Source: Pseudomonas cavernicola (GTDB lineage Bacteria; Pseudomonadota; Gammaproteobacteria; Pseudomonadales; Pseudomonadaceae). From it: DNA of 64,000 nt. The number at the start of each line of letters is the position of its first letter. Position 1 is the stretch's first letter. The stretch is from the NCBI RefSeq assembly GCF_003596405.1, contig NZ_QYUR01000002.1:1318501-1382500 (forward strand), written 5' to 3'. Under the pieces are notes generated by a model. That model was not told where the DNA came from. It was given only the letters and a program-made list of their open reading frames with translations, and did not search any database. The translations under genes were made by a program, and so were the position numbers. Below, one piece after another: positions 1 to 64,000 of the stretch.

Positions 1-14
1 ATGAGGTATCAGTC

Positions 15-713
15 ATGTGCGGACGTTTCGCCCAGTACCAGGGCATGGCCGACTACCTGCGGGAATTGGACAGCGAGCAGGACGTGATCAGCGGGTACGA
101 CAACGTGCCGATCGATCATTACAACGTGCCGCCGACTACGAAGGTTCAGTTGCTGCACGCCGAAGGCGGCGGGCTGACAATCGCCGCTGTGAAGTGGGGA
201 TGGGCGCCGCATTGGGCGCAGGGGAGGATGCCGCCACCGATCAACGCTCGGGTCGAAACGGTGGCCAGCGGAAAGTTTTTTAAGCAGATTTGGCCGCACC
301 GCGCGTTGGTCGCTGCAGACGGCTGGTATGAGTGGGTCAAGGATGAGGCGGACCCGAAGCGCAAACAGCCGTACTTTATTCGGCTGCGAGAGGGCGGCGC
401 GATGTTCTTCGCCGCGATCGGCCAGATCCCGCACGAAGGTGAGCTGCGCGAGGGCGATGGATTCGTGATCATCACCGCCGACAGCCAGGGCGGCATGGTC
501 GACATCCATGATCGGCGACCAGTGGTATTGGAGCCAAGCCTGGCGCGAGAGTGGATCGACCCGGATACCACTCTCGCCCGCGCCGAAGAGATCGTGCTGA
601 TCTGCGGCCGACCGACCGAAGACTTCGAATGGTATGCAGTCGATAAAGCGGTAGGTAATGTCCGCAATCAAGGTGACGCGTTGATTCATCCCTTGGGCGA
701 TAGCGAATCATAG
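15..713 (+). CDS. SRAP domain protein (YedK/HMCES-type abasic-site DNA-protein crosslinker), copy 1
   Basis: 232 aa, about the usual length of a bacterial SRAP protein. The start is fixed by chemistry: the family uses Cys2, exposed after Met removal, to crosslink abasic sites in single-stranded DNA, and this ORF begins Met-Cys-Gly-Arg. A GAGGT ribosome site lies 8 nt upstream. The other family catalytic residues are visible: Asn77 in INAR, Glu106 in WYEW and His165 in DIHDR. The expected role is to shield abasic sites from error-prone processing. It is the first gene in the window, so any upstream partner is unseen. A second, divergent SRAP gene sits in the same island at 10435. The exact physiological trigger is unknown. 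Confidence 0.93.
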   Translation: MCGRFAQYQGMADYLRELDSEQDVISGYDNVPIDHYNVPPTTKVQLLHAEGGGLTIAAVKWGWAPHWAQGRMPPPINARVETVASGKFFKQIWPHRALVAADGWYEWVKDEADPKRKQPYFIRLREGGAMFFAAIGQIPHEGELREGDGFVIITADSQGGMVDIHDRRPVVLEPSLAREWIDPDTTLARAEEIVLICGRPTEDFEWYAVDKAVGNVRNQGDALIHPLGDSES

Positions 714-806
714 CTACCTCAAGACATCTGCCGATTTTGCCTAAGCGGTAAAATGGAACGGCTGCAATTGGCCGAACTCGGCCAGTTTTAGGATGTCGTA
801 ATTGAC

Positions 807-1010
807 TCAAATGGATACATTTTTCTCCATCTTGGAGACTCGCCACGAACCGTCTTCCTGCTGCTCGAAATTCAGTTCCTCTCCGATGCTCCAGCCTGAC
901 TCTGCCATGAATTCATCTGGAAGAATGAGCATCAAGTCACCGCTGCCATCGCCAGCATCCTGACAAGTAACCAACCATGAGCGTGATTCCACGATGATCT
1001 TCCTCAGCAA
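807..1010 (-). CDS. Small AbrB/MazE-like protein
   Basis: 67 aa. The middle reads like a swapped-hairpin AbrB/MazE/SpoVT fold: a short strand with LMLILPDEF, then GWSIGEELNFEQ, then a final strand. Such domains bind DNA as dimers and often act as antitoxins or small regulators. No toxin gene is adjacent: the neighbours are the convergent SRAP gene and a decayed transposase. The N-terminal segment with SWLVTCQDAGDGSGD is longer than in classical MazE, so this may be a stand-alone AbrB-like family and not an antitoxin. The family assignment is by pattern only. Confidence 0.6.
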   Translation of the reverse strand: MLRKIIVESRSWLVTCQDAGDGSGDLMLILPDEFMAESGWSIGEELNFEQQEDGSWRVSKMEKNVSI

Positions 1011-1196
1011 AATACCTTTTCATCCAGGCGGATAATATTTTAGCAGCCACTCTGATCTTAAACGTTTCCGTTGTTCCCCGGATCATGGCTGAGGAGACTG
1101 TTCAAGGCGGGTCGTTCTCTTGATGGGAAGAAGTTGGCCGTTTTTGACCTCATGTGACTGATCGTATAAGCCCTCTGGACAGTTCCAGTAGCTTGC

Positions 1197-1640
1197 CTAC
1201 ATTCGTATATCCGGCCTGTGTTGGGCGCTACCGCCGGGGCCACTCTGTAGCCGAGAAGGCTGCTTGTCCTGTGTCATTTCTTCCCTTTTGAAATAGCCTC
1301 TATCCGCGACCACTGAGAGCTCTTCCGTGCTCATGGCCTCTCGAGCTTTCTTGGCCATGGAACTCAACTGGTCTCGATCAATCCCGTCGTTCGTGACCTC
1401 GTGCGCCACGATCAGGTGGTGCTGCGCGTCGACCGCCGTCTGGACGTTGTAGCCGACCATTCCGGTTCCACGCGTTTTCATCGAGCGGGCATCGTTGGCT
1501 TTCAAGGTCGCGATTTTTTCGTGCAGCGTTCGGCTTTGGCCTGCGCGACTGCGGGTTCCTGGCGGACTGCGATATCGAGCGCCGTCAGGTAACGGTTGAT
1601 GCTGGACTCAATCTCCGCCATTCGCCGCTGGAGCTTGTTG
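1197..1640 (-). pseudogene. IS1182-family transposase remnant (frameshifted, internally deleted)
   Basis: Read on the minus strand from about 1625, one frame encodes MAEIESSINRYLTALDIA, typical of the middle of IS1182 transposases. It breaks near 1522, where one base seems to be missing, and resumes in another frame as LHEKIATLK. The linker that normally precedes DARSM is missing. The text then continues with GYNVQTAVDAQHHLIVAHEV and VADRGY, the DDE-domain core, before turning into unrelated sequence around 1260. There are no intact ends. It is a dead fragment showing past IS activity in the island. Confidence 0.8.
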
Positions 1641-1670
1641 CCTGAGTCGGTGAGAGATTGTGATGAATCG

Positions 1671-1964
1671 TTATTCTTCAGAGGAGTTGTGGGTCAGGTT
1701 CGCAATAGTCTCCCTTCGAATTTTGTTCAAGAGGTCGTCCAGAGAGAGGCCGGGCTCTTTAAGTAGAAATCCGGTGGCGAGAATACTCATGGGGTGTACA
1801 CCCATCACCGTTGCGATCTTTTCTATTTTCTCAAGCGAAGGGCTCTTCAAACCGCGCTCAATACTGCTGATGTAGCTCTGGCTGGCTCCCACCCCCTCCT
1901 GGGGCAGTTCTTTGCGTTCCCTCATTCGCCTGATGGCTTCACCAAATGCTTGTTTCAGTTCCAT
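1671..1964 (-). CDS. Small XRE-family transcriptional regulator
   Basis: 97 aa from the ATG at 1964; the open frame extends upstream to 2051 but the extension is unlike the family. Residues about 5-60 form a lambda-repressor-type helix-turn-helix (AFGEAIRRMRER, then ASQSYISSIERG, then LEKIEKIATVMGVHP). The C-terminal 30 residues are a short helical tail. Small regulators of this build are common on Pseudomonas islands. A perfect inverted repeat lies 52-67 nt upstream of the start (separate entry) and could be its own operator. The downstream IS1182 remnant suggests the regulated neighbour may be lost. Confidence 0.8.
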   Translation of the reverse strand: MELKQAFGEAIRRMRERKELPQEGVGASQSYISSIERGLKSPSLEKIEKIATVMGVHPMSILATGFLLKEPGLSLDDLLNKIRRETIANLTHNSSEE

Positions 1965-2015
1965 TTGCCGATCTCGCAAAAGGAACGATGAAGCCTTTCG
2001 TGCCTGAAAAGCGCT

Positions 2016-2031
2016 ATGCTCTATTGAGCAT
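2016..2031. promoter_or_regulatory. Inverted repeat ATGCTC-TATT-GAGCAT, possible operator
   Basis: Perfect 6-bp arms around a 4-bp spacer, 52 bp or more upstream of the XRE start at 1964 and about 135 bp upstream of the divergent IclR-type gene at 2167. Its position fits an operator for one or both regulators. No footprint or second copy was found, so this is inference. Confidence 0.4.
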
Positions 2032-2166
2032 GATTGCTGAAGCGAAACCATTTACCGAACACCGGAGCGTCGATCTGGCCCCTGGTCGGCTTGTTCGGTG
2101 AGTTTTGGCATCGGTTCGCCGTTACTTCCACGTCATAGATTGATGCTTTTGATTCAAGGAGCGCGA

Positions 2167-2949
2167 ATGTCCGACATGCCTCTGGCTGCTAAGGCGCCAA
2201 TACGTAGGGATCGCAACGGTATCCAAGTGATTGCGCGCGCAGCGGAGATACTTCGTGCATTGGAGGGTGCCGTGGACGGGGTGGGTGTCGGCGAACTCGC
2301 GAGCCGCGTGAAGCTGTCCCGGACCACAGTTGATCGAATCGTGGCCGCGCTCTCGAAAGAGGAGCTTCTGATACCCGCAGCGAGAAAAGCTAGTGTGAAA
2401 CTGGGCCCTGCTCTGATTCGTTTGGGGACTTCGGCCCAGATCTCTGTAGATCAGGTCGCGAAGCCCGTAATGGAGGCGCTCTCGCTCGCTCTGAATGAAA
2501 CCGTGGAGCTATCCATCTTAGGTAATGGTACGGCCGTGGTTATTCAGCAAATTACGGCGGCTCATCGCCTTCAGGCGGTGTCGGCGGTTGGAGAGAGCTT
2601 TCCGTTGCATTGCTCCGCCAGCGGCAAAGCCCTGTTGGCACTGCTCAATGCAGATCAGCTTGTGCGCCATTTGAAACATGCGCTCACTGAGCGGCTCTTC
2701 GACAACGCGCAGTTAGAGACGGAGTTGGAGCAAGTCAGGCAGGAACAGGTTGCTTGGGACTTTGAAGAGCATCAGATCGGGGTGTGCGCCTTGGCTACTG
2801 CGTTTCTCGATCTGCAAGGGTATGCATACGCACTTTCGATACCAGTGCCGACAGCGCGCTTCAGGGAGAAGATGTTGGAGCTTTCACCTCCATTACTAGC
2901 TGCACGCGAGAGTCTGCTGCGCTTGGTAAGCGGTCGCGCACGCACATAG
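2167..2949 (+). CDS. IclR-family transcriptional regulator
   Basis: 260 aa from the ATG at 2167, preceded by AAGGA at about 2156-2160; the frame is open from 2098 but the extension is not conserved-looking. Residues about 15-75 form the winged-helix domain (VIARAAEILRAL, VGVGELASRVKLSRTTVDRIVAAL). The remainder is the IclR effector-binding domain (SFPLHCSASGKALLA, then the late CALATAF segment). Such proteins usually regulate an adjacent catabolic operon in response to a small aromatic or organic acid. Here no catabolic gene is adjacent, only the 70-aa BPSL0761-like gene and an IS. It is therefore an orphan regulator of unknown target. Confidence 0.9.
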   Translation: MSDMPLAAKAPIRRDRNGIQVIARAAEILRALEGAVDGVGVGELASRVKLSRTTVDRIVAALSKEELLIPAARKASVKLGPALIRLGTSAQISVDQVAKPVMEALSLALNETVELSILGNGTAVVIQQITAAHRLQAVSAVGESFPLHCSASGKALLALLNADQLVRHLKHALTERLFDNAQLETELEQVRQEQVAWDFEEHQIGVCALATAFLDLQGYAYALSIPVPTARFREKMLELSPPLLAARESLLRLVSGRART

Positions 2950-3072
2950 TCATTTCGGCGTGGATACTTGCGGGGAAGGCGGTCTCGCGTGTCGCCGCGA
3001 GCTATTCACGGCACGAAATAAGTGACGCTAGTTGAGATCGACCAGAAAACCTCGCGGCAGAGGGATGAATAC

Positions 3073-3285
3073 ATGACGATGCCCGATGAGCGTACTAGAT
3101 CCGTTATCCAGACACGGGAGTTCCTGGTGGAACTGAGCCGGGACTCGACTCTGCCAGAATCTGTGCGGGGCGAGGCACGGAGACTTCTGCGTCACTTTCC
3201 TTCAAAGGATGATCTAATTTTGGCGGGTAGGCTCGAAGAGCAACACCCATTTGGACCGGTGTTCAGTTCAACAATCGACGGGTGA
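3073..3285 (+). CDS. BPSL0761-family small protein
   Basis: 70 aa from the ATG at 3073, with AGAGGG upstream as ribosome site. The sequence (TMPDERTRSVIQTREFLVEL, later EARRLLRHFPSKDDL) matches my memory of the BPSL0761 family of small proteins in Burkholderia and Pseudomonas, whose function is unknown. The upstream in-frame Met at 3022 has a poorer ribosome site. It lies between the IclR gene and the IS3 insertion. An imperfect terminator-like repeat follows at 3291. Confidence 0.75.
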   Translation: MTMPDERTRSVIQTREFLVELSRDSTLPESVRGEARRLLRHFPSKDDLILAGRLEEQHPFGPVFSSTIDG

Positions 3286-3290
3286 CAGAT

Positions 3291-3323
3291 GCCCGCAAAT
3301 CTGTTGCCCGAGCTTTTGCGGGC
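3291..3323 (+). terminator. Possible terminator after the BPSL0761-like gene
   Basis: Inverted repeat GCCCGCAAA / TTTGCGGGC with a 15-nt loop, starting 5 nt after the stop codon. It is followed by TGTCTTCTCT, not a clean T run, so termination strength is uncertain. Confidence 0.4.
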
Positions 3324-3373
3324 TGTCTTCTCTGTTGGCCCTGTTAGGGGGTTACTGAATCGCCCCGGGTTTT

Positions 3374-4252
3374 CTAGACACTTTCCAAGCTCAATAAATG
3401 TCGCTTCTCAAACTCTACCGGTGACAGCTGATTGTTGAAACCGTGCCGGCGTTTTGGGTTGTACATCTCGATGTAATCGAACACATCACTGCGAGCATCC
3501 TGTCTTGTGCTGTAGGTCTTGCGCTTGATCCGTTCCCGCTTCAGCAGCTGGAAGAAGCTTTCCGCCACCGCGTTGTCATGACAGTTACCTCGGCGACTCA
3601 TGCTGCCGATTAAGTTGTTGGCTCTTAGAAAACTCTGCCAATCGGTGCTGCTGTACTGACTGCCCTGGTCTGAGTGGATCATCACTTCCTGCTTCGGCTT
3701 GCGTCGCCACACCGCCATCAGCAACGCATCAATCGCCAGGTCGCTCGTCATCTGTGGCTTCATTGACCAGCCGATAACCTGCCGTGAAAACAGGTCGAGC
3801 ACCACTGCCAAATACAACCAGCCTTCATAGGTGCGGATGTAGGTGATGTCCGTGACCCAGACCTTGTTGGGCTCTGTGACGTTGAAGCGGCGCTCCAAAC
3901 GATTCGGTGAAGCCACTGGCGGCTTGCCACCATAGCGGCCTGGGCGACGCCGATAACCCGTCTGCGAACGCAGTCCCTCCAGGCGCATCAGTCGGGCAAC
4001 CCGATGTCTGCCGCACGGTTCACCGATCTCACGCAGGTCGTCATGGATTTTGCGGTAACCATAGACGCCGCCGCTCTCCAGCCAGGAGTGTTTAATCAGG
4101 CCGAGCAGCCGCTGATCATCCTTGGCTCGCGCTGACTTCGGCTCTGCCAGCCAGGCGTAGTAACCGCTGGCATGCACTTTCAAGGTCAAGCAAAGACGCC
4201 GAACCGAATAATCCACTGACAGCTGATTGATGAAGGCGTACTTCAGCCGCAC
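3374..4252 (-). CDS. IS3-family transposase OrfB (integrase catalytic domain)
   Basis: 292 aa. The HTH_21 region (about 45-100, with GGVYGYRKIHDDL) is followed by an rve-type DDE integrase core: Asp135 in VTDITY, Asp195 in HSDQGSQY and Glu231 in AESFF, all present. It is normally made as an OrfAB fusion by -1 frameshifting from orfA. The A6G slippery run in CTAAAAAAGG near 4275 lies inside orfA about 30 nt before its stop. Together with the intact termini this suggests an active element. Confidence 0.95.
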   Translation of the reverse strand: MRLKYAFINQLSVDYSVRRLCLTLKVHASGYYAWLAEPKSARAKDDQRLLGLIKHSWLESGGVYGYRKIHDDLREIGEPCGRHRVARLMRLEGLRSQTGYRRRPGRYGGKPPVASPNRLERRFNVTEPNKVWVTDITYIRTYEGWLYLAVVLDLFSRQVIGWSMKPQMTSDLAIDALLMAVWRRKPKQEVMIHSDQGSQYSSTDWQSFLRANNLIGSMSRRGNCHDNAVAESFFQLLKRERIKRKTYSTRQDARSDVFDYIEMYNPKRRHGFNNQLSPVEFEKRHLLSLESV

Positions 4253-4521
4253 TCCTTGGCAAAGTACGCGGCGGCCTTTTTTAGGATGTCTCGCTCTTCG
4301 GTCACGCGCTTGAGTTCAGCGCGCAGGCGACGCAGTTCAGCTTGCTGATCGTCCTCATGCGTTCGCTGTTTCTGAGGCTTGCTGTAGCGCTTGATCCAGG
4401 CATACAGGCTGTGCACGGACATGCCTAATCGAGCCGCTACCTCGGCGACGGGCAGGCCTCGTTCGGTCACTTGCTTGACCGCTTCGATCTTGAATTCTTC
4501 GGGATAACGCTGGTTGCTCAT
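4243..4521 (-). CDS. IS3-family transposase OrfA (HTH_Tnp_1)
   Basis: 92 aa. The N-terminal helix-turn-helix (YPEEFKIEAVKQV, then VAEVAARLGMSVHSLYAWIK) binds the IS ends. A leucine-zipper segment follows (AELRRLRAELKRVTEERDIL). It overlaps orfB by 10 nt in a different frame, with an A6G slippery heptamer upstream of the overlap for programmed -1 frameshifting into OrfAB. The GGAGGT just upstream (about 4524-4530) is the ribosome site. Confidence 0.95.
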   Translation of the reverse strand: MSNQRYPEEFKIEAVKQVTERGLPVAEVAARLGMSVHSLYAWIKRYSKPQKQRTHEDDQQAELRRLRAELKRVTEERDILKKAAAYFAKECG

Positions 4522-4630
4522 GGCACCTCCTAATGGGCCTTAGTTTAAGGCTTGGAGGTGTCTACGAAACTAGGGGCGATTCATACCGTCTCCATTTCGT
4601 GACCTTTCTCTGTCGCGCCCTCGAAGAGGA

Positions 4631-5461
4631 TTATCCGGTGCTTTCGGGTTCTCGCAGGATTCGTTCCCAGTCTCGGGCCGCCAACATAGTGCACGCCCGG
4701 GGTGCGCCGCCAAAACAGCGCCGAGAGACGATCTCCATGTCTGCTTCGGTGCGATACCTGATGGGTTGGCCATCTTGGTCGAGTAGTACACCGGCTGCAC
4801 CGCGCAGCAGCGCATGCCCCGCGACCACATCGTGTGCCGAAAGAGGGAAGATCGACACGGCGCTGACCCCGTCGCCGGCGGCGACCCTTGCTAGGCGGTA
4901 GGCGATGCTCGGCATCGCCACGAAGACGCCGGGTGCGCATAGTTCGGCGTTGAGCCGTGGCTTGGAAGCGGCGGCCGCACTGACCATTACCGGGCTGCCC
5001 ATCGTGAGGTCTTGCTGGCTGAGATCTACCATGATTTCCTGGTCGTTGCGCAGCAGATGGGGCATTCCTTCTGCCCAGGCGATGCAGTCAGCACCTCGAT
5101 CCTCTGTCACTGGTGCGAACACCACTCCGAGAATCGGAACGGAATCTTGTAGCAGACCAACCGAAATTGCGGAGCCTTTCAGGCCCCGAAGGAAATCACT
5201 GGTTCCGTCATTTGGATCGACTACCCAGCACAGCTGATGACCGGTGAGGCTATGACCGGTTTCCTCGCCCCAGAAGTCGCACTCCAGCAGTTGTAAGAGG
5301 TCCCTGCGCAAAACCGCTTCGATCTCGACGTCTATCTCAGCCTTGTCGCCTTGGCCACGCGGACCAGTGGGTCGCTGCCATTCGGCGATAAGCAACTGTC
5401 CAGCTGCCCTAACCCTCTCAATGGCCAAAATGAGTAGCTTGGAAAGGTCGATCGAGTGCAT
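4631..5461 (-). CDS. Inositol monophosphatase-family phosphatase (CysQ/SuhB-like)
   Basis: 276 aa from the ATG at 5461; a TTG at 5482 would add seven residues. The Li-sensitive Mg-dependent phosphatase signature is present: WGEE at about 64-67, then DPNDGT at 82-87, where Asp82 and Asp85 bind metal, and a late LSAHDVVAG segment in place of the usual W-D-x-A-A-G. Members hydrolyse inositol phosphates, 3'-phosphoadenosine phosphates or sugar phosphates; the substrate cannot be told here. It is island cargo, divergent from the GNAT gene and next to the IS3 right end. Which subfamily it belongs to is uncertain. Confidence 0.85.
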   Translation of the reverse strand: MHSIDLSKLLILAIERVRAAGQLLIAEWQRPTGPRGQGDKAEIDVEIEAVLRRDLLQLLECDFWGEETGHSLTGHQLCWVVDPNDGTSDFLRGLKGSAISVGLLQDSVPILGVVFAPVTEDRGADCIAWAEGMPHLLRNDQEIMVDLSQQDLTMGSPVMVSAAAASKPRLNAELCAPGVFVAMPSIAYRLARVAAGDGVSAVSIFPLSAHDVVAGHALLRGAAGVLLDQDGQPIRYRTEADMEIVSRRCFGGAPRACTMLAARDWERILREPESTG

Positions 5462-5712
5462 GAGCTGCGCCTTGTTTCCCAATGTAAGTAGTGTGGCGGA
5501 ATACCGCGTCTGGGCGCTACCGCTCTTCTAGCAGGGACTGAAGACCAGATGGGTATTGGTGCAAGTCATGACCCGCGTTGACGTCGCAACACATCCGTAG
5601 AAAAGCGGATGCCAAGTACTGCGATCGCTGTATGGCGCGTTATTAGTCAATCTGTGCCTAACATTCTCCCATTGACCGCCCTACTATCGTCTGCTCCGTC
5701 TAGGTGCGTACG

Positions 5713-6204
5713 ATGAACGAGATTCCCGGCAACATCGATTTTTCAGGTTTGACGGCCCGTCGGCTTGGGCCGAATGACCGTGAAATAATTTGTGTGCAAC
5801 GCGAAACAATGTTCCTTGAGGCGGGAGGAGATCCATCGGAGTTGCGGGTGATGACTGAACATTTCCGGCCTTGGTTGCACCAGCGCCTACACGATGGCCG
5901 CTACTACGGTTTCGCGCTGATCGACACAGAGCAGCCTGTTGCAGCGATAGGTCTGATGAATATCGACTGGCCACCTCACCCGTCCCATCCGACCTTAGAC
6001 CAGCGCGGTTATGTACTGAATGTTTTCGTCGAACCCGCCTACCGGCGCCGGGGCCTGGCTTCAGCCCTGATGAAGTTGGCTGAAGCCGAGTTAGCCAAAC
6101 GCGGAATGAGTTTCGCCGTGCTACACGCGACCAAGGCCGGCAAGCCGGTGTATGAAGGATTGGGTTGGGCGGCTACCTCTGAGATGGCGAAAACCGTTTC
6201 GTGA
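5713..6204 (+). CDS. GNAT-family N-acetyltransferase
   Basis: 163 aa from the ATG at 5713, with AGGTG at 5702-5706; a GTG at 5704 is the less likely alternative. The acetyl-CoA-binding core reads VLNVFVEPAYRRRGLASALM at about 103-122, which contains the family R-R-x-G-L/I-A motif, followed by the late beta-bulge segment AVLHATKAGKPVYEGLGW. The N-terminal half (REIICVQRETMFLEAGG) resembles acetyltransferases acting on small molecules or peptides. The acceptor substrate is unknown. It is divergently transcribed from the monophosphatase gene. Confidence 0.9.
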   Translation: MNEIPGNIDFSGLTARRLGPNDREIICVQRETMFLEAGGDPSELRVMTEHFRPWLHQRLHDGRYYGFALIDTEQPVAAIGLMNIDWPPHPSHPTLDQRGYVLNVFVEPAYRRRGLASALMKLAEAELAKRGMSFAVLHATKAGKPVYEGLGWAATSEMAKTVS

Positions 6205-6257
6205 CTTGACTGCCTATCTCAGGAGCTTGGTCGCCGCTTCCAGCCGTTGATGAAAGG

Positions 6258-6303
6258 CTGCTTTGGGTCGACTCCGGCCTGTCGCAAAAGGCAGAAATCA
6301 ACC
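6258..6303. repeat. Palindrome-type repeat, copy A
   Basis: The text GGGTCGACTCCGGCCTGTCG followed by CAAAAGGCAGAAATCAACC nearly repeats copy B at 18571. Related degenerate copies lie near 755, 9885, 10265, 19600, 20990 and 22615, all within the island. No gene is seen in the gap 6205-6430. Confidence 0.7.
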
Positions 6304-6430
6304 AAAATTTTCCGGAGGTGAATGTAGGACGCAAACCTAGACGTGATGCTGGCTCTTTGATAGCTTCCAGATTGGCGCATAGTCCTATGCAAATGGTCAG
6401 GAACCGACTGGAAAATCAAGGAAAGAATAC

Positions 6431-7900
6431 TTGAGCAGGCTAATAGTTGAATTTTTAAACGATAGCTTGTTGTTTGACATAACGCTTATCCGAGAAAGCT
6501 ATCGTGACGTACCGAATGTACGCTTAGTTCAAGAACTGCTCTTGTACCGTGAGCACTGCACAAAGAATTTGCACGCATTAACCCTGGAAATAAAGAAAGA
6601 GCCGGAGATTTTAAGTTGCCTCGGCAGCCCAGACATGGGGAAAATAGAGTGCCTGAAGCGCTCAGCCTTGTACCTGGAGCAGATAGTTTTAGCTTGCCCA
6701 ATCTTCCCGTTTTCTGAGCCTGAACATCAGTTCTCGAACACCATGTCGGAGTACATGGGTCTTGATAAAAGCAGCGAGATCGATAAAGAAAAATTGGCGC
6801 GCGCGGTGAAATATGTACTAGATCGGCGGCCGATGATTGCAGGAGGATTCGTTAAATTCTACCCTGTTAGCTACCACACAGAATTATCTATTGAAATCCC
6901 AATAACATATTCTGAGTCTGGGTATGCCGACCTGTTGCCAGAAACGATTCTTGAACTGTACCAGCGCAGAAGCGAGGCTCTATCACTAAAGAAAACCCGA
7001 AAAGGGCTTCTTGTAGAGGAAGATCTTTATCCTTGCCGCTCTATCTTTGTGCGATTCAAAGGATTAAGAGAGGCCTATGTATATAACTTGCTGCAGCAGA
7101 AGGTAATTGAGAGTCACGATGAAACAAGAGTGATGACCGTTGCCATGCATGAGCCAGCTTATCCGCCAACTACTCATGAATTTGAGCACTGGGTCTCGGA
7201 GTCAGTAAATCGATCCGCCCTTGCACATTTTAAAAGTCTCACGCAGGAACTAGGTCTGGCGAATCGCCTGGGCTCGGTTTATTCAACATCTTCAAATCTC
7301 AATAATGAGATTCTAAGAGCCCCAGTTTTAAATTCTCAGCAGGGCATAAGAGAGCACACGCTGGACTGCGTTCTCAGGATGAACCTTCCCTACATGGATA
7401 AAATTAGTGCAGAGGATCTTATGTCGCTTCGCCTAAATGACGGGGAGGAGTTTAAGAGTTTCAGGGTGGAGCTTGAAAAACAGTTCAGAGAGCTCAGGAG
7501 TGAAACCGATCCATCTACGATAAAAAAGAGAATCGAAGATGTGGAGCACGAACTTACTGTTGTCCAAGTCAGAAGCGTACAAGAAAAAATAAAGTCCGTA
7601 AGAAAATCTGCGCTGGCTGATGTTGGAGTAGCGGTATCTGGTGTGGCGGCTGGCTTTGCTACGTCTGGATTTTCCGTGCTGGGGGCGCTCGCAGGCTTGC
7701 TGCATGGATGCAAAACCTACATAGACTATCAAGAGAAGGTTAAAGGTAATCCTTGTTACTTCCTGTGGAACCTAAAAAAACATCAGAAGCCAACTAGTCC
7801 CGTCAGCAGTAAAAGAAAACAGATCCTGAGTCAGGCTGGCCGGATATCTAACGTCAAGCCAACAGATGTTTCTGCATTTATTACTCCAAAACAGAGCTAG
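6431..7900 (+). CDS. Unrecognised 489-aa protein with coiled coil and hydrophobic Gly-rich C-terminal segment
   Basis: I do not recognise the family. The likely start is TTG at 6431, with AAGGAAAG 6 nt before it; no ATG lies nearby in frame. The N-terminal ~330 residues are a mixed globular region with no catalytic motif I can name. About 335-395 is charged and heptad-like (LEKQFRELRSETD, VEHELTVVQVRSVQEKIKSV). About 395-430 is hydrophobic and rich in Gly/Ala, as a membrane hairpin might be. The tail is basic. Base composition is clearly more AT-rich than the core genes, suggesting transfer. It lies 185 bp upstream of, and parallel to, the AIPR gene, so a phage-defence role is conceivable but unproven. 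Confidence 0.75.
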   Translation: MSRLIVEFLNDSLLFDITLIRESYRDVPNVRLVQELLLYREHCTKNLHALTLEIKKEPEILSCLGSPDMGKIECLKRSALYLEQIVLACPIFPFSEPEHQFSNTMSEYMGLDKSSEIDKEKLARAVKYVLDRRPMIAGGFVKFYPVSYHTELSIEIPITYSESGYADLLPETILELYQRRSEALSLKKTRKGLLVEEDLYPCRSIFVRFKGLREAYVYNLLQQKVIESHDETRVMTVAMHEPAYPPTTHEFEHWVSESVNRSALAHFKSLTQELGLANRLGSVYSTSSNLNNEILRAPVLNSQQGIREHTLDCVLRMNLPYMDKISAEDLMSLRLNDGEEFKSFRVELEKQFRELRSETDPSTIKKRIEDVEHELTVVQVRSVQEKIKSVRKSALADVGVAVSGVAAGFATSGFSVLGALAGLLHGCKTYIDYQEKVKGNPCYFLWNLKKHQKPTSPVSSKRKQILSQAGRISNVKPTDVSAFITPKQS

Positions 7901-8085
7901 CGCTATAAGGCAGACGTCCACTCCTGGCCTCATGACCGGCGGCTTCGGGTCGTTAAAGGCGCACGCAGCACGTTCCTATGAGCGAAGCGACCGGACTCGG
8001 GAATTCAGCTAGCTTTGATTGACTTGAGCTTTCTATAAATTTGAAACTATCTGGCCCCTTGGCTTGAGCCAACAGCGAGACACAC

Positions 8086-9780
8086 ATGCATATTGAAGAC
8101 CTGAAATTTCAAAATATTACCCAAAAGTACCTGAAACCCTATGCAAAGAGGTCTCCTACAGAGACGATGCAATTTCTCAAGTGGATTCTTGAGAACATCT
8201 TCCGGCTGGATGCTCAAGATGCTGACGATGCATGTGTCGACCAAAAGCAAGACAAGGGTGTCGACGCTTTAGTCATCAACGACACATTAGAAACCATTTT
8301 TATCTTTCAGTCGAAGTTTAAAAATTCCGACAAAGCCACACTTGGCGACACGGATCTTAAAGAATTTACGGGAACCCTCGCTCAATTCAAAAACCCAGAA
8401 GGCATCGACGTACTTCTCGCTGGGAAAGCCCACGAGGGGCTAAAAGCGACTATTCGCCGGATAAACCTGAAAGAAAAGATCGAAGCTGGATATGCTATTG
8501 AAGGTGTCTTTTGCACAAACGTCAGCCTCAACGGCGAGGGTATAGATTACCTCAAAAATGTTGTCGATATTACTGTCTACGATTCAAACAGAATAGTCGC
8601 CGATTTTGTTGACCTTGATGCAGATGCAGGCGTTGATGACACATTTGAGTTAAACACGTCGGACACCGAGGTAATTGACTACCAGACTGCAGACGGCGTT
8701 ACTGCGAAAATCTTTCTAGCAAACGCACTGCAATTAACCCACATGAAAGGTATTTCCGATAGCAGACTATTCAGCAGGAATGTCAGATACTCTCTTGGCA
8801 ACACCAAGGTGAATAAAAGCTTGATTTCTAGTATTAGAGACAAGAAAGAGCATAAGAATTTCCCACTCTACCATAACGGCATAACTATACTTTGCGATCA
8901 CATGAACGCCCCCAGCGGAGACAAGTTAGAAATCTCGCGCTATATGGTTGTCAATGGGGCGCAGAGCTTAACTTCCCTACTCAACGCAAAAGCTAGTATT
9001 TCCGCCGATCTAAAAATATTAGTAAAAATCATTGCGCTTGGTGGCGATGAAGAGCTAACCGACAAGATCACACAAAACAGCAACAACCAGAATGCGATCA
9101 AAGCCCGTGATATGCGTTCCAATCACGGCATTCAGCAACGACTTAAGAAGGAGATTTCACTAGTTAAATACGGAAGTTACGAGTTGCAGGTCAAGCAAGG
9201 CGAAGCAACCGTAAAAGGTGTTACGACAATATCCAATGAAAAAGCTGGACTCGCCTTGCTAGCTTTAGACTTAGGAGACCCGTGGAGCTGCCACCAAAAA
9301 TATAAGGTAATGGATGACTCTTACTCCAAGATTTTTGGAAGATCCGATGTCACCGGCGCTAAGATAATTGCCTTTCATTCAGCGCTGGAGGCGATTACTG
9401 ATTCACTTGACTCATTCGATGATAAATTATTTGGCTACTACACACTGACCACTTACTTCCTTGGATACGTCGTTTCTGAGATCATTAAGGATGACAAGGT
9501 GGGCAAGCAAGTCTTTAACAATATTAAGCAGGTCGTTGAAAAAGGGAAGCTCCAAGAATTTCTAGACGTGTTTACGTCTCTCGCGAGCACCACGGTCGCG
9601 GATCTCAATGCTGAAATCGAAGAACTCCGCGAAAACGAAGATGGATTCGACTACAAACGCGATCTCAAAAGTCCCAAATGGTGCCGAACCATGTGCGGAA
9701 AGCTCAAAGCGTCTTACAACAAAGACGTCAAACGAAAAAAGGCAGAACCGGTTTCCGCTCTGCTAGCAAACATTTTATAA
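8086..9780 (+). CDS. AIPR-family abortive-infection/phage-resistance protein
   Basis: 564 aa. The C-terminal two thirds carry AIPR hallmarks: FPLYHNGITI at 259-268 and RYMVVNGAQS at 285-294, then KITQNSNNQNAIKARDM. The N-terminal 100 residues look like a PD-(D/E)XK nuclease core, with Asp60 in KGVDAL and Gln75-x-Lys77 in FQSKF. Some AIPR proteins are linked to abortive infection or restriction-like defence. A DNA-cleaving role is inferred from the motif, not shown. The coding region is AT-rich relative to the core. The unknown 489-aa gene precedes it; an orphan antitoxin gene lies downstream on the other strand. Confidence 0.85.
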   Translation: MHIEDLKFQNITQKYLKPYAKRSPTETMQFLKWILENIFRLDAQDADDACVDQKQDKGVDALVINDTLETIFIFQSKFKNSDKATLGDTDLKEFTGTLAQFKNPEGIDVLLAGKAHEGLKATIRRINLKEKIEAGYAIEGVFCTNVSLNGEGIDYLKNVVDITVYDSNRIVADFVDLDADAGVDDTFELNTSDTEVIDYQTADGVTAKIFLANALQLTHMKGISDSRLFSRNVRYSLGNTKVNKSLISSIRDKKEHKNFPLYHNGITILCDHMNAPSGDKLEISRYMVVNGAQSLTSLLNAKASISADLKILVKIIALGGDEELTDKITQNSNNQNAIKARDMRSNHGIQQRLKKEISLVKYGSYELQVKQGEATVKGVTTISNEKAGLALLALDLGDPWSCHQKYKVMDDSYSKIFGRSDVTGAKIIAFHSALEAITDSLDSFDDKLFGYYTLTTYFLGYVVSEIIKDDKVGKQVFNNIKQVVEKGKLQEFLDVFTSLASTTVADLNAEIEELRENEDGFDYKRDLKSPKWCRTMCGKLKASYNKDVKRKKAEPVSALLANIL

Positions 9781-9884
9781 GTCCGAAGCGTATCCCATCT
9801 CCTGACAGAGGTGGGTTTTGCAGAATTGCGTGTGTAGCATTACTGCACTGAGGGGAAACGGGAGCTGATAGGTTTTTTCGAGTG

Positions 9885-9936
9885 CCCGCTTCTGGCCGGT
9901 TGTTGCCTCTCGCAACCGGCTAAAGTCGACCCATCG
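9885..9936. repeat. Degenerate palindrome-type repeat, copy D
   Basis: Contains TTCTGGCCGGTTGTTGCC followed by AACCGGCTAAAGTCGACCC. It has the same TGGCCGG ... GTCGACC layout as the other island copies, with an internal CCGGTT/AACCGG pair. It fills the gap between the AIPR gene and vapB. A further fragment of the family lies at about 10260-10300. Confidence 0.5.
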
Positions 9937-9959
9937 AGGGCGTTACGTCCAAGTAATCA

Positions 9960-10199
9960 TCAACTTGCATCAAAAGTCTCACGCTCTTGGTCGGCGGCCT
10001 GACTCCGCCCGACCATGAAATCGGCGCTCACGCTATCACCATCAAACCAACCATCCCAAGACTCACCCGCAGGAGTGATAACGAGAGAGCGGCCTATGGC
10101 TACCACGTCAACCCGTTTCACGTGGTCAGGTAAGGCTACCGCCTTGGGCAGGCGGATAGCCTGACACCGATTGCTTTTGAATACCGAGCCTTGCTTCAT
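9960..10199 (-). CDS. vapB: Orphan VapB-type antitoxin
   Basis: 79 aa, full length for this VapB group. The N-terminal AbrB/SpoVT swapped hairpin is clear (VFKSNRCQAIRLPKAVALP, then VDVVAIGRSLVITPAGESWD). The C-terminal toxin-binding tail (WFDGDSVSADFM, then DQERETF) is also present. In a normal operon vapC (a PIN-domain RNase) follows within a few bases. Here only about 180 bp separate the vapB stop from the end of the convergent AIPR gene and no PIN ORF fits. The toxin gene is therefore missing, leaving an antitoxin that may repress its own promoter or neutralise a VapC elsewhere. Confidence 0.85.
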   Translation of the reverse strand: MKQGSVFKSNRCQAIRLPKAVALPDHVKRVDVVAIGRSLVITPAGESWDGWFDGDSVSADFMVGRSQAADQERETFDAS

Positions 10200-10434
10200 G
10201 ATTACCTCCCTATTCGGGCGCTAGCCCAAGGATGCCACAGGATCGAAGCTAGCGACTGCTGACTGCCCGCTCTTGGGCCGATTTCTGCGACTCACAAACA
10301 TGATGGTCAGATCGGGTGCAAATAGGTGGTCAGAATGAATGCAAATGCATGGTCAAGTCATGCAACTTCGCACTGCCGGTGTGGATACTTTTTGGTCTAC
10401 CCTTCCCTTTCCAGTCTTGCTTGAGGATTGCGCC

Positions 10435-11181
10435 ATGTGCGGGCGCCTTTCCCAGTACCATGGGCTGCATGAATTCGCCGCGGTGCTGAACACCAGCCCG
10501 GAAGAAGCCACCCGGTTCAGTGATCAGCCTATAGGCAGGTACAACGTCGCGCCCTCCACTCAGGTGGCACTATTCCACCAGGATGACGACGGCCTGCATG
10601 CCGAGCCAGTTGTCTGGGGCTGGGCGCCGCACTGGGCCACAGGCAAGGCACCCGCGATTAATGCCCGGGTGGAGACGGTGTCAACCGGCAACTATTTCCG
10701 CAGCATTTGGAAGACCGGGCGTGCCCTGGTGCCGGCCGATGGCTGGTACGAGTGGAAGACCAGCCCAGACAACCCCAAGCTCAAGCAGCCCTACTTCATT
10801 CGCCTACAGGGTGACCAGCCGTTGTTCTTCGCGTCCCTTGGCCAGTTTCCTCGAGGTGGCGCTGAGGCGCGCAAGGGTGACGGCTTTGTGATCCTTACCG
10901 GTGCCGCCGATGCCGGATTGACCGAAGTCCACGACCGCAAGCCACTGGTTCTGCTGCCGGAACTGGCCAGGGCCTGGGTAGACCCAGCCACCTCTCTGGC
11001 GGAAGCCGAGGACATTGCCCGCTATCACGTGGCGCTAGCTGACGCTTTCGAGTGGTTCCCGGTCAGCAAGGAAGTCGGCAACGTACGCAACGACTATCCG
11101 GGCGTGATCGAAGTCCGACAAGCGCGGGCTTTGTGTTTTCCGGCGATGAGCTCTACCAGAAGGCGCTGCATGCAGTGGTGA
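10435..11181 (+). CDS. SRAP domain protein (YedK/HMCES-type), copy 2, with altered C-terminus
   Basis: 248 aa. The start at 10435 is chosen because Cys2 (Met-Cys-Gly-Arg) must be exposed; TGAGGA upstream serves as ribosome site. Asn76 (INAR), Glu106 (WYEW) and His166 (EVHDR) complete the active site. The SRAP domain proper ends near GNVRNDYPGVIEV (about 11115). The last 20 residues look like out-of-frame reading of a different domain, an FtsK gamma-like winged helix readable in another frame up to 11333. The present protein should still crosslink abasic sites. The sequence is clearly diverged from copy 1, so it is not a recent duplication. Confidence 0.92.
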   Translation: MCGRLSQYHGLHEFAAVLNTSPEEATRFSDQPIGRYNVAPSTQVALFHQDDDGLHAEPVVWGWAPHWATGKAPAINARVETVSTGNYFRSIWKTGRALVPADGWYEWKTSPDNPKLKQPYFIRLQGDQPLFFASLGQFPRGGAEARKGDGFVILTGAADAGLTEVHDRKPLVLLPELARAWVDPATSLAEAEDIARYHVALADAFEWFPVSKEVGNVRNDYPGVIEVRQARALCFPAMSSTRRRCMQW

Positions 11182-11333
11182 CAGAACAACGCGCGACTGT
11201 CGGCTGGCTCCAGGGCGTCCTGGCGGTGACTGAGGAGCAGGCCGGCGTGTTGCTTGACCTTCTGGAAGACCAGGGCGTCGTCGGGCCCGCCAATGACCTA
11301 GGCGGCCGCTCCGTTCTCTGGGCAACGGAATAA
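11130..11333 (+). pseudogene. FtsK gamma-like winged-helix segment, out of frame with the SRAP gene
   Basis: In a different frame from the SRAP ORF, about 65 residues read as an FtsK gamma-type domain: FSGDELYQKALHAVV, then VGWLQGVLAVTEEQAGVLLD, then LEDQGVVGPAND, ending with TAA at 11331. It has no start of its own. A single frameshift between about 11112 and 11136 would join it to the SRAP domain. The Gly-Tyr-Asn-Arg recognition stretch of true FtsK gamma is replaced (AVTEEQAG), so KOPS reading is doubtful. It is either a decayed SRAP-gamma fusion or a chance juxtaposition. Nothing recognisable lies at 11334-11552. Confidence 0.55.
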
Positions 11334-11552
11334 AAGGCCCTCTTATCCCCAACTTCGACCATCTGGAGTATCGCCCCGAACGCCAGCACGTACTGTCCCG
11401 GCGACTGATCAGGTCCTGGAACGAGAACCGCCAGGCGTTGCGCGGTCCGCGCGCGGGCGAGACAAACCCGGCTACGATCAGGGAGCGGATGGTGCTGCGG
11501 GCAGGCGAAGCAGCTTCTCGACGTCACGCACGCCGTATTGGTGCATATGCGC

Positions 11553-12416
11553 CTACTTCGCCCGCTTGGCCGGCTCGGCTTCTTCCGCTTGCTTGGGCGG
11601 CATCGCCGGTTTGGTCTCGGCCGGCGCCCTGCGTGCGGACGCACCTTTTTTCTCGAGGCTGGCGCGCAATGCTTCCATGAGGTCGATGATCTGGGCTCCG
11701 CCCTTGGGCTCCTCGGCCATGGTGATCTCATGGCCGTCGACCTTTTTCTGCACTGCCGCTTCGATGCGCGCACCCACCTCGTCCGTGTAGGCGCTCGGGT
11801 CGAAGGTGTCGGAGGCCTGCTGCTCGATCAGCAGCTGCGCGAGCTTGAGCTCGGCGTCCTTTACTTCGGTCTTGGGGATGTCGATGTCCTTGATCGAACG
11901 AACCTCCTCGGCATAGAGCAGCTGCTGCATGACCAGGCCGTCCTCAACCGGCCGGATCATCACGATGTACTGCTTGCCGTGTGCCGCCCAGCGCCCAAGC
12001 GCGCAGCGCTTGGATTCGCGCAGCGCCCGTGTGAAAAGCGCATAGGCCTTGGCGCCGCCCTTGTCGGGGGCAAGGTAGTAGGCCTTGTCGAAGTACACCG
12101 GGTCGATCGTTTCGATCGGTACGAATTCGGTAATGTCGGCGCTGTGCGTGCCGGCTTCCTCGAGCGTCTTCAATTCTTCCGGCTCGAACATCACGTACTG
12201 GTCCTTGGCGAACTCGTAGCCCTTGACCATGTCCTCGCGCGCGACCGGGATGTCTTCCTTCGCGCAGAGGTACTGTTGCTTCAGGCGCGACCCGCAGCCC
12301 TTGTGCAGGAGGTTGAAGGAAATCGTGTGGCTCGCCTCGGTGGCCGAATACAGCTTCACCGGGATGGACACGAGACCAAACGAAACGGTCAGCGATGCAA
12401 TCGAACGTGCGGTCAT
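11553..12416 (-). CDS. ku: Ku protein, bacterial non-homologous end joining
   Basis: 287 aa. The start at 12416 has GGAGG 5 nt upstream; an upstream Met at 12431 is less well placed. The whole Ku core is present (SIASLTVSFGLVSIPVKLYS, LKQQYLC, IDPVYFDKAYYLAPDKG, KQYIVMIRP, LKLAQLLI). A basic, Ala/Pro-rich C-terminal tail of the kind that recruits LigD follows. Ku forms a homodimeric ring on double-strand break ends. It lies 17 bp downstream of ligD on the same strand, so the two form an operon. Ku/LigD systems are often chromosomal in Pseudomonas; here they are island cargo. Confidence 0.96.
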   Translation of the reverse strand: MTARSIASLTVSFGLVSIPVKLYSATEASHTISFNLLHKGCGSRLKQQYLCAKEDIPVAREDMVKGYEFAKDQYVMFEPEELKTLEEAGTHSADITEFVPIETIDPVYFDKAYYLAPDKGGAKAYALFTRALRESKRCALGRWAAHGKQYIVMIRPVEDGLVMQQLLYAEEVRSIKDIDIPKTEVKDAELKLAQLLIEQQASDTFDPSAYTDEVGARIEAAVQKKVDGHEITMAEEPKGGAQIIDLMEALRASLEKKGASARRAPAETKPAMPPKQAEEAEPAKRAK

Positions 12417-12433
12417 GACTACCTCCGACATCT

Positions 12434-15163
12434 TCAGGCCGTGCGGCCCGCCAAGGCGCGCGCGAGGTCCTGCTTGCGTTTCAGGGCGTCGCGCCAGCGA
12501 TCGCCCGCCTGGGTTAGTTGCATTATCACATTCGTGACCCGGAAGTCGAGTGGATGGGCGCCGGCCAGCTCCTCCCAGGTCAGCGGCATCGACACTGGAG
12601 CACCCGGCTCGCCGCGCGGGGAATAGACCACGTTCAGCGTCTTCCCGCGCGCATTCATGTTGTGGTCCATGAAGATCTTGCCGGTGCGCTTGGGCACGCT
12701 CCATTCCATGGTGATGTCCTTGGGATGCAAGTGCATCAGGTGGCGGCTGACCAGTTCGGACACGTGGCGCGCGGCGTCGAAATCGATCGTGCGCTTGATC
12801 GGGACGAACACGTGCAGGCCGGTCTTGCCGGAGGTCTTGACGATGGACTCCAGCGACATGTCCTGCAGCAATTCGCGCAGCCGGAACGCGATCTCCTTGC
12901 CCTTCTCGAACGCGACCACGTTGAGCTCCGGCTCCGCGCCCGGCGCTTCCTTGCCGGAGTAGATGTAGGGATCGATGTCGAACACGACGTAGTCGGGATA
13001 GTTAAGCACCGAACTTTCCATTGCTTCGAGCGAGCTGGCATAGTCCGTGGACTTGGAAATGGCGTCGGGTCCGAGCCTGGCGCGCGAATGCCAGACGTGG
13101 AATTCGAGGGTCCCCGACTGCGCCAGCCACATCAGCGTTGGCAGATTGTTGCAGAGCAGGTACTCGTGCTTCTCGTCCTTGTGTCCCGAGAACACGGTGA
13201 CGGTCTCGACGAACGCGGGACGTTCCTGCGTCCAGTGCTTCTGGAAGAAGCGTTGCCCTCGGATGCCGTCGGGCATGCGGATCATGGTGAGCGGGCGGTC
13301 TGCCAGGTGCGGCAGCATCAAGGGCGAGACCTGGGCGAGATAGCGCAGCAGGTCGCGCTTGGTCTGCGCCGGCTGCTGCAACGCTGGATCGGCGGGCCAG
13401 TAGACGCGATCGAGGTGGGTGAGGCGGATTCGATGAGGACCTACGGCGAGTTCCAAGGCGTTCTTGCTTTCCAGCTGCACCAGAATCTCTTCGACCTCAA
13501 GAATTCCAGAATCCGTTTTTGCTTTTTGTCCGTCATTCCCGCGAAGGCGCGGGAATGACGAGCTTGAGAGTTTCGGTTCTGCGGGGCGCCGCACCGTCTT
13601 CGGATCGATGTCGTCGCGTAGCCTCAGGAAAACCGGCGCACGCAGGGAGCCACCCTCAGTCCACTGCTGGAAGTTCACTTCGGCGACCAACTCCGGTTTC
13701 ACCCAGGTGACGGGTACATTGACCTCGGGCTTGTCGGTGAAGGGGCAAGTGGGGGTTTGCAGCGGCGCCAGGCGCGCCCGCACATGTGCCAGCGTGCGAT
13801 CGTCGAAGCCGGAACCGACGTGCGAGGCGTAGCGCAGCTCGCCCTTGTCCCAGAAGCCGATCAGCAGGGCGCCCAGTGGCGCGCGCGATCCTTTGCCCTG
13901 CGTGTAACCGCCGATAACGAAGTCGGCGCTGCGCATCGGTTTGACCTTCAGCCACAACGGCGAGCGCCGGCCGGCCTGGTAACGGCTGTCCATGCGCTTG
14001 CCGATCACGCCTTCGAAGCCGCTGGCGAGCGCCGCCGCCAGCAACGCAACCCCGTCCTGCGCGGCATGCACGAGCTGCACCAGGGGCGATGACAGCAGGC
14101 ATTGCACGAGATAACGGCGGCGCTCGCGATAGGGCATGTCGCGCAGGTCGATACCGGCGAAGTACAGCAGGTCGAAGCAGAAGAAGACCGCGGGCGTACT
14201 GCGGTCGGCCGCCGCGAGTTCACGGGGCGTCTTCAGCTGGACGCGATTTTGCAGCGCGTTGAACGACGGCTTGCCGCTGGCGTCGAATGCGACGAGCTCG
14301 CCGTCGAGGATCATGCCGTCCACAGCCTGCTGGCCGAGTTCCGCCACCAGGGTCGGGAAGGCGCCGACCAGGTCCAGGCCCCGACGCGATCGCAGCCGCA
14401 CGCCGTGCCGGTCGATGAAGGCGAGCACGCGATAGCCGTCGAGCTTCGGCTCCCACATCCAGTCGGCATGGTGGAACGGCGTGTCGCCGACTTCCGCCAG
14501 CATCGGCGCTAGCTTGGTGGGCATTGGTGCGACCTCGCCGGCAGGGACGAGCCGGGCGGCGGGGATGCGGTGCGCGGGAACGACCTTGAGGTCCGCGACC
14601 GCCACGCCGGAGAGCACCGAACGGTTCTGCGCGGTGACGTCATTCGTCGTCGTGAACCGGTCCTTGTGCTTGATCAGCAGCCAGCTCTTCGCGTCCTTGG
14701 TGCGCACCAGCGCGAACGATCCCTTCAACTTTTCGCCACGCAGCTGGATGCTGAGCTTGCCGGCAGCGATTCCGTCGCGAATCCGGCGCTCGGCTTCGGC
14801 GCGATCGTGGAACCAGGTGCAGCCTTCGTCCGGGCTGTAGACGCCGCAATCCCACACGATTACTTCGCCCGCGCCGTATTGCCCAGGCGGAATCACGCCC
14901 TCGAAGGAGGCGTAGTCGTACGGATGGTCTTCCACGAATACGGCCAGGCGCTTTTCGCCCGGATCGAGCGATGGCCCCTTGGGCACGGCCCAGGACTTCA
15001 GCACGCCATCGCATTCGAGCCGGAAGTCGTAGTGCAGCTGCCGCGCTGAATGCTGCTGGACGACGAAGAGCAGCGGCCCGGCCCCACCATCCGGCAGCAC
15101 CGGGGCTGGCTCGGGGGTGGCTTCGAAGCGGCGCTTGGCGGAATATTCGCTGAGCTTCGACAT
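12434..15163 (-). CDS. ligD: LigD, multifunctional ATP-dependent DNA ligase of NHEJ
   Basis: 909 aa in the Pseudomonas-type order phosphoesterase-ligase-polymerase. Residues about 30-150 are the 3'-phosphoesterase (LHYDFRLE, SWAVPKGPS). About 215-530 is the ATP-dependent ligase, with adenylated Lys240 in EPKLDGYR. About 610-900 is the primase-like polymerase (FDIDPY metal-binding pair, TSGKTGLHVFVP). The enzyme trims, fills and seals ends brought by Ku. Oddity: the linker between ligase and polymerase (about residues 533-546) contains an in-frame palindromic repeat (13531-13560) coding FPRLRGNDGQ. The frame stays open, so the protein should be functional. Confidence 0.96.
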   Translation of the reverse strand: MSKLSEYSAKRRFEATPEPAPVLPDGGAGPLLFVVQQHSARQLHYDFRLECDGVLKSWAVPKGPSLDPGEKRLAVFVEDHPYDYASFEGVIPPGQYGAGEVIVWDCGVYSPDEGCTWFHDRAEAERRIRDGIAAGKLSIQLRGEKLKGSFALVRTKDAKSWLLIKHKDRFTTTNDVTAQNRSVLSGVAVADLKVVPAHRIPAARLVPAGEVAPMPTKLAPMLAEVGDTPFHHADWMWEPKLDGYRVLAFIDRHGVRLRSRRGLDLVGAFPTLVAELGQQAVDGMILDGELVAFDASGKPSFNALQNRVQLKTPRELAAADRSTPAVFFCFDLLYFAGIDLRDMPYRERRRYLVQCLLSSPLVQLVHAAQDGVALLAAALASGFEGVIGKRMDSRYQAGRRSPLWLKVKPMRSADFVIGGYTQGKGSRAPLGALLIGFWDKGELRYASHVGSGFDDRTLAHVRARLAPLQTPTCPFTDKPEVNVPVTWVKPELVAEVNFQQWTEGGSLRAPVFLRLRDDIDPKTVRRPAEPKLSSSSFPRLRGNDGQKAKTDSGILEVEEILVQLESKNALELAVGPHRIRLTHLDRVYWPADPALQQPAQTKRDLLRYLAQVSPLMLPHLADRPLTMIRMPDGIRGQRFFQKHWTQERPAFVETVTVFSGHKDEKHEYLLCNNLPTLMWLAQSGTLEFHVWHSRARLGPDAISKSTDYASSLEAMESSVLNYPDYVVFDIDPYIYSGKEAPGAEPELNVVAFEKGKEIAFRLRELLQDMSLESIVKTSGKTGLHVFVPIKRTIDFDAARHVSELVSRHLMHLHPKDITMEWSVPKRTGKIFMDHNMNARGKTLNVVYSPRGEPGAPVSMPLTWEELAGAHPLDFRVTNVIMQLTQAGDRWRDALKRKQDLARALAGRTA
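13531..13560. repeat. Perfect 30-bp palindromic repeat inside ligD
   Basis: Arms CGTCATTCCCGCG and CGCGGGAATGACG, 13 bp each, perfect, around AAGG. The text (ATTCCCGCG ... CGCGGGAAT) is the well-known type of dispersed intergenic repeat of many beta- and gammaproteobacteria. Here it lies in frame in the flexible linker of LigD, adding about ten residues without a stop codon. Confidence 0.9.
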
Positions 15164-15316
15164 GTCGGACTATTTACCAGTGATCAAGCATTTGCATACG
15201 GAAAGACCGCTTCCGCGAGCCACCCGGCCGGCTCACGTTTGACGGACTAGCTCTGGGGTGAAGCGGACTGTCGTGGTTCGGCTGCCAACTAAATGTAGCG
15301 TAATTGGCAGTCCGAG

Positions 15317-15650
15317 TTGATGCGGCTGTTAGGCAGCGACGGTGGGCAATGCTTCGCTTGCTCTTGCTTGGTGGCGTTGTACCGACCAATCGCGGGGCAT
15401 TTGGTGCAGGCTATGTGGCGGGGAGCAGGGCGCACCCATGCCTTCAAACGCTGGAAGGGCGACGCCCCGGCAGTTTCGGACGAAGCGCACTTCTTGACCC
15501 TGGCATGGTGCCCGTAGCGCTACGTCCGAAGCAAGAGAAGAGACGATTGAGTACTTTTTGACCGAATACAGGAAAATGCTGGAAGAAAACCTGGATGACT
15601 ACATTAATAATTTCAGTTCTTATATGCAGCTCCCAGATGAAAATGCATAA
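15317..15650 (+). pseudogene. Broken ORF of the first cassette
   Basis: One frame runs from 15317 (ATG) to a stop at about 15515 and contains CFACSCLVALYRPIAGH and DEAHFLTLAWCP. An overlapping frame, open from 15498, continues as EETIEYFLTEYRKMLEENLD and ends exactly at the attC start (stop 15648-15650). Together they look like one cassette gene of about 110 residues with a frameshift near 15500-15515. I cannot name the product. Alternatively only a short peptide from the TTG at 15558 is real. Confidence 0.35.
15328..15334 (+). other. Possible degenerate right end of an attC site opening the plus-strand array
   Basis: GTTAGGC matches the R' core (GTTRRRY). A near partner TGCCAAC occurs at about 15280 but lacks one T. 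The stem between them is not convincing. If real, it marks the left edge of the first cassette; the stretch 15164-15316 holds no recognisable gene. Confidence 0.35.
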
Positions 15651-15720
15651 CAAGTCGCTCAAATCGTTCGTTTCGCTCACTGGGACCGCGTTCCGCGGCC
15701 CCTTAGCTTAATTGTTGGGC
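15645..15720 (+). other. attC recombination site 1 (Pseudomonas type)
   Basis: R'' GCATAAC and R' GTTGGGC bound a 76-bp imperfect palindrome with the internal text AATCGTTCG TTTCGCTCAC and a GCGG/CCGC tip. The site matches, in order and length, the attC near 21428 read on the other strand. It follows the first cassette ORF directly, as attC sites do. Confidence 0.9.
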
Positions 15721-15739
15721 ACTAATGTAGGAGGCACAT

Positions 15740-16009
15740 ATGGACGAGGACCTTGAGCGAATGTCGCGCGAACAACTCATGGCCGAGGTTAGAAAGCTGC
15801 GGCAAGGAGTGCGTGCGCATCGTGATTGCTCCGGCCATGACCTATGCTGGCACCATCCGGCGCTCTGGGCTCTTCTACCGGAGAAGTCAGATCCTCTTCC
15901 CAAAGTACCAAGCTGGCCGCAGTTCCTGCGTGGGTGCATCAAGTATCGACAGTCCCTTGATGAGCAGGCGGCCAACGCTCCCAGAACCGATGAACCATAT
16001 TCCGAGTAA
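15740..16009 (+). CDS. Cassette-borne conserved hypothetical protein
   Basis: 89 aa, starting 19 nt after attC 1 with TAGGAGG as ribosome site, the usual spacing for a gene cassette. The sequence (MSREQLMAEVRKLRQGVRAH, HDLCWHHPALWALLPEK, WPQFLRGCIKYRQSLDEQA) has a short N-terminal helix and a Trp/Pro-rich centre. I have the impression of similar proteins in other integron cassettes, but the function is unknown. It would be transcribed from an array promoter to the left, which is not seen because no integrase/Pc region lies in the window. Confidence 0.85.
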   Translation: MDEDLERMSREQLMAEVRKLRQGVRAHRDCSGHDLCWHHPALWALLPEKSDPLPKVPSWPQFLRGCIKYRQSLDEQAANAPRTDEPYSE

Positions 16010-16015
16010 GCAGCG

Positions 16016-16045
16016 TGCCCAACAAGCGGCAGCAGACCCACATTT
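16016..16045 (+). other. Truncated attC site after the second cassette
   Basis: R''-like GCCCAAC followed by AAGCGGCAGCAGACCC, directly after the 89-aa gene. No matching GTTGGGC occurs before the next gene, so the right half is missing and the two cassettes are fused. Confidence 0.55.
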
Positions 16046-16091
16046 CGTGTAAACAATAGCCATCAATTCCAACGGAAAGGGGAGAATCATC

Positions 16092-16538
16092 ATGGCGGGA
16101 AATACTGTTCGTCTGCACCGAGTACTGCACGCACCGCCGGAGCGGGTGTATCGCGCATTCCTTACCGCCGAGGCACTGGCGAAGTGGATTCCACCAAATG
16201 GCTTTACCGCTACCGTCCATCACATGGAGCCCAGGGTTGGTGGAACATTCAAAATGTCATTCACAAACTTCACCACCCAGCAGAGCCATTCTTTTGGTGG
16301 TGAGTACCTTGAACTGGTTCCAAACGAGTTACTTCGCTACACCGACAAATTTGACGACCCAAATCTTCCTGGCGTCATGCAGGTCACGGTTGCGCTGAAG
16401 GCAGTTTCCTGCGGCACCGACTTGAGCATTGTGCAGGAAGGTATTCCCGACGTAATTCCGGTTGAAATGTGCTATCTCGGGTGGCAGGAGTCGCTAGTTC
16501 TGCTCGCAAAGCTCGTTGAGCCTGAAATTCAGCAGTAA
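16092..16538 (+). CDS. SRPBCC/AHSA1-family protein in a gene cassette
   Basis: 148 aa with the START-like AHSA1 layout: RVLHAPPERVYRAFLTAEAL at the N-terminus, KWIPPNGF, then VGGTFKMSF, and a C-terminal helix GWQESLVLLAKLVEPE. The family forms a helix-grip cavity for hydrophobic ligands; known members are ATPase activators, cyclases or of unknown role. AAAGGGGAGAATCATC upstream supplies the ribosome site. Complete attC 2 follows 14 nt after the stop. Such proteins have been found in integron cassettes, but no phenotype can be assigned. Confidence 0.88.
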   Translation: MAGNTVRLHRVLHAPPERVYRAFLTAEALAKWIPPNGFTATVHHMEPRVGGTFKMSFTNFTTQQSHSFGGEYLELVPNELLRYTDKFDDPNLPGVMQVTVALKAVSCGTDLSIVQEGIPDVIPVEMCYLGWQESLVLLAKLVEPEIQQ

Positions 16539-16551
16539 TGGGTGCGTCGGC

Positions 16552-16614
16552 GCCCAACAATTCGTTGAAGGCCGACGGTCCTGACGGCCCGCGGCCTTAA
16601 CTCAAACGTTAGGC
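16552..16614 (+). other. attC recombination site 2
   Basis: R'' GCCCAAC and R' GTTAGGC, 63 bp apart end to end, with an internal stem of AAGGCCG pairing with CGGCCTT. It sits between the SRPBCC and DUF4287 cassettes. Confidence 0.88.
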
Positions 16615-16632
16615 AGAAATGGAGTTCGCATC

Positions 16633-16851
16633 ATGACCGAAGATACAAAAATAAAAGGACCAGCGTCGTACTTCCCTTCAATTGAAAAGAAGTATGGGCA
16701 CCCAATAACCCACTGGCTAAATCTGCTGGAAACAGTAAGCGGCAAGAAGCATATGGAAATGGTGACCTGGCTCAAAACTGTATACGGTATGGGTCATGGT
16801 CACGCTAACGCTTTAGTTGCGCATTATCTAGCCACTGCTAAAAGCGCCTAA
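16633..16851 (+). CDS. DUF4287-domain small cassette protein
   Basis: 72 aa. It matches the DUF4287 pattern: ASYFPSIEKKYGHPITHW, KKHMEMVTWLKTVYGMGHGH, NALVAHYLA. Proteins of this type are small helical domains of unknown function, sometimes fused to DUF5655. It starts 18 nt after attC 2, and its stop codon overlaps the R'' core of attC 3, the compact cassette arrangement. Confidence 0.88.
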   Translation: MTEDTKIKGPASYFPSIEKKYGHPITHWLNLLETVSGKKHMEMVTWLKTVYGMGHGHANALVAHYLATAKSA

Positions 16852-16916
16852 CAATGCGCAAATCGTTCGCTTCGCTCACTGGGACCGGCGCCGGCCCCTT
16901 AGCTTAAGTACGGAGC
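16846..16916 (+). other. attC recombination site 3 with degenerate right core
   Basis: R'' GCCTAAC, then AAATCGTTCG CTTCGCTCAC as in attC 1, a GGCGCC tip and CCCCTTAGCTTAAG. The right core, aligned to attC 1, reads ACGGAGC instead of GTTGGGC, so the invariant GTT is lost. The site is probably inactive, which would lock the flanking cassettes together. Confidence 0.8.
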
Positions 16917-16924
16917 GCCAGATT

Positions 16925-17527
16925 ATGAGCCGCCGAAGAACACCCATTACCAAGGAGCTGCCTAAGGGCTTCGCGAACGATACGTACCGCAAGGCCTGCG
17001 CGGAGCCCTTTCCGTGGCTTGTCAAGGCAAGGGAGATGCGGCGAGCCGCCGATCTCGTCTGGGCTCAGTTCTCCTCTGAACTAACGGCATTCGCATCGGG
17101 TGGCGATGACAGTGGGGAACCGTTCACCGGTAGTGTTGCGGTGATGCTCTATGCCTTCGCCTTAGAAAACCTACTCAAGGCAGGCCTTGCGGCAAAGGGA
17201 GTAGCAGTCGGTCCGAACGGCAACTTTGCTCTCAAGTCGCACAAACTCGAAGACCTTGCGGATGATCTTGCTCTCACTCTTGAGCCAGACGAAAGAGAAC
17301 TCATGGAGAGGCTCGAGCACTTTCTTGAATGGGCCGGGCGCTATCCGATTCCGCTTCTTGCCGAGGCGCTCTACCCTCGTGCCATGCTTGATGGTAGTAA
17401 GGCAGCCATGTATGGTCTTTCGAGCGGCGATCGAGTGCGAGTTGACGCTCTACTCGCCAAAGTCCATGCAACCCTACCAACAGAAGAGGAAGCGCTGGTT
17501 CGGTATGTGCGAACGATCGGCGCCTAA
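16925..17527 (+). CDS. Cassette-borne hypothetical protein, possibly HEPN-like
   Basis: 200 aa from the ATG at 16925 with GGAG 10 nt upstream. I do not recognise a named family. Residues about 70-90 (VAVMLYAFALENLLKAGLAA) resemble the membrane-like helix of HEPN-type all-helical domains, followed by a Lys/His segment (ALKSHKLEDLADDLAL), a spacing seen in HEPN proteins. No R-x4-6-H nuclease motif is evident. It ends at attC 4, overlapping it by the stop codon. Confidence 0.75.
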   Translation: MSRRRTPITKELPKGFANDTYRKACAEPFPWLVKAREMRRAADLVWAQFSSELTAFASGGDDSGEPFTGSVAVMLYAFALENLLKAGLAAKGVAVGPNGNFALKSHKLEDLADDLALTLEPDERELMERLEHFLEWAGRYPIPLLAEALYPRAMLDGSKAAMYGLSSGDRVRVDALLAKVHATLPTEEEALVRYVRTIGA

Positions 17528-17599
17528 CCCCTCCATCGAGCGAACAGCCATAGGCGGGCTTCGCCTACCCGCGTCTGCCGCTCATGTCGAAAGTTAGGC
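17522..17599 (+). other. attC recombination site 4 (ATCGAGCGAAC type)
   Basis: R'' GCCTAAC and R' GTTAGGC bound 78 bp. The left part CCCTCCATCGAGCGAAC differs from the Pseudomonas-type attC sites and resembles sites I associate with Xanthomonas-like arrays. The central GTAGGCGAAGCC-type stem is strong (GGCGGGCTTCGCC). Confidence 0.85.
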
Positions 17600-17601
17600 C
17601 T

Positions 17602-18567
17602 ATGAAACGACACTCGGAGCACTCGCCTATTCTTGAAGTCGACGCGTCCGGCTTTGCCACGCAGGTTGGCACAACGTCGGCCTTCACAACTGTCGATAGC
17701 TCACCGTATGCCGGCATCAAGGCGAGGGCATTGTCCCTTGTTGATGTAATCAAGTCCCACGGGCTGAACCCGAGGAAGAGTCAATCGCTGCAGCAGCTCA
17801 TCGATATGACGGTTGCAATGTCGGATTCGTGGGACAGTGGCTCCAAAGAGGATGTCACCTTCGCGCAGTTGCTGGCTGCAGCTCAAGTCGAACGAATTTC
17901 CACGGCAGTGCTGTCGGCAGCGCGCTGTGAAGCACCGAGTAGCACCTTGCGAAGCCTGTTGACGGGAAGCCTCGACCTCCTTGGTCGCGAACAATCGAAG
18001 GCGAAAGATACGCTCTGGGAACTTGAACTACTCCGGATCCTCGTCGGCCACAAGATCGACGCAAGACTGGACGAGCCTGATCTCTCAGTTCGCTTCTCCG
18101 GTGCACCCGTGGGGTTCGCCTGCAAGAAGATCTACTCCGAAGGCAACGTTTCAAAGGTTCTCTCAAACGCCGTGGCGCAGATCGAACGGGAGGGTGAGTT
18201 CGGAATCATTGCCCTCAATCTCGATGACCTGCTGCCTGAGAATGCGATCTTGAAAGCGCCCACGCTGGCGGTCATGTCGTCAATGCTGGAGGAAAGAAAC
18301 AACGCATTTCTTCGGGCCCATGAACGCCACCTACGCAAATACCTGACTCCGGGCCGCGCAATATCCGCTCTGGTTTCCTGTGCCGCTATCGCAGACGTGG
18401 AGAATGCGGAGAATAGATTCATGAATGCGAGGCAAACCACTCTGTGGCAGATACCAGGGATACCGGACGCGAAGGCTGAGCAAATGAATCAATTCCTTGC
18501 TGCCATGAGCGCTCGGCATAGGCCTAACCCTTCCATCGAGCGAACGTTCAAAAGGCCGCGCGACTAA
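17602..18567 (+). CDS. Cassette-borne protein with a possible PD-(D/E)XK-like core
   Basis: 321 aa from the ATG at 17602, only 2 nt after attC 4 and without a clear ribosome site; an ATG at 17584 lies inside attC. The middle (LWELELLRILVGHKIDARLD, EPDLSVRFSGAPVGFACKKI, VSKVLSNAVAQIEREGEFGI) has the E / D / x-x-K order of restriction-like nucleases, but the usual Glu before the Lys is Cys (Ala-Cys-Lys-Lys), so activity is doubtful. The last 14 residues (RPNPSIERTFKRPRD) are encoded by attC 5, so the original stop may be lost. The function is unknown. Confidence 0.75.
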   Translation: MKRHSEHSPILEVDASGFATQVGTTSAFTTVDSSPYAGIKARALSLVDVIKSHGLNPRKSQSLQQLIDMTVAMSDSWDSGSKEDVTFAQLLAAAQVERISTAVLSAARCEAPSSTLRSLLTGSLDLLGREQSKAKDTLWELELLRILVGHKIDARLDEPDLSVRFSGAPVGFACKKIYSEGNVSKVLSNAVAQIEREGEFGIIALNLDDLLPENAILKAPTLAVMSSMLEERNNAFLRAHERHLRKYLTPGRAISALVSCAAIADVENAENRFMNARQTTLWQIPGIPDAKAEQMNQFLAAMSARHRPNPSIERTFKRPRD

Positions 18568-18570
18568 CCG
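18532..18570 (+). other. Truncated attC site 5
   Basis: Left half only: GCCTAACCCTTCCATCGAG CGAACG, nearly identical to the left of attC 4. There is no GTTAGGC partner; instead the text runs directly into palindrome repeat B. It marks the end of the plus-strand array and also codes the C-terminus of the preceding ORF. Confidence 0.75.
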
Positions 18571-18618
18571 CAAAGGGTCGACTCCGGCCTGTCGCGAAAG
18601 GCAGAAGTCGACCCTTTG
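18571..18618. repeat. Palindrome-type repeat, copy B (perfect 13-bp arms)
   Basis: CAAAGGGTCGACT at 18571-18583 pairs perfectly with AGTCGACCCTTTG at 18606-18618. Inside, GGCCT pairs with AGGC around GTCGCGAA. It abuts truncated attC 5. The same text, degenerate, abuts truncated attC 7 on the other side of the 18.6-21.0 kb segment (copy C). Confidence 0.9.
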
Positions 18619-18665
18619 CAGACGGTCGAATCTGCCTACGAAATCAGGGGTGATTCACTGCTACC

Positions 18666-18992
18666 TCAACCGCCCCATATGCGCTCGCTGGTAAATGTCC
18701 TGACCCTGCCAAGTTGCGAATCGTAATAAACCTCGTCGCCACAGAAGATATCTTCTTCATGTGGGCCATATGCTTTGTCAATTTCGTCTTCAGCTCCTGG
18801 TTGGTTGTAGCCAAGGAAAAACGAGTCTTGAATAACGGCGGAAAGCGCAAATTTTTTATTAGGGCGCCTTTTTAAGTAAGACAGCAATTGCTCAGATGAC
18901 GAAAAATATCGTGGCGGGTCATTAGTGCCTATCGCCGAGCAATGTGTTAGCTTCACCTCAAAAAGTTGGCGACCACTGTATGTTAGTATCAT
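18666..18992 (-). CDS. Hypothetical protein, 108 aa
   Basis: Unrecognised. The start at 18992 has CAGGTGA 7-8 nt upstream, a good ribosome site. The sequence begins with beta-like MILTYSGRQLFEVKL, has an acidic middle (GAEDEIDKAYGPHEEDIF) and ends with a basic strand. The composition is AT-rich. It lies on the strand opposite to the cassettes at 15-18.5 kb. A small frameshifted gene (19040-19223) lies 47 bp upstream on the same strand, so the two probably form a pair. No attC follows it. Confidence 0.65.
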   Translation of the reverse strand: MILTYSGRQLFEVKLTHCSAIGTNDPPRYFSSSEQLLSYLKRRPNKKFALSAVIQDSFFLGYNQPGAEDEIDKAYGPHEEDIFCGDEVYYDSQLGRVRTFTSERIWGG

Positions 18993-19039
18993 TTCGATTC
19001 ACCTGATTTCTAAATTTTTCATTATTACTCACAGCTGAA

Positions 19040-19223
19040 TTAAAAACACTTCAGCAAGAGCCAGTTGTAATCCTCAATATCAGACATTGCTATAGGAGAG
19101 CTAAAAGCTTCCATTCCCATTCAGCGAGAAATAACCATAGCCCAAGTGCAGAAATTCCTGTGGTTCGATTGTAGTTTTCGTATCTACGTCGACAATCAGA
19201 TCGATATCAACGTAGTGAATCAT
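19040..19223 (-). pseudogene. Small gene with a strong ribosome site, probably frameshifted
   Basis: An ATG at 19223 is preceded by GGAGGTGAT at optimal spacing. The frame codes MIHYVDIDLIVDVDTKTTIE and ends after 40 residues at 19101. If one G is skipped near 19115, reading continues as SSPIAMSDIEDYNWLLLKCF to a TAA at 19040, giving about 60 residues. The continued frame looks natural, so either the gene carries a one-base insertion or the 40-aa product is real. The 108-aa gene follows 47 bp downstream. The function is unknown. The AT-rich stretch 19224-19426 otherwise holds nothing I can name. Confidence 0.5.
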
Positions 19224-19426
19224 ACAATCACCTCCGCATGTACACTCATGACTCAATCAAAAAGGTTAGTACATAGAAAATATGGCCAGAGATTGTTTCG
19301 CGATTATATATAAAGCAAATAGCTGTTTAGGTAGGCGCGAGACAACGGATGGAATTTTTAAGCGTCAGCATAAAAGCTCCGCATATCAGACTGAGTGAAA
19401 ACCTAGCAGTCTAAGGACGGCCTGAA

Positions 19427-19460
19427 GACAATGCCCGTATCGACCGATACGGGCATTGTC
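19427..19460. promoter_or_regulatory. Perfect 34-bp hairpin before the IS1182 remnant
   Basis: Arms GACAATGCCCGTATC and GATACGGGCATTGTC, 15 bp each, perfect, with loop GACC, ending 4 nt before the ATG of the transposase fragment. It could be the IS's own translational-control hairpin or a terminator; GTTT follows but no longer T run. Confidence 0.6.
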
Positions 19461-19464
19461 GTTT

Positions 19465-19581
19465 ATGCGCTACATCCACGGAGAGGGGCGCCAGCAGAGC
19501 AGCCTGTTTCCGCCGTTGTTGGACGAGCTGGTTCCCGAGGACCATCTGGTGCGGGTGGCCTGCTGTGAATTTTCGCAGTAG
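19465..19581 (+). pseudogene. IS1182-family transposase, N-terminal fragment
   Basis: 38 codons starting MRYIHGEGRQQSSLFPPLLD and continuing ELVPEDHLVRV, the usual N-terminus of IS1182-type transposases. It then becomes unrelated sequence and ends at TAG 19579. The rest of the gene is absent. It is not part of the same copy as the remnant at 1.2-1.6 kb as far as can be seen, since the covered parts differ and the strands are opposite. The gap 19582-19941 holds no gene, only a degenerate repeat near 19600-19650. Confidence 0.85.
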
Positions 19582-19941
19582 TAGCGCGCATTTGTATGTC
19601 CGATTCTGGCCGATTTCTGCCTGTCTTGACGGGCAGCAATCCAATTCAGCCAGTCATCAGTTGTTTTCGAGCCACTCATAGGCTTGGTATGGAAGAGAGT
19701 AAATCGCCTCACTCAACTGGCCAGCGGGTCAATGCGGCTGACCGTTACCTCGCCTGTCGAGGCATGCCAGGCAATTTCTTTGTTTTGGGCCAGAAGCCAT
19801 TCGCTCAAATCAATGCAGACGACCGGACAAATTTATTTTCAAAAAACGAAATGTTAGGAGGGCGTGGAGGCTGTTACTGCTGCTCATGCAGAAACGGTAG
19901 GTTTGTCTCCAAAATGAAATTGTACGCCAGGAGCGTCACAC

Positions 19942-20946
19942 ATGAATGCGTCCCCAACTGATCACACACCTGACCTCATGGCTGCGGCGGAGGACGTCCT
20001 CGTCGCCGAGCAATGGGCTTCCATCTCGTTGTTACAGCGCAGACTCAAGCTAGGCTACAGTGTTGCCCGTTCATTGATGGACGCACTCGAGAGAAACGGA
20101 GTGGTCAGTACCCTGCATGTCCATGGTTTTCGCACCCTTACCCCGACGTATATGAGGAAAACAGAGTCTGCACCGCAGATGTCAAGGCGTGAGAAATATA
20201 CTCGCAAGGTTTTTGAGACGGCACTTTTTCTCTGGGAGACTCACGAGGAAGACGGATATGGCGATACACGAGCCATTAATTTTCTCTCGCCCGCCGGAAG
20301 AGAGGCAGTAAAACAGCGCAACGCTGTATTTAAGGTGCTTGATGGCGCACCCAATGCGTCGCTGTTTAGTGCCGCTGGCGCGCTTGCTGGGTGGCTGCTA
20401 GAAAATTTTCTCCCAGCTGTGGAGTACGGGGATATCAAGGCTGAGCTTGCGACGTTGTGTGCTGCCCAAGAATGGAGATACCAAAAGGTCACGGATACCG
20501 AAGAAAAATTGGAACGGTCTTATCTTCGCCTCGCTAGATACATTCGACGGGTATTAACTGAAGAGGCTCCGCCGAACACAAATATATTTATATATTTCAT
20601 TTGGGATGGCTTCATTCCTAAAGGGCACGGAAAGAACGGTCCGGGTAGGGGGGAGCATGTGGTGCCACGAAAGTTTTTATTACACGCGGGTGTTGGGTTG
20701 TTCAAAGCAGGTTGGCCGATTGAGGGCGTGGCACGCGTGCTGAGGCACAGCCTGGCTATCGTACATATCACATTGGATGAAAGTAAATTTCTGGATGCCA
20801 GCAGGATAAACGGCGGCTTGGGGCTCAAAGAGCTGATGCCAGAGGGTTGGCGCATAGGTGTTGACTGTATATACGAGCGTCTCCACAAGGCCGGGATTGC
20901 TTTTGATCCGCCAGCGGAACACGATGTATGCACGTGTGCCTTGTAA
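19942..20946 (+). CDS. FtsK gamma-domain protein with unrecognised C-terminal domain
   Basis: 334 aa from the ATG at 19942, with AGGAGCG upstream. Residues about 10-60 match the FtsK gamma winged helix (AAEDVLVAEQWASISLLQRR, then LKLGYSVARSLMDALERNGV), the module that reads KOPS sequences in the chromosome translocase; the ATPase motor is absent. The C-terminal ~120 residues contain GRGEHVVPRKF, HSLAIVHIT and LMPEGWRIG. I associate this pattern with proteins of plasmids and ICEs; Glu-His-x-x-Pro hints at an HNH-like fold, unproven. It lies between the two cassette arrays and has no attC. Confidence 0.75.
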   Translation: MNASPTDHTPDLMAAAEDVLVAEQWASISLLQRRLKLGYSVARSLMDALERNGVVSTLHVHGFRTLTPTYMRKTESAPQMSRREKYTRKVFETALFLWETHEEDGYGDTRAINFLSPAGREAVKQRNAVFKVLDGAPNASLFSAAGALAGWLLENFLPAVEYGDIKAELATLCAAQEWRYQKVTDTEEKLERSYLRLARYIRRVLTEEAPPNTNIFIYFIWDGFIPKGHGKNGPGRGEHVVPRKFLLHAGVGLFKAGWPIEGVARVLRHSLAIVHITLDESKFLDASRINGGLGLKELMPEGWRIGVDCIYERLHKAGIAFDPPAEHDVCTCAL

Positions 20947-20984
20947 ATAATGAATCGCCACTCGTTTGCTAGACCTCGCTCCCG

Positions 20985-21040
20985 GCTGTTTTGGGTCGAC
21001 TGTCGTTTAATGCCACCGGCAGAAGTCCACCCTTTGCAGA
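20985..21040. repeat. Degenerate palindrome-type repeat, copy C
   Basis: TTTTGGGTCGACTGTCG and then CGGCAGAAGTCCACCCTTTG, an imperfect version of copy B in mirrored context: it lies directly beyond truncated attC 7. Confidence 0.65.
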
Positions 21041-21049
21041 CATTCATAA

Positions 21050-21074
21050 CGTCCTCTCGATTGAAGGGTTAGGT
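21050..21074 (-). other. Truncated attC site 7 of the minus-strand array
   Basis: On the minus strand, ACCTAACCCTTCAATCGAG follows the HNH gene and overlaps its stop, like the left halves of attC 4 and 5. No right half is present; repeat C follows. Confidence 0.65.
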
Positions 21075-21395
21075 GCCCGCATCGGTTTTGGGACTTGATA
21101 GTGCATTTCGCACAAGCTGAGAAACAGATTCTTCGTGTATGCCCTTACGCCAGCAGTACTTTGACTGAAGCCACAACTTTAGCTCCTTGGCTCCTTTGCT
21201 CGCATTGCAGGACATGCAGCACCTGGCGATGTTTCCGCGGGTAACGATTCTAGCGTCGTTGATGATGTGTTCCCAAGAGGGCTTGTTGCCACGAGTTTGT
21301 GCTGGAAGCAAAAAATCTACGCCGCAGTAAACACAGGCTGTATCTCGCGCCAACACCTCTTGTTCGAGCCAGTCCGGGATGTTCCATCTGTTCAC
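21069..21395 (-). CDS. HNH endonuclease-like cassette protein
   Basis: 108 aa from a GTG at 21395 with AAGGAGG 9 nt upstream, a strong site that supports the unusual start. HNH layout: Cys21-x-x-Cys24 (CVYC), His43 in WEHI, Asn46, and Cys60-x-x-Cys63 followed by NASKGAKEL. The zinc ribbon plus HNH core suggests a small nuclease, possibly a free-standing restriction-type or homing-type enzyme; the target is unknown. It starts just downstream of attC 6 read on the minus strand, so it is a cassette in an array inverted relative to 15-18.6 kb. Confidence 0.88.
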   Translation of the reverse strand: MNRWNIPDWLEQEVLARDTACVYCGVDFLLPAQTRGNKPSWEHIINDARIVTRGNIARCCMSCNASKGAKELKLWLQSKYCWRKGIHEESVSQLVRNALSSPKTDAGT

Positions 21396-21427
21396 AGTGA
21401 GCCTCCTTGCGGCATCTGTTACGAGGC

Positions 21428-21504
21428 GCCTAACGATCAGGTTAAGGGGCGGGCTTTAGCCCGTCCCAGTGAGCGCAACGAACGATTTGAACCAATTGTT
21501 ATAC
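21428..21504 (-). other. attC recombination site 6 (minus strand, Pseudomonas type)
   Basis: Read on the minus strand: R'' GTATAAC, then AAATCGTTCGTTGCGCTCAC TGGGACGGGC, a CTAAAG tip, CCCGCCCC and R' GTTAGGC. 77 bp. It aligns along its whole length with attC 1 in inverse orientation. It separates the protease cassette (upstream on the minus strand) from the HNH cassette. Confidence 0.9.
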
Positions 21505-21511
21505 GCTTTAG

Positions 21512-22348
21512 CTAAACAGTATCGGTAACGCCTTTTTTAGAGGCTGCAATTCTTCTATCGTTGTCGGCAGCAGCTTCGTTAAGTAGCTCCCGTATAGCAC
21601 TTACATGCCAAACTATCCCAAGGTCAGATTCGGAGTTTACTCGGCCTGAGTAGACCCCAAGAAACTCCCACACCTTATTTCCCGATAGCGTGCTGGAAGT
21701 TTTACCGTCTTTTGTAGACCTATAACCTGACGGGCGAAAGGCAATAACTGGTGAGCCTGATTGTCCCTGGCGTGTTCTACAATCAATTAAAAATACAGGC
21801 TTATCATGGTTTATTAGGCTTAGCTCCTGAGCCAAATAACCAGTAGCCCAAATAGGTAATTTTCCATAGGATGACAATCCAAATGGAAACCCAATGACAC
21901 TAATGTTTTCGGCTGGACTTATGACCAAATTAAAATTATCAAGATTAGTGTCAAAATAGTATGGGTACTTGGCTACATCACTGGCCCAGGTTAGATTGAG
22001 CGCCACAACATCTGCGCTTTCGCCTAATCTTGGGTGCTCAATCCAATATGGCGTTCCGTCATTCCGATACAGTGGAAGCTTTATTTTTACCCACTCTTTT
22101 CCAATATCTTCAAAATTTTCAATATTTTTGTGAAAGTGGATGACTATATTGTCGGGCACTGCTGCATGTGGAGATATGCATTTTCCTGTTTCTTGGTTTC
22201 GCCCGGTAACATTGTGTCTATTGGTAATTAGTGCGCAATGTGACTCCCTGTCGTTGGCTGCTAAAAATGCAGTTCCAGAGCTAAGTAGTGTCTCTCCAAA
22301 ATACATTTCTATATACAGGGATTTCGCGGTGGGGATTTCGATTTCCAT
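21512..22348 (-). CDS. Trypsin-like serine protease in a gene cassette
   Basis: 278 aa from the ATG at 22348; the frame is open to 22684, but the upstream part crosses a cassette boundary (GTTATAC at 22452-22458) and looks non-coding. A further ATG at 22423 is possible. The chymotrypsin-fold triad is visible: His45 in ITNRHN, Asp113 in SADVVAL, Ser197 in GQSGSP. There is no signal peptide or PDZ domain, so it is probably cytoplasmic, unlike HtrA. Cytoplasmic trypsin-like proteins occur in some defence systems, but here the gene stands alone. It ends 7 nt before attC 6. Confidence 0.87.
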   Translation of the reverse strand: MEIEIPTAKSLYIEMYFGETLLSSGTAFLAANDRESHCALITNRHNVTGRNQETGKCISPHAAVPDNIVIHFHKNIENFEDIGKEWVKIKLPLYRNDGTPYWIEHPRLGESADVVALNLTWASDVAKYPYYFDTNLDNFNLVISPAENISVIGFPFGLSSYGKLPIWATGYLAQELSLINHDKPVFLIDCRTRQGQSGSPVIAFRPSGYRSTKDGKTSSTLSGNKVWEFLGVYSGRVNSESDLGIVWHVSAIRELLNEAAADNDRRIAASKKGVTDTV

Positions 22349-22451
22349 ATTGCGCTCTGATGATCGCTTGATTTTGATGTGTCGTATGGGGAAGCGTATA
22401 ACTACTATTAGAGGACATGCCATGTCGCGTTTCTTGTCGTGATGGCGCGTC

Positions 22452-22458
22452 GTATAAC
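22452..22458 (-). other. Right core of a decayed attC bounding the protease cassette
   Basis: GTTATAC on the minus strand, identical to the inverse of R'' in attC 6. The left half of the site cannot be found upstream. The direct repeat ACGACAAGAAACG occurs on both sides of it. The gap 22459-22706 contains only palindrome-type repeat E (about 22615-22682). Confidence 0.45.
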
Positions 22459-22706
22459 GTTTCTTGTCGTCCTGTAAGTCCTCGTCTAGCTTAGAGGTGG
22501 TCGCGGCAAACGCGACATCGCCCAGAGAGAAACACGACAATGGTGACGGCAAGCCCTGCGGCCTTCTAGATTCGAAAGCAGCGTCGGTGACGCTACCCAT
22601 TTGCCTTCTCTGTGTCCACCGTCCGCTCCTGGCCGGTAGCTGCCTGTCACGATGGACTGCAATCGACCCACTGCGGTCGTTCAATTCGAAAGTTACCTGC
22701 CTTCGT

Positions 22707-22910
22707 CTATGAGCGCTTGGCCCCCAGCCCGTTTACAAGCGGAAGTCTATGGGGAATGATCTTCGTTGATTTGAGCAGATCAGATTTATGTAAAGCTCTT
22801 TTATCAATAGCTGCGCCGCCATAATACAATAGGGGCTCTAACGTCCAGGGAACTTCTCGGAGACCATAGTGAACGCCGGGGAATGTAAGGTCTGGGATTT
22901 TGGTTCGCAT
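22707..22910 (-). pseudogene. Truncated gene downstream of the island recombinase
   Basis: 67 codons from the ATG at 22910 (MRTKIPDLTFPGVHYGLREV, LEPLLYYGGAAID). It begins 24 nt after the recombinase stop on the same strand, so it was the next gene of that operon. It ends abruptly at 22707 where the repeat/cassette region begins. I do not recognise the sequence. Because comM islands and similar elements often encode several recombination proteins in a row, it may be the start of a second such gene; this is inference. Confidence 0.5.
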
Positions 22911-22934
22911 GGCCGTGACCAAATGAGGCTGATG

Positions 22935-24215
22935 CTAAAGATTTTCATCTTGCTTTGAGACTAGCCCAAGGAACTCCGTGGTGAACTCATTTGCGGCCTC
23001 TTCTTTTATTGGGCTTTTCTCAAGGAACTTTATGTATTTAAGCGAGGAGGATTCGCTGCGGTGCAGGAGCGCTTCCTTGACGATGGCTATGGCATGAATC
23101 GCACCGCCAACCCTAATGGCGAGTCTTGCAAGCTCGGTTGCAAATGTGCAGCGTGACTGGTGAAAATGGAAATTCTGCAAAACGCTTAACTGACGGTTCC
23201 TTGCCTTTTCTCTGAGATGAAAAAGCTCCACATTTATTGCAGGGCTTTTGTCGCTTGCGCGCCGCGCATATGGATTTCCAAAGCGAGTCAGAAACAGAAG
23301 GTCCTTGTTATTGGTGTCTGCAAGAGCTTCACGTTTCAACCGTCGGGTGTCATATGCATATTGCTTTAGACGCTCCAATAGTGATTTAGTAATCCAAACG
23401 AAGCCGGATACGTTATATTTGGTTGCTACTCTAGGTGTCGCGTCTGGGCCAACATGTATTTTATAAAGTCCGCTAACACCAGGCTCCGGCAATGCATTAT
23501 TTATAGTTTGAATTTTTAAGTCGGAAATAGTCTGTATGCGCAGGCCGCTGAAGAATCCGAGCAGCAGCATAAGATATAATTCTTGTGACCCGTGAGTACG
23601 AGAAAACTCTAGAAGAGAATCCCGATCATTTGCGGAAATGGGAAGAAGGCCATCCTCGAGGCGATCTGAGGTAGATCTCCGATTCGGTATCATAAGATCA
23701 GTTGAAACGCATTCGATTGCACGCTTGAACCCGAAAACGTCGTGAACATGAATTCCGATGTTGCGCTCGGTCCACAGCGGCCAGTCGGAAGATATGATCT
23801 TATTTGTTTGAAGCCAACGGTATAGCTGTATGGCTACTCTCATTCTTTGGGTGACGGTTGCAGGGGCAAGGTGTCCGTCACCACGCTGTTTGATTAGAAA
23901 GCCGCGGTATCTATTCAGACATCTGTCGGCTTTTCTAACTGGAAAATGCCACCAGTCAACGCATGAAAACTCTAGCCAGTTCGCGTAGGACAATAGCGAT
24001 ACGGCTTTAGCATCGACTGTGGCGAGCGTAAGGTCTCGATCTAAAGCCTGCTCCATGAGCCATAAGTTGACTTCGCGCCAGGGCTTCCCGTCAGCCCAAA
24101 ATAACTGCGGTAATGAATTAATCGGATTTGTGTGTTGAACCGCTGACCAAGTTACTTGTTTGTCCAGAACTACCGCTCTGTGCTGTTTGAAATTAATCGC
24201 TTCGATAGTCGCCAT
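22935..24215 (-). CDS. Tyrosine recombinase (integrase) of the comM island
   Basis: 426 aa from the ATG at 24215 (GAGG 10 nt upstream). The N-terminal SAM-like core-binding region (about 90-170, LNRYRGFLIKQRGDGHLAPA) is followed by the catalytic domain: Arg in FFSGLRIQTI, a His-x-x-Arg box HQSR, then His and the nucleophile Tyr in LLHRSESSSLKYIKF. It lies within 150 bp of the comM/island junction and points away from comM, as an island integrase usually does. Its recombination would join attL/attR within comM. It is not an integron integrase: it lacks the IntI-specific insert, as far as can be read, and has no attI next to it. Confidence 0.9.
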   Translation of the reverse strand: MATIEAINFKQHRAVVLDKQVTWSAVQHTNPINSLPQLFWADGKPWREVNLWLMEQALDRDLTLATVDAKAVSLLSYANWLEFSCVDWWHFPVRKADRCLNRYRGFLIKQRGDGHLAPATVTQRMRVAIQLYRWLQTNKIISSDWPLWTERNIGIHVHDVFGFKRAIECVSTDLMIPNRRSTSDRLEDGLLPISANDRDSLLEFSRTHGSQELYLMLLLGFFSGLRIQTISDLKIQTINNALPEPGVSGLYKIHVGPDATPRVATKYNVSGFVWITKSLLERLKQYAYDTRRLKREALADTNNKDLLFLTRFGNPYARRASDKSPAINVELFHLREKARNRQLSVLQNFHFHQSRCTFATELARLAIRVGGAIHAIAIVKEALLHRSESSSLKYIKFLEKSPIKEEAANEFTTEFLGLVSKQDENL

Positions 24216-24361
24216 AGTTGTCTGCCTCTGATCAGGCGCGGCCCTGATCAAACGACGGATGTAGGCCAGCCTCTAAGGAGTCTTTCTACGTTAGGCGATA
24301 TCGACGGCCTGTCCATGGTTGTACGATGAACGGTGCGCTGCGATGTGGGTAACTAATCCGT

Positions 24362-24599
24362 ACCCGCCATCCTTGGGTAGGTCGGCGGGCGCCAGGTTCA
24401 AGGTGATGCGGCGCGGGGGGAAGTCGAAGCCGGAATTGAGGATGGCGCTGCGCACCCGATCCTTACTTTCCTTGACCGCCGTTTCCGGCAAGCCGACCAG
24501 TGCCAGCGACGGCAGGCCGTTGGCCAGATGGGCTTCGACGGTGACCGCCGGGGCTTCGACGCCGACTTGTGCGCGGCTATGGACGATGGCCAGAGACAT
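24362..24599 (-). pseudogene. comM: comM (YifB-like Mg-chelatase-type helicase), 5' fragment cut by the island
   Basis: The first ~79 codons (MSLAIVHSRAQVGVEAPAVT, LVGLPETAVKESKDRVRSAI, LNLAPADLPKDGG) match ComM. Intact proteins continue with RFDLAIAL; here the frame enters foreign sequence at 24361/24362 and stops at 24291. ComM is a hexameric helicase that extends branch migration during natural transformation, so the strain should be impaired in integrating long heterologous DNA unless another copy exists. The gene stands upstream of ubiK-glnK, its usual place. The 3' part must lie beyond the left end of the window. Confidence 0.93.
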
Positions 24600-24638
24600 G
24601 GATCATTCCTTGATCACATGCCGCTCACGCCGAGTGCG

Positions 24639-24899
24639 TTACTCGGTGGGCGGCGAAAGTTTGGCTTCGAGCTCGGTGACTTTGGCTTCCAGGGCCTCCA
24701 AGCGCGCGCGAGTGCGCGCCAGCACGGCCATCTGGCTGTCGAACTCTTCCCGGCTGACTAGGTCCAGCTTGCTGAAACCGCTCTGCAACAGGGCTTTGAA
24801 CTGAGTTTCAAACTCGCTACGCGGCAACGGACTATCGCCGTTGAACAGACGGGAGGCGTGAGCGCTGAGGGCATCGAGCAAGGCTTTTGGCGGCAGCAT
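24639..24899 (-). CDS. ubiK: UbiK (YqiC/BMFP), ubiquinone biosynthesis accessory factor
   Basis: 86 aa from the ATG at 24899; the longer frame to 25004 is not conserved-looking. The N-terminal part has an amphipathic helix (PPKALLDALSAHASRLF). The C-terminal half is a classical trimeric coiled coil (VLARTRARLEALEAKVTELE). UbiK assists the Ubi complex of aerobic coenzyme Q synthesis at the membrane. It lies between comM and the divergent glnK, the standard Pseudomonas arrangement. Confidence 0.92.
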   Translation of the reverse strand: MLPPKALLDALSAHASRLFNGDSPLPRSEFETQFKALLQSGFSKLDLVSREEFDSQMAVLARTRARLEALEAKVTELEAKLSPPTE

Positions 24900-25000
24900 G
24901 GCGGGGTTCCAGACAAGACGGTCGGCAGTGTAACACGCAGCGCCCGGCCTAAACGGGCGCGGCGTTTTGCACGATTTTGAGCGCTGGCGGGGCGCACCGT

Positions 25001-25015
25001 GCACTGTTGTTGTGC
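25001..25015 (+). promoter_or_regulatory. NtrC-type activator site upstream of glnK
   Basis: GCACTGTTGTTGTGC fits the NtrC pattern GCAC-N7-GTGC exactly. It lies about 80 bp upstream of the sigma-54 -24 element, a usual enhancer distance. Only this one good site was found. Confidence 0.6.
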
Positions 25016-25070
25016 GTGACTCGCTTGCGCAATCCGGTCACGACACGGTTTTCAGGCAGTAAATGCCTGA

Positions 25071-25643
<573 letters not shown>

Positions 25644-25676
25644 GCCGCCGAACCCAACGCCCCAGGAGAAAACAAT

Positions 25677-26996
25677 ATGACTCTGCGTAAGCTCGCAGGG
25701 CTAGGAGCCCTGTTGTCCCTCGTTACCCCCACCCTGGCCATGGCCGCTGACGAGGTTGTGTTGAATAGCGGTGATACCGCGTGGATGCTGACCGCCACCG
25801 CACTTGTACTGTTTATGACCGTCCCCGGCCTGGCGCTGTTCTACGGCGGCATGGTTCGTTCGAAGAACGTCCTCTCGGTGATGATGCAGTGTTTCGCAAT
25901 CACCGGTCTGATCAGCATTCTGTGGGTCATCTACGGCTACAGCATCGCGTTCGACACCACCGGCATGGAACAAGGGGTGATCAACTTCAACTCCTTCGTT
26001 GGCGGCCTGTCCAAGGCCTTCCTCGCCGGCGTCACGCCCGCCAGCCTGACCGCAGCCTTCCCGGAAAGCGTGTTCATCGTCTTCCAGATGACCTTCGCGA
26101 TCATCACGCCAGCGTTGATCGTTGGTGCCTTCGCAGAGCGCATGAAATTCTCCGCCATGCTGATCTTCATGGCCGTGTGGTTCACCCTGGTGTATGCACC
26201 CATTGCCCATATGGTGTGGAGCGGCAACGGCGGCTTGATGTGGGACTGGGGCGTGCTGGACTTCGCCGGCGGCACCGTGGTGCACATCAACGCTGGTGTC
26301 GCCGGTCTGGTCGCCTGCCTGGTGTTGGGCAAGCGTAAGGGCTACCCGACCACCCCGATGGCGCCGCACAACCTCGGCTACACCCTGGTCGGCGCCGCCA
26401 TGCTGTGGATCGGCTGGTTCGGCTTCAACGCCGGCTCCGCGGTCGCGGCCAACGGCACCGCCGGCATGGCCATGCTGGTGACCCAGATCGCCACCGCTGC
26501 CGCTGCCCTGGCTTGGATGTTCGCCGAATGGCTGACCCACGATAAGCCGAGCGCTCTGGGCATCGCCTCGGGTGTGGTGGCCGGTCTGGTGGCCATCACT
26601 CCGGCGGCCGGCACCGTTGGGCCGATGGGCGCCCTGGTGATCGGTCTGGCGGCTGGCGTGATCTGCTTCTTCTGCGCCACCAGCCTGAAGCGCAAGCTCG
26701 GCTATGACGACTCCCTGGACGCTTTCGGCGTGCACGGTATCGGCGGCATCGTCGGCGCTCTGCTGACCGGCGTGTTCGCGGCGCCGGCGCTGGGTGGCTT
26801 CGGCACGGTAGAAGACATCGCCGCACAAGTCTGGATCCAGTTCAAGGGTGTTGGCTTCACCGTGGTCTACACCGCCATCGTTACCTTCGTGATCCTCAAG
26901 GTGATCGACCTGGTGATGGGCTTGCGCATCAGCGAAGAGGAAGAGACCGTCGGTCTCGACCTGGCTCAGCACAACGAGCGAGGCTATAACCTGTAA
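25677..26996 (+). CDS. amtB: Ammonium channel AmtB
   Basis: 439 aa. A cleavable signal peptide of about 23 residues ([15 protein letters not shown]) is followed by 11 predicted membrane segments. The conserved pore parts are seen: [20 protein letters not shown], the twin-His helices ([14 protein letters not shown] and [14 protein letters not shown]) and the phenylalanine gate region. It forms trimers in the inner membrane and conducts NH3/NH4+ under nitrogen limitation, plugged by GlnK from the cytoplasm. CAGGAGAA is the ribosome site. A strong terminator follows at 27015. Confidence 0.97.
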
Positions 26997-27014
26997 GCGT
27001 TCGGCGCTGCAAAA

Positions 27015-27048
27015 AAATGCCCGGCACTGCCGGGCATTTTGCTTTTTG
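27015..27048 (+). terminator. Rho-independent terminator after amtB
   Basis: AAAATGCCCGGC-ACT-GCCGGGCATTTT, 12-bp perfect arms, followed by TGCTTTTT. The A-rich 5' flank would let it act in both directions. Confidence 0.93.
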
Positions 27049-27190
27049 CGGCAAGCTTGAGGATCGCTTTCGCGTCGAGCCGTGGCTGCCGCATGGCGGA
27101 ACTCCGGCAATAAGACAAAAGCGTCTAACAAGCACTCTTTGCTTTTTCTCGCAGCGCGCTAGAATGCGCGCCGAAACTGCGGAGATCCGT

Positions 27191-27616
27191 ATGTGGCAGC
27201 AAAGCGTGATCACCTTGCGTGCACGGCCGCGCGGCTTTCATCTGGTGACTGACGAAGTGCAGGCGGCTTTGCCGGAACTGCGCGCTTGTCGGAGAGGTCT
27301 GTTGCACCTCTGGTTGCAGCACACCTCGGCCTCGTTGACCATCAACGAGAATGCCGACCCGGCGGTGCGCCGCGATTTTGAGCGTTTCTTCAACCGTCTG
27401 GTGCCGCAAGGTACGAGCGGTTATGAGCACGATGATGAAGGCCCGGATGATCTACCGGCGCATTTCAAGGCCAGTTTGCTCGGCTGTCAGTTGAGTCTGC
27501 CGGTGGCGGATGGGTGCTTGGCGCTGGGCTGGTGGCAAGGGATTTATCTCGGCGAGCATCGCGATCACGCGGGTTCGCGCCGAGTGCTCGCCACCTTGCA
27601 GGGCGAGACTCTTTGA
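27191..27616 (+). CDS. YjbQ/UPF0047 family protein
   Basis: 141 aa from the ATG at 27191 with GGAG 7 nt upstream; the frame is open to 27017, but that part is the terminator region. Family signature: [20 protein letters not shown], then [13 protein letters not shown] and [15 protein letters not shown]. Members are trimeric single-domain proteins with conserved His residues; E. coli YjbQ shows weak thiamin-phosphate synthase activity, while the true role is unsettled. It is monocistronic between amtB and sutA. Confidence 0.93.
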
Positions 27617-27693
27617 ATTTTTTCCGGCAATGTTCGAAAGCGGACGCAGCTGGGCTATAACTAACCTGCTTTTCGCAAGTCATGAGGTTAAAC

Positions 27694-28017
27694 ATGAGCG
27701 ACGAAGATCTGGAACAAGACGAGCTGGAAGGTGGCGCCGAGGATGAAGGCGAGGAACTGGCTGCCGCGGATGACGGCGCCGATGATGACGGTGATAGCGA
27801 TGGTGAGCCGCTGGTCAAGTCTGGCAAGAAAGCCAAGGCGGCGGTCGACATCGACGAGCTGCCGAGTATCGAGGCTAAGCAGAAGGAACGCGATGCTCTA
27901 GAGCGGGCCATGCAGGAGTTTCTCTCGCGTGGCGGCAAGGTGCAGGAAGTCGAGCCGAACGTGGTGGCCGACCCGCCGAAGAAGCCGGACAGCAAGTACG
28001 GCAGCCGGCCTATTTAA
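27694..28017 (+). CDS. sutA: SutA, RNA polymerase-binding transcription regulator
   Basis: 107 aa from the ATG at 27694 (GAGGT upstream). The N-terminal half is acidic and low-complexity (DEDLEQDELEGGAEDEGEEL), with a conserved basic/helical centre (LPSIEAKQKERDALERAMQE) and the invariant end NVVADPPKKPDSKYGSRPI. This matches SutA of P. aeruginosa, an intrinsically disordered protein that binds RNA polymerase and raises ribosomal and maintenance transcription in slow growth. A strong terminator follows, directly after which a group II intron has inserted. Confidence 0.93.
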   Translation: MSDEDLEQDELEGGAEDEGEELAAADDGADDDGDSDGEPLVKSGKKAKAAVDIDELPSIEAKQKERDALERAMQEFLSRGGKVQEVEPNVVADPPKKPDSKYGSRPI

Positions 28018-28034
28018 GTGTCCGGATGCTGACG

Positions 28035-28061
28035 AAAAAGCCCGCCGTTTGGCGGGTTTTT
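28035..28061 (+). terminator. Rho-independent terminator of sutA, target of the intron
   Basis: AAAAAGCCCGCC-GTTT-GGCGGGTTTTTT with a T run. The intron begins 5 nt after the T run (GTGCGCC at 28067), the typical landing position of class C group II introns. Confidence 0.93.
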
Positions 28062-28066
28062 TCTTT

Positions 28067-29986
28067 GTGCGCCAGGCATGGCGCGTTGCGCGTAAGCGCA
28101 GCCAGCTTGGCTGTGGTGGCCACGCTGGTGACTTGGAGGTGAAAGTCCTCTGCACACCCGGCAAGGGGAAGTGTTAGTCGAAGGCAAGGGTGTCGCGGGC
28201 GACTGCGAATCTGAAGGAAGCCCTAGGCAAAATGCTGGCCTGACGAACAGGAAGCGGATAGAGGCGGCGTGGTGGGGTGAGGTGGCAAAGATCACTAAAG
28301 CCCAATACTTGCACGGAACGCTACGACGTAGATCCGACAGGCATAAGCAGGAAGGTCGCGCGAATTACCCTGGGAGATCTGTACGTTTGCCACTGTGCTA
28401 CCTCGCGCCGCGAGGCGCCGGGATGAGCGTGCAGAAGTCAGCCGAGGCCATAGTAAGTGGCGAATAACCGCGCCACCAAGGGCCGAACAGGTTATGCCGC
28501 CAGTAGGCGTCAGAGTCTCGTTGAATACCGAAATGCAGAAATTTCTCCCAGAGAAGACTGTTACTCCGAGTCCCGGACAAAATCCGAGGGCAACGACTGA
28601 CAGCGTGCAGGTATCGACGGCGTCTGTGGCGTGGACGAAAGCGGAGCCGGACACGCTGATGGCGCGGGTACTTGCACCGGCCAACCTCAAGCGTGCGTAT
28701 CACCGCGTGGTCAGCAACAAGGGCGCGCCGGGTGCCGATGGCATGACGGTCGACGAATTAGCGGGCTACGTGAAACAGTATTGGCCAACCCTCAAGGCAA
28801 GGCTGCTGGCCGGCGAGTATCACCCACAAGGTGTACGCGCCGTCGAAATTCCCAAGCCCAAAGGCGGCACAAGACAGCTGGGTATCCCCAGCGTCGTGGA
28901 CCGCTTGATCCAACAGGCACTGCTGCAACAGCTCACGCCGATCTTCGACCCACTGTTCTCAGATTACAGCTACGGCTTCCGTCCGGGCAGAAGCGCTCAC
29001 CAAGCTATCGAAACAGCCCGTGCCCATGTGGCGGCGGGTCACCGCTGGTGCGTGGAACTCGATCTGGAGAAGTTCTTTGATCGGGTCAGCCACGATGTGT
29101 TGATGGCCCATGTGCAGCGTCAAGTTGAAGACAAACGGGTGCTCAGGCTTATTCGCCGTTATCTCGAGGCCGGAGTGATGTCGGGCGGGATCGCCAGTCG
29201 ACGGCAGGAAGGGACGCCGCAAGGCGGCCCGCTCTCGCCGTTGCTGTCGAACATTCTGCTCAACGAGCTCGACCAAGAGCTGACGCGGCGGGGCCATCGC
29301 TTCGTGCGTTATGCCGATGACGCGAACATTTACGTGCGCAGTCAGCGGTCTGGCGAACGAGTGATGGCCAGCGTTGAGCGCTTCCTGAGTCAGCGACTGA
29401 AACTGGTGCTGAACCGGGATAAGAGCCGAGTGGCACGCTCGTGGGTTTGCGACTACCTGGGCTATGGGATGAGCTGGCATCAACAACCAAGACTGAGAGT
29501 GGCCCCCCTGAGCCTGCGTCGCTTGCGCGACCGACTCAGGGGGCTGCTGCGCCGCGCGCGGGGCTGCAAGATGGCGACTGTCATCGAGCGGATAAACCCA
29601 GTGCTGCGCGGCTGGGCCGGCTACTTCAAGCTGAGCCAGAGCAAGCGGCCACTTGAGGAGCTTGATGGCTGGGTTCGCCATAAACTTCGTTGTGTCATTT
29701 GGCGCCAATGGAAACGGCCCTCTACGAGGGCGCGCAACCTGTTGCACCTAGGACTCAGCGAAGCGCGGGCCTATACATCAGCGGGCAACGGTCGAGGCCC
29801 ATGGTGGAACTCGGGAGCGCCACATATGAATCAGGCGTTACCGAAGAAGCTGTGGGATCAACTCGGAGTGGTCTCGATACTGGATACGATAAACGGGCTT
29901 AGCCGCATAACTTGAACCGCCGTATACGGAACCGTACGTACGGTGGTGTGAGAGGACGGCGGCTGTGAAGCCGCCTCCTACTCGAT
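28067..29986 (+). mobile_element. Group IIC intron inserted after the sutA terminator
   Basis: About 1.92 kb. The 5' end GTGCGCCAGG fits the GUGYG consensus. Near the 3' end the text GCCGTATACGG...CCGTACGTACGG (29922-29945) is the domain V hairpin, followed by domain VI and a CCTACTCGAT end. The 425 bp before the ORF hold the structured domains I-III. The encoded reverse transcriptase sits in domain IV. Insertion behind a terminator hairpin and the lack of an endonuclease domain place it in class C. The exact 3' boundary is uncertain by a few bases. Confidence 0.9.
28494..29915 (+). CDS. ltrA: Group IIC intron-encoded reverse transcriptase/maturase
   Basis: 473 aa from the ATG at 28494; the ATG at 28533 is an equally possible start, both with weak ribosome sites, and the open frame to 28395 is not family-like. 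RT blocks 0-7 are present: KGAPGADGMTV, VRAVEIPKPKGGTRQLGIPS, YSYGFRPGRSAHQA, ELDLEKFFDRVSHD, TPQGGPLSPLLSNILLNELD, catalytic YADD. A GIIM maturase domain follows (INPVLRGWAGYFKL, LDGWVRHKLRCVIWRQW). There is no HNH domain, as in class C. It splices its own intron and reverse-transcribes it into terminator-flanked targets. The ORF is intact. Confidence 0.93.
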   Translation: MPPVGVRVSLNTEMQKFLPEKTVTPSPGQNPRATTDSVQVSTASVAWTKAEPDTLMARVLAPANLKRAYHRVVSNKGAPGADGMTVDELAGYVKQYWPTLKARLLAGEYHPQGVRAVEIPKPKGGTRQLGIPSVVDRLIQQALLQQLTPIFDPLFSDYSYGFRPGRSAHQAIETARAHVAAGHRWCVELDLEKFFDRVSHDVLMAHVQRQVEDKRVLRLIRRYLEAGVMSGGIASRRQEGTPQGGPLSPLLSNILLNELDQELTRRGHRFVRYADDANIYVRSQRSGERVMASVERFLSQRLKLVLNRDKSRVARSWVCDYLGYGMSWHQQPRLRVAPLSLRRLRDRLRGLLRRARGCKMATVIERINPVLRGWAGYFKLSQSKRPLEELDGWVRHKLRCVIWRQWKRPSTRARNLLHLGLSEARAYTSAGNGRGPWWNSGAPHMNQALPKKLWDQLGVVSILDTINGLSRIT

Positions 29987-30017
29987 TTAGCGCGGCGGCT
30001 CTAGCCTTGTAAGCCTT

Positions 30018-30168
30018 GTAGGCTGGGTAGAGCGAAACGACAAAACGGCAGGGAAGCCGTTTTGCACAGCTTTAGCTGCCCGCAGGGCGAGGTGCATGAA
30101 TGCACCTCATGAAACCCAGCGGCGAGCAGAACTGGGTTTTGGCGCAAAGCACCTTTACCCAACCTACG
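30018..30168. repeat. GTAGG...CCTAC-bounded extragenic repeat region
   Basis: Begins GTAGGCTGGGTAGAGCG and ends CCCAACCTACG, with further internal inverted pairs (GGTGCATGAATGCACC). It belongs to the same extragenic type as 31938, 49649 and 61217. No gene is seen between the intron and 30164. Confidence 0.55.
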
Positions 30169-30865
30169 TCTTGGCCCATCCGCGCAGCACGGCCGGTAGC
30201 TCGGCCAGGCTATGAATCTCGGCGTCGGGGCGCTCGGTGGCGCTCCAGTCCTTGTGCTCGGGGTTGAACCAGATCGCGCGCATCCCGGCCTCACGGGCGC
30301 CTTGAATGTCGTCACTGGGATGGTCGCCGATATGCACGGCGGCGCTGGCAGCCACGCCGGCACGCTGCAGGGCGGCACGAAACGGTCGTGGATCGGGTTT
30401 ACCGACCCCCAGCTCTTCGGCGCACAGCGCGAACTGGAAGTAATCGGCCAGGCCCAGGCGGCGTACGTCGGCATTGCCGTTAGTGATTACGCCGAGGATG
30501 AAGCGGCCGGCGAGGAGCTCCAGGGTCGGCACGGTTTCGGCAAACAAGGTGATGCGATGGCGGGCATGGAGCATCGCCTGGAATGCGCCCTCGGCCAGGG
30601 CCATGGCTTCCTGATGAGGGTAGCCGACACCTTCCAGGGCGTGGAATAGCGTGCGTCGGCGCAATTCGCTGAGCCGGTGCTTGAGCGTCGGCTCGCTTTC
30701 CAGCAGCTTGCTGCGGATGGCCCACAAATGCTCGACTGGCAATGCGCCCAGCTGCGGTGCATGGATTGTCAGCCAGTCGCGCATCGCGGCTTCCGCGCCT
30801 TCAATCACCGGGCGGTTGTCCCAAAGGGTGTCGTCGAGGTCGAAGGTGACCAGTTGAATACTCAT
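30164..30865 (-). CDS. HAD-family hydrolase (YigB-like)
   Basis: 233 aa. HAD motifs: I DLDDT (Asp9 nucleophile, Asp11 acid), II TNGN, III the Lys of [19 protein letters not shown]. The helical cap lies at about 15-100. E. coli YigB, found at the same place after xerC, dephosphorylates FMN among other substrates; that activity here is inferred from position and similarity. The start ATG overlaps the end of the extended xerC by 4 nt, so it is translated from the xerC message. Confidence 0.9.
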
Positions 30866-31902
30866 TTAGTCTTCTCGGGCAGAGCGAGAGCTGCTGCGCT
30901 TGTTGATCTGGCGTTGAAAGCCGGCTCGGCCTGCTCATTTACGCTTTGTAGACTCTGCGGCTTCACCTGTTTTTGCCTTGTCCCATCTTCGCTCGGAACG
31001 CTCTCGCGCTGCCCGGCTTTGGCTCGTTTGGCCCGAGGGTGGGCGCTGTCATAGACTGCGGCCAGATGTTGGAAGTCCAGATGGGTGTAAATCTGCGTCG
31101 TGGCGATATCGGCATGCCCGAGCAACTCCTGCACGGCGCGCAGATCTTGCGAGGACTCAAGCATATGGCTGGCGAATGAGTGTCGCAGCATGTGTGGGTG
31201 CAGATGCTGACCCAGTTCGCGGACCCCGGCTTGGCGCACCCGTAGCTGAATCGCCCGCGGGCCCAAACGGCGGCCCTGCTGGCTGATGAAGACCGCACCA
31301 TCCGAGGGATTGGCCAGGGCGCGCAGCGGCAGCCAATTTTCCAGCGCCTGGCGAGCCATGCGACCGACTGGCAGCACGCGCTGCTTGCCGCCTTTGCCGA
31401 GCACCTGCACCAGGCCATCGGCCAGATCGAGTTGCTGCAGGTTCAATCCGGTCAGTTCGGACAGGCGCAATCCGGAGGAATAAAACAGTTCGAGGATGGC
31501 CTGGTCGCGACGGGCGATAAAGTCGTCCTCCACCGCGCCGTCGAGCAATTGCAGGGCGCGGTCGGCATCCAGCGTGCGCGGCAAACGGCGTTCGCGCTTA
31601 GGTGGGGACACACCGCTGGCGGGATCATGCAGGCAAATACCTTGGCCGATCAGAAACTGGTAGAGACCACGGGTTGCCGAGAGGAGCCGCGCCAGGCTGC
31701 GGCCCGACAGGCCTTGCTGGTGCAGGCGGGCGATGAAGCTACGCAGGCTACGTACATCGAGCTTGGCCCATTCGGCGATGGCCTGCTGGTCGCAGAGTTC
31801 GAGCAACTTCAGCAAATCACGCCGGTAGGCTGCGAGGGTATTCGGCGACATTTGCCGTTCACTGCGCAGGTGTTCCAGGTAGGCGTCGAGACAGGCTTGC
31901 AT
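30862..31902 (-). CDS. xerC: XerC tyrosine recombinase with an atypical C-terminal tail
   Basis: 346 aa from the ATG at 31902; standard XerC is near 300. Catalytic residues: Arg146 (SSGLRLSEL), Lys170, His237 and Arg240 (HPHMLRHSF), His263 and Tyr272 ([14 protein letters not shown]). XerC with XerD resolves chromosome dimers at dif. The normal end ([10 protein letters not shown]) is followed by about 50 extra residues encoded by sequence homologous to the MITE-like element at 59348. The tail should not disturb catalysis but could affect the C-terminal XerC-XerD contact. Gene order (DUF484-xerC-HAD) is the usual one. Confidence 0.95.
30888..31005. repeat. Partial MITE-like element forming the xerC 3' end
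   Basis: The plus strand reads GCGTTGAAAGCCGGCTCGGC, CTTCACCTGTTTTTGCCTTG and CATCTTCGCTCG. These align in order with GCGTTAAAAGCAGGCTCAGC, CTTCGCCTGTTTT..GCCTTG and GATCTTCGCTCG of the element at 59348-59607, with the middle parts deleted. The terminal repeats are missing. Confidence 0.7.
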
Positions 31903-31937
31903 GAAGACTCCGGCGCTGGCGGTGCGGTGCACCGTTG

Positions 31938-31965
31938 GTGGGTTACGCCCTGCGGGCTAACCCAC
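31938..31965. repeat. Short inverted repeat between the DUF484 gene and xerC
   Basis: GTGGGTTACGCCC and GGGCTAACCCAC, an imperfect 28-bp hairpin of the GTGGGTT/AACCCAC type seen in other gaps of the core region. Confidence 0.6.
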
Positions 31966-31985
31966 TCTACAACCTCAAGCTGCTT

Positions 31986-32687
31986 TCAGCGTACCGAGCG
32001 TAGCGGTGTGGCGAAGCGCGGCAAGACGCGGGCAAGGACTTCGGCGATGTAGCCGAGAAACAGCGTGCCTAGGGAGCTTTTGTAGTGCTGCGGATCGGGG
32101 CTGCCAATCGCCAGGACGCCATGCAGGCCTTGATAAGTCAGGGCGACCACGGCGACGGAGCCGACGTTCTCGCGTTCTTCTTCGCCGAACAGGAAGGCCA
32201 GTTCATGGCTACGCAGCACGCCACAGATGGTCTTGCCGCCAGCCAGCAGCCCGCCGATGGCTTGATGGGCCTCGGCACTGCTGACCCAGCGACCGACCGG
32301 CATCGGCGTTTCATTGAACAGAATCAGACTGACGAAAGGGACCTGGAACTCATGGCGCAGGCTGTCTTCCACCGCACTGACCACTTCTTCCAAACTCACC
32401 GCGTCGAGCAAATCGAGCACCAGGCGGCGAGTCTTGTCGAACAGGCGGTCGTTGTCGCGCGCCACGTCCATCAGCTGTGACAGACGATGGCGCATCTCGA
32501 TGTTGCGCTCACGCAGCAGTTTGACCTGGCGCTCGACCAGCGACACTGCTTCACCGCGTTGATGCGGGATGCGCAGCTCGGGAAGCAGCTCGTCGTGATC
32601 GACGAAAAACTCTGGATGGGCACGTAGATAAGCGGCGACCGCCTCGGCATCGAGGGGCTGCGGCGGGTCCTGGCGCTTGTCGGTCAT
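31986..32687 (-). CDS. DUF484 family protein
   Basis: 233 aa from the ATG at 32687. Matches DUF484: a helical N-terminus ([20 protein letters not shown]), a coiled-coil linker ([20 protein letters not shown]) and a GAF-like domain to the end ([20 protein letters not shown]). The gene is nearly always between dapF and xerC in gammaproteobacteria; the function is not established. The start codon overlaps the dapF stop (ATGA at 32684-32687), indicating translational coupling. Confidence 0.93.
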
Positions 32688-33514
32688 AGACGAACCTGTC
32701 CTTCGTAAACCCGGACGGCGGGTCCGGTCATCATAACCGGCTGCCCAGGCCCTGCCCACTCGAGGGAGAGACGACCGCCGGGTAGCTCGATCTGCAGCGG
32801 CGAGTCCATCCAACCCTGGTTGATGGCCGCGACCGCCGCGGCGCAGGCGCCAGTACCGCAGGCTTGCGTCTCGCCGGCGCCACGCTCCCAGACACGCAAT
32901 TTGGCATGCTGGCGGTCGAGGACTTCGAGGAAGCCGACATTGACCCGCTGCGGAAAGCGCTGATGGTGTTCGAGTTTCGGCCCCAGGCTATGAACCGGCG
33001 CGCCGTTGACATCGTCCACACGCAACACCGCATGCGGGTTGCCCATGGATACGGCGGCCAGCTCGACGCTTTGACCGTCGACTTCGACCTGGTAGCTCAA
33101 GGCTTCGCTGTCGGCCTGGAATGGGATCTGCGCCGGAGTCAGGCGCGGGGCGCCCATGTTGACGCTGATCTGCCCGTCCGGGCGGACATCCAGTTCGATG
33201 ATCCCGCCAGAGGTTTCGACGCGGATTTGCCGCTTCATGGTCAGGCGCTTGTCCAGCACGAAACGGGCGAAGCAGCGGGCGCCGTTACCGCACTGCTCCA
33301 CTTCCGAGCCGTCGGAGTTGAAGATGCGGTAGCGGAAATCCACGTCGGGGTTAGTCGGCGGTTCGACCAGCAGCAACTGATCGAAGCCAACCCCAGTATG
33401 ACGGTCGCCCCATTGTTTGGCGTGCTTGGGCAGGATGTGCGCGTGCTGGCTGACCAGGTCGAGGACCATGAAGTCGTTGCCGAGGCCGTGCATCTTGGTG
33501 AAACGCAGCAACAT
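32684..33514 (-). CDS. dapF: Diaminopimelate epimerase
   Basis: 276 aa from the ATG at 33514. The two catalytic cysteines are present: Cys75 in EQCGNGARC and Cys219 in ACGTGAC. The two mirrored half-domains are of normal length. It interconverts LL- and meso-diaminopimelate for lysine and peptidoglycan synthesis without cofactor. It sits 5 bp downstream of lysA and overlaps the DUF484 gene by 4 nt, within the lptM-lysA-dapF-DUF484-xerC-HAD group. Confidence 0.97.
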
Positions 33515-33519
33515 GACCG

Positions 33520-34767
33520 TCACTCCGGCAGCAGGCTTTCGCCGGCATAGAGTTCTTGCACGGTCTCGCGGCGCCGCACTTCGAAGGCCTGCTCACCATC
33601 CACCAGCACCTCGGCGCAGCGGCCACGGGTGTTGTAGTTGGAACTCATGACAAAGCCGTAGGCACCGGCCGAGCACACAGCCAGCAGATCGCCTTCGGCC
33701 AGCGCCAGTTCGCGCCCCTTGGCGAGGAAGTCGCCGGTCTCGCAGATCGGCCCGACGATGTCGTAAAGGCGGGGCTGGCCGTCGCGCGGCTGCACGGCGA
33801 CCACGTCCATCCAGGCCTGATACAGCGCCGGGCGGATCAGGTCGTTCATCGCCGCATCGACGATGGCGAAATCTTTGTGTTCGGTGTGTTTGAGGTATTC
33901 GACCTGGGTCAGCAGCACCCCGGCGTTGGCCACGATGTAACGGCCCGGTTCGAACACCAGGGCCAGATCGCGTCCGGCGGTACGTGCGCGTACGGCCTGG
34001 ATGTAGTCGCTGACCAGTGGCGGTGTTTCATCCTTGTAGCGCACGCCGACTCCGCCGCCGAGATCCAGATGGCGAATGCGGATGCCGCGCTCGGCCAGCC
34101 GGTCGATCAGCGCCAGCAGGCGATCCAGCGCATCGATGAACGGTGGCAAGCTGGTCAGCTGCGAGCCGATATGGCAGTCGACGCCGATCACCTGCAGATT
34201 CGCCAGTTCGTTCGCGCGGGCGTACACGGCCTCGGCATCGGCAATGGCGATGCCGAATTTGTTTTCTTTCAGTCCGGTGGAAATGTACGGGTGGGTGCCG
34301 GCGTCGACGTCCGGGTTGACCCGCAGCGACACCGGGGCTTGCACGCCCAACTCGGCGGCGACCAGTTGCAGGCGCTCCAGCTCGTCGGTGGACTCGACAT
34401 TGAAACAGTGCACGCCGACTTGCAGGGCGCGCCGCATATCATCGCGGGTCTTGCCGACGCCGGAGAAGACGATCTTGCTCGGCTCGCCACCGGCGGCCAG
34501 TACGCGCTCCAGCTCACCACGGGAGACGATGTCAAAACCTGCGCCGAGACGCGCCAGAACATTCAGTACCGCGAGGTTGGAGTTGGCTTTTACCGCGTAG
34601 CAGACCAGATGCGCGACGCCATCCAAGGCATCGGCATAGGCGTGGTATTGCGCGGCGATATGCGCCCGTGAGTAGACATAGGTCGGCGTGCCAAAGCGCT
34701 CGGCGATGGCAGACAGCGCCACACCCTCCGCGAACAGCTGGCCTGCGCGGTAATTGAAGGCGTGCAT
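33520..34767 (-). CDS. lysA: Diaminopimelate decarboxylase
   Basis: 415 aa. Fold-type III PLP enzyme: PLP Lys60 in CYAVKANSN, the DIVSRGEL segment, the GGGVGVRY phosphate loop, [11 protein letters not shown], and the active-site Cys segment GPICETGDF. It converts meso-diaminopimelate to lysine. TAAGGAGG just upstream, overlapping the end of lptM, is a very strong ribosome site. It pairs with dapF on the same transcript. Confidence 0.97.
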
Positions 34768-34776
34768 ACCGCCTCC

Positions 34777-34902
34777 TTATTGGGTGTGTTCAGCAGCGGG
34801 TTTATCTTCGTCTGGCAGGTACAGCGGGCCTTTCTGGCCACACCCGGTGAGCAACGAAGAGACGGCGACGAGCGCAATAAGGGCAGTAAGTAGCCGCTTC
34901 AT
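34777..34902 (-). CDS. lptM: LptM (YifL/LppL) small lipoprotein
   Basis: 41 aa, below usual annotation limits. A signal sequence MKRLLTALIALVAVSSLL is followed by the lipobox LLTGC with Cys21, then the invariant GQKGPLYLPDE. In E. coli LptM helps LptD assemble with LptE and form its disulfides at the outer membrane. It is called lppL in Pseudomonas. The stop is followed within a few bases by the lysA ribosome site, and the gene heads the lysA-dapF group as usual. Confidence 0.93.
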   Translation of the reverse strand: MKRLLTALIALVAVSSLLTGCGQKGPLYLPDEDKPAAEHTQ

Positions 34903-35027
34903 GGCGGATTCCTTGTAAAAGCAGTGATTGCGCCGGAGTATACCGGCCCCCCGACGCCTTGCCTATGCGCCAAGGTTCCCGTCCGACGGGGCTTGTGGCT
35001 AGGATTAAGGACTAAAAAGGAGCTTCG

Positions 35028-36059
35028 ATGGAGAATCCCGCGCCGCTCGCCAGCTCGGTTTCGGTCGCCTATTTGCAAGGTTTGCTGGATTACCTCGGCC
35101 GGCAGGGTGTCGAGCCCTGCGCGTTGCTGGCCCAGGCGCAGTTGACCCCGGCGATCCTCGCCCAGCGTGACCAGCGCGTCGCCGCGATGGCTTATCTTGA
35201 GCTCCTTAGCCGGGGCGTGGCGCTGACCGGCGATCAGCACCTCGGTCTGCACCTGGGCGAGGCGGTGCGTCCGGGTTACTACGGTGTGCTCGGTTATCTG
35301 CTCATGAGTTGTGCGACCCTGGCCGATGCCTTGCACCGCCAGGCGCGCTATGCCGCGTTGGTTGGCAACCTGGGCCGCGTGGATCTGGCCGATGAGCCAC
35401 CGCGCCCTGGTCTGGAACCGCAGGTGGCGCACAGCTGGCAGCCGTTGTTGCCGCAGCAGCAACGCCTACTGAGCGAAGAAACCCTGGCCGGTTGGACGAC
35501 CTTTGGCCACTGGATTACCGGCCTGGATATGCCGCCGACCGAAGTGCGTTTTCAGCACCCGGCGCCCCCTGATACGTCGGAACACCAGCGAATTTTCCGT
35601 TGCCCGGTGCTCTTCGCCCAGGCGGACAACGCGCTGGTCTTCCCCAAGCGCCTGCTCCAGGCCCCGCTCGGGCAAGCCGATGCGCAAGTACGACAGATGC
35701 TCGACGGTTATGCCGACCGGCTGCTCAACGAGCTCAAGCAAGGCCAGCGTCTGCTCGACCGCGCGCGCTTCGAGCTAGCCCGCCAGTTAGCGGCGCAAGG
35801 GCCTGACCTGGAGCAGTTGGCGCAGGTTTTAGCGCTGAGCCCGCGCACCTTGCAGCGCCGTCTGCGCGAGGCCGGGTTATCATTCAGCCAACTCGTCGAT
35901 GAAACGCGCCAGCAGTTAGTGTTGCACTATCTGCGTGATCCGACGCTGGAGCTGGCGGATATCGCCTTTTTTGTCGGTTTCAGCGAGCTCGGCTCGCTGG
36001 TCCGCGCGTTCCGCCGTTGGACCGGACAAAGTCCCGCCGAATACCGTCGTCACCTGTGA
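35028..36059 (+). CDS. AraC-family transcriptional regulator (Arabinose_bd type)
   Basis: 343 aa with AAAAGGAG upstream. The N-terminal ~200 residues are the Arabinose_bd domain of the OruR/ArgR-like group (LLDYLGRQGVEPCALLAQAQ, GYYGVLGYLLMSCATLADAL). The C-terminal pair of helix-turn-helix motifs (LEQLAQVLALSPRTLQRRLR, LADIAFFVGFSELGSLVRAF) is typical AraC. The effector and targets are unknown. It is divergent from lptM and followed by cyaY 74 bp downstream. Confidence 0.92.
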   Translation: MENPAPLASSVSVAYLQGLLDYLGRQGVEPCALLAQAQLTPAILAQRDQRVAAMAYLELLSRGVALTGDQHLGLHLGEAVRPGYYGVLGYLLMSCATLADALHRQARYAALVGNLGRVDLADEPPRPGLEPQVAHSWQPLLPQQQRLLSEETLAGWTTFGHWITGLDMPPTEVRFQHPAPPDTSEHQRIFRCPVLFAQADNALVFPKRLLQAPLGQADAQVRQMLDGYADRLLNELKQGQRLLDRARFELARQLAAQGPDLEQLAQVLALSPRTLQRRLREAGLSFSQLVDETRQQLVLHYLRDPTLELADIAFFVGFSELGSLVRAFRRWTGQSPAEYRRHL

Positions 36060-36133
36060 CCCACATCCTGTGGCCGATGCAGCAAGCCCGCAGGCTGCGG
36101 GTGCTGCCAACCCTTTCCCTGAGGTAACGCGTA

Positions 36134-36466
36134 ATGAGTTTGACCGAAGCCCGCTTCCACGATCTGGTGGATGCCACCCAGCAGGCTGTTGAAGACATAT
36201 TCGATGACAGCGGCCTGGATCTCGACCTGGAGAACTCGGCGGGCATTCTCACCGTCCGTTTTGCGAACGGCACCCAACTGATCCTCAGCCGTCAGGCACC
36301 GATTCGGCAGCTATGGGTAGCGGCGCGTTCGGGTGGTTTCCACTTCGATTACGATCAGGACAGCGACCGCTGGATCTGCGATACCAGTGATGAGCTGCTA
36401 GGTGAGATGTTGGCGCGCATTGCCCAGGAACAGGCGGGCGAGGCACTTGAGTTTGAAGAGCTCTGA
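36134..36466 (+). CDS. cyaY: Frataxin homologue CyaY
   Basis: 110 aa. Frataxin fold: acidic first helix (VDATQQAVEDIFDDSGLDLD), NGTQLILSRQAPIRQLWVAA and GFHFDYD, with the conserved Gln/Trp surface. It binds iron through the acidic ridge and regulates IscS-dependent Fe-S cluster assembly. TGAGGTAACGCGTA upstream supplies the ribosome site. It is probably cotranscribed with the small DUF1289 gene that begins 8 nt after its stop. Confidence 0.95.
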   Translation: MSLTEARFHDLVDATQQAVEDIFDDSGLDLDLENSAGILTVRFANGTQLILSRQAPIRQLWVAARSGGFHFDYDQDSDRWICDTSDELLGEMLARIAQEQAGEALEFEEL

Positions 36467-36473
36467 TTCCTCC

Positions 36474-36695
36474 ATGGCATCGGAGTCGGTGAGCGTTACA
36501 GCGCCAGCGGCGGATGAGGTTGTTGTCTCACCCTGCCGCCGCGAGTGCTGCCTGGATGAGCAGGACATCTGCGTCGGTTGCGGGCGTCTGCTCGCGGAAA
36601 TCCGCGAATGGAAGGCGGCCGACAGCAGCCGCAGGCGGGAAATCTGCCGGGTCGCACAGACCCGAGTGCGCTCGTCATTGCTGAGTGGGCGCTGA
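36474..36695 (+). CDS. DUF1289 small Cys-rich protein
   Basis: 73 aa from the ATG at 36474. Signature SPCRRECCLDEQDICVGCGR followed by EIREW, i.e. a four-cysteine motif likely to bind zinc or iron-sulfur. The function is unknown. There is no obvious ribosome site; it starts 7 nt after cyaY and is probably translationally coupled. A terminator follows at 36765. Confidence 0.88.
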   Translation: MASESVSVTAPAADEVVVSPCRRECCLDEQDICVGCGRLLAEIREWKAADSSRRREICRVAQTRVRSSLLSGR

Positions 36696-36764
36696 CCAAC
36701 ACAGCCTTGTTTATTTGTTCGGCTGTGATACGGTCGACCTACACCTCGCCCACCTGAGGTCCGT

Positions 36765-36798
36765 CAAAACCCCGTCTTCGGTCGGGGTTTTGCTTTTT
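36765..36798 (+). terminator. Terminator after cyaY-DUF1289
   Basis: CAAAACCCCG-TCTTCGGT-CGGGGTTTTG followed by CTTTTT; 10-bp arms with a stable TTCG-type loop. rnk starts 33 bp further on, so rnk needs its own promoter or read-through. Confidence 0.88.
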
Positions 36799-36830
36799 CT
36801 GCGTCCGTCGTAAGGAGAGTCGCACTCATC

Positions 36831-37235
36831 ATGACCACACCGTCGATCACTATCACCCGTCTGGATTTGCAACGCCTGGAGAGTTTGCTCGAGAGCTTGG
36901 AAGATTTCGGTCCCGGCGCTAAGGCCCTGGAAGATGAGTTGGCGCGCGCCCAAGTGGTCGGTCACGACGAAGTGCCGGCGGGGGTGGTGACGATGAACTC
37001 GCGGGTGTGCTGCCGCGACGAAGGCAATGGCAAGGAATATCACCTGACCCTGGTCTACCCGCAGGACGCTGGTGCCGAAGGTACGGTGTCGATCCTCGCG
37101 CCTGTCGGTAGCGCGCTGCTCGGCCTGACGGTTGGCCAGCATATCGATTGGCCGACGCCCGCTGGCAAGCTGATCAAACTGACCCTGCTGGCGGTCGAGT
37201 ATCAGCCGGAAGCCGCCGGCGCTTACAGCCGCTGA
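36831..37235 (+). CDS. rnk: Rnk, regulator of nucleoside diphosphate kinase (GreA/GreB fold)
   Basis: 134 aa. The N-terminal part is a short coiled coil (LDLQRLESLLESLEDFGPGA), shorter than in GreA. The C-terminal FKBP-like GreA/B domain reads VTMNSRVCCRDEGNGKEYHL, TVSILAPVGSALLGLTVGQH and DWPTPAGK. Rnk binds RNA polymerase near the secondary channel and, in Pseudomonas, affects Ndk levels and alginate production. TAAGGAGAG upstream is the ribosome site. It is convergent with cyaA. Confidence 0.93.
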   Translation: MTTPSITITRLDLQRLESLLESLEDFGPGAKALEDELARAQVVGHDEVPAGVVTMNSRVCCRDEGNGKEYHLTLVYPQDAGAEGTVSILAPVGSALLGLTVGQHIDWPTPAGKLIKLTLLAVEYQPEAAGAYSR

Positions 37236-37271
37236 AGTGGCGTTGCGCTGGCCGGCGCCTGGGGGTAGAAC

Positions 37272-40121
37272 TCAAGCGCTCTGTAAGGCGCTATTCAGCG
37301 CGGCTTCCAGTTTGGCCTTGTAGCGCAGGTAATGAATGGTCTGTGTCTGCCCATCGCCGAGGATGCGGGAGAGGTCGAGGTCGCTGATGTAGCAGGGGTA
37401 GCGTTCGGGCTCGCTGCGCTGGGCGAGAATATGCCGGGCCACGGCGCTGAACAGCTCGGCGCCGTATTCCAGCTCGGAAAATTCGCGATGATTGCAGTAC
37501 AGGGTGACGTGGATACGCTGCGAGTCCGCCGGCTCGACTATCGCCTGCACATCGTAGAACGGGTGGCTGACCGCCGACTGCGGCGCGGGGCGGCGCTCCA
37601 GGCACTGCGCGCGTTGCGGTGCCGGCGGCAGCACCTCGTAGTAGAGGATTTCCAGCGCCGTCGACGGCGCGGAATCATCCAGCGGCAGTTGGGCGTCACG
37701 CCGGTACAGCACGGACTGCAGGAAGCGTTGCAGCGGAGTCAGCAGGCTCTGTTCGTCGCGAAACGGCAGACGCTGGCGCCACAGGGCGTTGTGTTCGTCG
37801 AGTACGCTCAGTTCGGCTTGGCCTTCCTGTACGCGGTAGAACACCTGAATGCAATCGGGTCTGCCGAATGGCAGGATCAGCGCCAGGTCTTCGCCTTCCA
37901 GGGCATGGCGGTCGAGGTGCAGCGGGCTGTAATCCGCCAGCTCCGCGCCGAGCTGTTCGAGTAGCGCCGAGAGGCTAGCTAAGGCGACATGGCTGACTTG
38001 CCCGGGGTTCAGTTGCAGCATGTGGTACTGCTGCTGGATCTGCAGCAGGTAGCGCGGGCTACGGTCACCGGCAAAGTGTATGAGGATGTCGCGAAACAGC
38101 TCTTCAACCCGCTCGGCAATGGCTTGCGCACGGTTGCGGCAGAAACAGCGCACCCGCAAGGTGGGTTTCTCGCCGCTGGCCGGCAGACTGTTGAGGAAAT
38201 CGCGCAAGCAATCGAGCAGCGCGTGCGGGCCTTCATAGCGGCTGGTCAGCAACTCGTTCCAACTGTTCAGGCTGACCTGGTCGAGGGTCAGCACCAAGTT
38301 TTCGCGAACCCCGGAATACCCCAACGAGTCGGTGCGCCCGCTGGTCATGTGCACGTTCAACTGGCTGTGTTGCTTGAGTGGGTCGAGGCCGACGTTGATC
38401 AGCAGCAACACCTCGCTCGGCGTGCTGGCGTGCAGCAGGGCGCGCTCGGTCACCGCAGGCAGCGGCAGGGGCGCCACTTGTTGCAGGCTGGCGAGCAGGT
38501 TAGCCAGTTCGAATTCGGTCAAATCGCTGTTGCCTGGATGCAGCGAGAGGCGGGTGCTGCTGTCGATCACGCCGTTGCGTTGACACCAGGCGAGCAGTTC
38601 GATCAGCTCGCGTGCGCGCTTGAGTGGCGCGAAGTCCCGCCACTCCTGGCCGCTCAAGTTGCCGTTGAACAGCGCCCACTGGCTTTCGCCGGCCGCTTCT
38701 GGGCTCGGGCTGTGCACCAGGGTCAGGTTGTCTTCGGCCAGATCCGGGGCGATCCCCGGATTGATGAATTCGACCTTGCCGGCTTTGCGTTCGAAGGCCG
38801 CGTACAGGCGGCGGCCGAGGATGCCGAGGTCGCGACTGTTCAGCGAGCTGGCGGCCTGCTGAGTGCGGGCGAACTGCGAGAGAAAGCGGTAACTGTAGGT
38901 CAGTTCGTTGACCAGCAATCGGCGCTCGGCGCTGACCTGGCGGACTTTCCACTGGCTGCGGCTGTCGAGCATCGCCAGTTGTCGGGTGTTCCAGTGCCAG
39001 TCGGCGGTCAGGCGTTCGAGCAGCAGCCGTTGCCAGCTCTTGCGGCGGTTGCGCGGTGGGTTGCTGAGTTTCTTGTTGACCTTCAGGTACAGGCAGCGCC
39101 GGATCAGCTCCAGCCGTTCGCTTTCGCCCCGCCCGCCCAGGTACTCCTCCAGGCGCCGATAGACCACGATGTACGGGTCCAGCTCATCCAGATCGAGCTG
39201 ATTGCGGTACACCGCCTGCTTGAAGCGCAGGCTCAGGCATTCCACCTGCGGGTGTTCGCTGGCGTAGACCTCGGTGAGCAGCAGCTTGAGCACGGACTTG
39301 TACGGCGACTCGATGCCCTTGAACAGCTGCCACATGCCGGCCCCGATAAACTCGCCGGGCGGGATGTGCGCCAGGTGGCCGAGGTCGAGCACTTCCTCGG
39401 CGCGGATAAAACGCTTGGACAGCAGCAGGTGGGTGTACTCGGCGTAACGCTGCTCCTCATACACCGGCACCAACCACCAGAGCGGCGTGCGCCCGGCCAG
39501 CCAGAGTGCGGTGCGGTAAAACTCATCGAGCAGCAGGTAGTGCTGGGTGGTGCCGCAGTCGTCGGAGGTCAGCTGCGCCTCGCGGTCGCCAACGGTGAAG
39601 CGTGCCGGGTCGATCAGGAAAAAGTGCGCCTCGGCACCTTGGCTCGCGGCCCAGGCTCCGAGCAGGTCGCACTTCTTGCGCAGCTCCAGCAGTTCCTGGG
39701 TGGAAAAGCCTGGCGCGTGGCAGACCCAGACGTCCATGTCGCTTTGCTCGGCCTGTGCCACGGTGCCCAGGCTGCCCATCAGGAACAGGCCGTGGATTGG
39801 CAGCGGTGGATTCCCTCGGCGCGCCTTGTAGAGGAAGGAGCGGGTCAGGCGCTGGGCTTCGGCAAGCAGTTCGTCGTCCGGCTCGAAACCGGACAGGCCG
39901 GCCGGAGTGGTGCTGGAGACATAGCCTGGCAGCAGCGGATGATTGACATGAAACAGCAGCGGCAACAGCTTGAGCACCAGTTGCTGGCGCGTCGACAGCG
40001 CCTGCATGGCCCGCTCCAGGCGGCCGCTGTTGACCTTGAGAAAGCGTGCGCGTAGCTGTGCCAGCACCTTACGGTCGATACCCTCGTCGATTTCTGGGCG
40101 AATTTCCTGGGTGCGCGTCAT
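37272..40121 (-). CDS. cyaA: Class I adenylate cyclase CyaA
   Basis: 949 aa from the ATG at 40121; an upstream TTG at 40127 would add two residues. The N-terminal catalytic half has the nucleotidyltransferase signature GLFLMGSLGTVAQAEQSDMD with the Gly-Ser and Asp-x-Asp metal site. The C-terminal half is the regulatory region of enterobacterial-type class I cyclases. It makes cAMP from ATP, acting through Vfr/Crp in Pseudomonas. Length and position (next to rnk and cyaY) are as expected. A 688-codon antisense frame is only a composition shadow. Confidence 0.95.
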   Translation of the reverse strand: MTRTQEIRPEIDEGIDRKVLAQLRARFLKVNSGRLERAMQALSTRQQLVLKLLPLLFHVNHPLLPGYVSSTTPAGLSGFEPDDELLAEAQRLTRSFLYKARRGNPPLPIHGLFLMGSLGTVAQAEQSDMDVWVCHAPGFSTQELLELRKKCDLLGAWAASQGAEAHFFLIDPARFTVGDREAQLTSDDCGTTQHYLLLDEFYRTALWLAGRTPLWWLVPVYEEQRYAEYTHLLLSKRFIRAEEVLDLGHLAHIPPGEFIGAGMWQLFKGIESPYKSVLKLLLTEVYASEHPQVECLSLRFKQAVYRNQLDLDELDPYIVVYRRLEEYLGGRGESERLELIRRCLYLKVNKKLSNPPRNRRKSWQRLLLERLTADWHWNTRQLAMLDSRSQWKVRQVSAERRLLVNELTYSYRFLSQFARTQQAASSLNSRDLGILGRRLYAAFERKAGKVEFINPGIAPDLAEDNLTLVHSPSPEAAGESQWALFNGNLSGQEWRDFAPLKRARELIELLAWCQRNGVIDSSTRLSLHPGNSDLTEFELANLLASLQQVAPLPLPAVTERALLHASTPSEVLLLINVGLDPLKQHSQLNVHMTSGRTDSLGYSGVRENLVLTLDQVSLNSWNELLTSRYEGPHALLDCLRDFLNSLPASGEKPTLRVRCFCRNRAQAIAERVEELFRDILIHFAGDRSPRYLLQIQQQYHMLQLNPGQVSHVALASLSALLEQLGAELADYSPLHLDRHALEGEDLALILPFGRPDCIQVFYRVQEGQAELSVLDEHNALWRQRLPFRDEQSLLTPLQRFLQSVLYRRDAQLPLDDSAPSTALEILYYEVLPPAPQRAQCLERRPAPQSAVSHPFYDVQAIVEPADSQRIHVTLYCNHREFSELEYGAELFSAVARHILAQRSEPERYPCYISDLDLSRILGDGQTQTIHYLRYKAKLEAALNSALQSA

Positions 40122-40404
40122 AGCCAACTCATGCCGGGTGGTGGCCTAAGGTTATCAGCCCACGAATACAGGTGGCAGAGTCTAGGAGTCGGTCGGATTT
40201 AGACGTCCGTAACGAGACAGTCTGGGGTTGAGACCGGGTTTTCACTCAGTCGAGGCGAATAGCCATTCTCTTTAACGAGGTTGAGTGGAAAAACGGGCCA
40301 ATCTCCAGGCCTTCGCAGTAGGGTAGTTCTAAGCCCGACAGACGCCCAGGATCGCCCGCGTCGCCGGCAGCTTGAGGGCTGCGACGACGGGAGATGAGAG
40401 GTGT

Positions 40405-40650
40405 TTAGGCGGGCTCTTCGACCGCCAGGATGGTCAACAGACTTTGCGCATGCTCCGCGGCATCCAGGCCTAGGCTGGTCAGGTAACCGCCATCCGTTTG
40501 GGTGATCAGACCTTTATCGTGCAAGCGTTGCGCGGCGGCAACGGCCTTGGGTGAGGCAATCTGATGAACCTTGAGACCCTCCTGGGTGTTGGCCAGGTTG
40601 AACAGCGCAAGAATTTCCAGTTCGGCAATCAGCTCGGGGGTAAAGGACAT
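40405..40650 (-). CDS. TIGR02647-family small protein
   Basis: 81 aa from the ATG at 40650 with GGAG upstream. The text FTPELIAELEILALFNLANT, QEGLKVHQIASPKAVAAAQR and LHDKGLITQTDGGYLTSLGL matches the TIGR02647 family of small proteins in gammaproteobacteria, which looks like a winged helix. The function is unknown. The gap 40128-40404 between cyaA and this gene shows no ORF or clear RNA structure. Confidence 0.85.
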   Translation of the reverse strand: MSFTPELIAELEILALFNLANTQEGLKVHQIASPKAVAAAQRLHDKGLITQTDGGYLTSLGLDAAEHAQSLLTILAVEEPA

Positions 40651-40849
40651 GTTCGCTCCAGGCTCTTGTAGTAGTACGCCGGCCATCAGCGATGTCCGGC
40701 TGGAGTAGCCCCGGCAGCAACGGGCAGGGGGTTTTGCCAGTGTAGCGAGGAGTCGCTCGTTGTGTTGGGTTTTACGACTGTCGCCAAGTTTCAAGAGTTT
40801 GCCGATGGTGAATGAGACCGTAGGCTGGGTACCGTGTTGGGTCAGACAC

Positions 40850-41122
40850 TCAGGACTCTGCCGGCAGTTCCGGTAACGCGCGCAAGGCTTGTTCATACCA
40901 GGCGCTGTCGAAGGGTCGATCCTCGTCCAGCATGGCGTCGATTTCGTGGGCCAGCACCAGCGCCATCAACTGCAGGATCTCTTCGCGCGGGTAGCCGACC
41001 AGAGTCAGTTTATTGAAAGTGGCTTTGGCTGCCGGCGGGTTATCGGTTTCGATCTGGTTTTCGATGGCTTGGGTCAGAGTAGCTTCGGCGAAGGCTTCTT
41101 CGCTCTCATCGTGCTCGCTCAT
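40850..41122 (-). CDS. Conserved hypothetical protein, 90 aa
   Basis: Starts at the ATG at 41122 (MSEHDESEEAFAEATLTQAI), acidic at the N-terminus, then NPPAAKATFNKLTLVGYPRE and LMALVLAHEIDAMLDEDRPF, ending AWYEQALRALPELP. I recall similar small proteins beside cyaA and argH in Pseudomonas, but I know no assigned function. It is helical, without Cys or membrane segments. It is divergent from the GST gene. Confidence 0.8.
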   Translation of the reverse strand: MSEHDESEEAFAEATLTQAIENQIETDNPPAAKATFNKLTLVGYPREEILQLMALVLAHEIDAMLDEDRPFDSAWYEQALRALPELPAES

Positions 41123-41272
41123 GGGCGGACTCCTGCGGAATGAACCGGCAGTGTGCCACGAGCGGCTGCCGGATGCTGTGGCGCGAGCATTCATGGCTCT
41201 GATGCTACTGGGCGCCAGCACGCAGTCAGTTTATAAAAGCGGACGCCCACCCCACACGGATCGGAGATTTTC

Positions 41273-41932
41273 ATGCTCAAGCTCTACGGCTTTGCGGTCA
41301 GCAACTACTTCAACATGGTCAAGCTGGCGCTGCTGGAGAAGGGCGTGCCCTTCGAAGTGGTCGACATGCATGGCGGTCAGGGCGACGAGTTCCTCGCCAT
41401 CAGCCCGCGCGGCAAGGTGCCGGTGTTGCAGACCGAGCAGGGCTTTATCAACGAAACCAGCGTGATCCTCGATTACCTGGAAGACCGCCAGAGCGGCCAA
41501 GCCCTGCTCCCGGCCGAGCCTCACGCGCGCGCCTATGTCCGTTCGTTGATGCGCGAAATCGAGCTGTACATCGAACTGCCGGCGCGTGCCTGCTACCTCG
41601 AAGTGTTCTTCGGTGGGCGGGTCGATGAGGCGATCAAGGCCAAGGCCAAAGGCGATCTGCTGGCGGGGGCCGCCACCCTCAAACGCCACGGCAAGTTCAG
41701 CCCCTATGTGGCCGGTGAGCGTTTTAGCCTGGCGGATATCTACTTTCTCTACAGCTTCGACCTGGCTTGTACGGTGGCGAAGAAGTTGTTTGAAATCGAC
41801 CTGCTGGCCGACTTCCCCGCAGCCAAAGCGCTGTTTGCTCTGCTCAACCAGAACCCGCATGTACAGCAGGTGGCGGCGGACAAGGATGCCGAGATGGCGG
41901 GTTTTTTGGCGAAGGTACGGGGCGGGAAGTAA
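41273..41932 (+). CDS. Glutathione S-transferase family protein
   Basis: 219 aa. The thioredoxin-like N-terminal domain has SNYFNMVKLALLEKGVPFEV, the cis-Pro GKVPVLQ and the glutathione-binding ETSVILDYL. The C-terminal helical domain has the capping-box sequence GERFSLADIYFLYS. The substrate is unknown. It is convergent with argH, with an inverted repeat between them at 41944. Confidence 0.92.
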   Translation: MLKLYGFAVSNYFNMVKLALLEKGVPFEVVDMHGGQGDEFLAISPRGKVPVLQTEQGFINETSVILDYLEDRQSGQALLPAEPHARAYVRSLMREIELYIELPARACYLEVFFGGRVDEAIKAKAKGDLLAGAATLKRHGKFSPYVAGERFSLADIYFLYSFDLACTVAKKLFEIDLLADFPAAKALFALLNQNPHVQQVAADKDAEMAGFLAKVRGGK

Positions 41933-41943
41933 GGGGGGTGGTT

Positions 41944-41978
41944 ATACGGCGCAATGCCTATCGGTCATTGCGCCGTAT
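41944..41978. terminator. Inverted repeat between gst and argH, probable bidirectional terminator
   Basis: ATACGGCGCAATG / CATTGCGCCGTAT, perfect 13-bp arms with a 9-nt loop, between two convergent genes. There is no T run on either side, so it may instead act by blocking transcript ends. Confidence 0.6.
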
Positions 41979-42022
41979 GGATCAGCACGGATCCATACCC
42001 TGGGGGCAATCAGCGTCGCGGC

Positions 42023-43417
42023 TTAGCGTCCGGCTAGTAACGCCTTGCCGCGCAGCACTGCCGCCCTTACCTGATTCGGCGCGGTCCCGCCGATATGGTC
42101 GCGGGCATTCACCGAGCCTTCCAGGGTCAGCACGGCAAACACGTCCTGATCGATCTGGTCGCTGAATTTGCGCAGTTCTTCCAGGCTCATCTCGGCAAGG
42201 TCTTTGCCGGACTCCACACCGTATTTCACCGCATGGCCGACGATTTCATGGCAGTCGCGGAACGGCAGGCCTTTGCGTACCAGGTAGTCGGCCAGGTCGG
42301 TGGCGGTGGAGAAACCGCGCAGGGCCGCTTCGCGCATGATGGCGTGCTTGGGTTTGATCGCCGGGATCATGTCGGCGAAGGCACGCAGGCTGTCGCGCAA
42401 GGTGTCGGCGGCGTCGAACAGCGGCTCCTTGTCTTCCTGATTGTCCTTGTTGTAGGCCAGCGGCTGGCCTTTCATCAGGGTTAGCAGGCCCATCAGCGCG
42501 CCGAACACGCGGCCGGATTTACCGCGCACCAGCTCCGGGACGTCGGGGTTTTTCTTTTGCGGCATGATCGAGCTGCCGGTGCAGAAGCGGTCCGGCAGGT
42601 CGATGAACTGGAACTGCGCGCTGGTCCAGAGCACCAGTTCTTCGGAGAAGCGCGACAGGTGCATCATTGCCAGACTCGCGGCGGCGCAGAACTCGATGGC
42701 GAAGTCGCGATCCGAGACGCCATCCAGCGAATTGCCGCCAACGGCATCGAAACCGAGGAGTTCAGCGGTGATCTCGCGCTGGATCGGATAGGTGGTGCCG
42801 GCCAGGGCGGCGGAACCGAGTGGCATCCGGTTGGTGCGTTTGCGGCAATCGACCAGGCGCTCGTAGTCACGCGAGAGCATTTCGAACCAGGCCAGCAGGT
42901 GATGGCCGAAGGTGACCGGCTGGGCAGTTTGCAGGTGGGTGAAGCCGGGCATGATGGTTGCCGCTTCGCGCTCGGCCTGCTCCAGCAGCCCCTGTTGCAG
43001 GCGGGTGATTTCGCCAAGGATCAGGTCGATCTCGTCACGCAGCCACAGGCGGATGTCGGTGGCGACCTGGTCATTGCGGCTACGGCCGGTGTGCAGTTTC
43101 TTGCCGGTGACGCCGATACGGTCGGTCAGGCGTGCTTCGATATTCATGTGCACGTCTTCCAGATCGACGCGCCAGTCAAAGTTGCCGGCCTCGATTTCGC
43201 TCTGGATGGTTTGCAAGCCGGCGATGATGCTGTCGCGCTCGGCATCGCTGAGTACGCCGACCTTGGCCAGCATGGTGGCATGGGCGATGGAACCCATGAT
43301 GTCGTGGCGGTAGAGGCGCTGGTCGAAGTTGACGGAAGCGGTGAAGCGGGCGACGAAGGCGTCGACGGGCTCGCTGAAGCGGCCGCCCCAGGATTGGTTG
43401 GTCTTCTCAATGCTCAT
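42023..43417 (-). CDS. argH: Argininosuccinate lyase
   Basis: 464 aa from the ATG at 43417. Fumarase/aspartase superfamily: the [16 protein letters not shown] region, the catalytic-His segment [17 protein letters not shown], and the signature loop [12 protein letters not shown] with the catalytic Ser. It splits argininosuccinate into arginine and fumarate, the last step of arginine synthesis. It is transcribed divergently from algZ. Confidence 0.97.
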
Positions 43418-43671
43418 GGGATTCGCTCGGCTGATGCGCAAAAACGGGCGGGCCGCGAGTGGCAGCCTGCTTGGCGGACAAAGTGTGCCGATAATAGCAG
43501 GGTAAAAGGCAAATTCGCCGCGGCGCTTTGTCGTCTTGCGTCGCGCGCGGCTGACTGGACACTGTTGTGCCGGTCACAGTTTTTAGCGCTGTCAGGTATT
43601 TCAGTGCTTTATTTAGCCCAAGCGGCGCCAGCTCGCTTGCCGCCATGCCGGCTCCCACGGAAACTGTGCCG

Positions 43672-44754
43672 ATGCGTATCGACTGGTTCAAAAATAATAA
43701 CAACACGGCCGCCAATGGCGAATTCTTCCTGCCCGAGCTGTGCCTGCCCGAAGCGTTGCTGGTGCTGGTGCTGCTCGCCGAGCTGCTGGTGTTGGTGCTG
43801 GTGCTGGCCGAGCCGATGCAACCGGGGTTCAACTGGGTGCGCCTGGCCCTGACCTCCTTGTTCGTGCAGTGGATCGTGCTGCTCTCGGCCGCCTTGCTCT
43901 GTCGCCTCCGCCCGCAGCTGGCGCGTTTGCCCGCCGCCGTCGCGGGCATTCTGTGTTGCCTGATCGTGGTCGCGCTGGCGCTGGGCTGCACCGCAGTCGC
44001 CGATTATTACGATCTGGGCGGACCCTTGCCACGCAGTGGCGAGGTCAACCTTTATCTGCGTCATGCACTGATCAGCCTGATCATGTCGGCGCTGCTGCTA
44101 CGCTATTTCTATCTGCAGAGCCAATGGCGTCGGCAGCAACAGGCGGAACTCAGGGCGCGCATCGAATCGTTGCAAGCGCGGATCCGCCCACATTTCTTGT
44201 TCAACAGCTTGAACAGCATCGCCAGCCTGGTGGTGATCGATCCGTATAAGGCCGAGCAGGCGGTGCTGGATTTGTCCGATCTGTTTCGCGCCAGCCTGGC
44301 CAAGCCCGGCAGTCTGGTGCCGTGGAGTGAGGAGTTGGAGCTGAGCAGACGTTATCTGTCGATCGAACAATATCGCCTGGGCGAGCGTCTCCAGCTGGAG
44401 TGGCTGGTGGCGGGCGTGCCGGAAGATTTGCCGATCCCACAACTGACCTTGCAGCCGCTGCTGGAGAATGCCTTGATTTATGGCATTCAGCCGCGCATAG
44501 AGGGTGGCATGGTGCGGGTTGAGGCCGACTATAACGAGGGGGTATTCCAGCTGTGTGTCAGCAATCCCTATGACGAGGGCGGTGAGCAAAAACCCTCGCG
44601 GGGTACTCAGCAGGCGTTGGTGAATATAGATGCGCGTCTCGCGGCACTTTTTGGCTCGCGCGCGAGTCTCAGCGTGGATCGCCGTGACGGGCGCCACTTC
44701 ACCTGTCTACGCTATCCTTGTGCGAGACCTACGCAGGAAGCCAGAGCAATATGA
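43672..44754 (+). CDS. algZ: AlgZ (FimS), LytS-type sensor kinase of the AlgZR system
   Basis: 360 aa from the ATG at 43672, which gives a short N-terminus before FFLPELC; the frame is open to 43567. Four membrane helices lie at about 27-47, 58-78, 88-110 and 128-148. The His_kinase domain has phospho-acceptor His174 in RPHFLFNSLNSI. The ATP domain is truncated-looking, with PQLTLQPLLENALIYGI but no classical G2 box. In P. aeruginosa AlgZ phosphorylates AlgR for twitching and rhamnolipid control. The stop overlaps the algR start (ATGA, 44751-44754). Confidence 0.93.
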   Translation: MRIDWFKNNNNTAANGEFFLPELCLPEALLVLVLLAELLVLVLVLAEPMQPGFNWVRLALTSLFVQWIVLLSAALLCRLRPQLARLPAAVAGILCCLIVVALALGCTAVADYYDLGGPLPRSGEVNLYLRHALISLIMSALLLRYFYLQSQWRRQQQAELRARIESLQARIRPHFLFNSLNSIASLVVIDPYKAEQAVLDLSDLFRASLAKPGSLVPWSEELELSRRYLSIEQYRLGERLQLEWLVAGVPEDLPIPQLTLQPLLENALIYGIQPRIEGGMVRVEADYNEGVFQLCVSNPYDEGGEQKPSRGTQQALVNIDARLAALFGSRASLSVDRRDGRHFTCLRYPCARPTQEARAI

Positions 44755-45497
44755 ATGTCCTGATCGTCGATGATGAGCCCCTTGCCCGTGAGCGCCTGAG
44801 CCGAATGGTCAGTGAGCTCGATGGCTATCGTGTCGTGGAGCCCAGCGCCAGCAATGGCGAAGAGGCGTTGACGCTGATCGACAGCCTGAAACCCGATGTG
44901 GTGTTGCTCGATATCCGCATGCCAGGGCTGGATGGCTTGCAAGTGGCCGCCAAACTCTGCGAGCGCGAGGCGCCGCCGGCGGTGATTTTCTGCACCGCCC
45001 ACGATGAGTTTGCGATCGAGGCGTTTCAGGTCAGCGCGGTCGGCTATTTGGTCAAACCGGTGCGCCCGGAGAGCTTGATCGAGGCCTTGAAGAAGGCCGA
45101 ACGGCCCAACCGCGTGCAACTGGTGGCGTTGACTCGGCCGGCGGCGGAAAGCGGCAATGGCCCGCGCAGCCATATCAGTGCGCGTACCCGTAAAGGTATC
45201 GAGCTGATTCCGTTGGATCAGGTGATCTTCTTTATCGCCGACCACAAATACGTAACCCTGCGCCATGAAGGCGGCGAAGTATTGCTGGATGAGCCGCTGA
45301 AGGCGTTGGAAGACGAGTTCGGTGACCGCTTCGTGCGTATCCATCGCAATGCACTGGTCGCCCGCGAGCGCATCGAGCGCCTGCAACGCACGCCGCTTGG
45401 GCATTTCCAGCTGTTCCTCAAAGGTCTTAACGGTGATGCGCTGATCGTCAGCCGCCGGCATGTGGCCGGCGTGCGTAAACTGATGAGCAACCTCTGA
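44751..45497 (+). CDS. algR: AlgR, LytTR-type response regulator
   Basis: 248 aa. Receiver domain with Asp7, Asp8 and phospho-acceptor Asp54 in VLLDIRMPG, plus Lys in LVKPVRP. The C-terminal LytTR DNA-binding domain (about 140-245: ISARTRKGIELIPLDQVIFF, FVRIHRNALVARERIERLQR) binds alginate and type IV pilus promoters. It is translationally coupled to algZ. The hemC operon begins 60 bp downstream, the conserved Pseudomonas arrangement. Confidence 0.96.
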   Translation: MNVLIVDDEPLARERLSRMVSELDGYRVVEPSASNGEEALTLIDSLKPDVVLLDIRMPGLDGLQVAAKLCEREAPPAVIFCTAHDEFAIEAFQVSAVGYLVKPVRPESLIEALKKAERPNRVQLVALTRPAAESGNGPRSHISARTRKGIELIPLDQVIFFIADHKYVTLRHEGGEVLLDEPLKALEDEFGDRFVRIHRNALVARERIERLQRTPLGHFQLFLKGLNGDALIVSRRHVAGVRKLMSNL

Positions 45498-45528
45498 TCG
45501 TGCGTCACCGGCCGGGCTGACTTAAGAT

Positions 45529-45545
45529 ACGTAGGTTCCCTACGT
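45529..45545. promoter_or_regulatory. Short palindrome upstream of hemC
   Basis: ACGTAGG-TTC-CCTACGT, perfect 7-bp arms, ending 12 nt before the hemC start and just before its ribosome site (GAG at about 45548). It could be an RNA stem affecting hemC translation or an operator; nothing further supports either. Confidence 0.35.
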
Positions 45546-45557
45546 TCGAGAGTCGCC

Positions 45558-46499
45558 ATGCCGTCCCGCGAAATCCGCATTGCCACCCGCAAAAGTGCCT
45601 TGGCCCTCTGGCAGGCCGAGTACGTCAAAGCGCGCCTAGAAGAATTTCACCCAGGGCTGAAAGTCAGTCTGGTGCCGATGGTCAGTCGCGGCGACAAGCT
45701 ACTCGACTCGCCGTTGTCGAAAATCGGCGGCAAAGGCCTGTTCGTCAAAGAGTTGGAAACCGCACTGCTCGAGCATGAAGCGGACATTGCCGTGCACTCG
45801 ATGAAAGACGTGCCGATGGATTTCCCCGAAGGTCTTGGTCTCTACTGCATCTGCGAGCGCGAAGACCCTCGCGATGCCTTCGTTTCCAATCGCTATGACA
45901 GCCTGGCGGCGCTGCCGGTCGGTAGCGTGGTCGGCACCTCCAGCCTGCGTCGCCAGACTCAACTGCTGGCGTTGCGACCGGATCTGCAAATTCAGTTCCT
46001 GCGTGGCAACGTCAACACCCGGTTGGCCAAGCTGGATGCTGGTGAGTACGACGCCATCATCCTCGCCGCGGCGGGCCTGATTCGACTTGGCTTTGGCGAC
46101 CGTATCCGTTCCAGTATCAGTGTGCTCGACAGCCTGCCGGCAGGTGGTCAGGGCGCGGTCGGCATCGAATGCCGCAGCGCAGACAGCGACATTCAAGCCC
46201 TGCTGGCCCCCTTGCACCACCGCGATACCGCCCTGCGGGTGAGCGCCGAGCGCGCGCTGAACAAACGCCTCAACGGCGGCTGTCAGGTACCAATCGCCTG
46301 CTATGCCGAGCTGGAAGGCGAGCAGCTGTGGCTGCGCGGTTTGGTCGGTCAGCCGGATGGCGGCCTGCTCCTGCGTGCTGAAGCCCGCGGCCCGATTGCC
46401 GAGCCGGAAGTGTTGGGCGTGCGGGTCGCCGAAGACCTCTTGGCGCAGGGCGCGGCGGCCATCCTCGAGGGCGTCTACGGCGAGGTCGATCACCCGTGA
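45558..46499 (+). CDS. hemC: Porphobilinogen deaminase (hydroxymethylbilane synthase)
   Basis: 313 aa. [20 protein letters not shown] at the N-terminus, catalytic Asp in [23 protein letters not shown], and the dipyrromethane cofactor Cys in [11 protein letters not shown]. It polymerises four porphobilinogens into hydroxymethylbilane. It is the first gene of hemC-hemD-hemX-hemY; its stop overlaps the GTG start of hemD. Confidence 0.97.
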
Positions 46500-47266
46500 C
46501 CGCCTGGCGGTTGCTGCTGACCCGTCCCGCCGAGGAGTGCGTGGCGCTGGCGGCCAGTCTGGCCGAACAGGCAATCTTCAGCAGCAGCCTGCCGCTATTG
46601 GAGATCGAGCCGCTGGCAGAAACCCCGCAGCAGCGTGCGACCATCCTCGATCTGGATCGCTACTGCGCGGTGATCGTGGTCAGCAAACCGGCCGCCCGCT
46701 TAGGGCTTGAGCTGCTCGACCGCTACTGGCCACAGCCCTTGGCGGACCAGCCATGGTTCAGCGTCGGTGCTGCCACGGCGCAGATACTTGCAGATTATGG
46801 TTTGCCCGTGACCTGCCCGCCGGACGGTGACGATAGCGAGGCTCTGCTCGCGCTGCCGCAACTGCGCGCGGCCTTGGCGGTACATACGCCGCGGGTGTTG
46901 ATCCTGCGTGGCGAAGGTGGCCGAGAAGCCCTTGCCGAGTGCTTGCGCGGCCAAGGTGTGACGGTCGATTATCTGCAACTCTATCGGCGTCGCCTGCCGG
47001 ACTATCCGGCTGCCGTTCTACTGGAGCGGATCGCCGCGGAACGCTTGAATGGCCTGGTAGTCAGCAGTGGACAGGGGTTTGCGCACCTGCGCCAACTGGC
47101 TGCCGATGCCTGGCCCGAACTGGCGCGACTACCCTTGTTTGTACCGAGCCCGCGGGTCGCCGAGTTGGCACGTGCCGCCGGCGCTCAATCGGTTGTGGAC
47201 TGTCGTGGCGCGAGCGCCGCGGCGTTGCTGGCAGTCTTGCGGACTCAGTCCGCGCCTGCCCTCTGA
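46496..47266 (+). CDS. hemD: Uroporphyrinogen-III synthase
   Basis: 256 aa starting with GTG at 46496, overlapping the hemC stop by 4 nt (GTGA), which decides the start. HemD fold with two alpha/beta domains: [20 protein letters not shown], the hinge [20 protein letters not shown] with YLQLYRR, and [15 protein letters not shown]. It closes hydroxymethylbilane with inversion of ring D. The sequence is poorly conserved in the family; position confirms it. Confidence 0.95.
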
Positions 47267-47282
47267 TGCACAGGATGGATAC

Positions 47283-48404
47283 GTGAGCGAAGCAACCTCC
47301 CCGAAAGACGACACTCAGCCCGCGCTCGATGCGCCCACTTCGACTGCCATAACCCCCGTGCGACGAGGGAATGGTCTGGCCGTGCTGGCCCTGTTCCTCG
47401 GCGCCGCGGGAGTGGCGGCGGGCGGCTGGGGCTTGTGGCAGATGCGCAGCTTGCAGGCTCATGACCAGCAGCAACTTGCGCAGTTGGAAGATGCCCGTGG
47501 CCAGACTCAGGCGCTGGCGCAGCGCGAGCAAGGCCTGGCTGCACGCCTGGCAGAGCTGCCATTGGCCGAGGAGTTGGAAGCCCGCCGGCGTCTGCTGGCC
47601 CAGTTGCAGGGTGATCAGCAGCACTTGAGTCAGCGCCTCGAAAGCGTGCTCGGTGCCAGCCGTCAGGATTGGCGTCTGGCCGAAGCCGAACACTTGCTGC
47701 GCCTGGCCAGTCTGCGCCTGTCGGCGCTGCAGGACATCAACAGCGCTAAGGCCCTGGTGCAGGGCGCCGATGACATTCTCCGCGATCAGGATGACCCCGC
47801 CGCCTTCGCGGCGCGTGAGCAACTGGCGAAGAGCTTGGTAGCCTTGCGTAGCCTGGCAGCCCTGGATCGCACTGGCCTGTTCCTGCAACTCGGCGCACTA
47901 CGCGCTCAGGCCGCGCAACTGAGCGCGCTGGCGCCGATGTTTGCCAGCACTGGCGAGCAGCTCGGGCTGGCCGCCGAAGGCGATGGCAGCAGCCTTTGGG
48001 CGCAGTGGTGGGAGAAGATTTCACGCTACATCCGCATCGACTTCAATGCCGATCAGAATATCCGCCCGCTGCTGGCCGGTCAGGGCCTGACGCAGGTTCG
48101 TCTGGCGCTGACGCTGGCGCTGGAACAGGCGCAGTGGGCCGCGTTGAACGGTCAGCCAGAGGTGTATCAGCAGGCGCTGAAACAAGCGCGCAGTGTGCTG
48201 GAGAGTCACTTCAATCAGGACAACCCGGATAGCCAGGCCCTGCTCGCACGCCTCGACGAGCTGAACAGCCAGCCGGTGGCTGTCGAGATGCCGGATCTGA
48301 CCCCTGCGCTGAGTGCAGTGCAAGCCTATCTGCAACAGCGCCAGGCGCCGGCAAAAGCCGCGCAGCAGCCCACGAGCAACGAGCTGGAGGAAGCCAGCCC
48401 ATGA
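47283..48404 (+). CDS. hemX: HemX-family inner-membrane protein
   Basis: 373 aa from GTG at 47283, 17 nt after hemD; no ribosome site better than GGATGGATAC is seen. A cytoplasmic Pro/Thr-rich leader is followed by one membrane helix (about 30-53, LAVLALFLGAAGVAAGGWGL), then a long periplasmic coiled coil (MRSLQAHDQQQLAQLEDARG, ARRRLLAQLQGDQQHLSQRL) and an alpha-helical domain. It is often annotated as a uroporphyrin-III C-methyltransferase but has no methyltransferase motifs. It probably has a scaffolding role with HemY. Confidence 0.92.
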   Translation: MSEATSPKDDTQPALDAPTSTAITPVRRGNGLAVLALFLGAAGVAAGGWGLWQMRSLQAHDQQQLAQLEDARGQTQALAQREQGLAARLAELPLAEELEARRRLLAQLQGDQQHLSQRLESVLGASRQDWRLAEAEHLLRLASLRLSALQDINSAKALVQGADDILRDQDDPAAFAAREQLAKSLVALRSLAALDRTGLFLQLGALRAQAAQLSALAPMFASTGEQLGLAAEGDGSSLWAQWWEKISRYIRIDFNADQNIRPLLAGQGLTQVRLALTLALEQAQWAALNGQPEVYQQALKQARSVLESHFNQDNPDSQALLARLDELNSQPVAVEMPDLTPALSAVQAYLQQRQAPAKAAQQPTSNELEEASP

Positions 48405-49642
48405 AGCGCCTGTTGTTGATTCTTCTCGTGCTCATCGCCGCGGCTGCGTTGCTTGGCTTGGCGATCGCCGAACACGCGGGCTATGTGCTGATCGCCTATA
48501 AGGGCTTTCGCTACGAGTCGAGCCTATGGGCTGCAGTGGCAGTGGTGGCGCTGCTCTGGCTGCTGGTTTACGGCGTGCGCTGGCTGTTCAGTCTGGTGTT
48601 TGTCTCGGGGGGAGTGGTTAATCCCTGGTCGCGGCGTAATCGTAATCGCCGCGTGCAGTTGGCGGCGGAACAGGGTTTGCTGGATCTTGCCGAAGGTCGC
48701 TGGGCTCGCGCCTTGCGGCACTTACAACGGGCCGCGGAAGGCGAGCGGCAGCCGCTGACCTATTACCTCGGCGCTGCTCGGGCGGCCAATGAACTGGGCC
48801 AGCATGAGGAAAGCGACTCGCTGCTGGAGCGGGCCCTGGAGCGCCAGCCGCAGGCCGAGCTGGCCATCGCGTTGGCACATGCCGAACTGCAGTTGGCGCG
48901 GGGGCAGGCAGATGCGGCACTGGAAACCTTGCAGGTTATGCGTGAGCGCCATCCTCATCATCGACAAGTGCTGCGCCAGTTGCAGCAGTTGCATCAGCAG
49001 CGTGGCGACTGGTCGGCATTGATTGCCTTGCTGCCGGAGTTGCGTAAGGACAAGGCGCTAGCGGAGTCCGAGTTGGTAGCACTCGAACAGCAAGCCTGGA
49101 GCGCTCGGCTTGCGACTGCCGGGCAGGATGGTTTGAACAGCGGTGAAACGGCGCTCCAGCCGCTGACACAGGCCTGGCAGCAGCTGTCCAAGGCGCAACG
49201 CGGTGAACCGCAGCTGATCGCCGTTTATGCCGAACAGCTGCGTGCATTAGGTGCCCAGGAAGAGGCCGAAGAGGTGTTGCGCACTGCATTGCAGCGCAAC
49301 TATGACAGCCACCTGGCGAGCCTCTACGGTTTGGTGCGTGGTCGTGATCCGGCGCGCCAACTGCAAGCTGCCGAAAGTTGGCTGAAACAACAGCCCACTG
49401 ATGCCGGCCTGCTGCTGAGTCTCGGCCGTCTATGCCTGCAGAACCACTTGTGGGGTAAGGCTCGGGAATACTTCGAGAGCAGCCTGAGCTTCGCGCGCAA
49501 TCCGCAAGCTTGCGCGGAACTGGCCCGGTTGCTGGCTCAGCAGGGCGAGGTCGAACGTAGCAACCAGTTGTTCCAGGAAGGTCTCGGTCTGCTGGATCAG
49601 CGCTTGCCGCTCCTGCCATTGCCCAAGCCTGCGCGCGTCTGA
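48401..49642 (+). CDS. hemY: HemY, TPR-containing membrane protein of heme synthesis operon
   Basis: 413 aa overlapping hemX by 4 nt. Two N-terminal membrane helices (about 4-26 and 42-66) with the HemY_N motif (GYVLIAYKGFRYESSLWAAV). The rest is TPR-like helical repeats (HLQRAAEGERQPLTYYLGAA, LLLSLGRLCLQNHLWGKARE). It is the proteobacterial HemY, not the protoporphyrinogen oxidase of Gram-positives. E. coli HemY is implicated in controlling heme-pathway flux. Last gene of the operon. Confidence 0.93.
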   Translation: MKRLLLILLVLIAAAALLGLAIAEHAGYVLIAYKGFRYESSLWAAVAVVALLWLLVYGVRWLFSLVFVSGGVVNPWSRRNRNRRVQLAAEQGLLDLAEGRWARALRHLQRAAEGERQPLTYYLGAARAANELGQHEESDSLLERALERQPQAELAIALAHAELQLARGQADAALETLQVMRERHPHHRQVLRQLQQLHQQRGDWSALIALLPELRKDKALAESELVALEQQAWSARLATAGQDGLNSGETALQPLTQAWQQLSKAQRGEPQLIAVYAEQLRALGAQEEAEEVLRTALQRNYDSHLASLYGLVRGRDPARQLQAAESWLKQQPTDAGLLLSLGRLCLQNHLWGKAREYFESSLSFARNPQACAELARLLAQQGEVERSNQLFQEGLGLLDQRLPLLPLPKPARV

Positions 49643-49648
49643 GGCCTC

Positions 49649-49792
49649 GTAGGTTGGTGGTAGGTTAGTGCTGAGCAAAGCGATGCCCAACAAGGAGTCG
49701 CCTAGCGACTCCCTGTCTCGGTCCCACGCACAAACAAGCCCGGCCTTGCAGGCCGGTTGTTGGGCATCGCCTTCGGCTCAGCGCCAACCTAC
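49649..49792. repeat. Large imperfect inverted repeat after hemY
   Basis: GTAGGTTGG...GCTGAGC...GCGATGCCCAACAA on the left pairs with TTGTTGGGCATCGC...GCTCAG...CCAACCTAC on the right, giving a roughly 40-bp broken stem. Inside lie two smaller hairpins (GGAGTCGCCTAGCGACTCC and GGCCTTGCAGGCC). It belongs to the GTAGG...CCTAC extragenic family. The remainder of the gap to dsbB (49793-49961) shows no gene. Confidence 0.75.
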
Positions 49793-49961
49793 GGAATTGC
49801 GCATTGCCCGCATAGCATTCAAACACTTAAGTGAGGGGCATTAACTGACGCAGGGTGGCTTTCGTCGGATGGTTACCCTCACTCGTCTAGAGGCTTGGCT
49901 TGTAAGCCCCTGGCGCTTTCCACTACCGTAACGACCTTTCCCAGCCTCCTTTGGAGTCGTC

Positions 49962-50456
49962 ATGCCGCTGGCCAGCCCGCGTTCGTTGTTTCTTCTCGCC
50001 TTTCTTGCTTGCGTCGCCCTGATGGGCGGAGCGCTGTATCTGGAACATGTGCTGGGGCTCGAGCCTTGTCCGCTGTGTATGGTACAGCGGGTCTTCGTGA
50101 TCGCCTTTGGCTTGGCCTGCCTGCTGGCGGCGCTGCATGCACCGGCACGTGGCGGTCGGCGTGTCTACTCGGCAGTGGCCTTGCTGATGGCCGCGGGTGG
50201 TGCGGCCAGCGCCGGCCGGCAAGTCTGGTTGCAGAACGTGCCGGCGGAGCAACTGCCCGCGTGTCTGCCAGGCCTGGATTTTATGATGGAGTCGGGCTGG
50301 CCCATCCTGAAGATCATCGGCACGGTGCTGCACGGCACCGCCGATTGCGCCGAGGTCAGTTGGACGTTGTTTGGCATGAGCATTCCGGAGTGGAGCTTAC
50401 TGGCCTTCGCCGGCATGCTTTTGTTCGCCGTGTTCCAATTGCTTCGGCGTGCTTGA
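49962..50456 (+). CDS. dsbB: DsbB-family disulfide bond formation protein (DsbH/DsbB)
   Basis: 164 aa. Four membrane helices; first periplasmic Cys pair Cys36-x-x-Cys39 in EPCPLCMVQR; second pair Cys99 in LPACLPGLDF and Cys127 in TADCAEVSW. DsbB reoxidises DsbA and passes electrons to ubiquinone. P. aeruginosa has two paralogues; the one next to algQ and hemY is called dsbH in PAO1, as far as I remember. GGAGTCGTC upstream may serve as ribosome site. The gap 50457-50789 to algQ carries no ORF that looks real. Confidence 0.93.
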   Translation: MPLASPRSLFLLAFLACVALMGGALYLEHVLGLEPCPLCMVQRVFVIAFGLACLLAALHAPARGGRRVYSAVALLMAAGGAASAGRQVWLQNVPAEQLPACLPGLDFMMESGWPILKIIGTVLHGTADCAEVSWTLFGMSIPEWSLLAFAGMLLFAVFQLLRRA

Positions 50457-50789
50457 GCCGGTGAGGGGTAATTGCGCTTGCGCGGTATTGCTCTCGAGCG
50501 GGCGCGTTATCCTGAAGCTATAGGTTTGCTCCGCGGTGTTGTTGGACTTGGGGTAATTCGGGTGGGTTTCTAGAAGCCAAGCCGTGTGCGGGGTTCCGAT
50601 TAAACGCTCGTATGAAATTTTCTCCGTGAGTGCCTTGAAGGCTCTGCCGGGCGAGCTTAATCTGGCCTGCACGTGCCGCCGGAAATTTGCCGTTTCGGCG
50701 TTGCCTTCCCAAGACCAAGCACCGATTGACAAAAAACCGTCTCGGAGCAGACGTATAACAGCATTATCGATAAGGGAAGTGAGGTCATC

Positions 50790-51263
50790 ATGCTCGAGAG
50801 CTGTCAGAACGCCCAAGAACGCTGGGGTGGGGTTCATCTGCTAATCGACCGTTGGTTGCAAGAACGCCATGAACTGGTGCGCACCTACGATGTTCTCAAC
50901 GACAGTCCACAGCCGCCTGCCGCCAATGCGCTAGCCCTGCAGAGATTCTGTGAAGTGCTGGTCGACTATGTCTCGGCCGGGCACTTCGAGGTCTACGAAC
51001 AACTGACCAGCGAGGCGAAAGCCTTCGGCGATCAGCGTGGGCTCGAATTGGCCAAGCAGATCTACCCTCGGATTGAAGCCATCACTGAGGTCGCGTTGTC
51101 GTTCAACGACCGTTTCGATAACGGCGACTGCCGTGACAGTGTGTCGCTGGGGGTTGAACTCAAGCGTCTCGGTCAGCTCTTGCACGAGCGCTTCGAGTTG
51201 GAAGATTGCCTGATCGAAGTCCTGCACAACGCGCATCAACAACAGACTGCTCCCACCGTCTGA
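50790..51263 (+). CDS. algQ: AlgQ (Rsd-type anti-sigma-70 factor)
   Basis: 157 aa, start ATG 50790 with GAGGT upstream. Rsd/AlgQ helical bundle: [60 protein letters not shown]. The family binds the region 4 of RpoD and shifts RNA polymerase to other sigma factors; in P. aeruginosa it influences alginate, siderophore and polyphosphate metabolism. It is adjacent to algP via the convergent FKBP gene, as in P. aeruginosa. Confidence 0.95.
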
Positions 51264-51286
51264 GTTGGCTTTGGCGGAACCGCTGC

Positions 51287-51931
51287 TCAGTCGGCGGTTC
51301 CGAGCAACTCCAGTTCAAATACCAGTGGCGCATAGGGTGGGATCAGATCGCCCGCACCGTCGGCGCCATAGGCTTGGGCTGCCGGAATCACCAAGCGCCA
51401 CTTCGTGCCGACGGGCATCTCTTGCAGCGCTGTACGCCACCCCGTGATCACGCTGTCCAGGCGGAACCACTGTGGTTCTGCGCTCTCGTCGAACACACTG
51501 CCATCGGCCAAGCGGCCGACATAAAGTACCTGCACTTTGCTGGTTGCCTTTGGCTTGCTGCCGTGTCCGCGCTGCAGCTCGATGCGCAGCACGCCGCCAG
51601 GCAATTCGCGCACGCCGGCTTTGGCTTTTTCATTGGCGAGAAAGCGCCTCTCTGCCGTGATCGCGCGTTCTGCGCTGGCCGGCGAGTCAGCCTGCTGTGC
51701 TTCATGCTCTGCGAGTATCTGTTCTATGCGTTTTTCCTCCAGTCGCAGCGGCTCGCTGCGATAGGCTTGGCGCAAGCCGTCGAGCAGTGCTTGGAGCTGT
51801 AAATCCGGCACTTCTTCACGCAGCCGTTCGCCCAGACGCACGCCGAGGCTATAGGCCAGATCGCGCTGATTTTCGCTGGCGTGGGCGAGGAGGGTGAACA
51901 GGCAAAACAGCAACACGAGGCAACGCGGCAT
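51287..51931 (-). CDS. FKBP-type peptidyl-prolyl cis-trans isomerase, exported
   Basis: 214 aa from the ATG at 51931. A signal peptide (MPRCLVLLFCLFTLLAHA) is followed by the FKBP_N dimerisation helices (DLAYSLGVRLGERLREEVPD) and the FKBP domain (KVQVLYVGRLADGSVFDES, VITGWRTALQEMPVGTKW, LIPPYAPLVFELELL). Mip/FkpA-like periplasmic folding helper. It is convergent with algQ and divergent from algP, its normal place in Pseudomonas. Confidence 0.93.
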   Translation of the reverse strand: MPRCLVLLFCLFTLLAHASENQRDLAYSLGVRLGERLREEVPDLQLQALLDGLRQAYRSEPLRLEEKRIEQILAEHEAQQADSPASAERAITAERRFLANEKAKAGVRELPGGVLRIELQRGHGSKPKATSKVQVLYVGRLADGSVFDESAEPQWFRLDSVITGWRTALQEMPVGTKWRLVIPAAQAYGADGAGDLIPPYAPLVFELELLGTAD

Positions 51932-52057
51932 GGGTGTTCTCCGGCCGAAGAGGTCGGCGATTATGCCAGCCATCGGTGTCAGCTGAATGGAGGAACTGGC
52001 GAGAGGCGAATCAGGGGTCTAGTATGGGCCGCACCTACGTTCGCCAGGAGGCGCGTT

Positions 52058-53182
52058 ATGTCGGCCAATAAGAAGTCGGTTACTACTCCCTTGCATCTGC
52101 TGCAGCAGCTTTCTCAAAGCCTGCTCGAACATCTCGAAAGTGCTTGCTCCCAGGCGTTGGTCGATGCAGAAAAACTGCTGACCAAGCTGGAGAAACAACG
52201 CGGCAAAGCCCAAGAAAAACTGCACAACTCCCGCAGCAAATTGCAGGATGCCGCCACGGCCGGGAAGGTCAAGGCACAAGCCAAAGCCAAGGCGGCGGTT
52301 GCCGAGCTAGAAGAGTTGCTCGACAGCCTCAAGACCCGCCAAACCGAGACCCGTGGTTATATCGTCCAGCTCAAGCGCGACGCTCAGGAAAGCCTGAAAC
52401 TGGCGCAGGGTGTTGGCAAAGTTAAGGAGGCGGCGAGCAAGGTTCTCAGCAGCCGTGCGGCTAAGCCAAAACCAGTTGCTGGCGCTAAGCCAGCGGCCAA
52501 ACCGCTGGCGCGCACAGCCCCGGCTAAAGTTGCAGTCGCAAAAGCTCCGGCCATGGTTGCAAGCAAGCCCGCTGCGAAACCTGCGGCTAAAGCGTCGGCA
52601 AAACCGGTGGTCAAACCTGCGGCTAAACCAGCTGCCAAGCCGGCGGCGAAGAAGCCAGTCGCCGCTAGCAGTGCCAAGCCCGCCGCGAAGCCAGTTGCCG
52701 CCAAGGCCCCGGTGAAGACTGCGAGTAAGGTCGCGGCCAAACCGGCTGCGAAGCCCGCTGCTAAAGCCCCGGCAAAAGTTGCGGCTAAGCCAGCAACTAA
52801 ACCTGTAGCGAAGAAGCCCGTCGTTGCTAGCGCCGCCAAGCCTGCAGCGGTCAAACCGGCTGCGGCAAAAGCGCCAGTGAAAGCTGCGAGCAAGCCAGTG
52901 GTGAAAGCCGCCACTCAGCCGGCAGTGAAAGCCGCGGCAAAACCTGCCGCCAAGCCAGCAGCAAAAAAACCGCCAGTGAAGTCTGCGGCAAAACCGGCTG
53001 TTGCTAAACCGGTTGTGGCAAAACCGACTGCGGCCAAACCTGCGGCGGCTAAGCCCGCCGTCGCCACGCCGGTAGCCGGTGCGACGCCGGTTAAGCCTGT
53101 CGCTCCAGCGGTACCGGCGGCACCAGCCGTAGCTGCAACCCCAGCCAGCAATGGCGGTAGTGCGCCGACCAGCGCGTCCTAA
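52058..53182 (+). CDS. algP: AlgP, histone H1-like protein with KPAAK repeats
   Basis: 374 aa from the ATG at 52058 with AGGAGG upstream. Residues about 10-120 are helical/coiled coil (PLHLLQQLSQSLLEHLESAC, ELEELLDSLKTRQTETRGYI). About 130-350 is a low-complexity basic tail of Lys-Pro-Ala-Ala-Lys-type repeats in near-tandem DNA repeats. In P. aeruginosa AlgP (AlgR3) is a histone-like DNA-binding protein reported to affect algD transcription, and the repeat DNA is prone to rearrangement. The frame is intact through all repeats here. Confidence 0.95.
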   Translation: MSANKKSVTTPLHLLQQLSQSLLEHLESACSQALVDAEKLLTKLEKQRGKAQEKLHNSRSKLQDAATAGKVKAQAKAKAAVAELEELLDSLKTRQTETRGYIVQLKRDAQESLKLAQGVGKVKEAASKVLSSRAAKPKPVAGAKPAAKPLARTAPAKVAVAKAPAMVASKPAAKPAAKASAKPVVKPAAKPAAKPAAKKPVAASSAKPAAKPVAAKAPVKTASKVAAKPAAKPAAKAPAKVAAKPATKPVAKKPVVASAAKPAAVKPAAAKAPVKAASKPVVKAATQPAVKAAAKPAAKPAAKKPPVKSAAKPAVAKPVVAKPTAAKPAAAKPAVATPVAGATPVKPVAPAVPAAPAVAATPASNGGSAPTSAS

Positions 53183-53643
53183 GCTTGGCTGGCCGCGACG
53201 CGCAGCACCTGCAGCGCGTCGCGGCCTTGCTCTGCAGCTTGCGCCGCGAGGCCGTTTAGCCAAGCCGGCAAGTCTTTGGCTTCACCCGTCGGCCAGGCCT
53301 GCGCCGCAGCCTCCAGCCTCAGCAGCAGTTGCTGTTCGGCTTCCAATTCCAAGCCCTTCACCTGTTCACGCAGCTTGGCCAGCGCGCTATCCATAGTGGC
53401 CGTTGCGCGCCAGCTTTGGCGCAATTGCCGCAGTGGCATTATCACCGTGCTTTGCCAGGGCTGAGCCAATGCCGTCAGCTGTTGCAGGCGCTCTACTGTG
53501 CAGCTCGCTTCGCGCTGGCCGAGCCAGGCACCGCAGAGCAGCAGACAGACATCCGCGCCTGCCTGTTGCAGCTGCAGGCAAGCCTGCTCGACTCCGGGGC
53601 GGGCGTAGACACGAATGGTAAAACTCCACAGGTCAGGGGGCAT
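53179..53643 (-). CDS. TIGR02444-family protein
   Basis: 154 aa. PPDLWSFTIRVYARPGVEQA and LQQAGADVCLLLCGAWLGQR are the family opening; the remainder is helical. It matches the uncharacterised TIGR02444 family found beside the ABC-F gene in Pseudomonas. Its stop overlaps the algP stop region (convergent genes sharing 4 nt), and it is divergent from the ABC-F gene with only 50 bp between starts. Confidence 0.88.
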   Translation of the reverse strand: MPPDLWSFTIRVYARPGVEQACLQLQQAGADVCLLLCGAWLGQREASCTVERLQQLTALAQPWQSTVIMPLRQLRQSWRATATMDSALAKLREQVKGLELEAEQQLLLRLEAAAQAWPTGEAKDLPAWLNGLAAQAAEQGRDALQVLRVAASQA

Positions 53644-53693
53644 GGTGCTTTCCGGGCGATGCGTGGGCGAAGCTGATAAACTCCGCCGCCATT

Positions 53694-55604
53694 ATGATTC
53701 GACTACAAAATCTCACTCTACAGCGTGGCCCGCAGCGTTTGTTAGAAGACGCCGAGCTGACCCTGCACGCCGGTCAAAAAGCCGGCCTGATTGGCGCTAA
53801 CGGCGCCGGCAAGTCCAGTCTATTCGCCCTGCTGCGTGGCGAGTTGAGCCCGGACTCCGGCGATTGTCTGCTGCCAGCCGATTGGCGGATCGCTCACATG
53901 CGCCAAGAGGTCGACACCCTCGAGCGCGTGGGGGTGGACTACGTTCTGGATGGCGACATTCGCCTGCGCCAAGTGCAGCGTGACTTGGCCGCAGCCGAAG
54001 CCGCACATGATGGTGCCGCGCAAGCGCGCCTGCATGCGGAACTGGACAGTGCGGACGGCTACACCGCCGATGCGCGCGCGCGCAAGCTGCTGGCCGGCCT
54101 TGGCTTCAGCAACGAGCAGATGGATCGCCAGGTCGGTAGTTTTTCCGGTGGCTGGCGGATGCGCCTGAACCTGGCGCAAGCACTGATGTGCCCGTCGGAC
54201 CTGTTACTGCTGGATGAACCGACCAACCACTTGGATCTCGATGCGATCTTGTGGCTGGAGGACTGGCTGAAAAGCTACCCCGGCACCTTGCTGCTGATCT
54301 CCCATGATCGGGATTTTCTCGATGCCGTGGTCGATCACATCGCGCATGTCGAGCAGCGTAAGCTGACGCTCTATCGCGGTGGCTACTCGGCTTTCGAGCG
54401 GGCCCGTGCCGAGCGCCTGGCGCAACAACAGCAAGCCTTCGACAAGCAGCAGGCGCAGCGCGCGCACATGGAGAAGTTCATCGCGCGCTTCAAGGCGCAA
54501 GCGACCAAGGCCCGTCAGGCGCAAAGCCGGATCAAGGCGTTGGAGCGGATGGAAGAGCTTTCCGCCGCCCACGTCGATTCGCCGTTCGATTTCACCTTCC
54601 GCGAGGCGGATAAAATTTCCAGCCCGCTGCTCGATCTGGCCGAAGGCCGCCTCGGCTATGGCGAGAAAACGGTCTTGGAGAAGGTCAAGCTGGGCTTGGC
54701 GCCCGGTGCGCGGATTGGTCTGCTTGGCCCCAACGGCGCGGGTAAATCGACCCTGATCAAGACCCTGGCCGGTGAGCTAGAGCCGCTCAGCGGTCGGCTG
54801 GTGCGTGGCGAGAATCTGGTGGTCGGCTATTTCGCCCAGCATCAATTGGATTCGCTCGACGATAAGGCCAGCCCGCTGCTGCACTTGCAACGCCTGGCGC
54901 CGACCGAGCGTGAGCAGACGCTGCGGGATTTTCTCGGTGGTTTCGATTTCCGCGGCCCGCGTTGCGATGAGCCGGTGCTGAATTTCTCCGGCGGTGAAAA
55001 GGCCCGGCTGGCCCTGGCTTTGATCGCTTGGGGCAAACCCAACCTGTTGCTGCTGGATGAACCGACCAACCACCTCGACTTGGAAATGCGCCTGGCACTG
55101 ACCATGGCCTTGCAGGACTTTGCCGGTGCGGTGCTGGTGGTTTCCCACGACCGTCACCTGCTGAAAAGCACTACCGATGAGTTCCTGTTGGTCGCCGAAG
55201 GGCGCATCCAAGAATTCGAGGGCGACCTTGAAGACTACGCGCGCTGGCTGGTTGATTATCGTGCGCGTCAGGCTCCGGTCAGTTCGGCGGCACCGTCGGC
55301 GGACAAGACCGACAAGCGCGCTCAGCGCCAAGCCGCAGCGGCACTGCGCCAGCAATTGGCACCGCATAAGCGTGAGGCCGATAAGCTGGAGAAGGAGCTC
55401 GGTGTGCTGCATGAGCGGCTTGCCAACCTGGAAGCCCGCCTCGGCGATGCGGCGATCTACGAAGCGGCGCGCAAAGACGAGCTGCGGGACTTGCTCGCCG
55501 AGCAGGCCAAACTGAAAGTTCGCGAAAGTGAGCTGGAAGAGGCCTGGATGGCGGCGCTGGAACACTTGGAAAGCCTGGAACAACAGTTGGCCCAAGTCGA
55601 TTAA
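53694..55604 (+). CDS. ABC-F family ATPase (YheS-like)
   Basis: 636 aa. Two ABC domains without membrane segments: Walker A GANGAGKSS (34-42) and GPNGAGKST; signatures SFSGGWRMRL and NFSGGEKARL; Walker B LLLLDEPTNHLDL twice. A charged interdomain linker (about 225-285) and a C-terminal coiled coil (READKLEKELGVLHERLANL) fit YheS. ABC-F proteins act on ribosomes at the E site. The second domain has GGFDFRGPRCDEPV before its signature. Confidence 0.94.
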   Translation: MIRLQNLTLQRGPQRLLEDAELTLHAGQKAGLIGANGAGKSSLFALLRGELSPDSGDCLLPADWRIAHMRQEVDTLERVGVDYVLDGDIRLRQVQRDLAAAEAAHDGAAQARLHAELDSADGYTADARARKLLAGLGFSNEQMDRQVGSFSGGWRMRLNLAQALMCPSDLLLLDEPTNHLDLDAILWLEDWLKSYPGTLLLISHDRDFLDAVVDHIAHVEQRKLTLYRGGYSAFERARAERLAQQQQAFDKQQAQRAHMEKFIARFKAQATKARQAQSRIKALERMEELSAAHVDSPFDFTFREADKISSPLLDLAEGRLGYGEKTVLEKVKLGLAPGARIGLLGPNGAGKSTLIKTLAGELEPLSGRLVRGENLVVGYFAQHQLDSLDDKASPLLHLQRLAPTEREQTLRDFLGGFDFRGPRCDEPVLNFSGGEKARLALALIAWGKPNLLLLDEPTNHLDLEMRLALTMALQDFAGAVLVVSHDRHLLKSTTDEFLLVAEGRIQEFEGDLEDYARWLVDYRARQAPVSSAAPSADKTDKRAQRQAAAALRQQLAPHKREADKLEKELGVLHERLANLEARLGDAAIYEAARKDELRDLLAEQAKLKVRESELEEAWMAALEHLESLEQQLAQVD

Positions 55605-55638
55605 TCCTTACTTACCCCCCCTTTATTGAGGCATACAC

Positions 55639-56394
55639 ATGGAATGGCTAATGAGCCCGGAGATCTGGGTCGCTTTTCTGACCCTGACGGCTTTGGAAAT
55701 CGTCCTCGGCATCGACAACATCATCTTCATTTCGATTCTGGTCAGTCGTCTGCCGGTGCATCAGCAAGCCAAGGCACGTTTCTTCGGCTTGGCCCTGGCG
55801 ATGGGTACGCGGATTCTGCTTTTGCTGTCGATCACCTGGGTCATGCGCCTGACCAATGATCTGTTTACGGTAATGGAGCAGGGGATTTCCGGGCGTGACC
55901 TGATCCTGTTCTTCGGCGGCTTGTTCCTGTTGTTCAAGAGCACCGCGGAGATCTACCACGGCCTGGAAGGCGCCGAGGAAGCGCAGCAGGCGGGCGGCAA
56001 GGTCTATGGCTTCATGGGGATCATCACGCAAATCGCCATCATCGACATCATCTTCTCCCTCGACTCGGTGATCACCGCAGTCGGCCTGGTGCAGAACGTA
56101 CCAGTGATGGTCGCAGCGATCGTAATTTCGGTCGGTGTGATGATGCTGGCCGCTGGCACCATCAGCGCTTACATCGACAAGCATCCGTCGCTGAAAATGC
56201 TCGCGCTGTCGTTCCTGATCGTGGTCGGTACCGTGCTGATCGCCGAGGCGTTCGAAGTGCATGTGCCGAAGGGTTACATCTACTTCGCCATGGCTTTCTC
56301 GCTGGCGGTGGAAGCGATCAATATCCGCATGCGCACTGGCAAAGCCAAGCAAATTGAGCCGGTACATCTGCGTAAGAACAGCCCGGACGCCTGA
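55639..56394 (+). CDS. TerC-family integral membrane protein
   Basis: 251 aa, TTGAGG upstream. Seven or eight membrane helices. TerC motif: LEIVLGIDNIIFISILVSRL at about 19-38 and the repeat IIDIIFSLDSVITAVGL, with acidic residues thought to bind metal (Mn2+ or Ca2+). The family is linked to metal efflux at the membrane and loading of exported proteins. No CBS/CorC domain is attached. A terminator-like repeat follows. Confidence 0.92.
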   Translation: MEWLMSPEIWVAFLTLTALEIVLGIDNIIFISILVSRLPVHQQAKARFFGLALAMGTRILLLLSITWVMRLTNDLFTVMEQGISGRDLILFFGGLFLLFKSTAEIYHGLEGAEEAQQAGGKVYGFMGIITQIAIIDIIFSLDSVITAVGLVQNVPVMVAAIVISVGVMMLAAGTISAYIDKHPSLKMLALSFLIVVGTVLIAEAFEVHVPKGYIYFAMAFSLAVEAINIRMRTGKAKQIEPVHLRKNSPDA

Positions 56395-56417
56395 TCTGCG
56401 GAGAATCTGACGACCAC

Positions 56418-56447
56418 CCGCTCCGGCTCGCTAGGCAGCCGGAGCGG
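56418..56447. terminator. Inverted repeat after the TerC gene
   Basis: CCGCTCCGGCT / AGCCGGAGCGG, perfect 11-bp arms with an 8-nt loop, 24 nt after the stop; no T run. It is a terminator without U tract or a REP-like element. Confidence 0.55.
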
Positions 56448-56495
56448 GGCGGCGTAAGGTAAACGCCTCATTCCAAACTTCCTGAGGTCAGCGCC

Positions 56496-57128
56496 ATGCT
56501 GCTTGAGACCTGGCTCGCGTTTTTCATTGCTTGTTGGGTGATCAGCCTGTCGCCGGGTGCCGGCGCGATTGCCTCGATGTCTTGTGGCCTGCAATACGGC
56601 TTCTGGCGTGGCTACTGGAATGCCCTCGGCCTGCAATTGGGCTTGGCCTTGCAGATCGCCATCGTCGCAGCTGGCGTTGGCGCGATTCTCGCGACTTCGG
56701 CACTGGCCTTCAGCCTGATCAAGTGGTTCGGCGTTGTCTATCTGGTCTATCTGGCGTACCGGCAGTGGCAGGCGTTGCCCAGCGATCTGGCCAGTAACTC
56801 TGCAGAACGACCATTAGGCCGGCCACTGACCTTGGTGCTACGTGGCTTTTTGGTCAACGTCAGCAACCCCAAGGCGGTGGTGTTCATGTTGGCGGTGCTG
56901 CCGCAATTCATCGACCCGCATTCGCCACTGCTGGCTCAATACCTGACCATGGGCGTGACGATGATCACGGTCGACCTGATTGTCATGGCCGGTTACACCG
57001 GTTTGGCCGCAAGGGTCCTGCGTTTGCTGCGTACGCCGCGCCAGCAGCGGCTGATGAATCGGACCTTCGCCACTTTGTTCGTCGGCGCCGCGGCGCTCTT
57101 GGCTACTGTGCGTCGGGCGGCGACCTGA
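56496..57128 (+). CDS. LysE/RhtB-family amino-acid exporter
   Basis: 210 aa, six membrane helices. LysE signature: FIACWVISLSPGAGAIASMS at about 10-29 with the conserved Ser-Pro-Gly; later FLVNVSNPKAVVFMLAVLPQ and FATLFVGAAALLATV. Exports amino acids or homoserine-lactone-like compounds; the substrate is unknown. TGAGGT upstream. The gap 57129-57402 holds no gene; no convincing Fur box was found before the next gene. Confidence 0.92.
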   Translation: MLLETWLAFFIACWVISLSPGAGAIASMSCGLQYGFWRGYWNALGLQLGLALQIAIVAAGVGAILATSALAFSLIKWFGVVYLVYLAYRQWQALPSDLASNSAERPLGRPLTLVLRGFLVNVSNPKAVVFMLAVLPQFIDPHSPLLAQYLTMGVTMITVDLIVMAGYTGLAARVLRLLRTPRQQRLMNRTFATLFVGAAALLATVRRAAT

Positions 57129-57402
57129 GTCACCGGTAGGCGTCGCAGCACGGCGGCGCCAGGCCTTAGGTCGTTGCAAAGCACTTTACGGGTGCTTCAC
57201 CGCAGCACTTTCCCGCGGAAGTCCAGCATTCACGCTGCCTAGCTATTGCCGGTTGATCCCGTCCGAGAGTCCTTGCCTGTGGTAAATCGCTGGCTGCGGC
57301 CTGGGTTCATGCAACCACTGGTGATCTCAAGCCGCACATCAACTCTTGAGTGAGAACGTTAGGGAGGCAACAATGCCACCCATTCTTATTCGGGATTGAA
57401 TT

Positions 57403-59295
57403 ATGTTCGCATCTCCCCGCTTGCTGCTCTGGCTGCTCCCGCTGCTGGCTTTGTTCAGCCTGAATGCCCTGGCCGACCCGGTCGAGGGGGCGGCACAAGC
57501 GCTGCATCTGCTCGACTATATCGGCGCCGACTACCCGGCGACGGTGAACGCCGGTCAGGTGATCGATGAGGCGGAATACCGCGAGCAGCTGGAATTTCTG
57601 GGCGTGCTGCAGGGGCTGATCGTGGCCCTGCCGGCCCGTGCCGAGCGTGCGGAACTGGAACAGGGCGTGGTTGGCCTACGTCAGGCCATCGCCCAGCACC
57701 AGGACGGTACTGCCGTGGCGCGGCAGGCACGGCAGATCGGCGCACAACTTGCGGTGGCCTATGAAGTCAGCCAGGCGCCGGTGATCACCCCGGATCCGGC
57801 CCGGGGGGCGCCGCTGTATGCCCAGCATTGCGCTGTCTGTCACGGCGACAGTGGGGTCGGTGATGGCCCCGCCGGGATTGGCCTGGAGCCGCCTCCGGCG
57901 AATCTGCGCGACCCAGCGCGGCTGGATCGCCTGAGCCTGTACGACCTGTTCAATACCCTCGGGCTGGGTATCGAGGGCACCGATATGCCGGCCTTCGCCG
58001 ATCAGTTGGATGAGCGGCAGCGCTGGGACCTGGCGGTCTATATCGCCGGATTCAGCGCAGACGCCGGGGTGCCCAAGGACAAGACCTTCAACCTGGCAGA
58101 GTTGGCTCGACAGACCCCTGGTGAGGTCAGCAGTGCACAAGGCGAGGCCGCCGCGGCAATCTTCCGCGCCCAGCGCGCGCAGCCACCCCTGGTGCAGCGC
58201 GGGCCGAAACAACTGCTCGACTACACTCGCGCCACGCTGGAGCAGAGCCTGGCGGCCTATCGGGATGGCGAGCGTGATCAGGCCTATGACCTGTCAGTGG
58301 CTGCCTACCTGGAAGGCTTCGAGCTGGTGGAGAGCTCGCTGAACAATATCGATGCCGAGGTGCGCAAAGACACCGAAAAGGCGCTGATGGCTTACCGGCA
58401 GTCACTGCAGGATGGCCTGCCGCTGGCGCAGGCGGCGCAACGCCTGGAGTTGGCCAAGGGCAAATTGCAGGAGTCGGCAAAATTGCTCGGCGGCGATGGT
58501 CTGAGTCAGTCGCTCAGCTTTGTCTCCAGCCTGTTGATCCTGCTGCGTGAGGGCTTGGAAGCGATTCTGGTGCTGGCGGCGGTGCTGGCCTTTTTGCGCA
58601 ACACCGGGCAGCAATCGGCGCTGCGTAGCGTGCATATCGGCTGGAGCCTTGCGTTGCTCGCCGGACTGCTGACCTGGGGCGCGGCGGCGTATTTGCTCGA
58701 CGTCAGCGGGGCCCAGCGGGAGTTGTTGGAAGGCGCCACGGCACTGTTCGCCAGTGTCATGGTGCTGTGGCTCGGGGTGTGGATGCACGACCGCCGGCAT
58801 GCCGCAGCCTGGCAGGATTACATCAAGAGCAGCCTGGTCGGCGGCGGTGGCCGCTTCGGTTTCGCCGTGCTGGCGTTCTTCTCGGTGTACCGGGAGTTGT
58901 TCGAAGTCATCCTATTCTACGAAACCCTCTGGTTGCAGGCCGGCCCTGCCGGCCATGGCGCGGTGCTGGCGGGTGCCGCCACGGCAACCGTGCTGCTGGT
59001 CGGTCTGGCCTGGGTGATTCTGCGTGGCTCTGCGCGCCTGCCATTGGGAATCTTCTTCGGCATCAACGCCGCTCTGCTGTGCGCGCTCTCGGTGGTCTTC
59101 GCCGGGCATGGCGTGAAAGCCTTGCAGGAAGCCGGGGTGTTCGGCATCCACCCGGTGCCGTTCTTCGACTTCGATTGGTTGGGCATTCACGCCGATGCTT
59201 ACTCGTTGCTGGCGCAAGCTATCGCCTTGTTGGCCATCGCCGTGCTGTTCGGCCGCAGCCGCTTGGCCGAACGTCGCCGGATCAGCGCCAGCTGA
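57403..59295 (+). CDS. Cytochrome c-FTR1 fusion, high-affinity iron permease
   Basis: 630 aa. Signal peptide (LLLWLLPLLALFSLNALA); helical EfeO-like parts; a c-type cytochrome domain with heme motif Cys143-x-x-Cys146-His147 (CAVCH) and the axial-Met segment TDMPAF; then an FTR1 permease of seven membrane helices from about 375. The first iron-exchange motif is REGLE (LLREGLEAIL). The second reads RELFE (YRELFEVIL), a change from REGxE but with both acids kept. It probably oxidises and imports iron in one polypeptide. A terminator follows. Confidence 0.92.
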   Translation: MFASPRLLLWLLPLLALFSLNALADPVEGAAQALHLLDYIGADYPATVNAGQVIDEAEYREQLEFLGVLQGLIVALPARAERAELEQGVVGLRQAIAQHQDGTAVARQARQIGAQLAVAYEVSQAPVITPDPARGAPLYAQHCAVCHGDSGVGDGPAGIGLEPPPANLRDPARLDRLSLYDLFNTLGLGIEGTDMPAFADQLDERQRWDLAVYIAGFSADAGVPKDKTFNLAELARQTPGEVSSAQGEAAAAIFRAQRAQPPLVQRGPKQLLDYTRATLEQSLAAYRDGERDQAYDLSVAAYLEGFELVESSLNNIDAEVRKDTEKALMAYRQSLQDGLPLAQAAQRLELAKGKLQESAKLLGGDGLSQSLSFVSSLLILLREGLEAILVLAAVLAFLRNTGQQSALRSVHIGWSLALLAGLLTWGAAAYLLDVSGAQRELLEGATALFASVMVLWLGVWMHDRRHAAAWQDYIKSSLVGGGGRFGFAVLAFFSVYRELFEVILFYETLWLQAGPAGHGAVLAGAATATVLLVGLAWVILRGSARLPLGIFFGINAALLCALSVVFAGHGVKALQEAGVFGIHPVPFFDFDWLGIHADAYSLLAQAIALLAIAVLFGRSRLAERRRISAS

Positions 59296-59302
59296 GGCGG
59301 AG

Positions 59303-59335
59303 CGGGCGAGCAGTGGCATATTGCTCGCCCGTTTT
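59303..59335 (+). terminator. Terminator after the FTR1 gene
   Basis: CGGGCGAGCA / TGCTCGCCCG, perfect 10-bp arms, 9-nt loop, followed by TTTT. Confidence 0.85.
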
Positions 59336-59347
59336 CGCAAGCGCTCT

Positions 59348-59607
59348 TAGGTTCTTTACGAAAAGTGCCTGCGCATCGATGATGCTGCGTTAAAAGCAGG
59401 CTCAGCCGACCGTTAGGGAGAACGTCCGAAGGACGGCCCGTAGGGCGAGCGAAGCGAGTCATGCTTACTTACAGCGCGTAAACTGCGCTTCTTCGCCTGT
59501 TTTGACTCGCTGGCGCTCGCCCTTCGGGCCAGCCTGCGGCTGTTACTCCGCTTCGCTGCGTTGCGCCTTGCCTGATCTTCGCTCGACGACTTTTCGTACA
59601 GAACCTA
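59348..59607. mobile_element. MITE-like element, 260 bp
   Basis: Terminal inverted repeats TAGGTTCTTTACGAAAAGT and ACTTTTCGTACAGAACCTA (19 bp, one mismatch). If the outer TA is the target duplication, as for IS630/Tc1-type elements, the TIR is 17 bp. There is no ORF of note inside; interior text GCGAGCGAAGCGAGTCA and its inverse form further stems. A deleted relative forms the 3' end of xerC (30888-31005). Confidence 0.8.
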
Positions 59608-59619
59608 GGATATTCCCCC

Positions 59620-60081
59620 ATGCGAGTCTGGATCGACGCGGATGCCTGCCCGAAGGCCGCCAAGGATCAATTGATCAAGTTCGCGTTGAAGCGCCGGTTT
59701 GAGGTGCTGCTGGTGGCTGGGCAGAGCCAGATCAAGCCGGCTTTCGCCTGTGTGCGCCTGATTGTGGTGCCGAGCGGTCCGGATGCTGCCGATGATTACC
59801 TGGTCGAACATGCGCTACCTGGCGAGTTGGTGATCTGCAGCGATGTGCCGCTGGCCGATCGGCTGATCAAAAAAGGCGTGGCGGCGCTCGATCCGCGAGG
59901 GCGTGAGTTCGACGCAGGGAATATGGGCGAGCGCCTGGCGGTGCGTAATCTGTTCACCGATTTGCGTGAACAAGGCCAGGTCGGTGGCGGCCCGGCGCCA
60001 TATGGCGAGCGAGAGAAGCAGGCCTTCGCCAATGCGCTGGATCGCATCCTGACCCGCCTGGCACGTCAGGCCAGGCAGTGA
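59620..60081 (+). CDS. DUF188/YaiI-family protein
   Basis: 153 aa. The conserved opening WIDADACPKAAKDQLIKFAL, then VVPSGPDAADDYLVEHALPG and DVPLADRLIKKGVAALDPRG, match UPF0178 (YaiI/YqxD), a PIN-like Rossmann fold with clustered Asp residues. Nuclease activity is suspected from the fold but not established. It starts 12 nt after the MITE, so that element may replace part of its promoter. Confidence 0.92.
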   Translation: MRVWIDADACPKAAKDQLIKFALKRRFEVLLVAGQSQIKPAFACVRLIVVPSGPDAADDYLVEHALPGELVICSDVPLADRLIKKGVAALDPRGREFDAGNMGERLAVRNLFTDLREQGQVGGGPAPYGEREKQAFANALDRILTRLARQARQ

Positions 60082-60487
60082 GGCGGCCGCGCTTTGCGCG
60101 TGATCCAACCAGACCTGCAGCTCGGCCAAGGGTAATGGCCGGCTAAACAGATAGCCTTGGATGAGGTCGCACTGGTTGTCCCGCAGGAAGTCCAGTTGGG
60201 CCGGCGTCTCCACTCCTTCGGCGACCACTTTCAGTTGCAGCTTGTGGGCCATGGCAATGATCGCCGCGGTGATTGCCGCCGCCGAGGGTGCAGGCGCCAA
60301 TCCAGCGCCACGCCTCACGGCCGAGCAGGCTGCGGCTGGCACTGACCCGGTTAGCCATGGCCGAGGCGGTAAAGCCGGCAGCGCTGGCAACCAAATAGGC
60401 AAGCAAGACCAGGGTTGGGTTGTGGCTGCAGTCGAGTAGGACAGTCTGGTCGGCGGGTAGATCGGCAATAAACTGCAGCAGGGGCAT
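60079..60487 (-). pseudogene. MHYT/EAL-type c-di-GMP protein reduced to its two ends
   Basis: The 5' part (ATG 60487) reads DLPADQTVLLDCSHNPTLVL and FTASAMANRVSASRSLLGRE up to AWRWIGA, a typical MHYT membrane-sensor start. Near 60290 the text jumps, in another frame, to AAITAAIIAMAHKLQLKVVA, EGVETPAQLDFL and QGYLFSRPLPL, the end of an EAL phosphodiesterase domain. The remaining MHYT helices, any PAS, the GGDEF and most of the EAL domain are gone. The normal stop is also lost; the frame runs into the antisense of the DUF188 gene. A large deletion has killed this gene. Confidence 0.85.
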
Positions 60488-60629
60488 CGCAAACTCCGAC
60501 CAGGGTGGTCTGCCTCATGTGCTGCCTGGTCTTGTGGTGCTGGCAGTGTGCTAGCGGCCGCGGTTTAGGCGCCGCGGTCAGACAAAACCAAGCCCGCCGA
60601 GTAGAGACTCTTCACTGCTTAGGCCGTGC

Positions 60630-61100
60630 TTAACCGCACAGGTAGGTGCCGGTACCGACCGCCACCAGAGTGCCGTCGTCGGCATGCAGCTCTGAACGTA
60701 CCACCGCGACTTTATTGCCAGAACGCAGCAGCACGGCCTGCGCGGTGAAGTGTTGGCCGCGTCCGGGGCGCAGATAGTCGATGCGCAAGTCGATGGTGCC
60801 GAGCTTGGACAGCCGTGCCATGCGCTCGGCGCTGGGCAATTGCTGATGGCGCTCGAAGGCGCCGATCAGTGCCATGGCTCCACCGGCGACATCCAACAGC
60901 GAGGCGATCACGCCGCCGTGCAGAATGCCGTGGACAAAGTTGCCGATCAGCTCTGCTTTCATCGGTAGATACATCACCACCCGCTCGGGCGACAGTTCGC
61001 CGAGTTGGATGCCGAGCACCTGGTTGAAGGGAATGCGCTGAAAAAAGCTGCTCACCGCCTGCTGCAGTTCTGCGGAGAGTTCGAAGGGCTGCTCGGGCAT
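60630..61100 (-). CDS. PaaI/YiiD-type hotdog-fold thioesterase
   Basis: 156 aa from the ATG at 61100; the open frame to 61253 is an upstream artefact. Hotdog thioesterase features: FNQVLGIQLGELSPERVVMY, the catalytic helix region GNFVHGILHGGVIASLLDVA with His-Gly-Gly, and IDYLRPGRGQHFTAQAVLLR. It hydrolyses acyl-CoA thioesters; the substrate is unknown. A short extragenic repeat separates it from elbB. Confidence 0.9.
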   Translation of the reverse strand: MPEQPFELSAELQQAVSSFFQRIPFNQVLGIQLGELSPERVVMYLPMKAELIGNFVHGILHGGVIASLLDVAGGAMALIGAFERHQQLPSAERMARLSKLGTIDLRIDYLRPGRGQHFTAQAVLLRSGNKVAVVRSELHADDGTLVAVGTGTYLCG

Positions 61101-61216
61101 GTCGATTCTGCGTCGGTGGGATTGGCTTCGCACGCTGAGGCAAGCACGCCGGCTTGGCCAGAGGCGCGGCGCGAGTGCCGCGAATATTGGCCGGATCGGC
61201 CTGCTTCGGGGTTTAT

Positions 61217-61326
61217 GTAGGGTGGGTTGGGCCAAAGGCCGTAACCCCACCACCGGGCGTCACCGGATGGCGGCGCCTCTCTGCACCGATGGTGGGTTAC
61301 ACCGCTGCGCGGCTAACCTACCCTAC
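61217..61326. repeat. GTAGGGTGGGTT...AACCTACCCTAC extragenic repeat
   Basis: Outer arms GTAGGGTGGGTT and AACCTACCCTAC with inner GTAACCCCAC / GTGGGTTAC pairing. It lies in the gap between elbB and the thioesterase gene, the same family as 30018, 31938 and 49649. Confidence 0.65.
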
Positions 61327-61328
61327 GC

Positions 61329-61994
61329 TCAGCTCTGTGGAACGGTCAGCTCGAGTACGCGGTCGACCAGCTTGTTGATGCCGGAGGCGGCCTCGCTGAT
61401 CGATTGCGCGAGCATATATGCCGGGGTGCTCACCAGTTTGTGCTGGGTGTCTTCGATGATCTCGCCGACCGTGCACTCCGCATGCTGCGCGCCCATCTCA
61501 CTCAGCACCGCGGCGGTGTCGGCATCGTTGCCGATGGTGCAAGTCACGCCGAAGCCATAGATTTTCGCAGCCAGCGCCGGGGCGATGCAGATCAGCCCCA
61601 CCGGCTTTTGGGCGGCGGCAAATGCTTTGGCCAGCGCCAGCACGTCTGGCTGCACGCTGCAGTGGGCACCCTTGCTGGCGAAGTCGGAGAGGTTCTTCGC
61701 CGCGCCGAAGCCGCCGGGCAGAATCAACGCATCGAAGTCTTCGGCCCTGGCTTCGCGCACGTCCTTGATCTGGCCACGGGCGATCCGCGCGGCTTCTACC
61801 AGCACGTTGCGCGACTCAGGCATTTCCTCACCGCTGAGGTGGTTGATCACATGGTGCTGGGCGATGTTCGGTGCAAAGCACTGCACCTGGGCGCCACGTT
61901 GGTCGAGGCGCAACAGGGTGATCACGCTCTCGTAGACTTCGGCGCCGTCATAGACACCGCAGCCGGAGAGGATTACAGCAACTTTTTTGTGCAT
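61329..61994 (-). CDS. elbB: ElbB, DJ-1/PfpI-family glyoxalase-like protein
   Basis: 221 aa. KKVAVILSGCGVYDGAEVYE at the N-terminus and the DALILPGGFGAAKNLSDFAS segment with the nucleophile region PVGLICIAPAL (Cys in LICIAP) are typical of ElbB/YhbL. E. coli ElbB has glyoxalase III activity; the biological role is not settled. The gene is monocistronic and divergent from the desaturase gene. Confidence 0.93.
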   Translation of the reverse strand: MHKKVAVILSGCGVYDGAEVYESVITLLRLDQRGAQVQCFAPNIAQHHVINHLSGEEMPESRNVLVEAARIARGQIKDVREARAEDFDALILPGGFGAAKNLSDFASKGAHCSVQPDVLALAKAFAAAQKPVGLICIAPALAAKIYGFGVTCTIGNDADTAAVLSEMGAQHAECTVGEIIEDTQHKLVSTPAYMLAQSISEAASGINKLVDRVLELTVPQS

Positions 61995-62227
61995 GGCGAC
62001 TCCTCGTCACTCGATGGGCTGGTGGCCAAGGTTCTCACGCAGGAAGTTCCTGGCTGGGCATCCTTGGCTCGCTGAGGTTGGTAAATACTTAGAACGCTGC
62101 TTGGGTCGAATAAGTGATCGGCGTTGCCGTATTGCAGCACCTGCACCGTGGCGAAGGAGTTTGCGCATGCTGTCGTCAAATGCCGCTCAGGTTGTCACGC
62201 CACGCCCGCAGAAGAGTACGGGGCTTG

Positions 62228-62256
62228 GGCTAGGATCCTCTGCAACAATCCTAGCC
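62228..62256. promoter_or_regulatory. Inverted repeat upstream of the sterol-desaturase-type gene
   Basis: GGCTAGGAT / ATCCTAGCC, perfect 9-bp arms with an 11-nt loop, ending 31 nt before the start codon. Possible operator or leader stem; the rest of the 61995-62286 gap shows nothing recognisable. Confidence 0.4.
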
Positions 62257-62286
62257 TTCGGCCAGGCATAACGATACGGGTGAGCC

Positions 62287-63525
62287 ATGAATTACGTTCT
62301 TTACGCCGTGCCCTTTTTTATCCTGCTGATCGCGCTGGAGCTGCTCGCCGATCGCTGGCGCGGAGTCAGTACCTACCGCCTCGCCGACTCGATCAACAGC
62401 CTCAGCGCCGGAGTGCTGTCGACCACCAGCGGCCTGCTGACCAAAGGCCTCGGTCTGCTCACCTACAGTTTCGCCTGGCAGCATTGGGGGCTGGTCGAGT
62501 TGTCGGCGCAGAGCCTCTGGGTCTGGCTGTTCGCCTTCGTCTTTTACGACTTCTGCTACTACTGGAACCATCGACTCGGCCACGAGCGCAATGTGCTCTG
62601 GGCGGCGCACTCGGTGCACCACCAGAGCGAGGACTACAACCTCTCCACCGCACTGCGCCAGACCAGCAGCGGCTTTATCTTCGGCTGGATCTTCTATCTG
62701 CCGATGGCGCTGCTCGGGGTGCCGCCGCTGGTTTTCCTTACTGTGGCGGCGCTGAACCTGCTTTATCAATTTTGGGTGCATACCCGCCATGTGCCCAAGT
62801 TGGGCTGGTTCGAATGGATCTTCATTACGCCCTCCAACCATCGCGTGCACCACGCGCAAAACGCCGTGTACATGGATCGCAACTACGGCGGCGTGTTCAT
62901 TCTTTGGGACCGGCTGTTCGCTACCTTTCAGGAGGAGTTGGACGATGAGCCGGTAATCTTCGGGGTGACTACGCCACTGGCCAGCTGGAACCCGCTGTGG
63001 GCCAACCTGCAATTTTATGTCCAGCTGTGGCGCGATGCCGTGCGTGCGGAGTCGCGCTGGGACCAGCTGCGTATCTGGTTTATGCGCACCGGCTGGCGTC
63101 CGGCCGATGTCGCGGCGAAATACCCGCAGAACAAGCTGGAGCTGGCGCAGTTCGTCAAGTTCGAGGTGCCGCTGAGCGGTGCCCAGAAGCTCTACGTCGC
63201 GCTGCAATTCGTGCTCTATGTGGGCGCCGGTAGCTACCTGCTGGCGCTGGGCGAGAGTCAGGCGCTGCGCGTGCTGTTGCTCAGCTCGGCCTGGATGGCG
63301 TTCGGTCTGTATGTACTGGGCGTCTGGCTGGAGAACCGCCCGGCGGCGATTTGGCTGGAAGCCCTGCGTCTGGCGCTGAACTTGCCGGCGCTGTGGCTGG
63401 CGCAGCAGGCGGGTTTATTGCCGATCGGGCTGTTGGCCTGGAGTCTGCTGGGCGGCTACAGCCTGCTTAGCGTGCTGGCCCTGGTGCGCCTGCCGCGGCC
63501 GAGCCAGAGGGCCGTGCCGGCCTGA
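62287..63525 (+). CDS. Sterol desaturase/fatty-acid hydroxylase superfamily membrane enzyme
   Basis: 412 aa with GGTGAGCC upstream. Non-heme di-iron membrane hydroxylase with His clusters HRLGHE (about 98-103), HSVHHQSED (112-120) and HRVHHAQN (about 188-195), plus four or more membrane helices. The last ~120 residues are an additional hydrophobic domain (YVALQFVLYVGAGSYLLALG) found in some bacterial members. The substrate, probably a lipid, is unknown. Its stop abuts that of the convergent DedA gene. Confidence 0.92.
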   Translation: MNYVLYAVPFFILLIALELLADRWRGVSTYRLADSINSLSAGVLSTTSGLLTKGLGLLTYSFAWQHWGLVELSAQSLWVWLFAFVFYDFCYYWNHRLGHERNVLWAAHSVHHQSEDYNLSTALRQTSSGFIFGWIFYLPMALLGVPPLVFLTVAALNLLYQFWVHTRHVPKLGWFEWIFITPSNHRVHHAQNAVYMDRNYGGVFILWDRLFATFQEELDDEPVIFGVTTPLASWNPLWANLQFYVQLWRDAVRAESRWDQLRIWFMRTGWRPADVAAKYPQNKLELAQFVKFEVPLSGAQKLYVALQFVLYVGAGSYLLALGESQALRVLLLSSAWMAFGLYVLGVWLENRPAAIWLEALRLALNLPALWLAQQAGLLPIGLLAWSLLGGYSLLSVLALVRLPRPSQRAVPA

Positions 63526-64000
63526 TCAGATCTTCGGCGTCTTCAGCCATCGGCGCAGCCAGAGGGCTGCGCCGAGCAGTATCAAGCCGCCGAGCACCCA
63601 CAGCTCGTAGCGTTTGATATTCCCGAGCATCCCCTCCAGCACAGAGCCGAAGTGGAAGGCCGCATAGCCCAGCGCGGCCGCCCAGACCGCCGCACCGATG
63701 CCGTTCAGCAGCAGATAGCGCAATGGCGGGTAGCCGGACAGACCGATGGCTACCGGCATCACGGTGCGCATGCCATAGACGAAGCGAAAGCTCAGCACCC
63801 AGATATCCGGGTGGCGCTGAATGTAGCTCAGGGCCTTGACACCCATCAGTTGCAAGCGTGGCTTGCGGGCGAGAAATCTGCGCCCGTGTTTGCGGCCGAG
63901 GAAGTACCAGAGTTGGTCGCCGGCATAGCTACCGAAAAAGGCCGTGGCAACCACCGCGTTGATGTCCATATAACCGCGGAACGCGAGAAAGCCGGCCAAA
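63526..64000 (-). CDS. DedA-family membrane protein (5' end beyond the window)
   Basis: At least 157 residues of the C-terminal part. DedA signature: GSYAGDQLWYFLGRKHGRRF and FVYGMRTVMPVAIGLSGYPP, with the conserved Arg and Pro residues and two to three C-terminal membrane helices. The apparent Met at 63999 is internal; the true start lies to the right of the window. DedA proteins include the UptA-type undecaprenyl-phosphate flippases and others affecting membrane potential; which one this is cannot be said. Confidence 0.92.
   Translation of the reverse strand, partial: LAGFLAFRGYMDINAVVATAFFGSYAGDQLWYFLGRKHGRRFLARKPRLQLMGVKALSYIQRHPDIWVLSFRFVYGMRTVMPVAIGLSGYPPLRYLLLNGIGAAVWAAALGYAAFHFGSVLEGMLGNIKRYELWVLGGLILLGAALWLRRWLKTPKI

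Follow-up and report, generated by a model that had tools for sequence, protein, structure and literature searches.

Opposed integron cassette arrays in a GInt-type island of Pseudomonas cavernicola: probable decayed integron remnants and a probable single large inversion

A GInt-type island within comM

The window analyzed was a 64,000 nt stretch of the Pseudomonas cavernicola contig NZ_QYUR01000002.1. The competence gene comM is interrupted here by a GInt-type genomic island of approximately 39.6 kb, about 60% of which lies in the window. The 5' fragment of comM (24338..24599, minus strand) forms the right border of the island and the remainder of the gene was located at C2:1302011-1303270 on the other side, the TIGR00368 match being split over the two places. 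The arrays had been placed in an island by the preliminary description, and this island is of the GInt type with comM split around it.

The gene ginA (22935..24251, minus strand) encodes the tyrosine recombinase of the island (PF00589, 1.5e-6). Residues R238, H364, R367, H397, and Y406 occupy invariant columns of alignment A5 and are presumably the catalytic residues. Identity of ginA was 38 to 57% to 51 loci of relatives and 31% to another relative, L113. The 5' part of comM was found upstream of ginA in 12 of these 51 loci and in five of eight further relatives and was absent there in the others; in three of the 12 (L231, L238, and L254) the insertion was further into comM. This position of comM indicates the site-specific insertion that is expected of a GInt. 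By eye, the two comM junctions showed only a CGGGTACGG versus CGGTAGGCC-like similarity when set against the 10-11 nt imperfect repeats that flank GInts.

All four gin genes were recognizable, ginB as two end pieces only. An N-terminal ginB remnant of about 58 aa was located at 22725..22892 on the minus strand (tblastn with the ginB of relatives, best E 3e-6) and the C-terminal 70 aa or so to the left of the window at C2:1313082-1313280 on the plus strand (best E 2e-16). The pieces lie apart in opposite orientations with about 440 codons missing between them. The right end therefore carries ginA and the start of ginB, while the end of ginB, ginC, and ginD are approximately 28 kb off on the opposite strand. 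The contiguous ginABCD at one end that is expected of a GInt is absent.

The module was named ginABCD by order, number, and description in the consulted parts of Bardaji et al. (2017, PMC5385486) and not by comparison with the sequences in that paper. As in the GInts described in those parts, ginA is beside the target gene at one end, and ginC and ginD are present with cargo between. Unlike the GInts described there, ginB is broken and ginC-ginD is inverted relative to ginA. The island also differs in having integron arrays in its cargo; none were seen in 9-20 kb of each of 59 other GInt loci. The only GInt tested required the full set of four gin genes, according to the same parts of PMC5385486, and because ginB is broken the island should be immobile.

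attC sites and cassettes of the plus-strand array

An attC covariance model, R1, was built from 28 hand-picked attC sites at 13 intI-bearing loci of relatives, with none from the P. cavernicola genome. Four matches in the window were significant (E 1e-6 to 2e-21), at 15645, 16552, and 16846 on the plus strand and 21428 on the minus strand. No other R1 match in the window was significant, the next best having an E of 0.67. The control on the 59 other GInt loci (approximately 956 kb) gave no match with E ≤ 0.01; it comprised two sets, 20 loci with a best E of 0.15 and 39 loci with none at E ≤ 1. All four sites had been proposed beforehand and were accepted by this model, which is independent of the genome studied; with 15645 and 21428 among them, the claim of arrays on both strands was upheld. 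Bottom-strand folds of the sites were mixed. The z scores were -4.4 for 16552 and -2.3 for a fifth site at 17522, and were without significance for 21428 (-1.9), 15645 (-1.1), and 16846 (+1.3).

Cassettes were also tested for self-consistency, as the R' and R'' of one and the same cassette are expected to be complementary. Eleven island cassettes were tested, seven in the window and four to its left. The match was 7/7 in eight cassettes (four of these in the window) and 6/7 in two, one with a doubtful start at 15328 and the other cassette B of the minus strand. R' was lost in the remaining one. By R1 and this test the attC-bounded cassettes of a functional integron are present in the island.

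The plus-strand array consists of about five cassettes without an attI. In the first (15328..15714) the R' GTTAGGC at 15328 fits R'' in 6/7 and the 5' boundary is doubtful; the attC at 15645..15720 scored 66.8 bits (E 2e-17). The next (15714..16614, R'/R'' 7/7) contains an 89-aa ORF and an AHSA1-family ORF at 16092-16538 (PF08327, 6.5e-31) and is possibly two fused cassettes, with an R'' heptamer at 16017-16023. This heptamer agrees in 7/7 with the cassette start at 15714 and accounts for a truncated site previously suggested at 16016. The attC at 16552..16614 is of a different subtype (31.5 bits, E 1.1e-6). A DUF4287 ORF (16633-16851; PF14117, 2.6e-25) is contained in the cassette at 16608..16914 (7/7), and the attC at 16846..16914 (46.3 bits) has lost its R' box GTTRRRY. 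The fourth cassette (16925..17599) contains a 200-aa ORF and ends in the attC at 17522..17599. This is a second type of attC which was missed by R1. It had also been proposed from the letters, and it is supported by its paired end boxes, its fold, and recurrence of the type at L011:12977. The last cassette (17593..18548, 7/7) has an ORF reaching 18567 and ends in a half attC at 18522-18548, similar over 24 bp to the 17522 site. Truncated sites had been suggested near 18532 and 21050; both are first halves of 17522-type attC, at 18522 on the plus strand and 21051-21074 on the minus strand.

No attI-like match was found upstream of this array, at 15165-15340 among loci of the same genome or at 15200-15345 among loci collected for comparison. 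With three attC by R1 and one by hand, the plus-strand array has the two or more attC with no intI nearby that define a CALIN.

The minus-strand array is headed by an attI

Cassette B (21069..21433, minus strand, R'/R'' 6/7) encodes a 108-aa ORF at 21069-21395, which appears HNH-like by eye and has a weak PtuB match (1.4e-4). Its half attC at 21051..21074 was located by pattern match. Cassette A (21434..22401, minus strand) has R' GTTATAC and R'' GTATAAC (7/7) and the strongest attC (21428..21504, minus strand, 80.1 bits, E 1.7e-21). It encodes a trypsin-like ORF of 279 aa at 21512-22351 with a PDC-S45 match (2.8e-18) and a Trypsin_2 match below the cut-off (3e-5).

The array is headed by an attI on the minus strand from 22402 to about 22540, which is 79-85% identical over 102-108 bp to regions adjoining intI in relatives. 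Eight loci of relatives matched (L035, L039, L057, L058, L059, L060, L061, and L196); L042 and L049 coincide with L057 and L058. A second copy is present at C2:2102597-2102731 (94%). The first seven or so codons of intI, with a 1-base length difference, follow at 22540..22562 on the plus strand in alignment A4 with the attI-intI junctions of relatives. The attI beside intI of a functional integron is thus represented by attI and this remnant, and the remaining intI is missing. The preliminary description had reported no attI in the window and had started the first minus-strand cassette near 22458; the aligned attI contradicts the first, and the cassette starts at 22401. Its CALIN reading holds for the plus-strand array, with attC and neither intI nor attI, and does not hold for the attI-headed right-hand array. 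An attC inversion point at 22456, considered from AAACGTTATAC common to 22456 and the final attC in the cluster on the left, was rejected as the alignment places 22456 within attI.

Each array might instead have entered on its own, the two in opposite orientations, through an integrase that acted in trans on secondary genomic sites (attG), and no inversion would be needed for them to face each other. The lack of a recognizable attI at the plus-strand array agrees with this, as do five of the 15 attC clusters of the genome without attI upstream, and use of attG sites by IntI is mentioned in the parts of the literature consulted. The attI followed by the intI start shows the minus-strand array to be an integron remnant and not an attG insertion, and an inversion is in any case shown by the division of the gin operon. 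Independent insertion is considered unlikely.

Non-cassette segment and palindromic repeat

The segment at 18570..21041 between the arrays had been described as not cassette-like, and R1 found no attC in it. A palindromic repeat occurs in it at 18570-18619 (50 bp, self-inverted), 19598-19621 (by motif match), and 21018-21041. What may be the start of a transposase lies at 19465-19575, and an FtsK-gamma ORF (PF09397, 3.1e-13) at 19942-20946. The place of the missing intI beside the minus-strand array is occupied by the same repeat with its flank (22621..22725), the repeat itself running from 22621, where the motif matched, to about 22680. Positions 22642-22725 are 91% identical to L118.

The motif, first noticed in this island, was present within 2 kb of attC or attI at eight of 21 places compared to 0.40 expected. 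Among 43 attI loci it was upstream of attI in 13 of 33 that had lost intI and in none of 10 with intact intI (≤5 mismatches, P 0.02). A reversed-motif control gave 0/43. When P. cavernicola was excluded the counts were 5/19 and 0/10, which was not significant (P 0.13). The 43 loci were 14 from the same genome (a split copy counted twice and one weak match included) and 29 of the best-scoring loci from the genus, classed out of 30 retained from the matches. The IntI queries for classing were the eight longest ORFs, of which L028, L033, L037, and L045 are IntI and L023, L024, L042, and L049 are other proteins.

Six attI copies of the genome share an upstream leader and a repeat junction: two in the island, C8:565k, C2:945k, C3:290k, and less clearly C3:168k. 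The leader upstream of the type-1 attI copies may be decayed intI, but its match to intI is weak (36-38% over 77 aa) and lies for the most part ahead of where intI starts.

Survival of attI without intI across the genome

The preliminary description found no intI in the window, and no match above the TIGR02249 cut-off was found in the whole assembly. Eleven weaker matches were present, Xer-like ones among them, and an intI remnant was located at C6:598847-598966. An attI was found upstream in 10 of 15 attC clusters, on the same strand and at 327-1050 bp. The attC count for the genome is a minimum, as only 150 of the 2,708 candidates from a first look were scored; searching 13 loci of this genome directly gave a few more, such as L119:3214-3273. 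At least 10 places in the genome bear attI, each without intI above the cut-off. The type-1 attI core gave one to four matches in each of 14 other attI-bearing genomes of the genus. The most unusual feature found is that attI has persisted repeatedly without intI within one genome. These places could form a dispersed family of integrase-free platforms, consisting of attI and cassettes with the palindromic repeat replacing intI, which spread non-autonomously and rely on IntI in trans, but this is judged improbable.

Inversion of the island

The genes ginA-B-C-D were collinear in 44 of the 51 loci of relatives; the other seven were incomplete and none was seen inverted. They were also collinear in all of eight further relatives, some perhaps from the same genomes as the 51, and ginC and ginD were matched in all eight. 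The gin operon of P. cavernicola is cut within ginB with its halves pointing opposite ways, and an inversion in the island is therefore shown against the collinear relatives. The missing ginB codons show that a deletion occurred as well. A partial flip of the island may be why the two arrays face each other. Comparison with related islands had been proposed to see whether the right-hand array is inverted; for the gin genes it supports an inversion.

Twelve single inversions would restore gin collinearity and exactly one of these would also co-orient all five array pieces, with features and labels chosen by the analyst. We infer one inversion of approximately 33-36 kb that broke on the right within the non-cassette segment; reversing it would restore the gin operon and co-orient all arrays. 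Its breakpoints were bracketed, not sequenced, and the island in an uninverted state was found in no relative. The earlier suggestion of an inversion is borne out by the split gin operon, but the part inverted is probably the left and middle of the island, over these 33-36 kb, and not the right-hand array alone. The suggestion of a double capture is true in so far as the island contains several integron pieces: no fewer than three groups led by attI (two to the left of the window and one at 22.4 kb) and the plus-strand array without attI.

An assembly error could mimic an inversion, and the assembly is in eight contigs. Inverted repeats found in the island reach at most 80 bp (at 75%), making a long-repeat mis-join unlikely, and a simple mis-join would not explain the codons lost between the ginB ends; such an error is very improbable. 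Inversion between inverted attC copies, by IntI or homologous recombination and not through the non-cassette segment, is also rather unlikely. Of the inverted repeats that link distant parts of the island, candidate pairs such as C2:1312842-1312903 or C2:1311373-1311443 with window 21430-21501 match best (62 and 72 bp, 90%), and gin collinearity is regained when the stretch between them is reversed. However, turning round the stretch from the last attC on the left to the attC of cassette A keeps the arrays in mixed orientation, three of five pieces agreeing, and an 11-bp identity that first seemed supportive lies within attI and not at the cassette start.

The best explanation, with a probability of about three in four, is that the arrays are decayed integron remnants brought to their present state by intI deletion and one large inversion in a GInt island. 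One or more integrons would have entered the island with their cassettes in the gin orientation. Their intI would then have been deleted, leaving the palindromic repeat beside attI. A single inversion of most of the island (approximately 33-36 kb) would have followed and divided the gin operon. It would have broken on one side within the 18.5-21.05 kb segment and on the other in the stretch that separates the first attI from the remainder of comM. The plus-strand array would have come to face the minus-strand array as a result. The cassettes would be classical mobile ones, able to move only if IntI were supplied in trans.

Relation to known elements

The integrons of the island are a decayed, rearranged variant of known elements. 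They resemble CALINs in having at least two attC without intI nearby and in being scattered at several loci, as in Xanthomonas according to the parts of PMC12444791 consulted. They differ in the attI retained at 10 of 15 clusters, the minus-strand array of the window included. They resemble a chromosomal integron with a decayed intI in carrying the attI and attC of the genus' own integrons and in the intI remnant on C6, and differ in the number of attI places, none of which has intI over the cut-off.

Cassette clusters that lack an integrase are usually taken for loose attC arrays or for off-target insertions. The attI upstream of most such clusters here points to decayed integrons, and a search limited to intI and attC would miss these attI. 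Should the palindromic repeat have a part in intI loss or in the spread of attI units, it would provide a new route for integron fragmentation and dispersal, which the repeat junctions make testable.

Insertion sequences of the IS1111-attC type were reportedly described by Tetu and Holmes in 2008 and by Post and Hall in 2009. A 3' segment common to six clusters of the genome was considered as a class-1-integron-type 3' end and rejected, as it is the end of such an insertion sequence lying within attC, 4-5 nt after R''. None were found in the arrays of the window, and the copies found in the genome are truncated ends. An IS110-family transposase is present beside the shared 3' segment in L067.

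attC sites and cassettes

The attC test was kept free of circularity by a covariance model (R1) built from relatives only. A TIGR02249 match at E ≤ 1e-60 was present in 107 of 298 sampled family genomes. Integron loci were taken from 18 stretches fetched around relatives' TIGR02249-matching genes, and R1 was made from an alignment of 28 attC sites, hand-picked among candidates, from 13 of the relatives' loci. The model had four matches in the window (E 1.7e-21 to 1.1e-6), at 15645-15720, 16552-16614 and 16846-16914 on the plus strand and at 21428-21504 on the minus strand. The next-best match had E 0.67. These four attC sites, claimed in the preliminary description, were thus accepted by a model from other genomes. 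A further attC claimed at 17522 was missed by R1 but looks like an attC of a second type. Single-strand folds were clearly better than shuffles only for 16552 and 17522.

The start of a cassette carries its own R', and this is expected to pair with the R'' in the attC of that cassette. Eleven island cassettes were examined; for the four that lie to the left of the window the comparison was visual. R' and R'' agreed at 7/7 bases in eight, with six different R' sequences, and at 6/7 in the cassette starting at 15328 (start doubtful) and in cassette B (21069-21433, minus strand). One had lost its R'. Among the cassette products were an AHSA1-family and a DUF4287 protein, one with weak similarity to PtuB and a trypsin-like protein matching PDC-S45, a candidate defence family.

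At six loci of the source genome (L114:4841-4928, L115:5504, L116:4870, L117:8679, L118:4471 and L121:1034), attC sites contain truncated ends of an IS1111-attC type insertion sequence, located 4-5 nt past R''. Elements of the IS1111 family that target attC are known (PMC11187229).

attI copies and loss of the integrase gene

At eight places in relatives (L035, L039, L057, L058, L059, L060, L061 and L196, two of them also present as L042 and L049), the sequence immediately upstream of intI matches 22449-22556 at 79-85% over 102-108 bp. Further loci matched more weakly. The intI genes at the eight places exceed the family cut-off; in the L196 genome the intI match is limited to model positions 48-314. 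An alignment of attI-intI junctions (A4) shows homology that starts at the cassette junction (22402), crosses attI and stops about 7 codons into intI. This remnant is followed by a palindromic repeat (22621 to ~22680), and the repeat by a ginB fragment. The minus array is therefore, judged by sequence, attI-led, with the remainder of its intI gone. The claim that the window holds no attI does not stand, while the lack of an intact intI extends to the whole genome assembly (5.63 Mb, 8 contigs, completeness 100%), which had no match above the integron integrase family cut-off. Eleven matches fell below the cut-off, some of them Xer-like. A remnant of intI adjoins an attI at C6:598847-598966, and weaker ones at further attI copies are suggested by tblastn.

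R1 had at least 48 matches at E ≤ 1 in the genome, a lower bound because scoring covered 150 of the 2,708 first-look candidates. For clustering, 40 of the 41 matches with E < 1e-3 were used; the partial match C6:227795 was left out, as were 7 weaker matches. This gave 15 attC clusters, or 16 with C6:227795, for which no attI was among the matches listed. The type-1 attI sequence had 14 genome matches (one weak, two being halves of one copy) and the attI type of the window had three, one weak. In 10 of the 15 clusters a same-strand attI lay upstream, at a distance of 327-1050 bp. One copy, at C8:565296-565453 and C8:563906-563984, was split by an insert of ~1.3 kb. Two more, 96% identical, lead groups of island cassettes immediately to the left of the window (L114:3644-3877 and L114:9861-10110; C2:1304.14k and 1310.38k). 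The type-1 attI core had 1-4 matches per genome in 14 other genomes of the genus, picked for having attI. attC was present in at least 13 of these among the matches listed.

In Xanthomonas, both intI loss and CALINs located apart from the integron have been described (PMC12444791). Delta-attI cassettes of mobile integrons, as presented in PMC12901181, differ from attI-led arrays without intI. Among the titles and abstracts covered, which leave out most subscription journals, none described a single genome with several attI-led arrays that lack intI, or integron arrays inside GInt islands.

A palindromic repeat beside truncated integrons

The ~60-bp palindromic repeat occurs at 18570-18619, 19598, 21018-21041 and 22621 in the window, at L114 positions 3636, 8281 and 9870, and elsewhere in the genome. 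It sits beside truncated integron ends. The motif GTCYGCTTYTGGCCGAWWGCWGCC had 22 genome matches (≤3 mismatches) and the reversed control had 0. Within ~820 bp upstream of attI (≤5 mismatches) it was found in 13/33 loci with intI lost compared to 0/10 with intI intact, and in 5/19 compared to 0/10 without the source genome (P 0.13). In other genomes of the genus, too, some attI copies that have lost intI carry the repeat upstream. Six attI copies of the source genome have a common leader and a common junction to the repeat, less clearly at C3:168k. Three readings are possible: dispersal of copies of one truncated integron, loss of intI promoted by the repeat, or a link that is partly due to chance.

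The comM island and its inversion

comM is in two parts, with family-model residues 69-499 at C2:1302011-1303270 and 1-76 at C2:1342860-1343084. They enclose an island of ~39.6 kb, of which ~15 kb is left of the window, which covers C2:1318501-1382500. From ORF translations inspected by eye, we take the gene order to be comM-glnK-amtB; together with the named relatives, this order may point to a host within Pseudomonas sensu lato. A tyrosine recombinase adjoins the comM 5' fragment, and relatives of it (E ≤ 1e-30) were present in 11 of 149 genus genomes, the source genome counted. In eight of these taken further, it was followed by a gene of ~570-600 codons, a third matched over ~660-690 residues and a small fourth. 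This fits the ginABCD module carried by GInt islands (PMC5385486). R1 had no match at E ≤ 0.01 in 59 other GInt loci (20 + 39, some possibly the same place).

Gene order was compared in 51 named loci, mostly from Pseudomonas. The four gin genes were in order on one strand in 44, and the set was incomplete in seven (L206, L233, L238, L244, L246, L250 and L251). No inverted gin operon was seen among the 51; the comM 5' part was upstream of ginA in 12. At the right end of the island are ginA and ~58 codons of ginB, while ginC, ginD and the last ~70 codons of ginB are at C2:1313.08-1315.69k on the strand opposite to ginA. Because the operon halves are oppositely oriented compared to the collinear ginABCD of relatives, the island, by its gene order, underwent an inversion. 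Misassembly is unlikely, since inverted repeats found in the island reached 80 bp at most, at 75%.

The array and gin pieces were listed in order and every single inversion was tried on the labels. The gin genes became collinear again in twelve cases. Just one of the twelve, an inversion that starts at the first attI group and stops where the plus array ends, also co-oriented all five array pieces. We infer that the inversion spans this stretch. Its right break would lie between two facing half-attC sites, in the non-cassette segment (18570-21041). The segment described as separating the facing arrays would then be the right break region. An inversion between inverted attC copies is a possible alternative to this span.

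Other features

Within the island, 19465-19575 encodes a putative start of an IS1182-type transposase, and a DDE transposase piece is at 1197-1505. An AIPR-family abortive-infection-like protein, weakly like MzaE, is encoded at 8086-9780. Ku and LigD genes, an end-joining repair pair, are at 11553-15163. Stretches 15-713 and 10339-11181 are 69% alike over 295 bp; the latter encodes an SRAP-family protein and the former probably another. Outside the island a group II intron is at 28193-29986, with an intron-encoded reverse transcriptase and maturase domain at 28395-29915.
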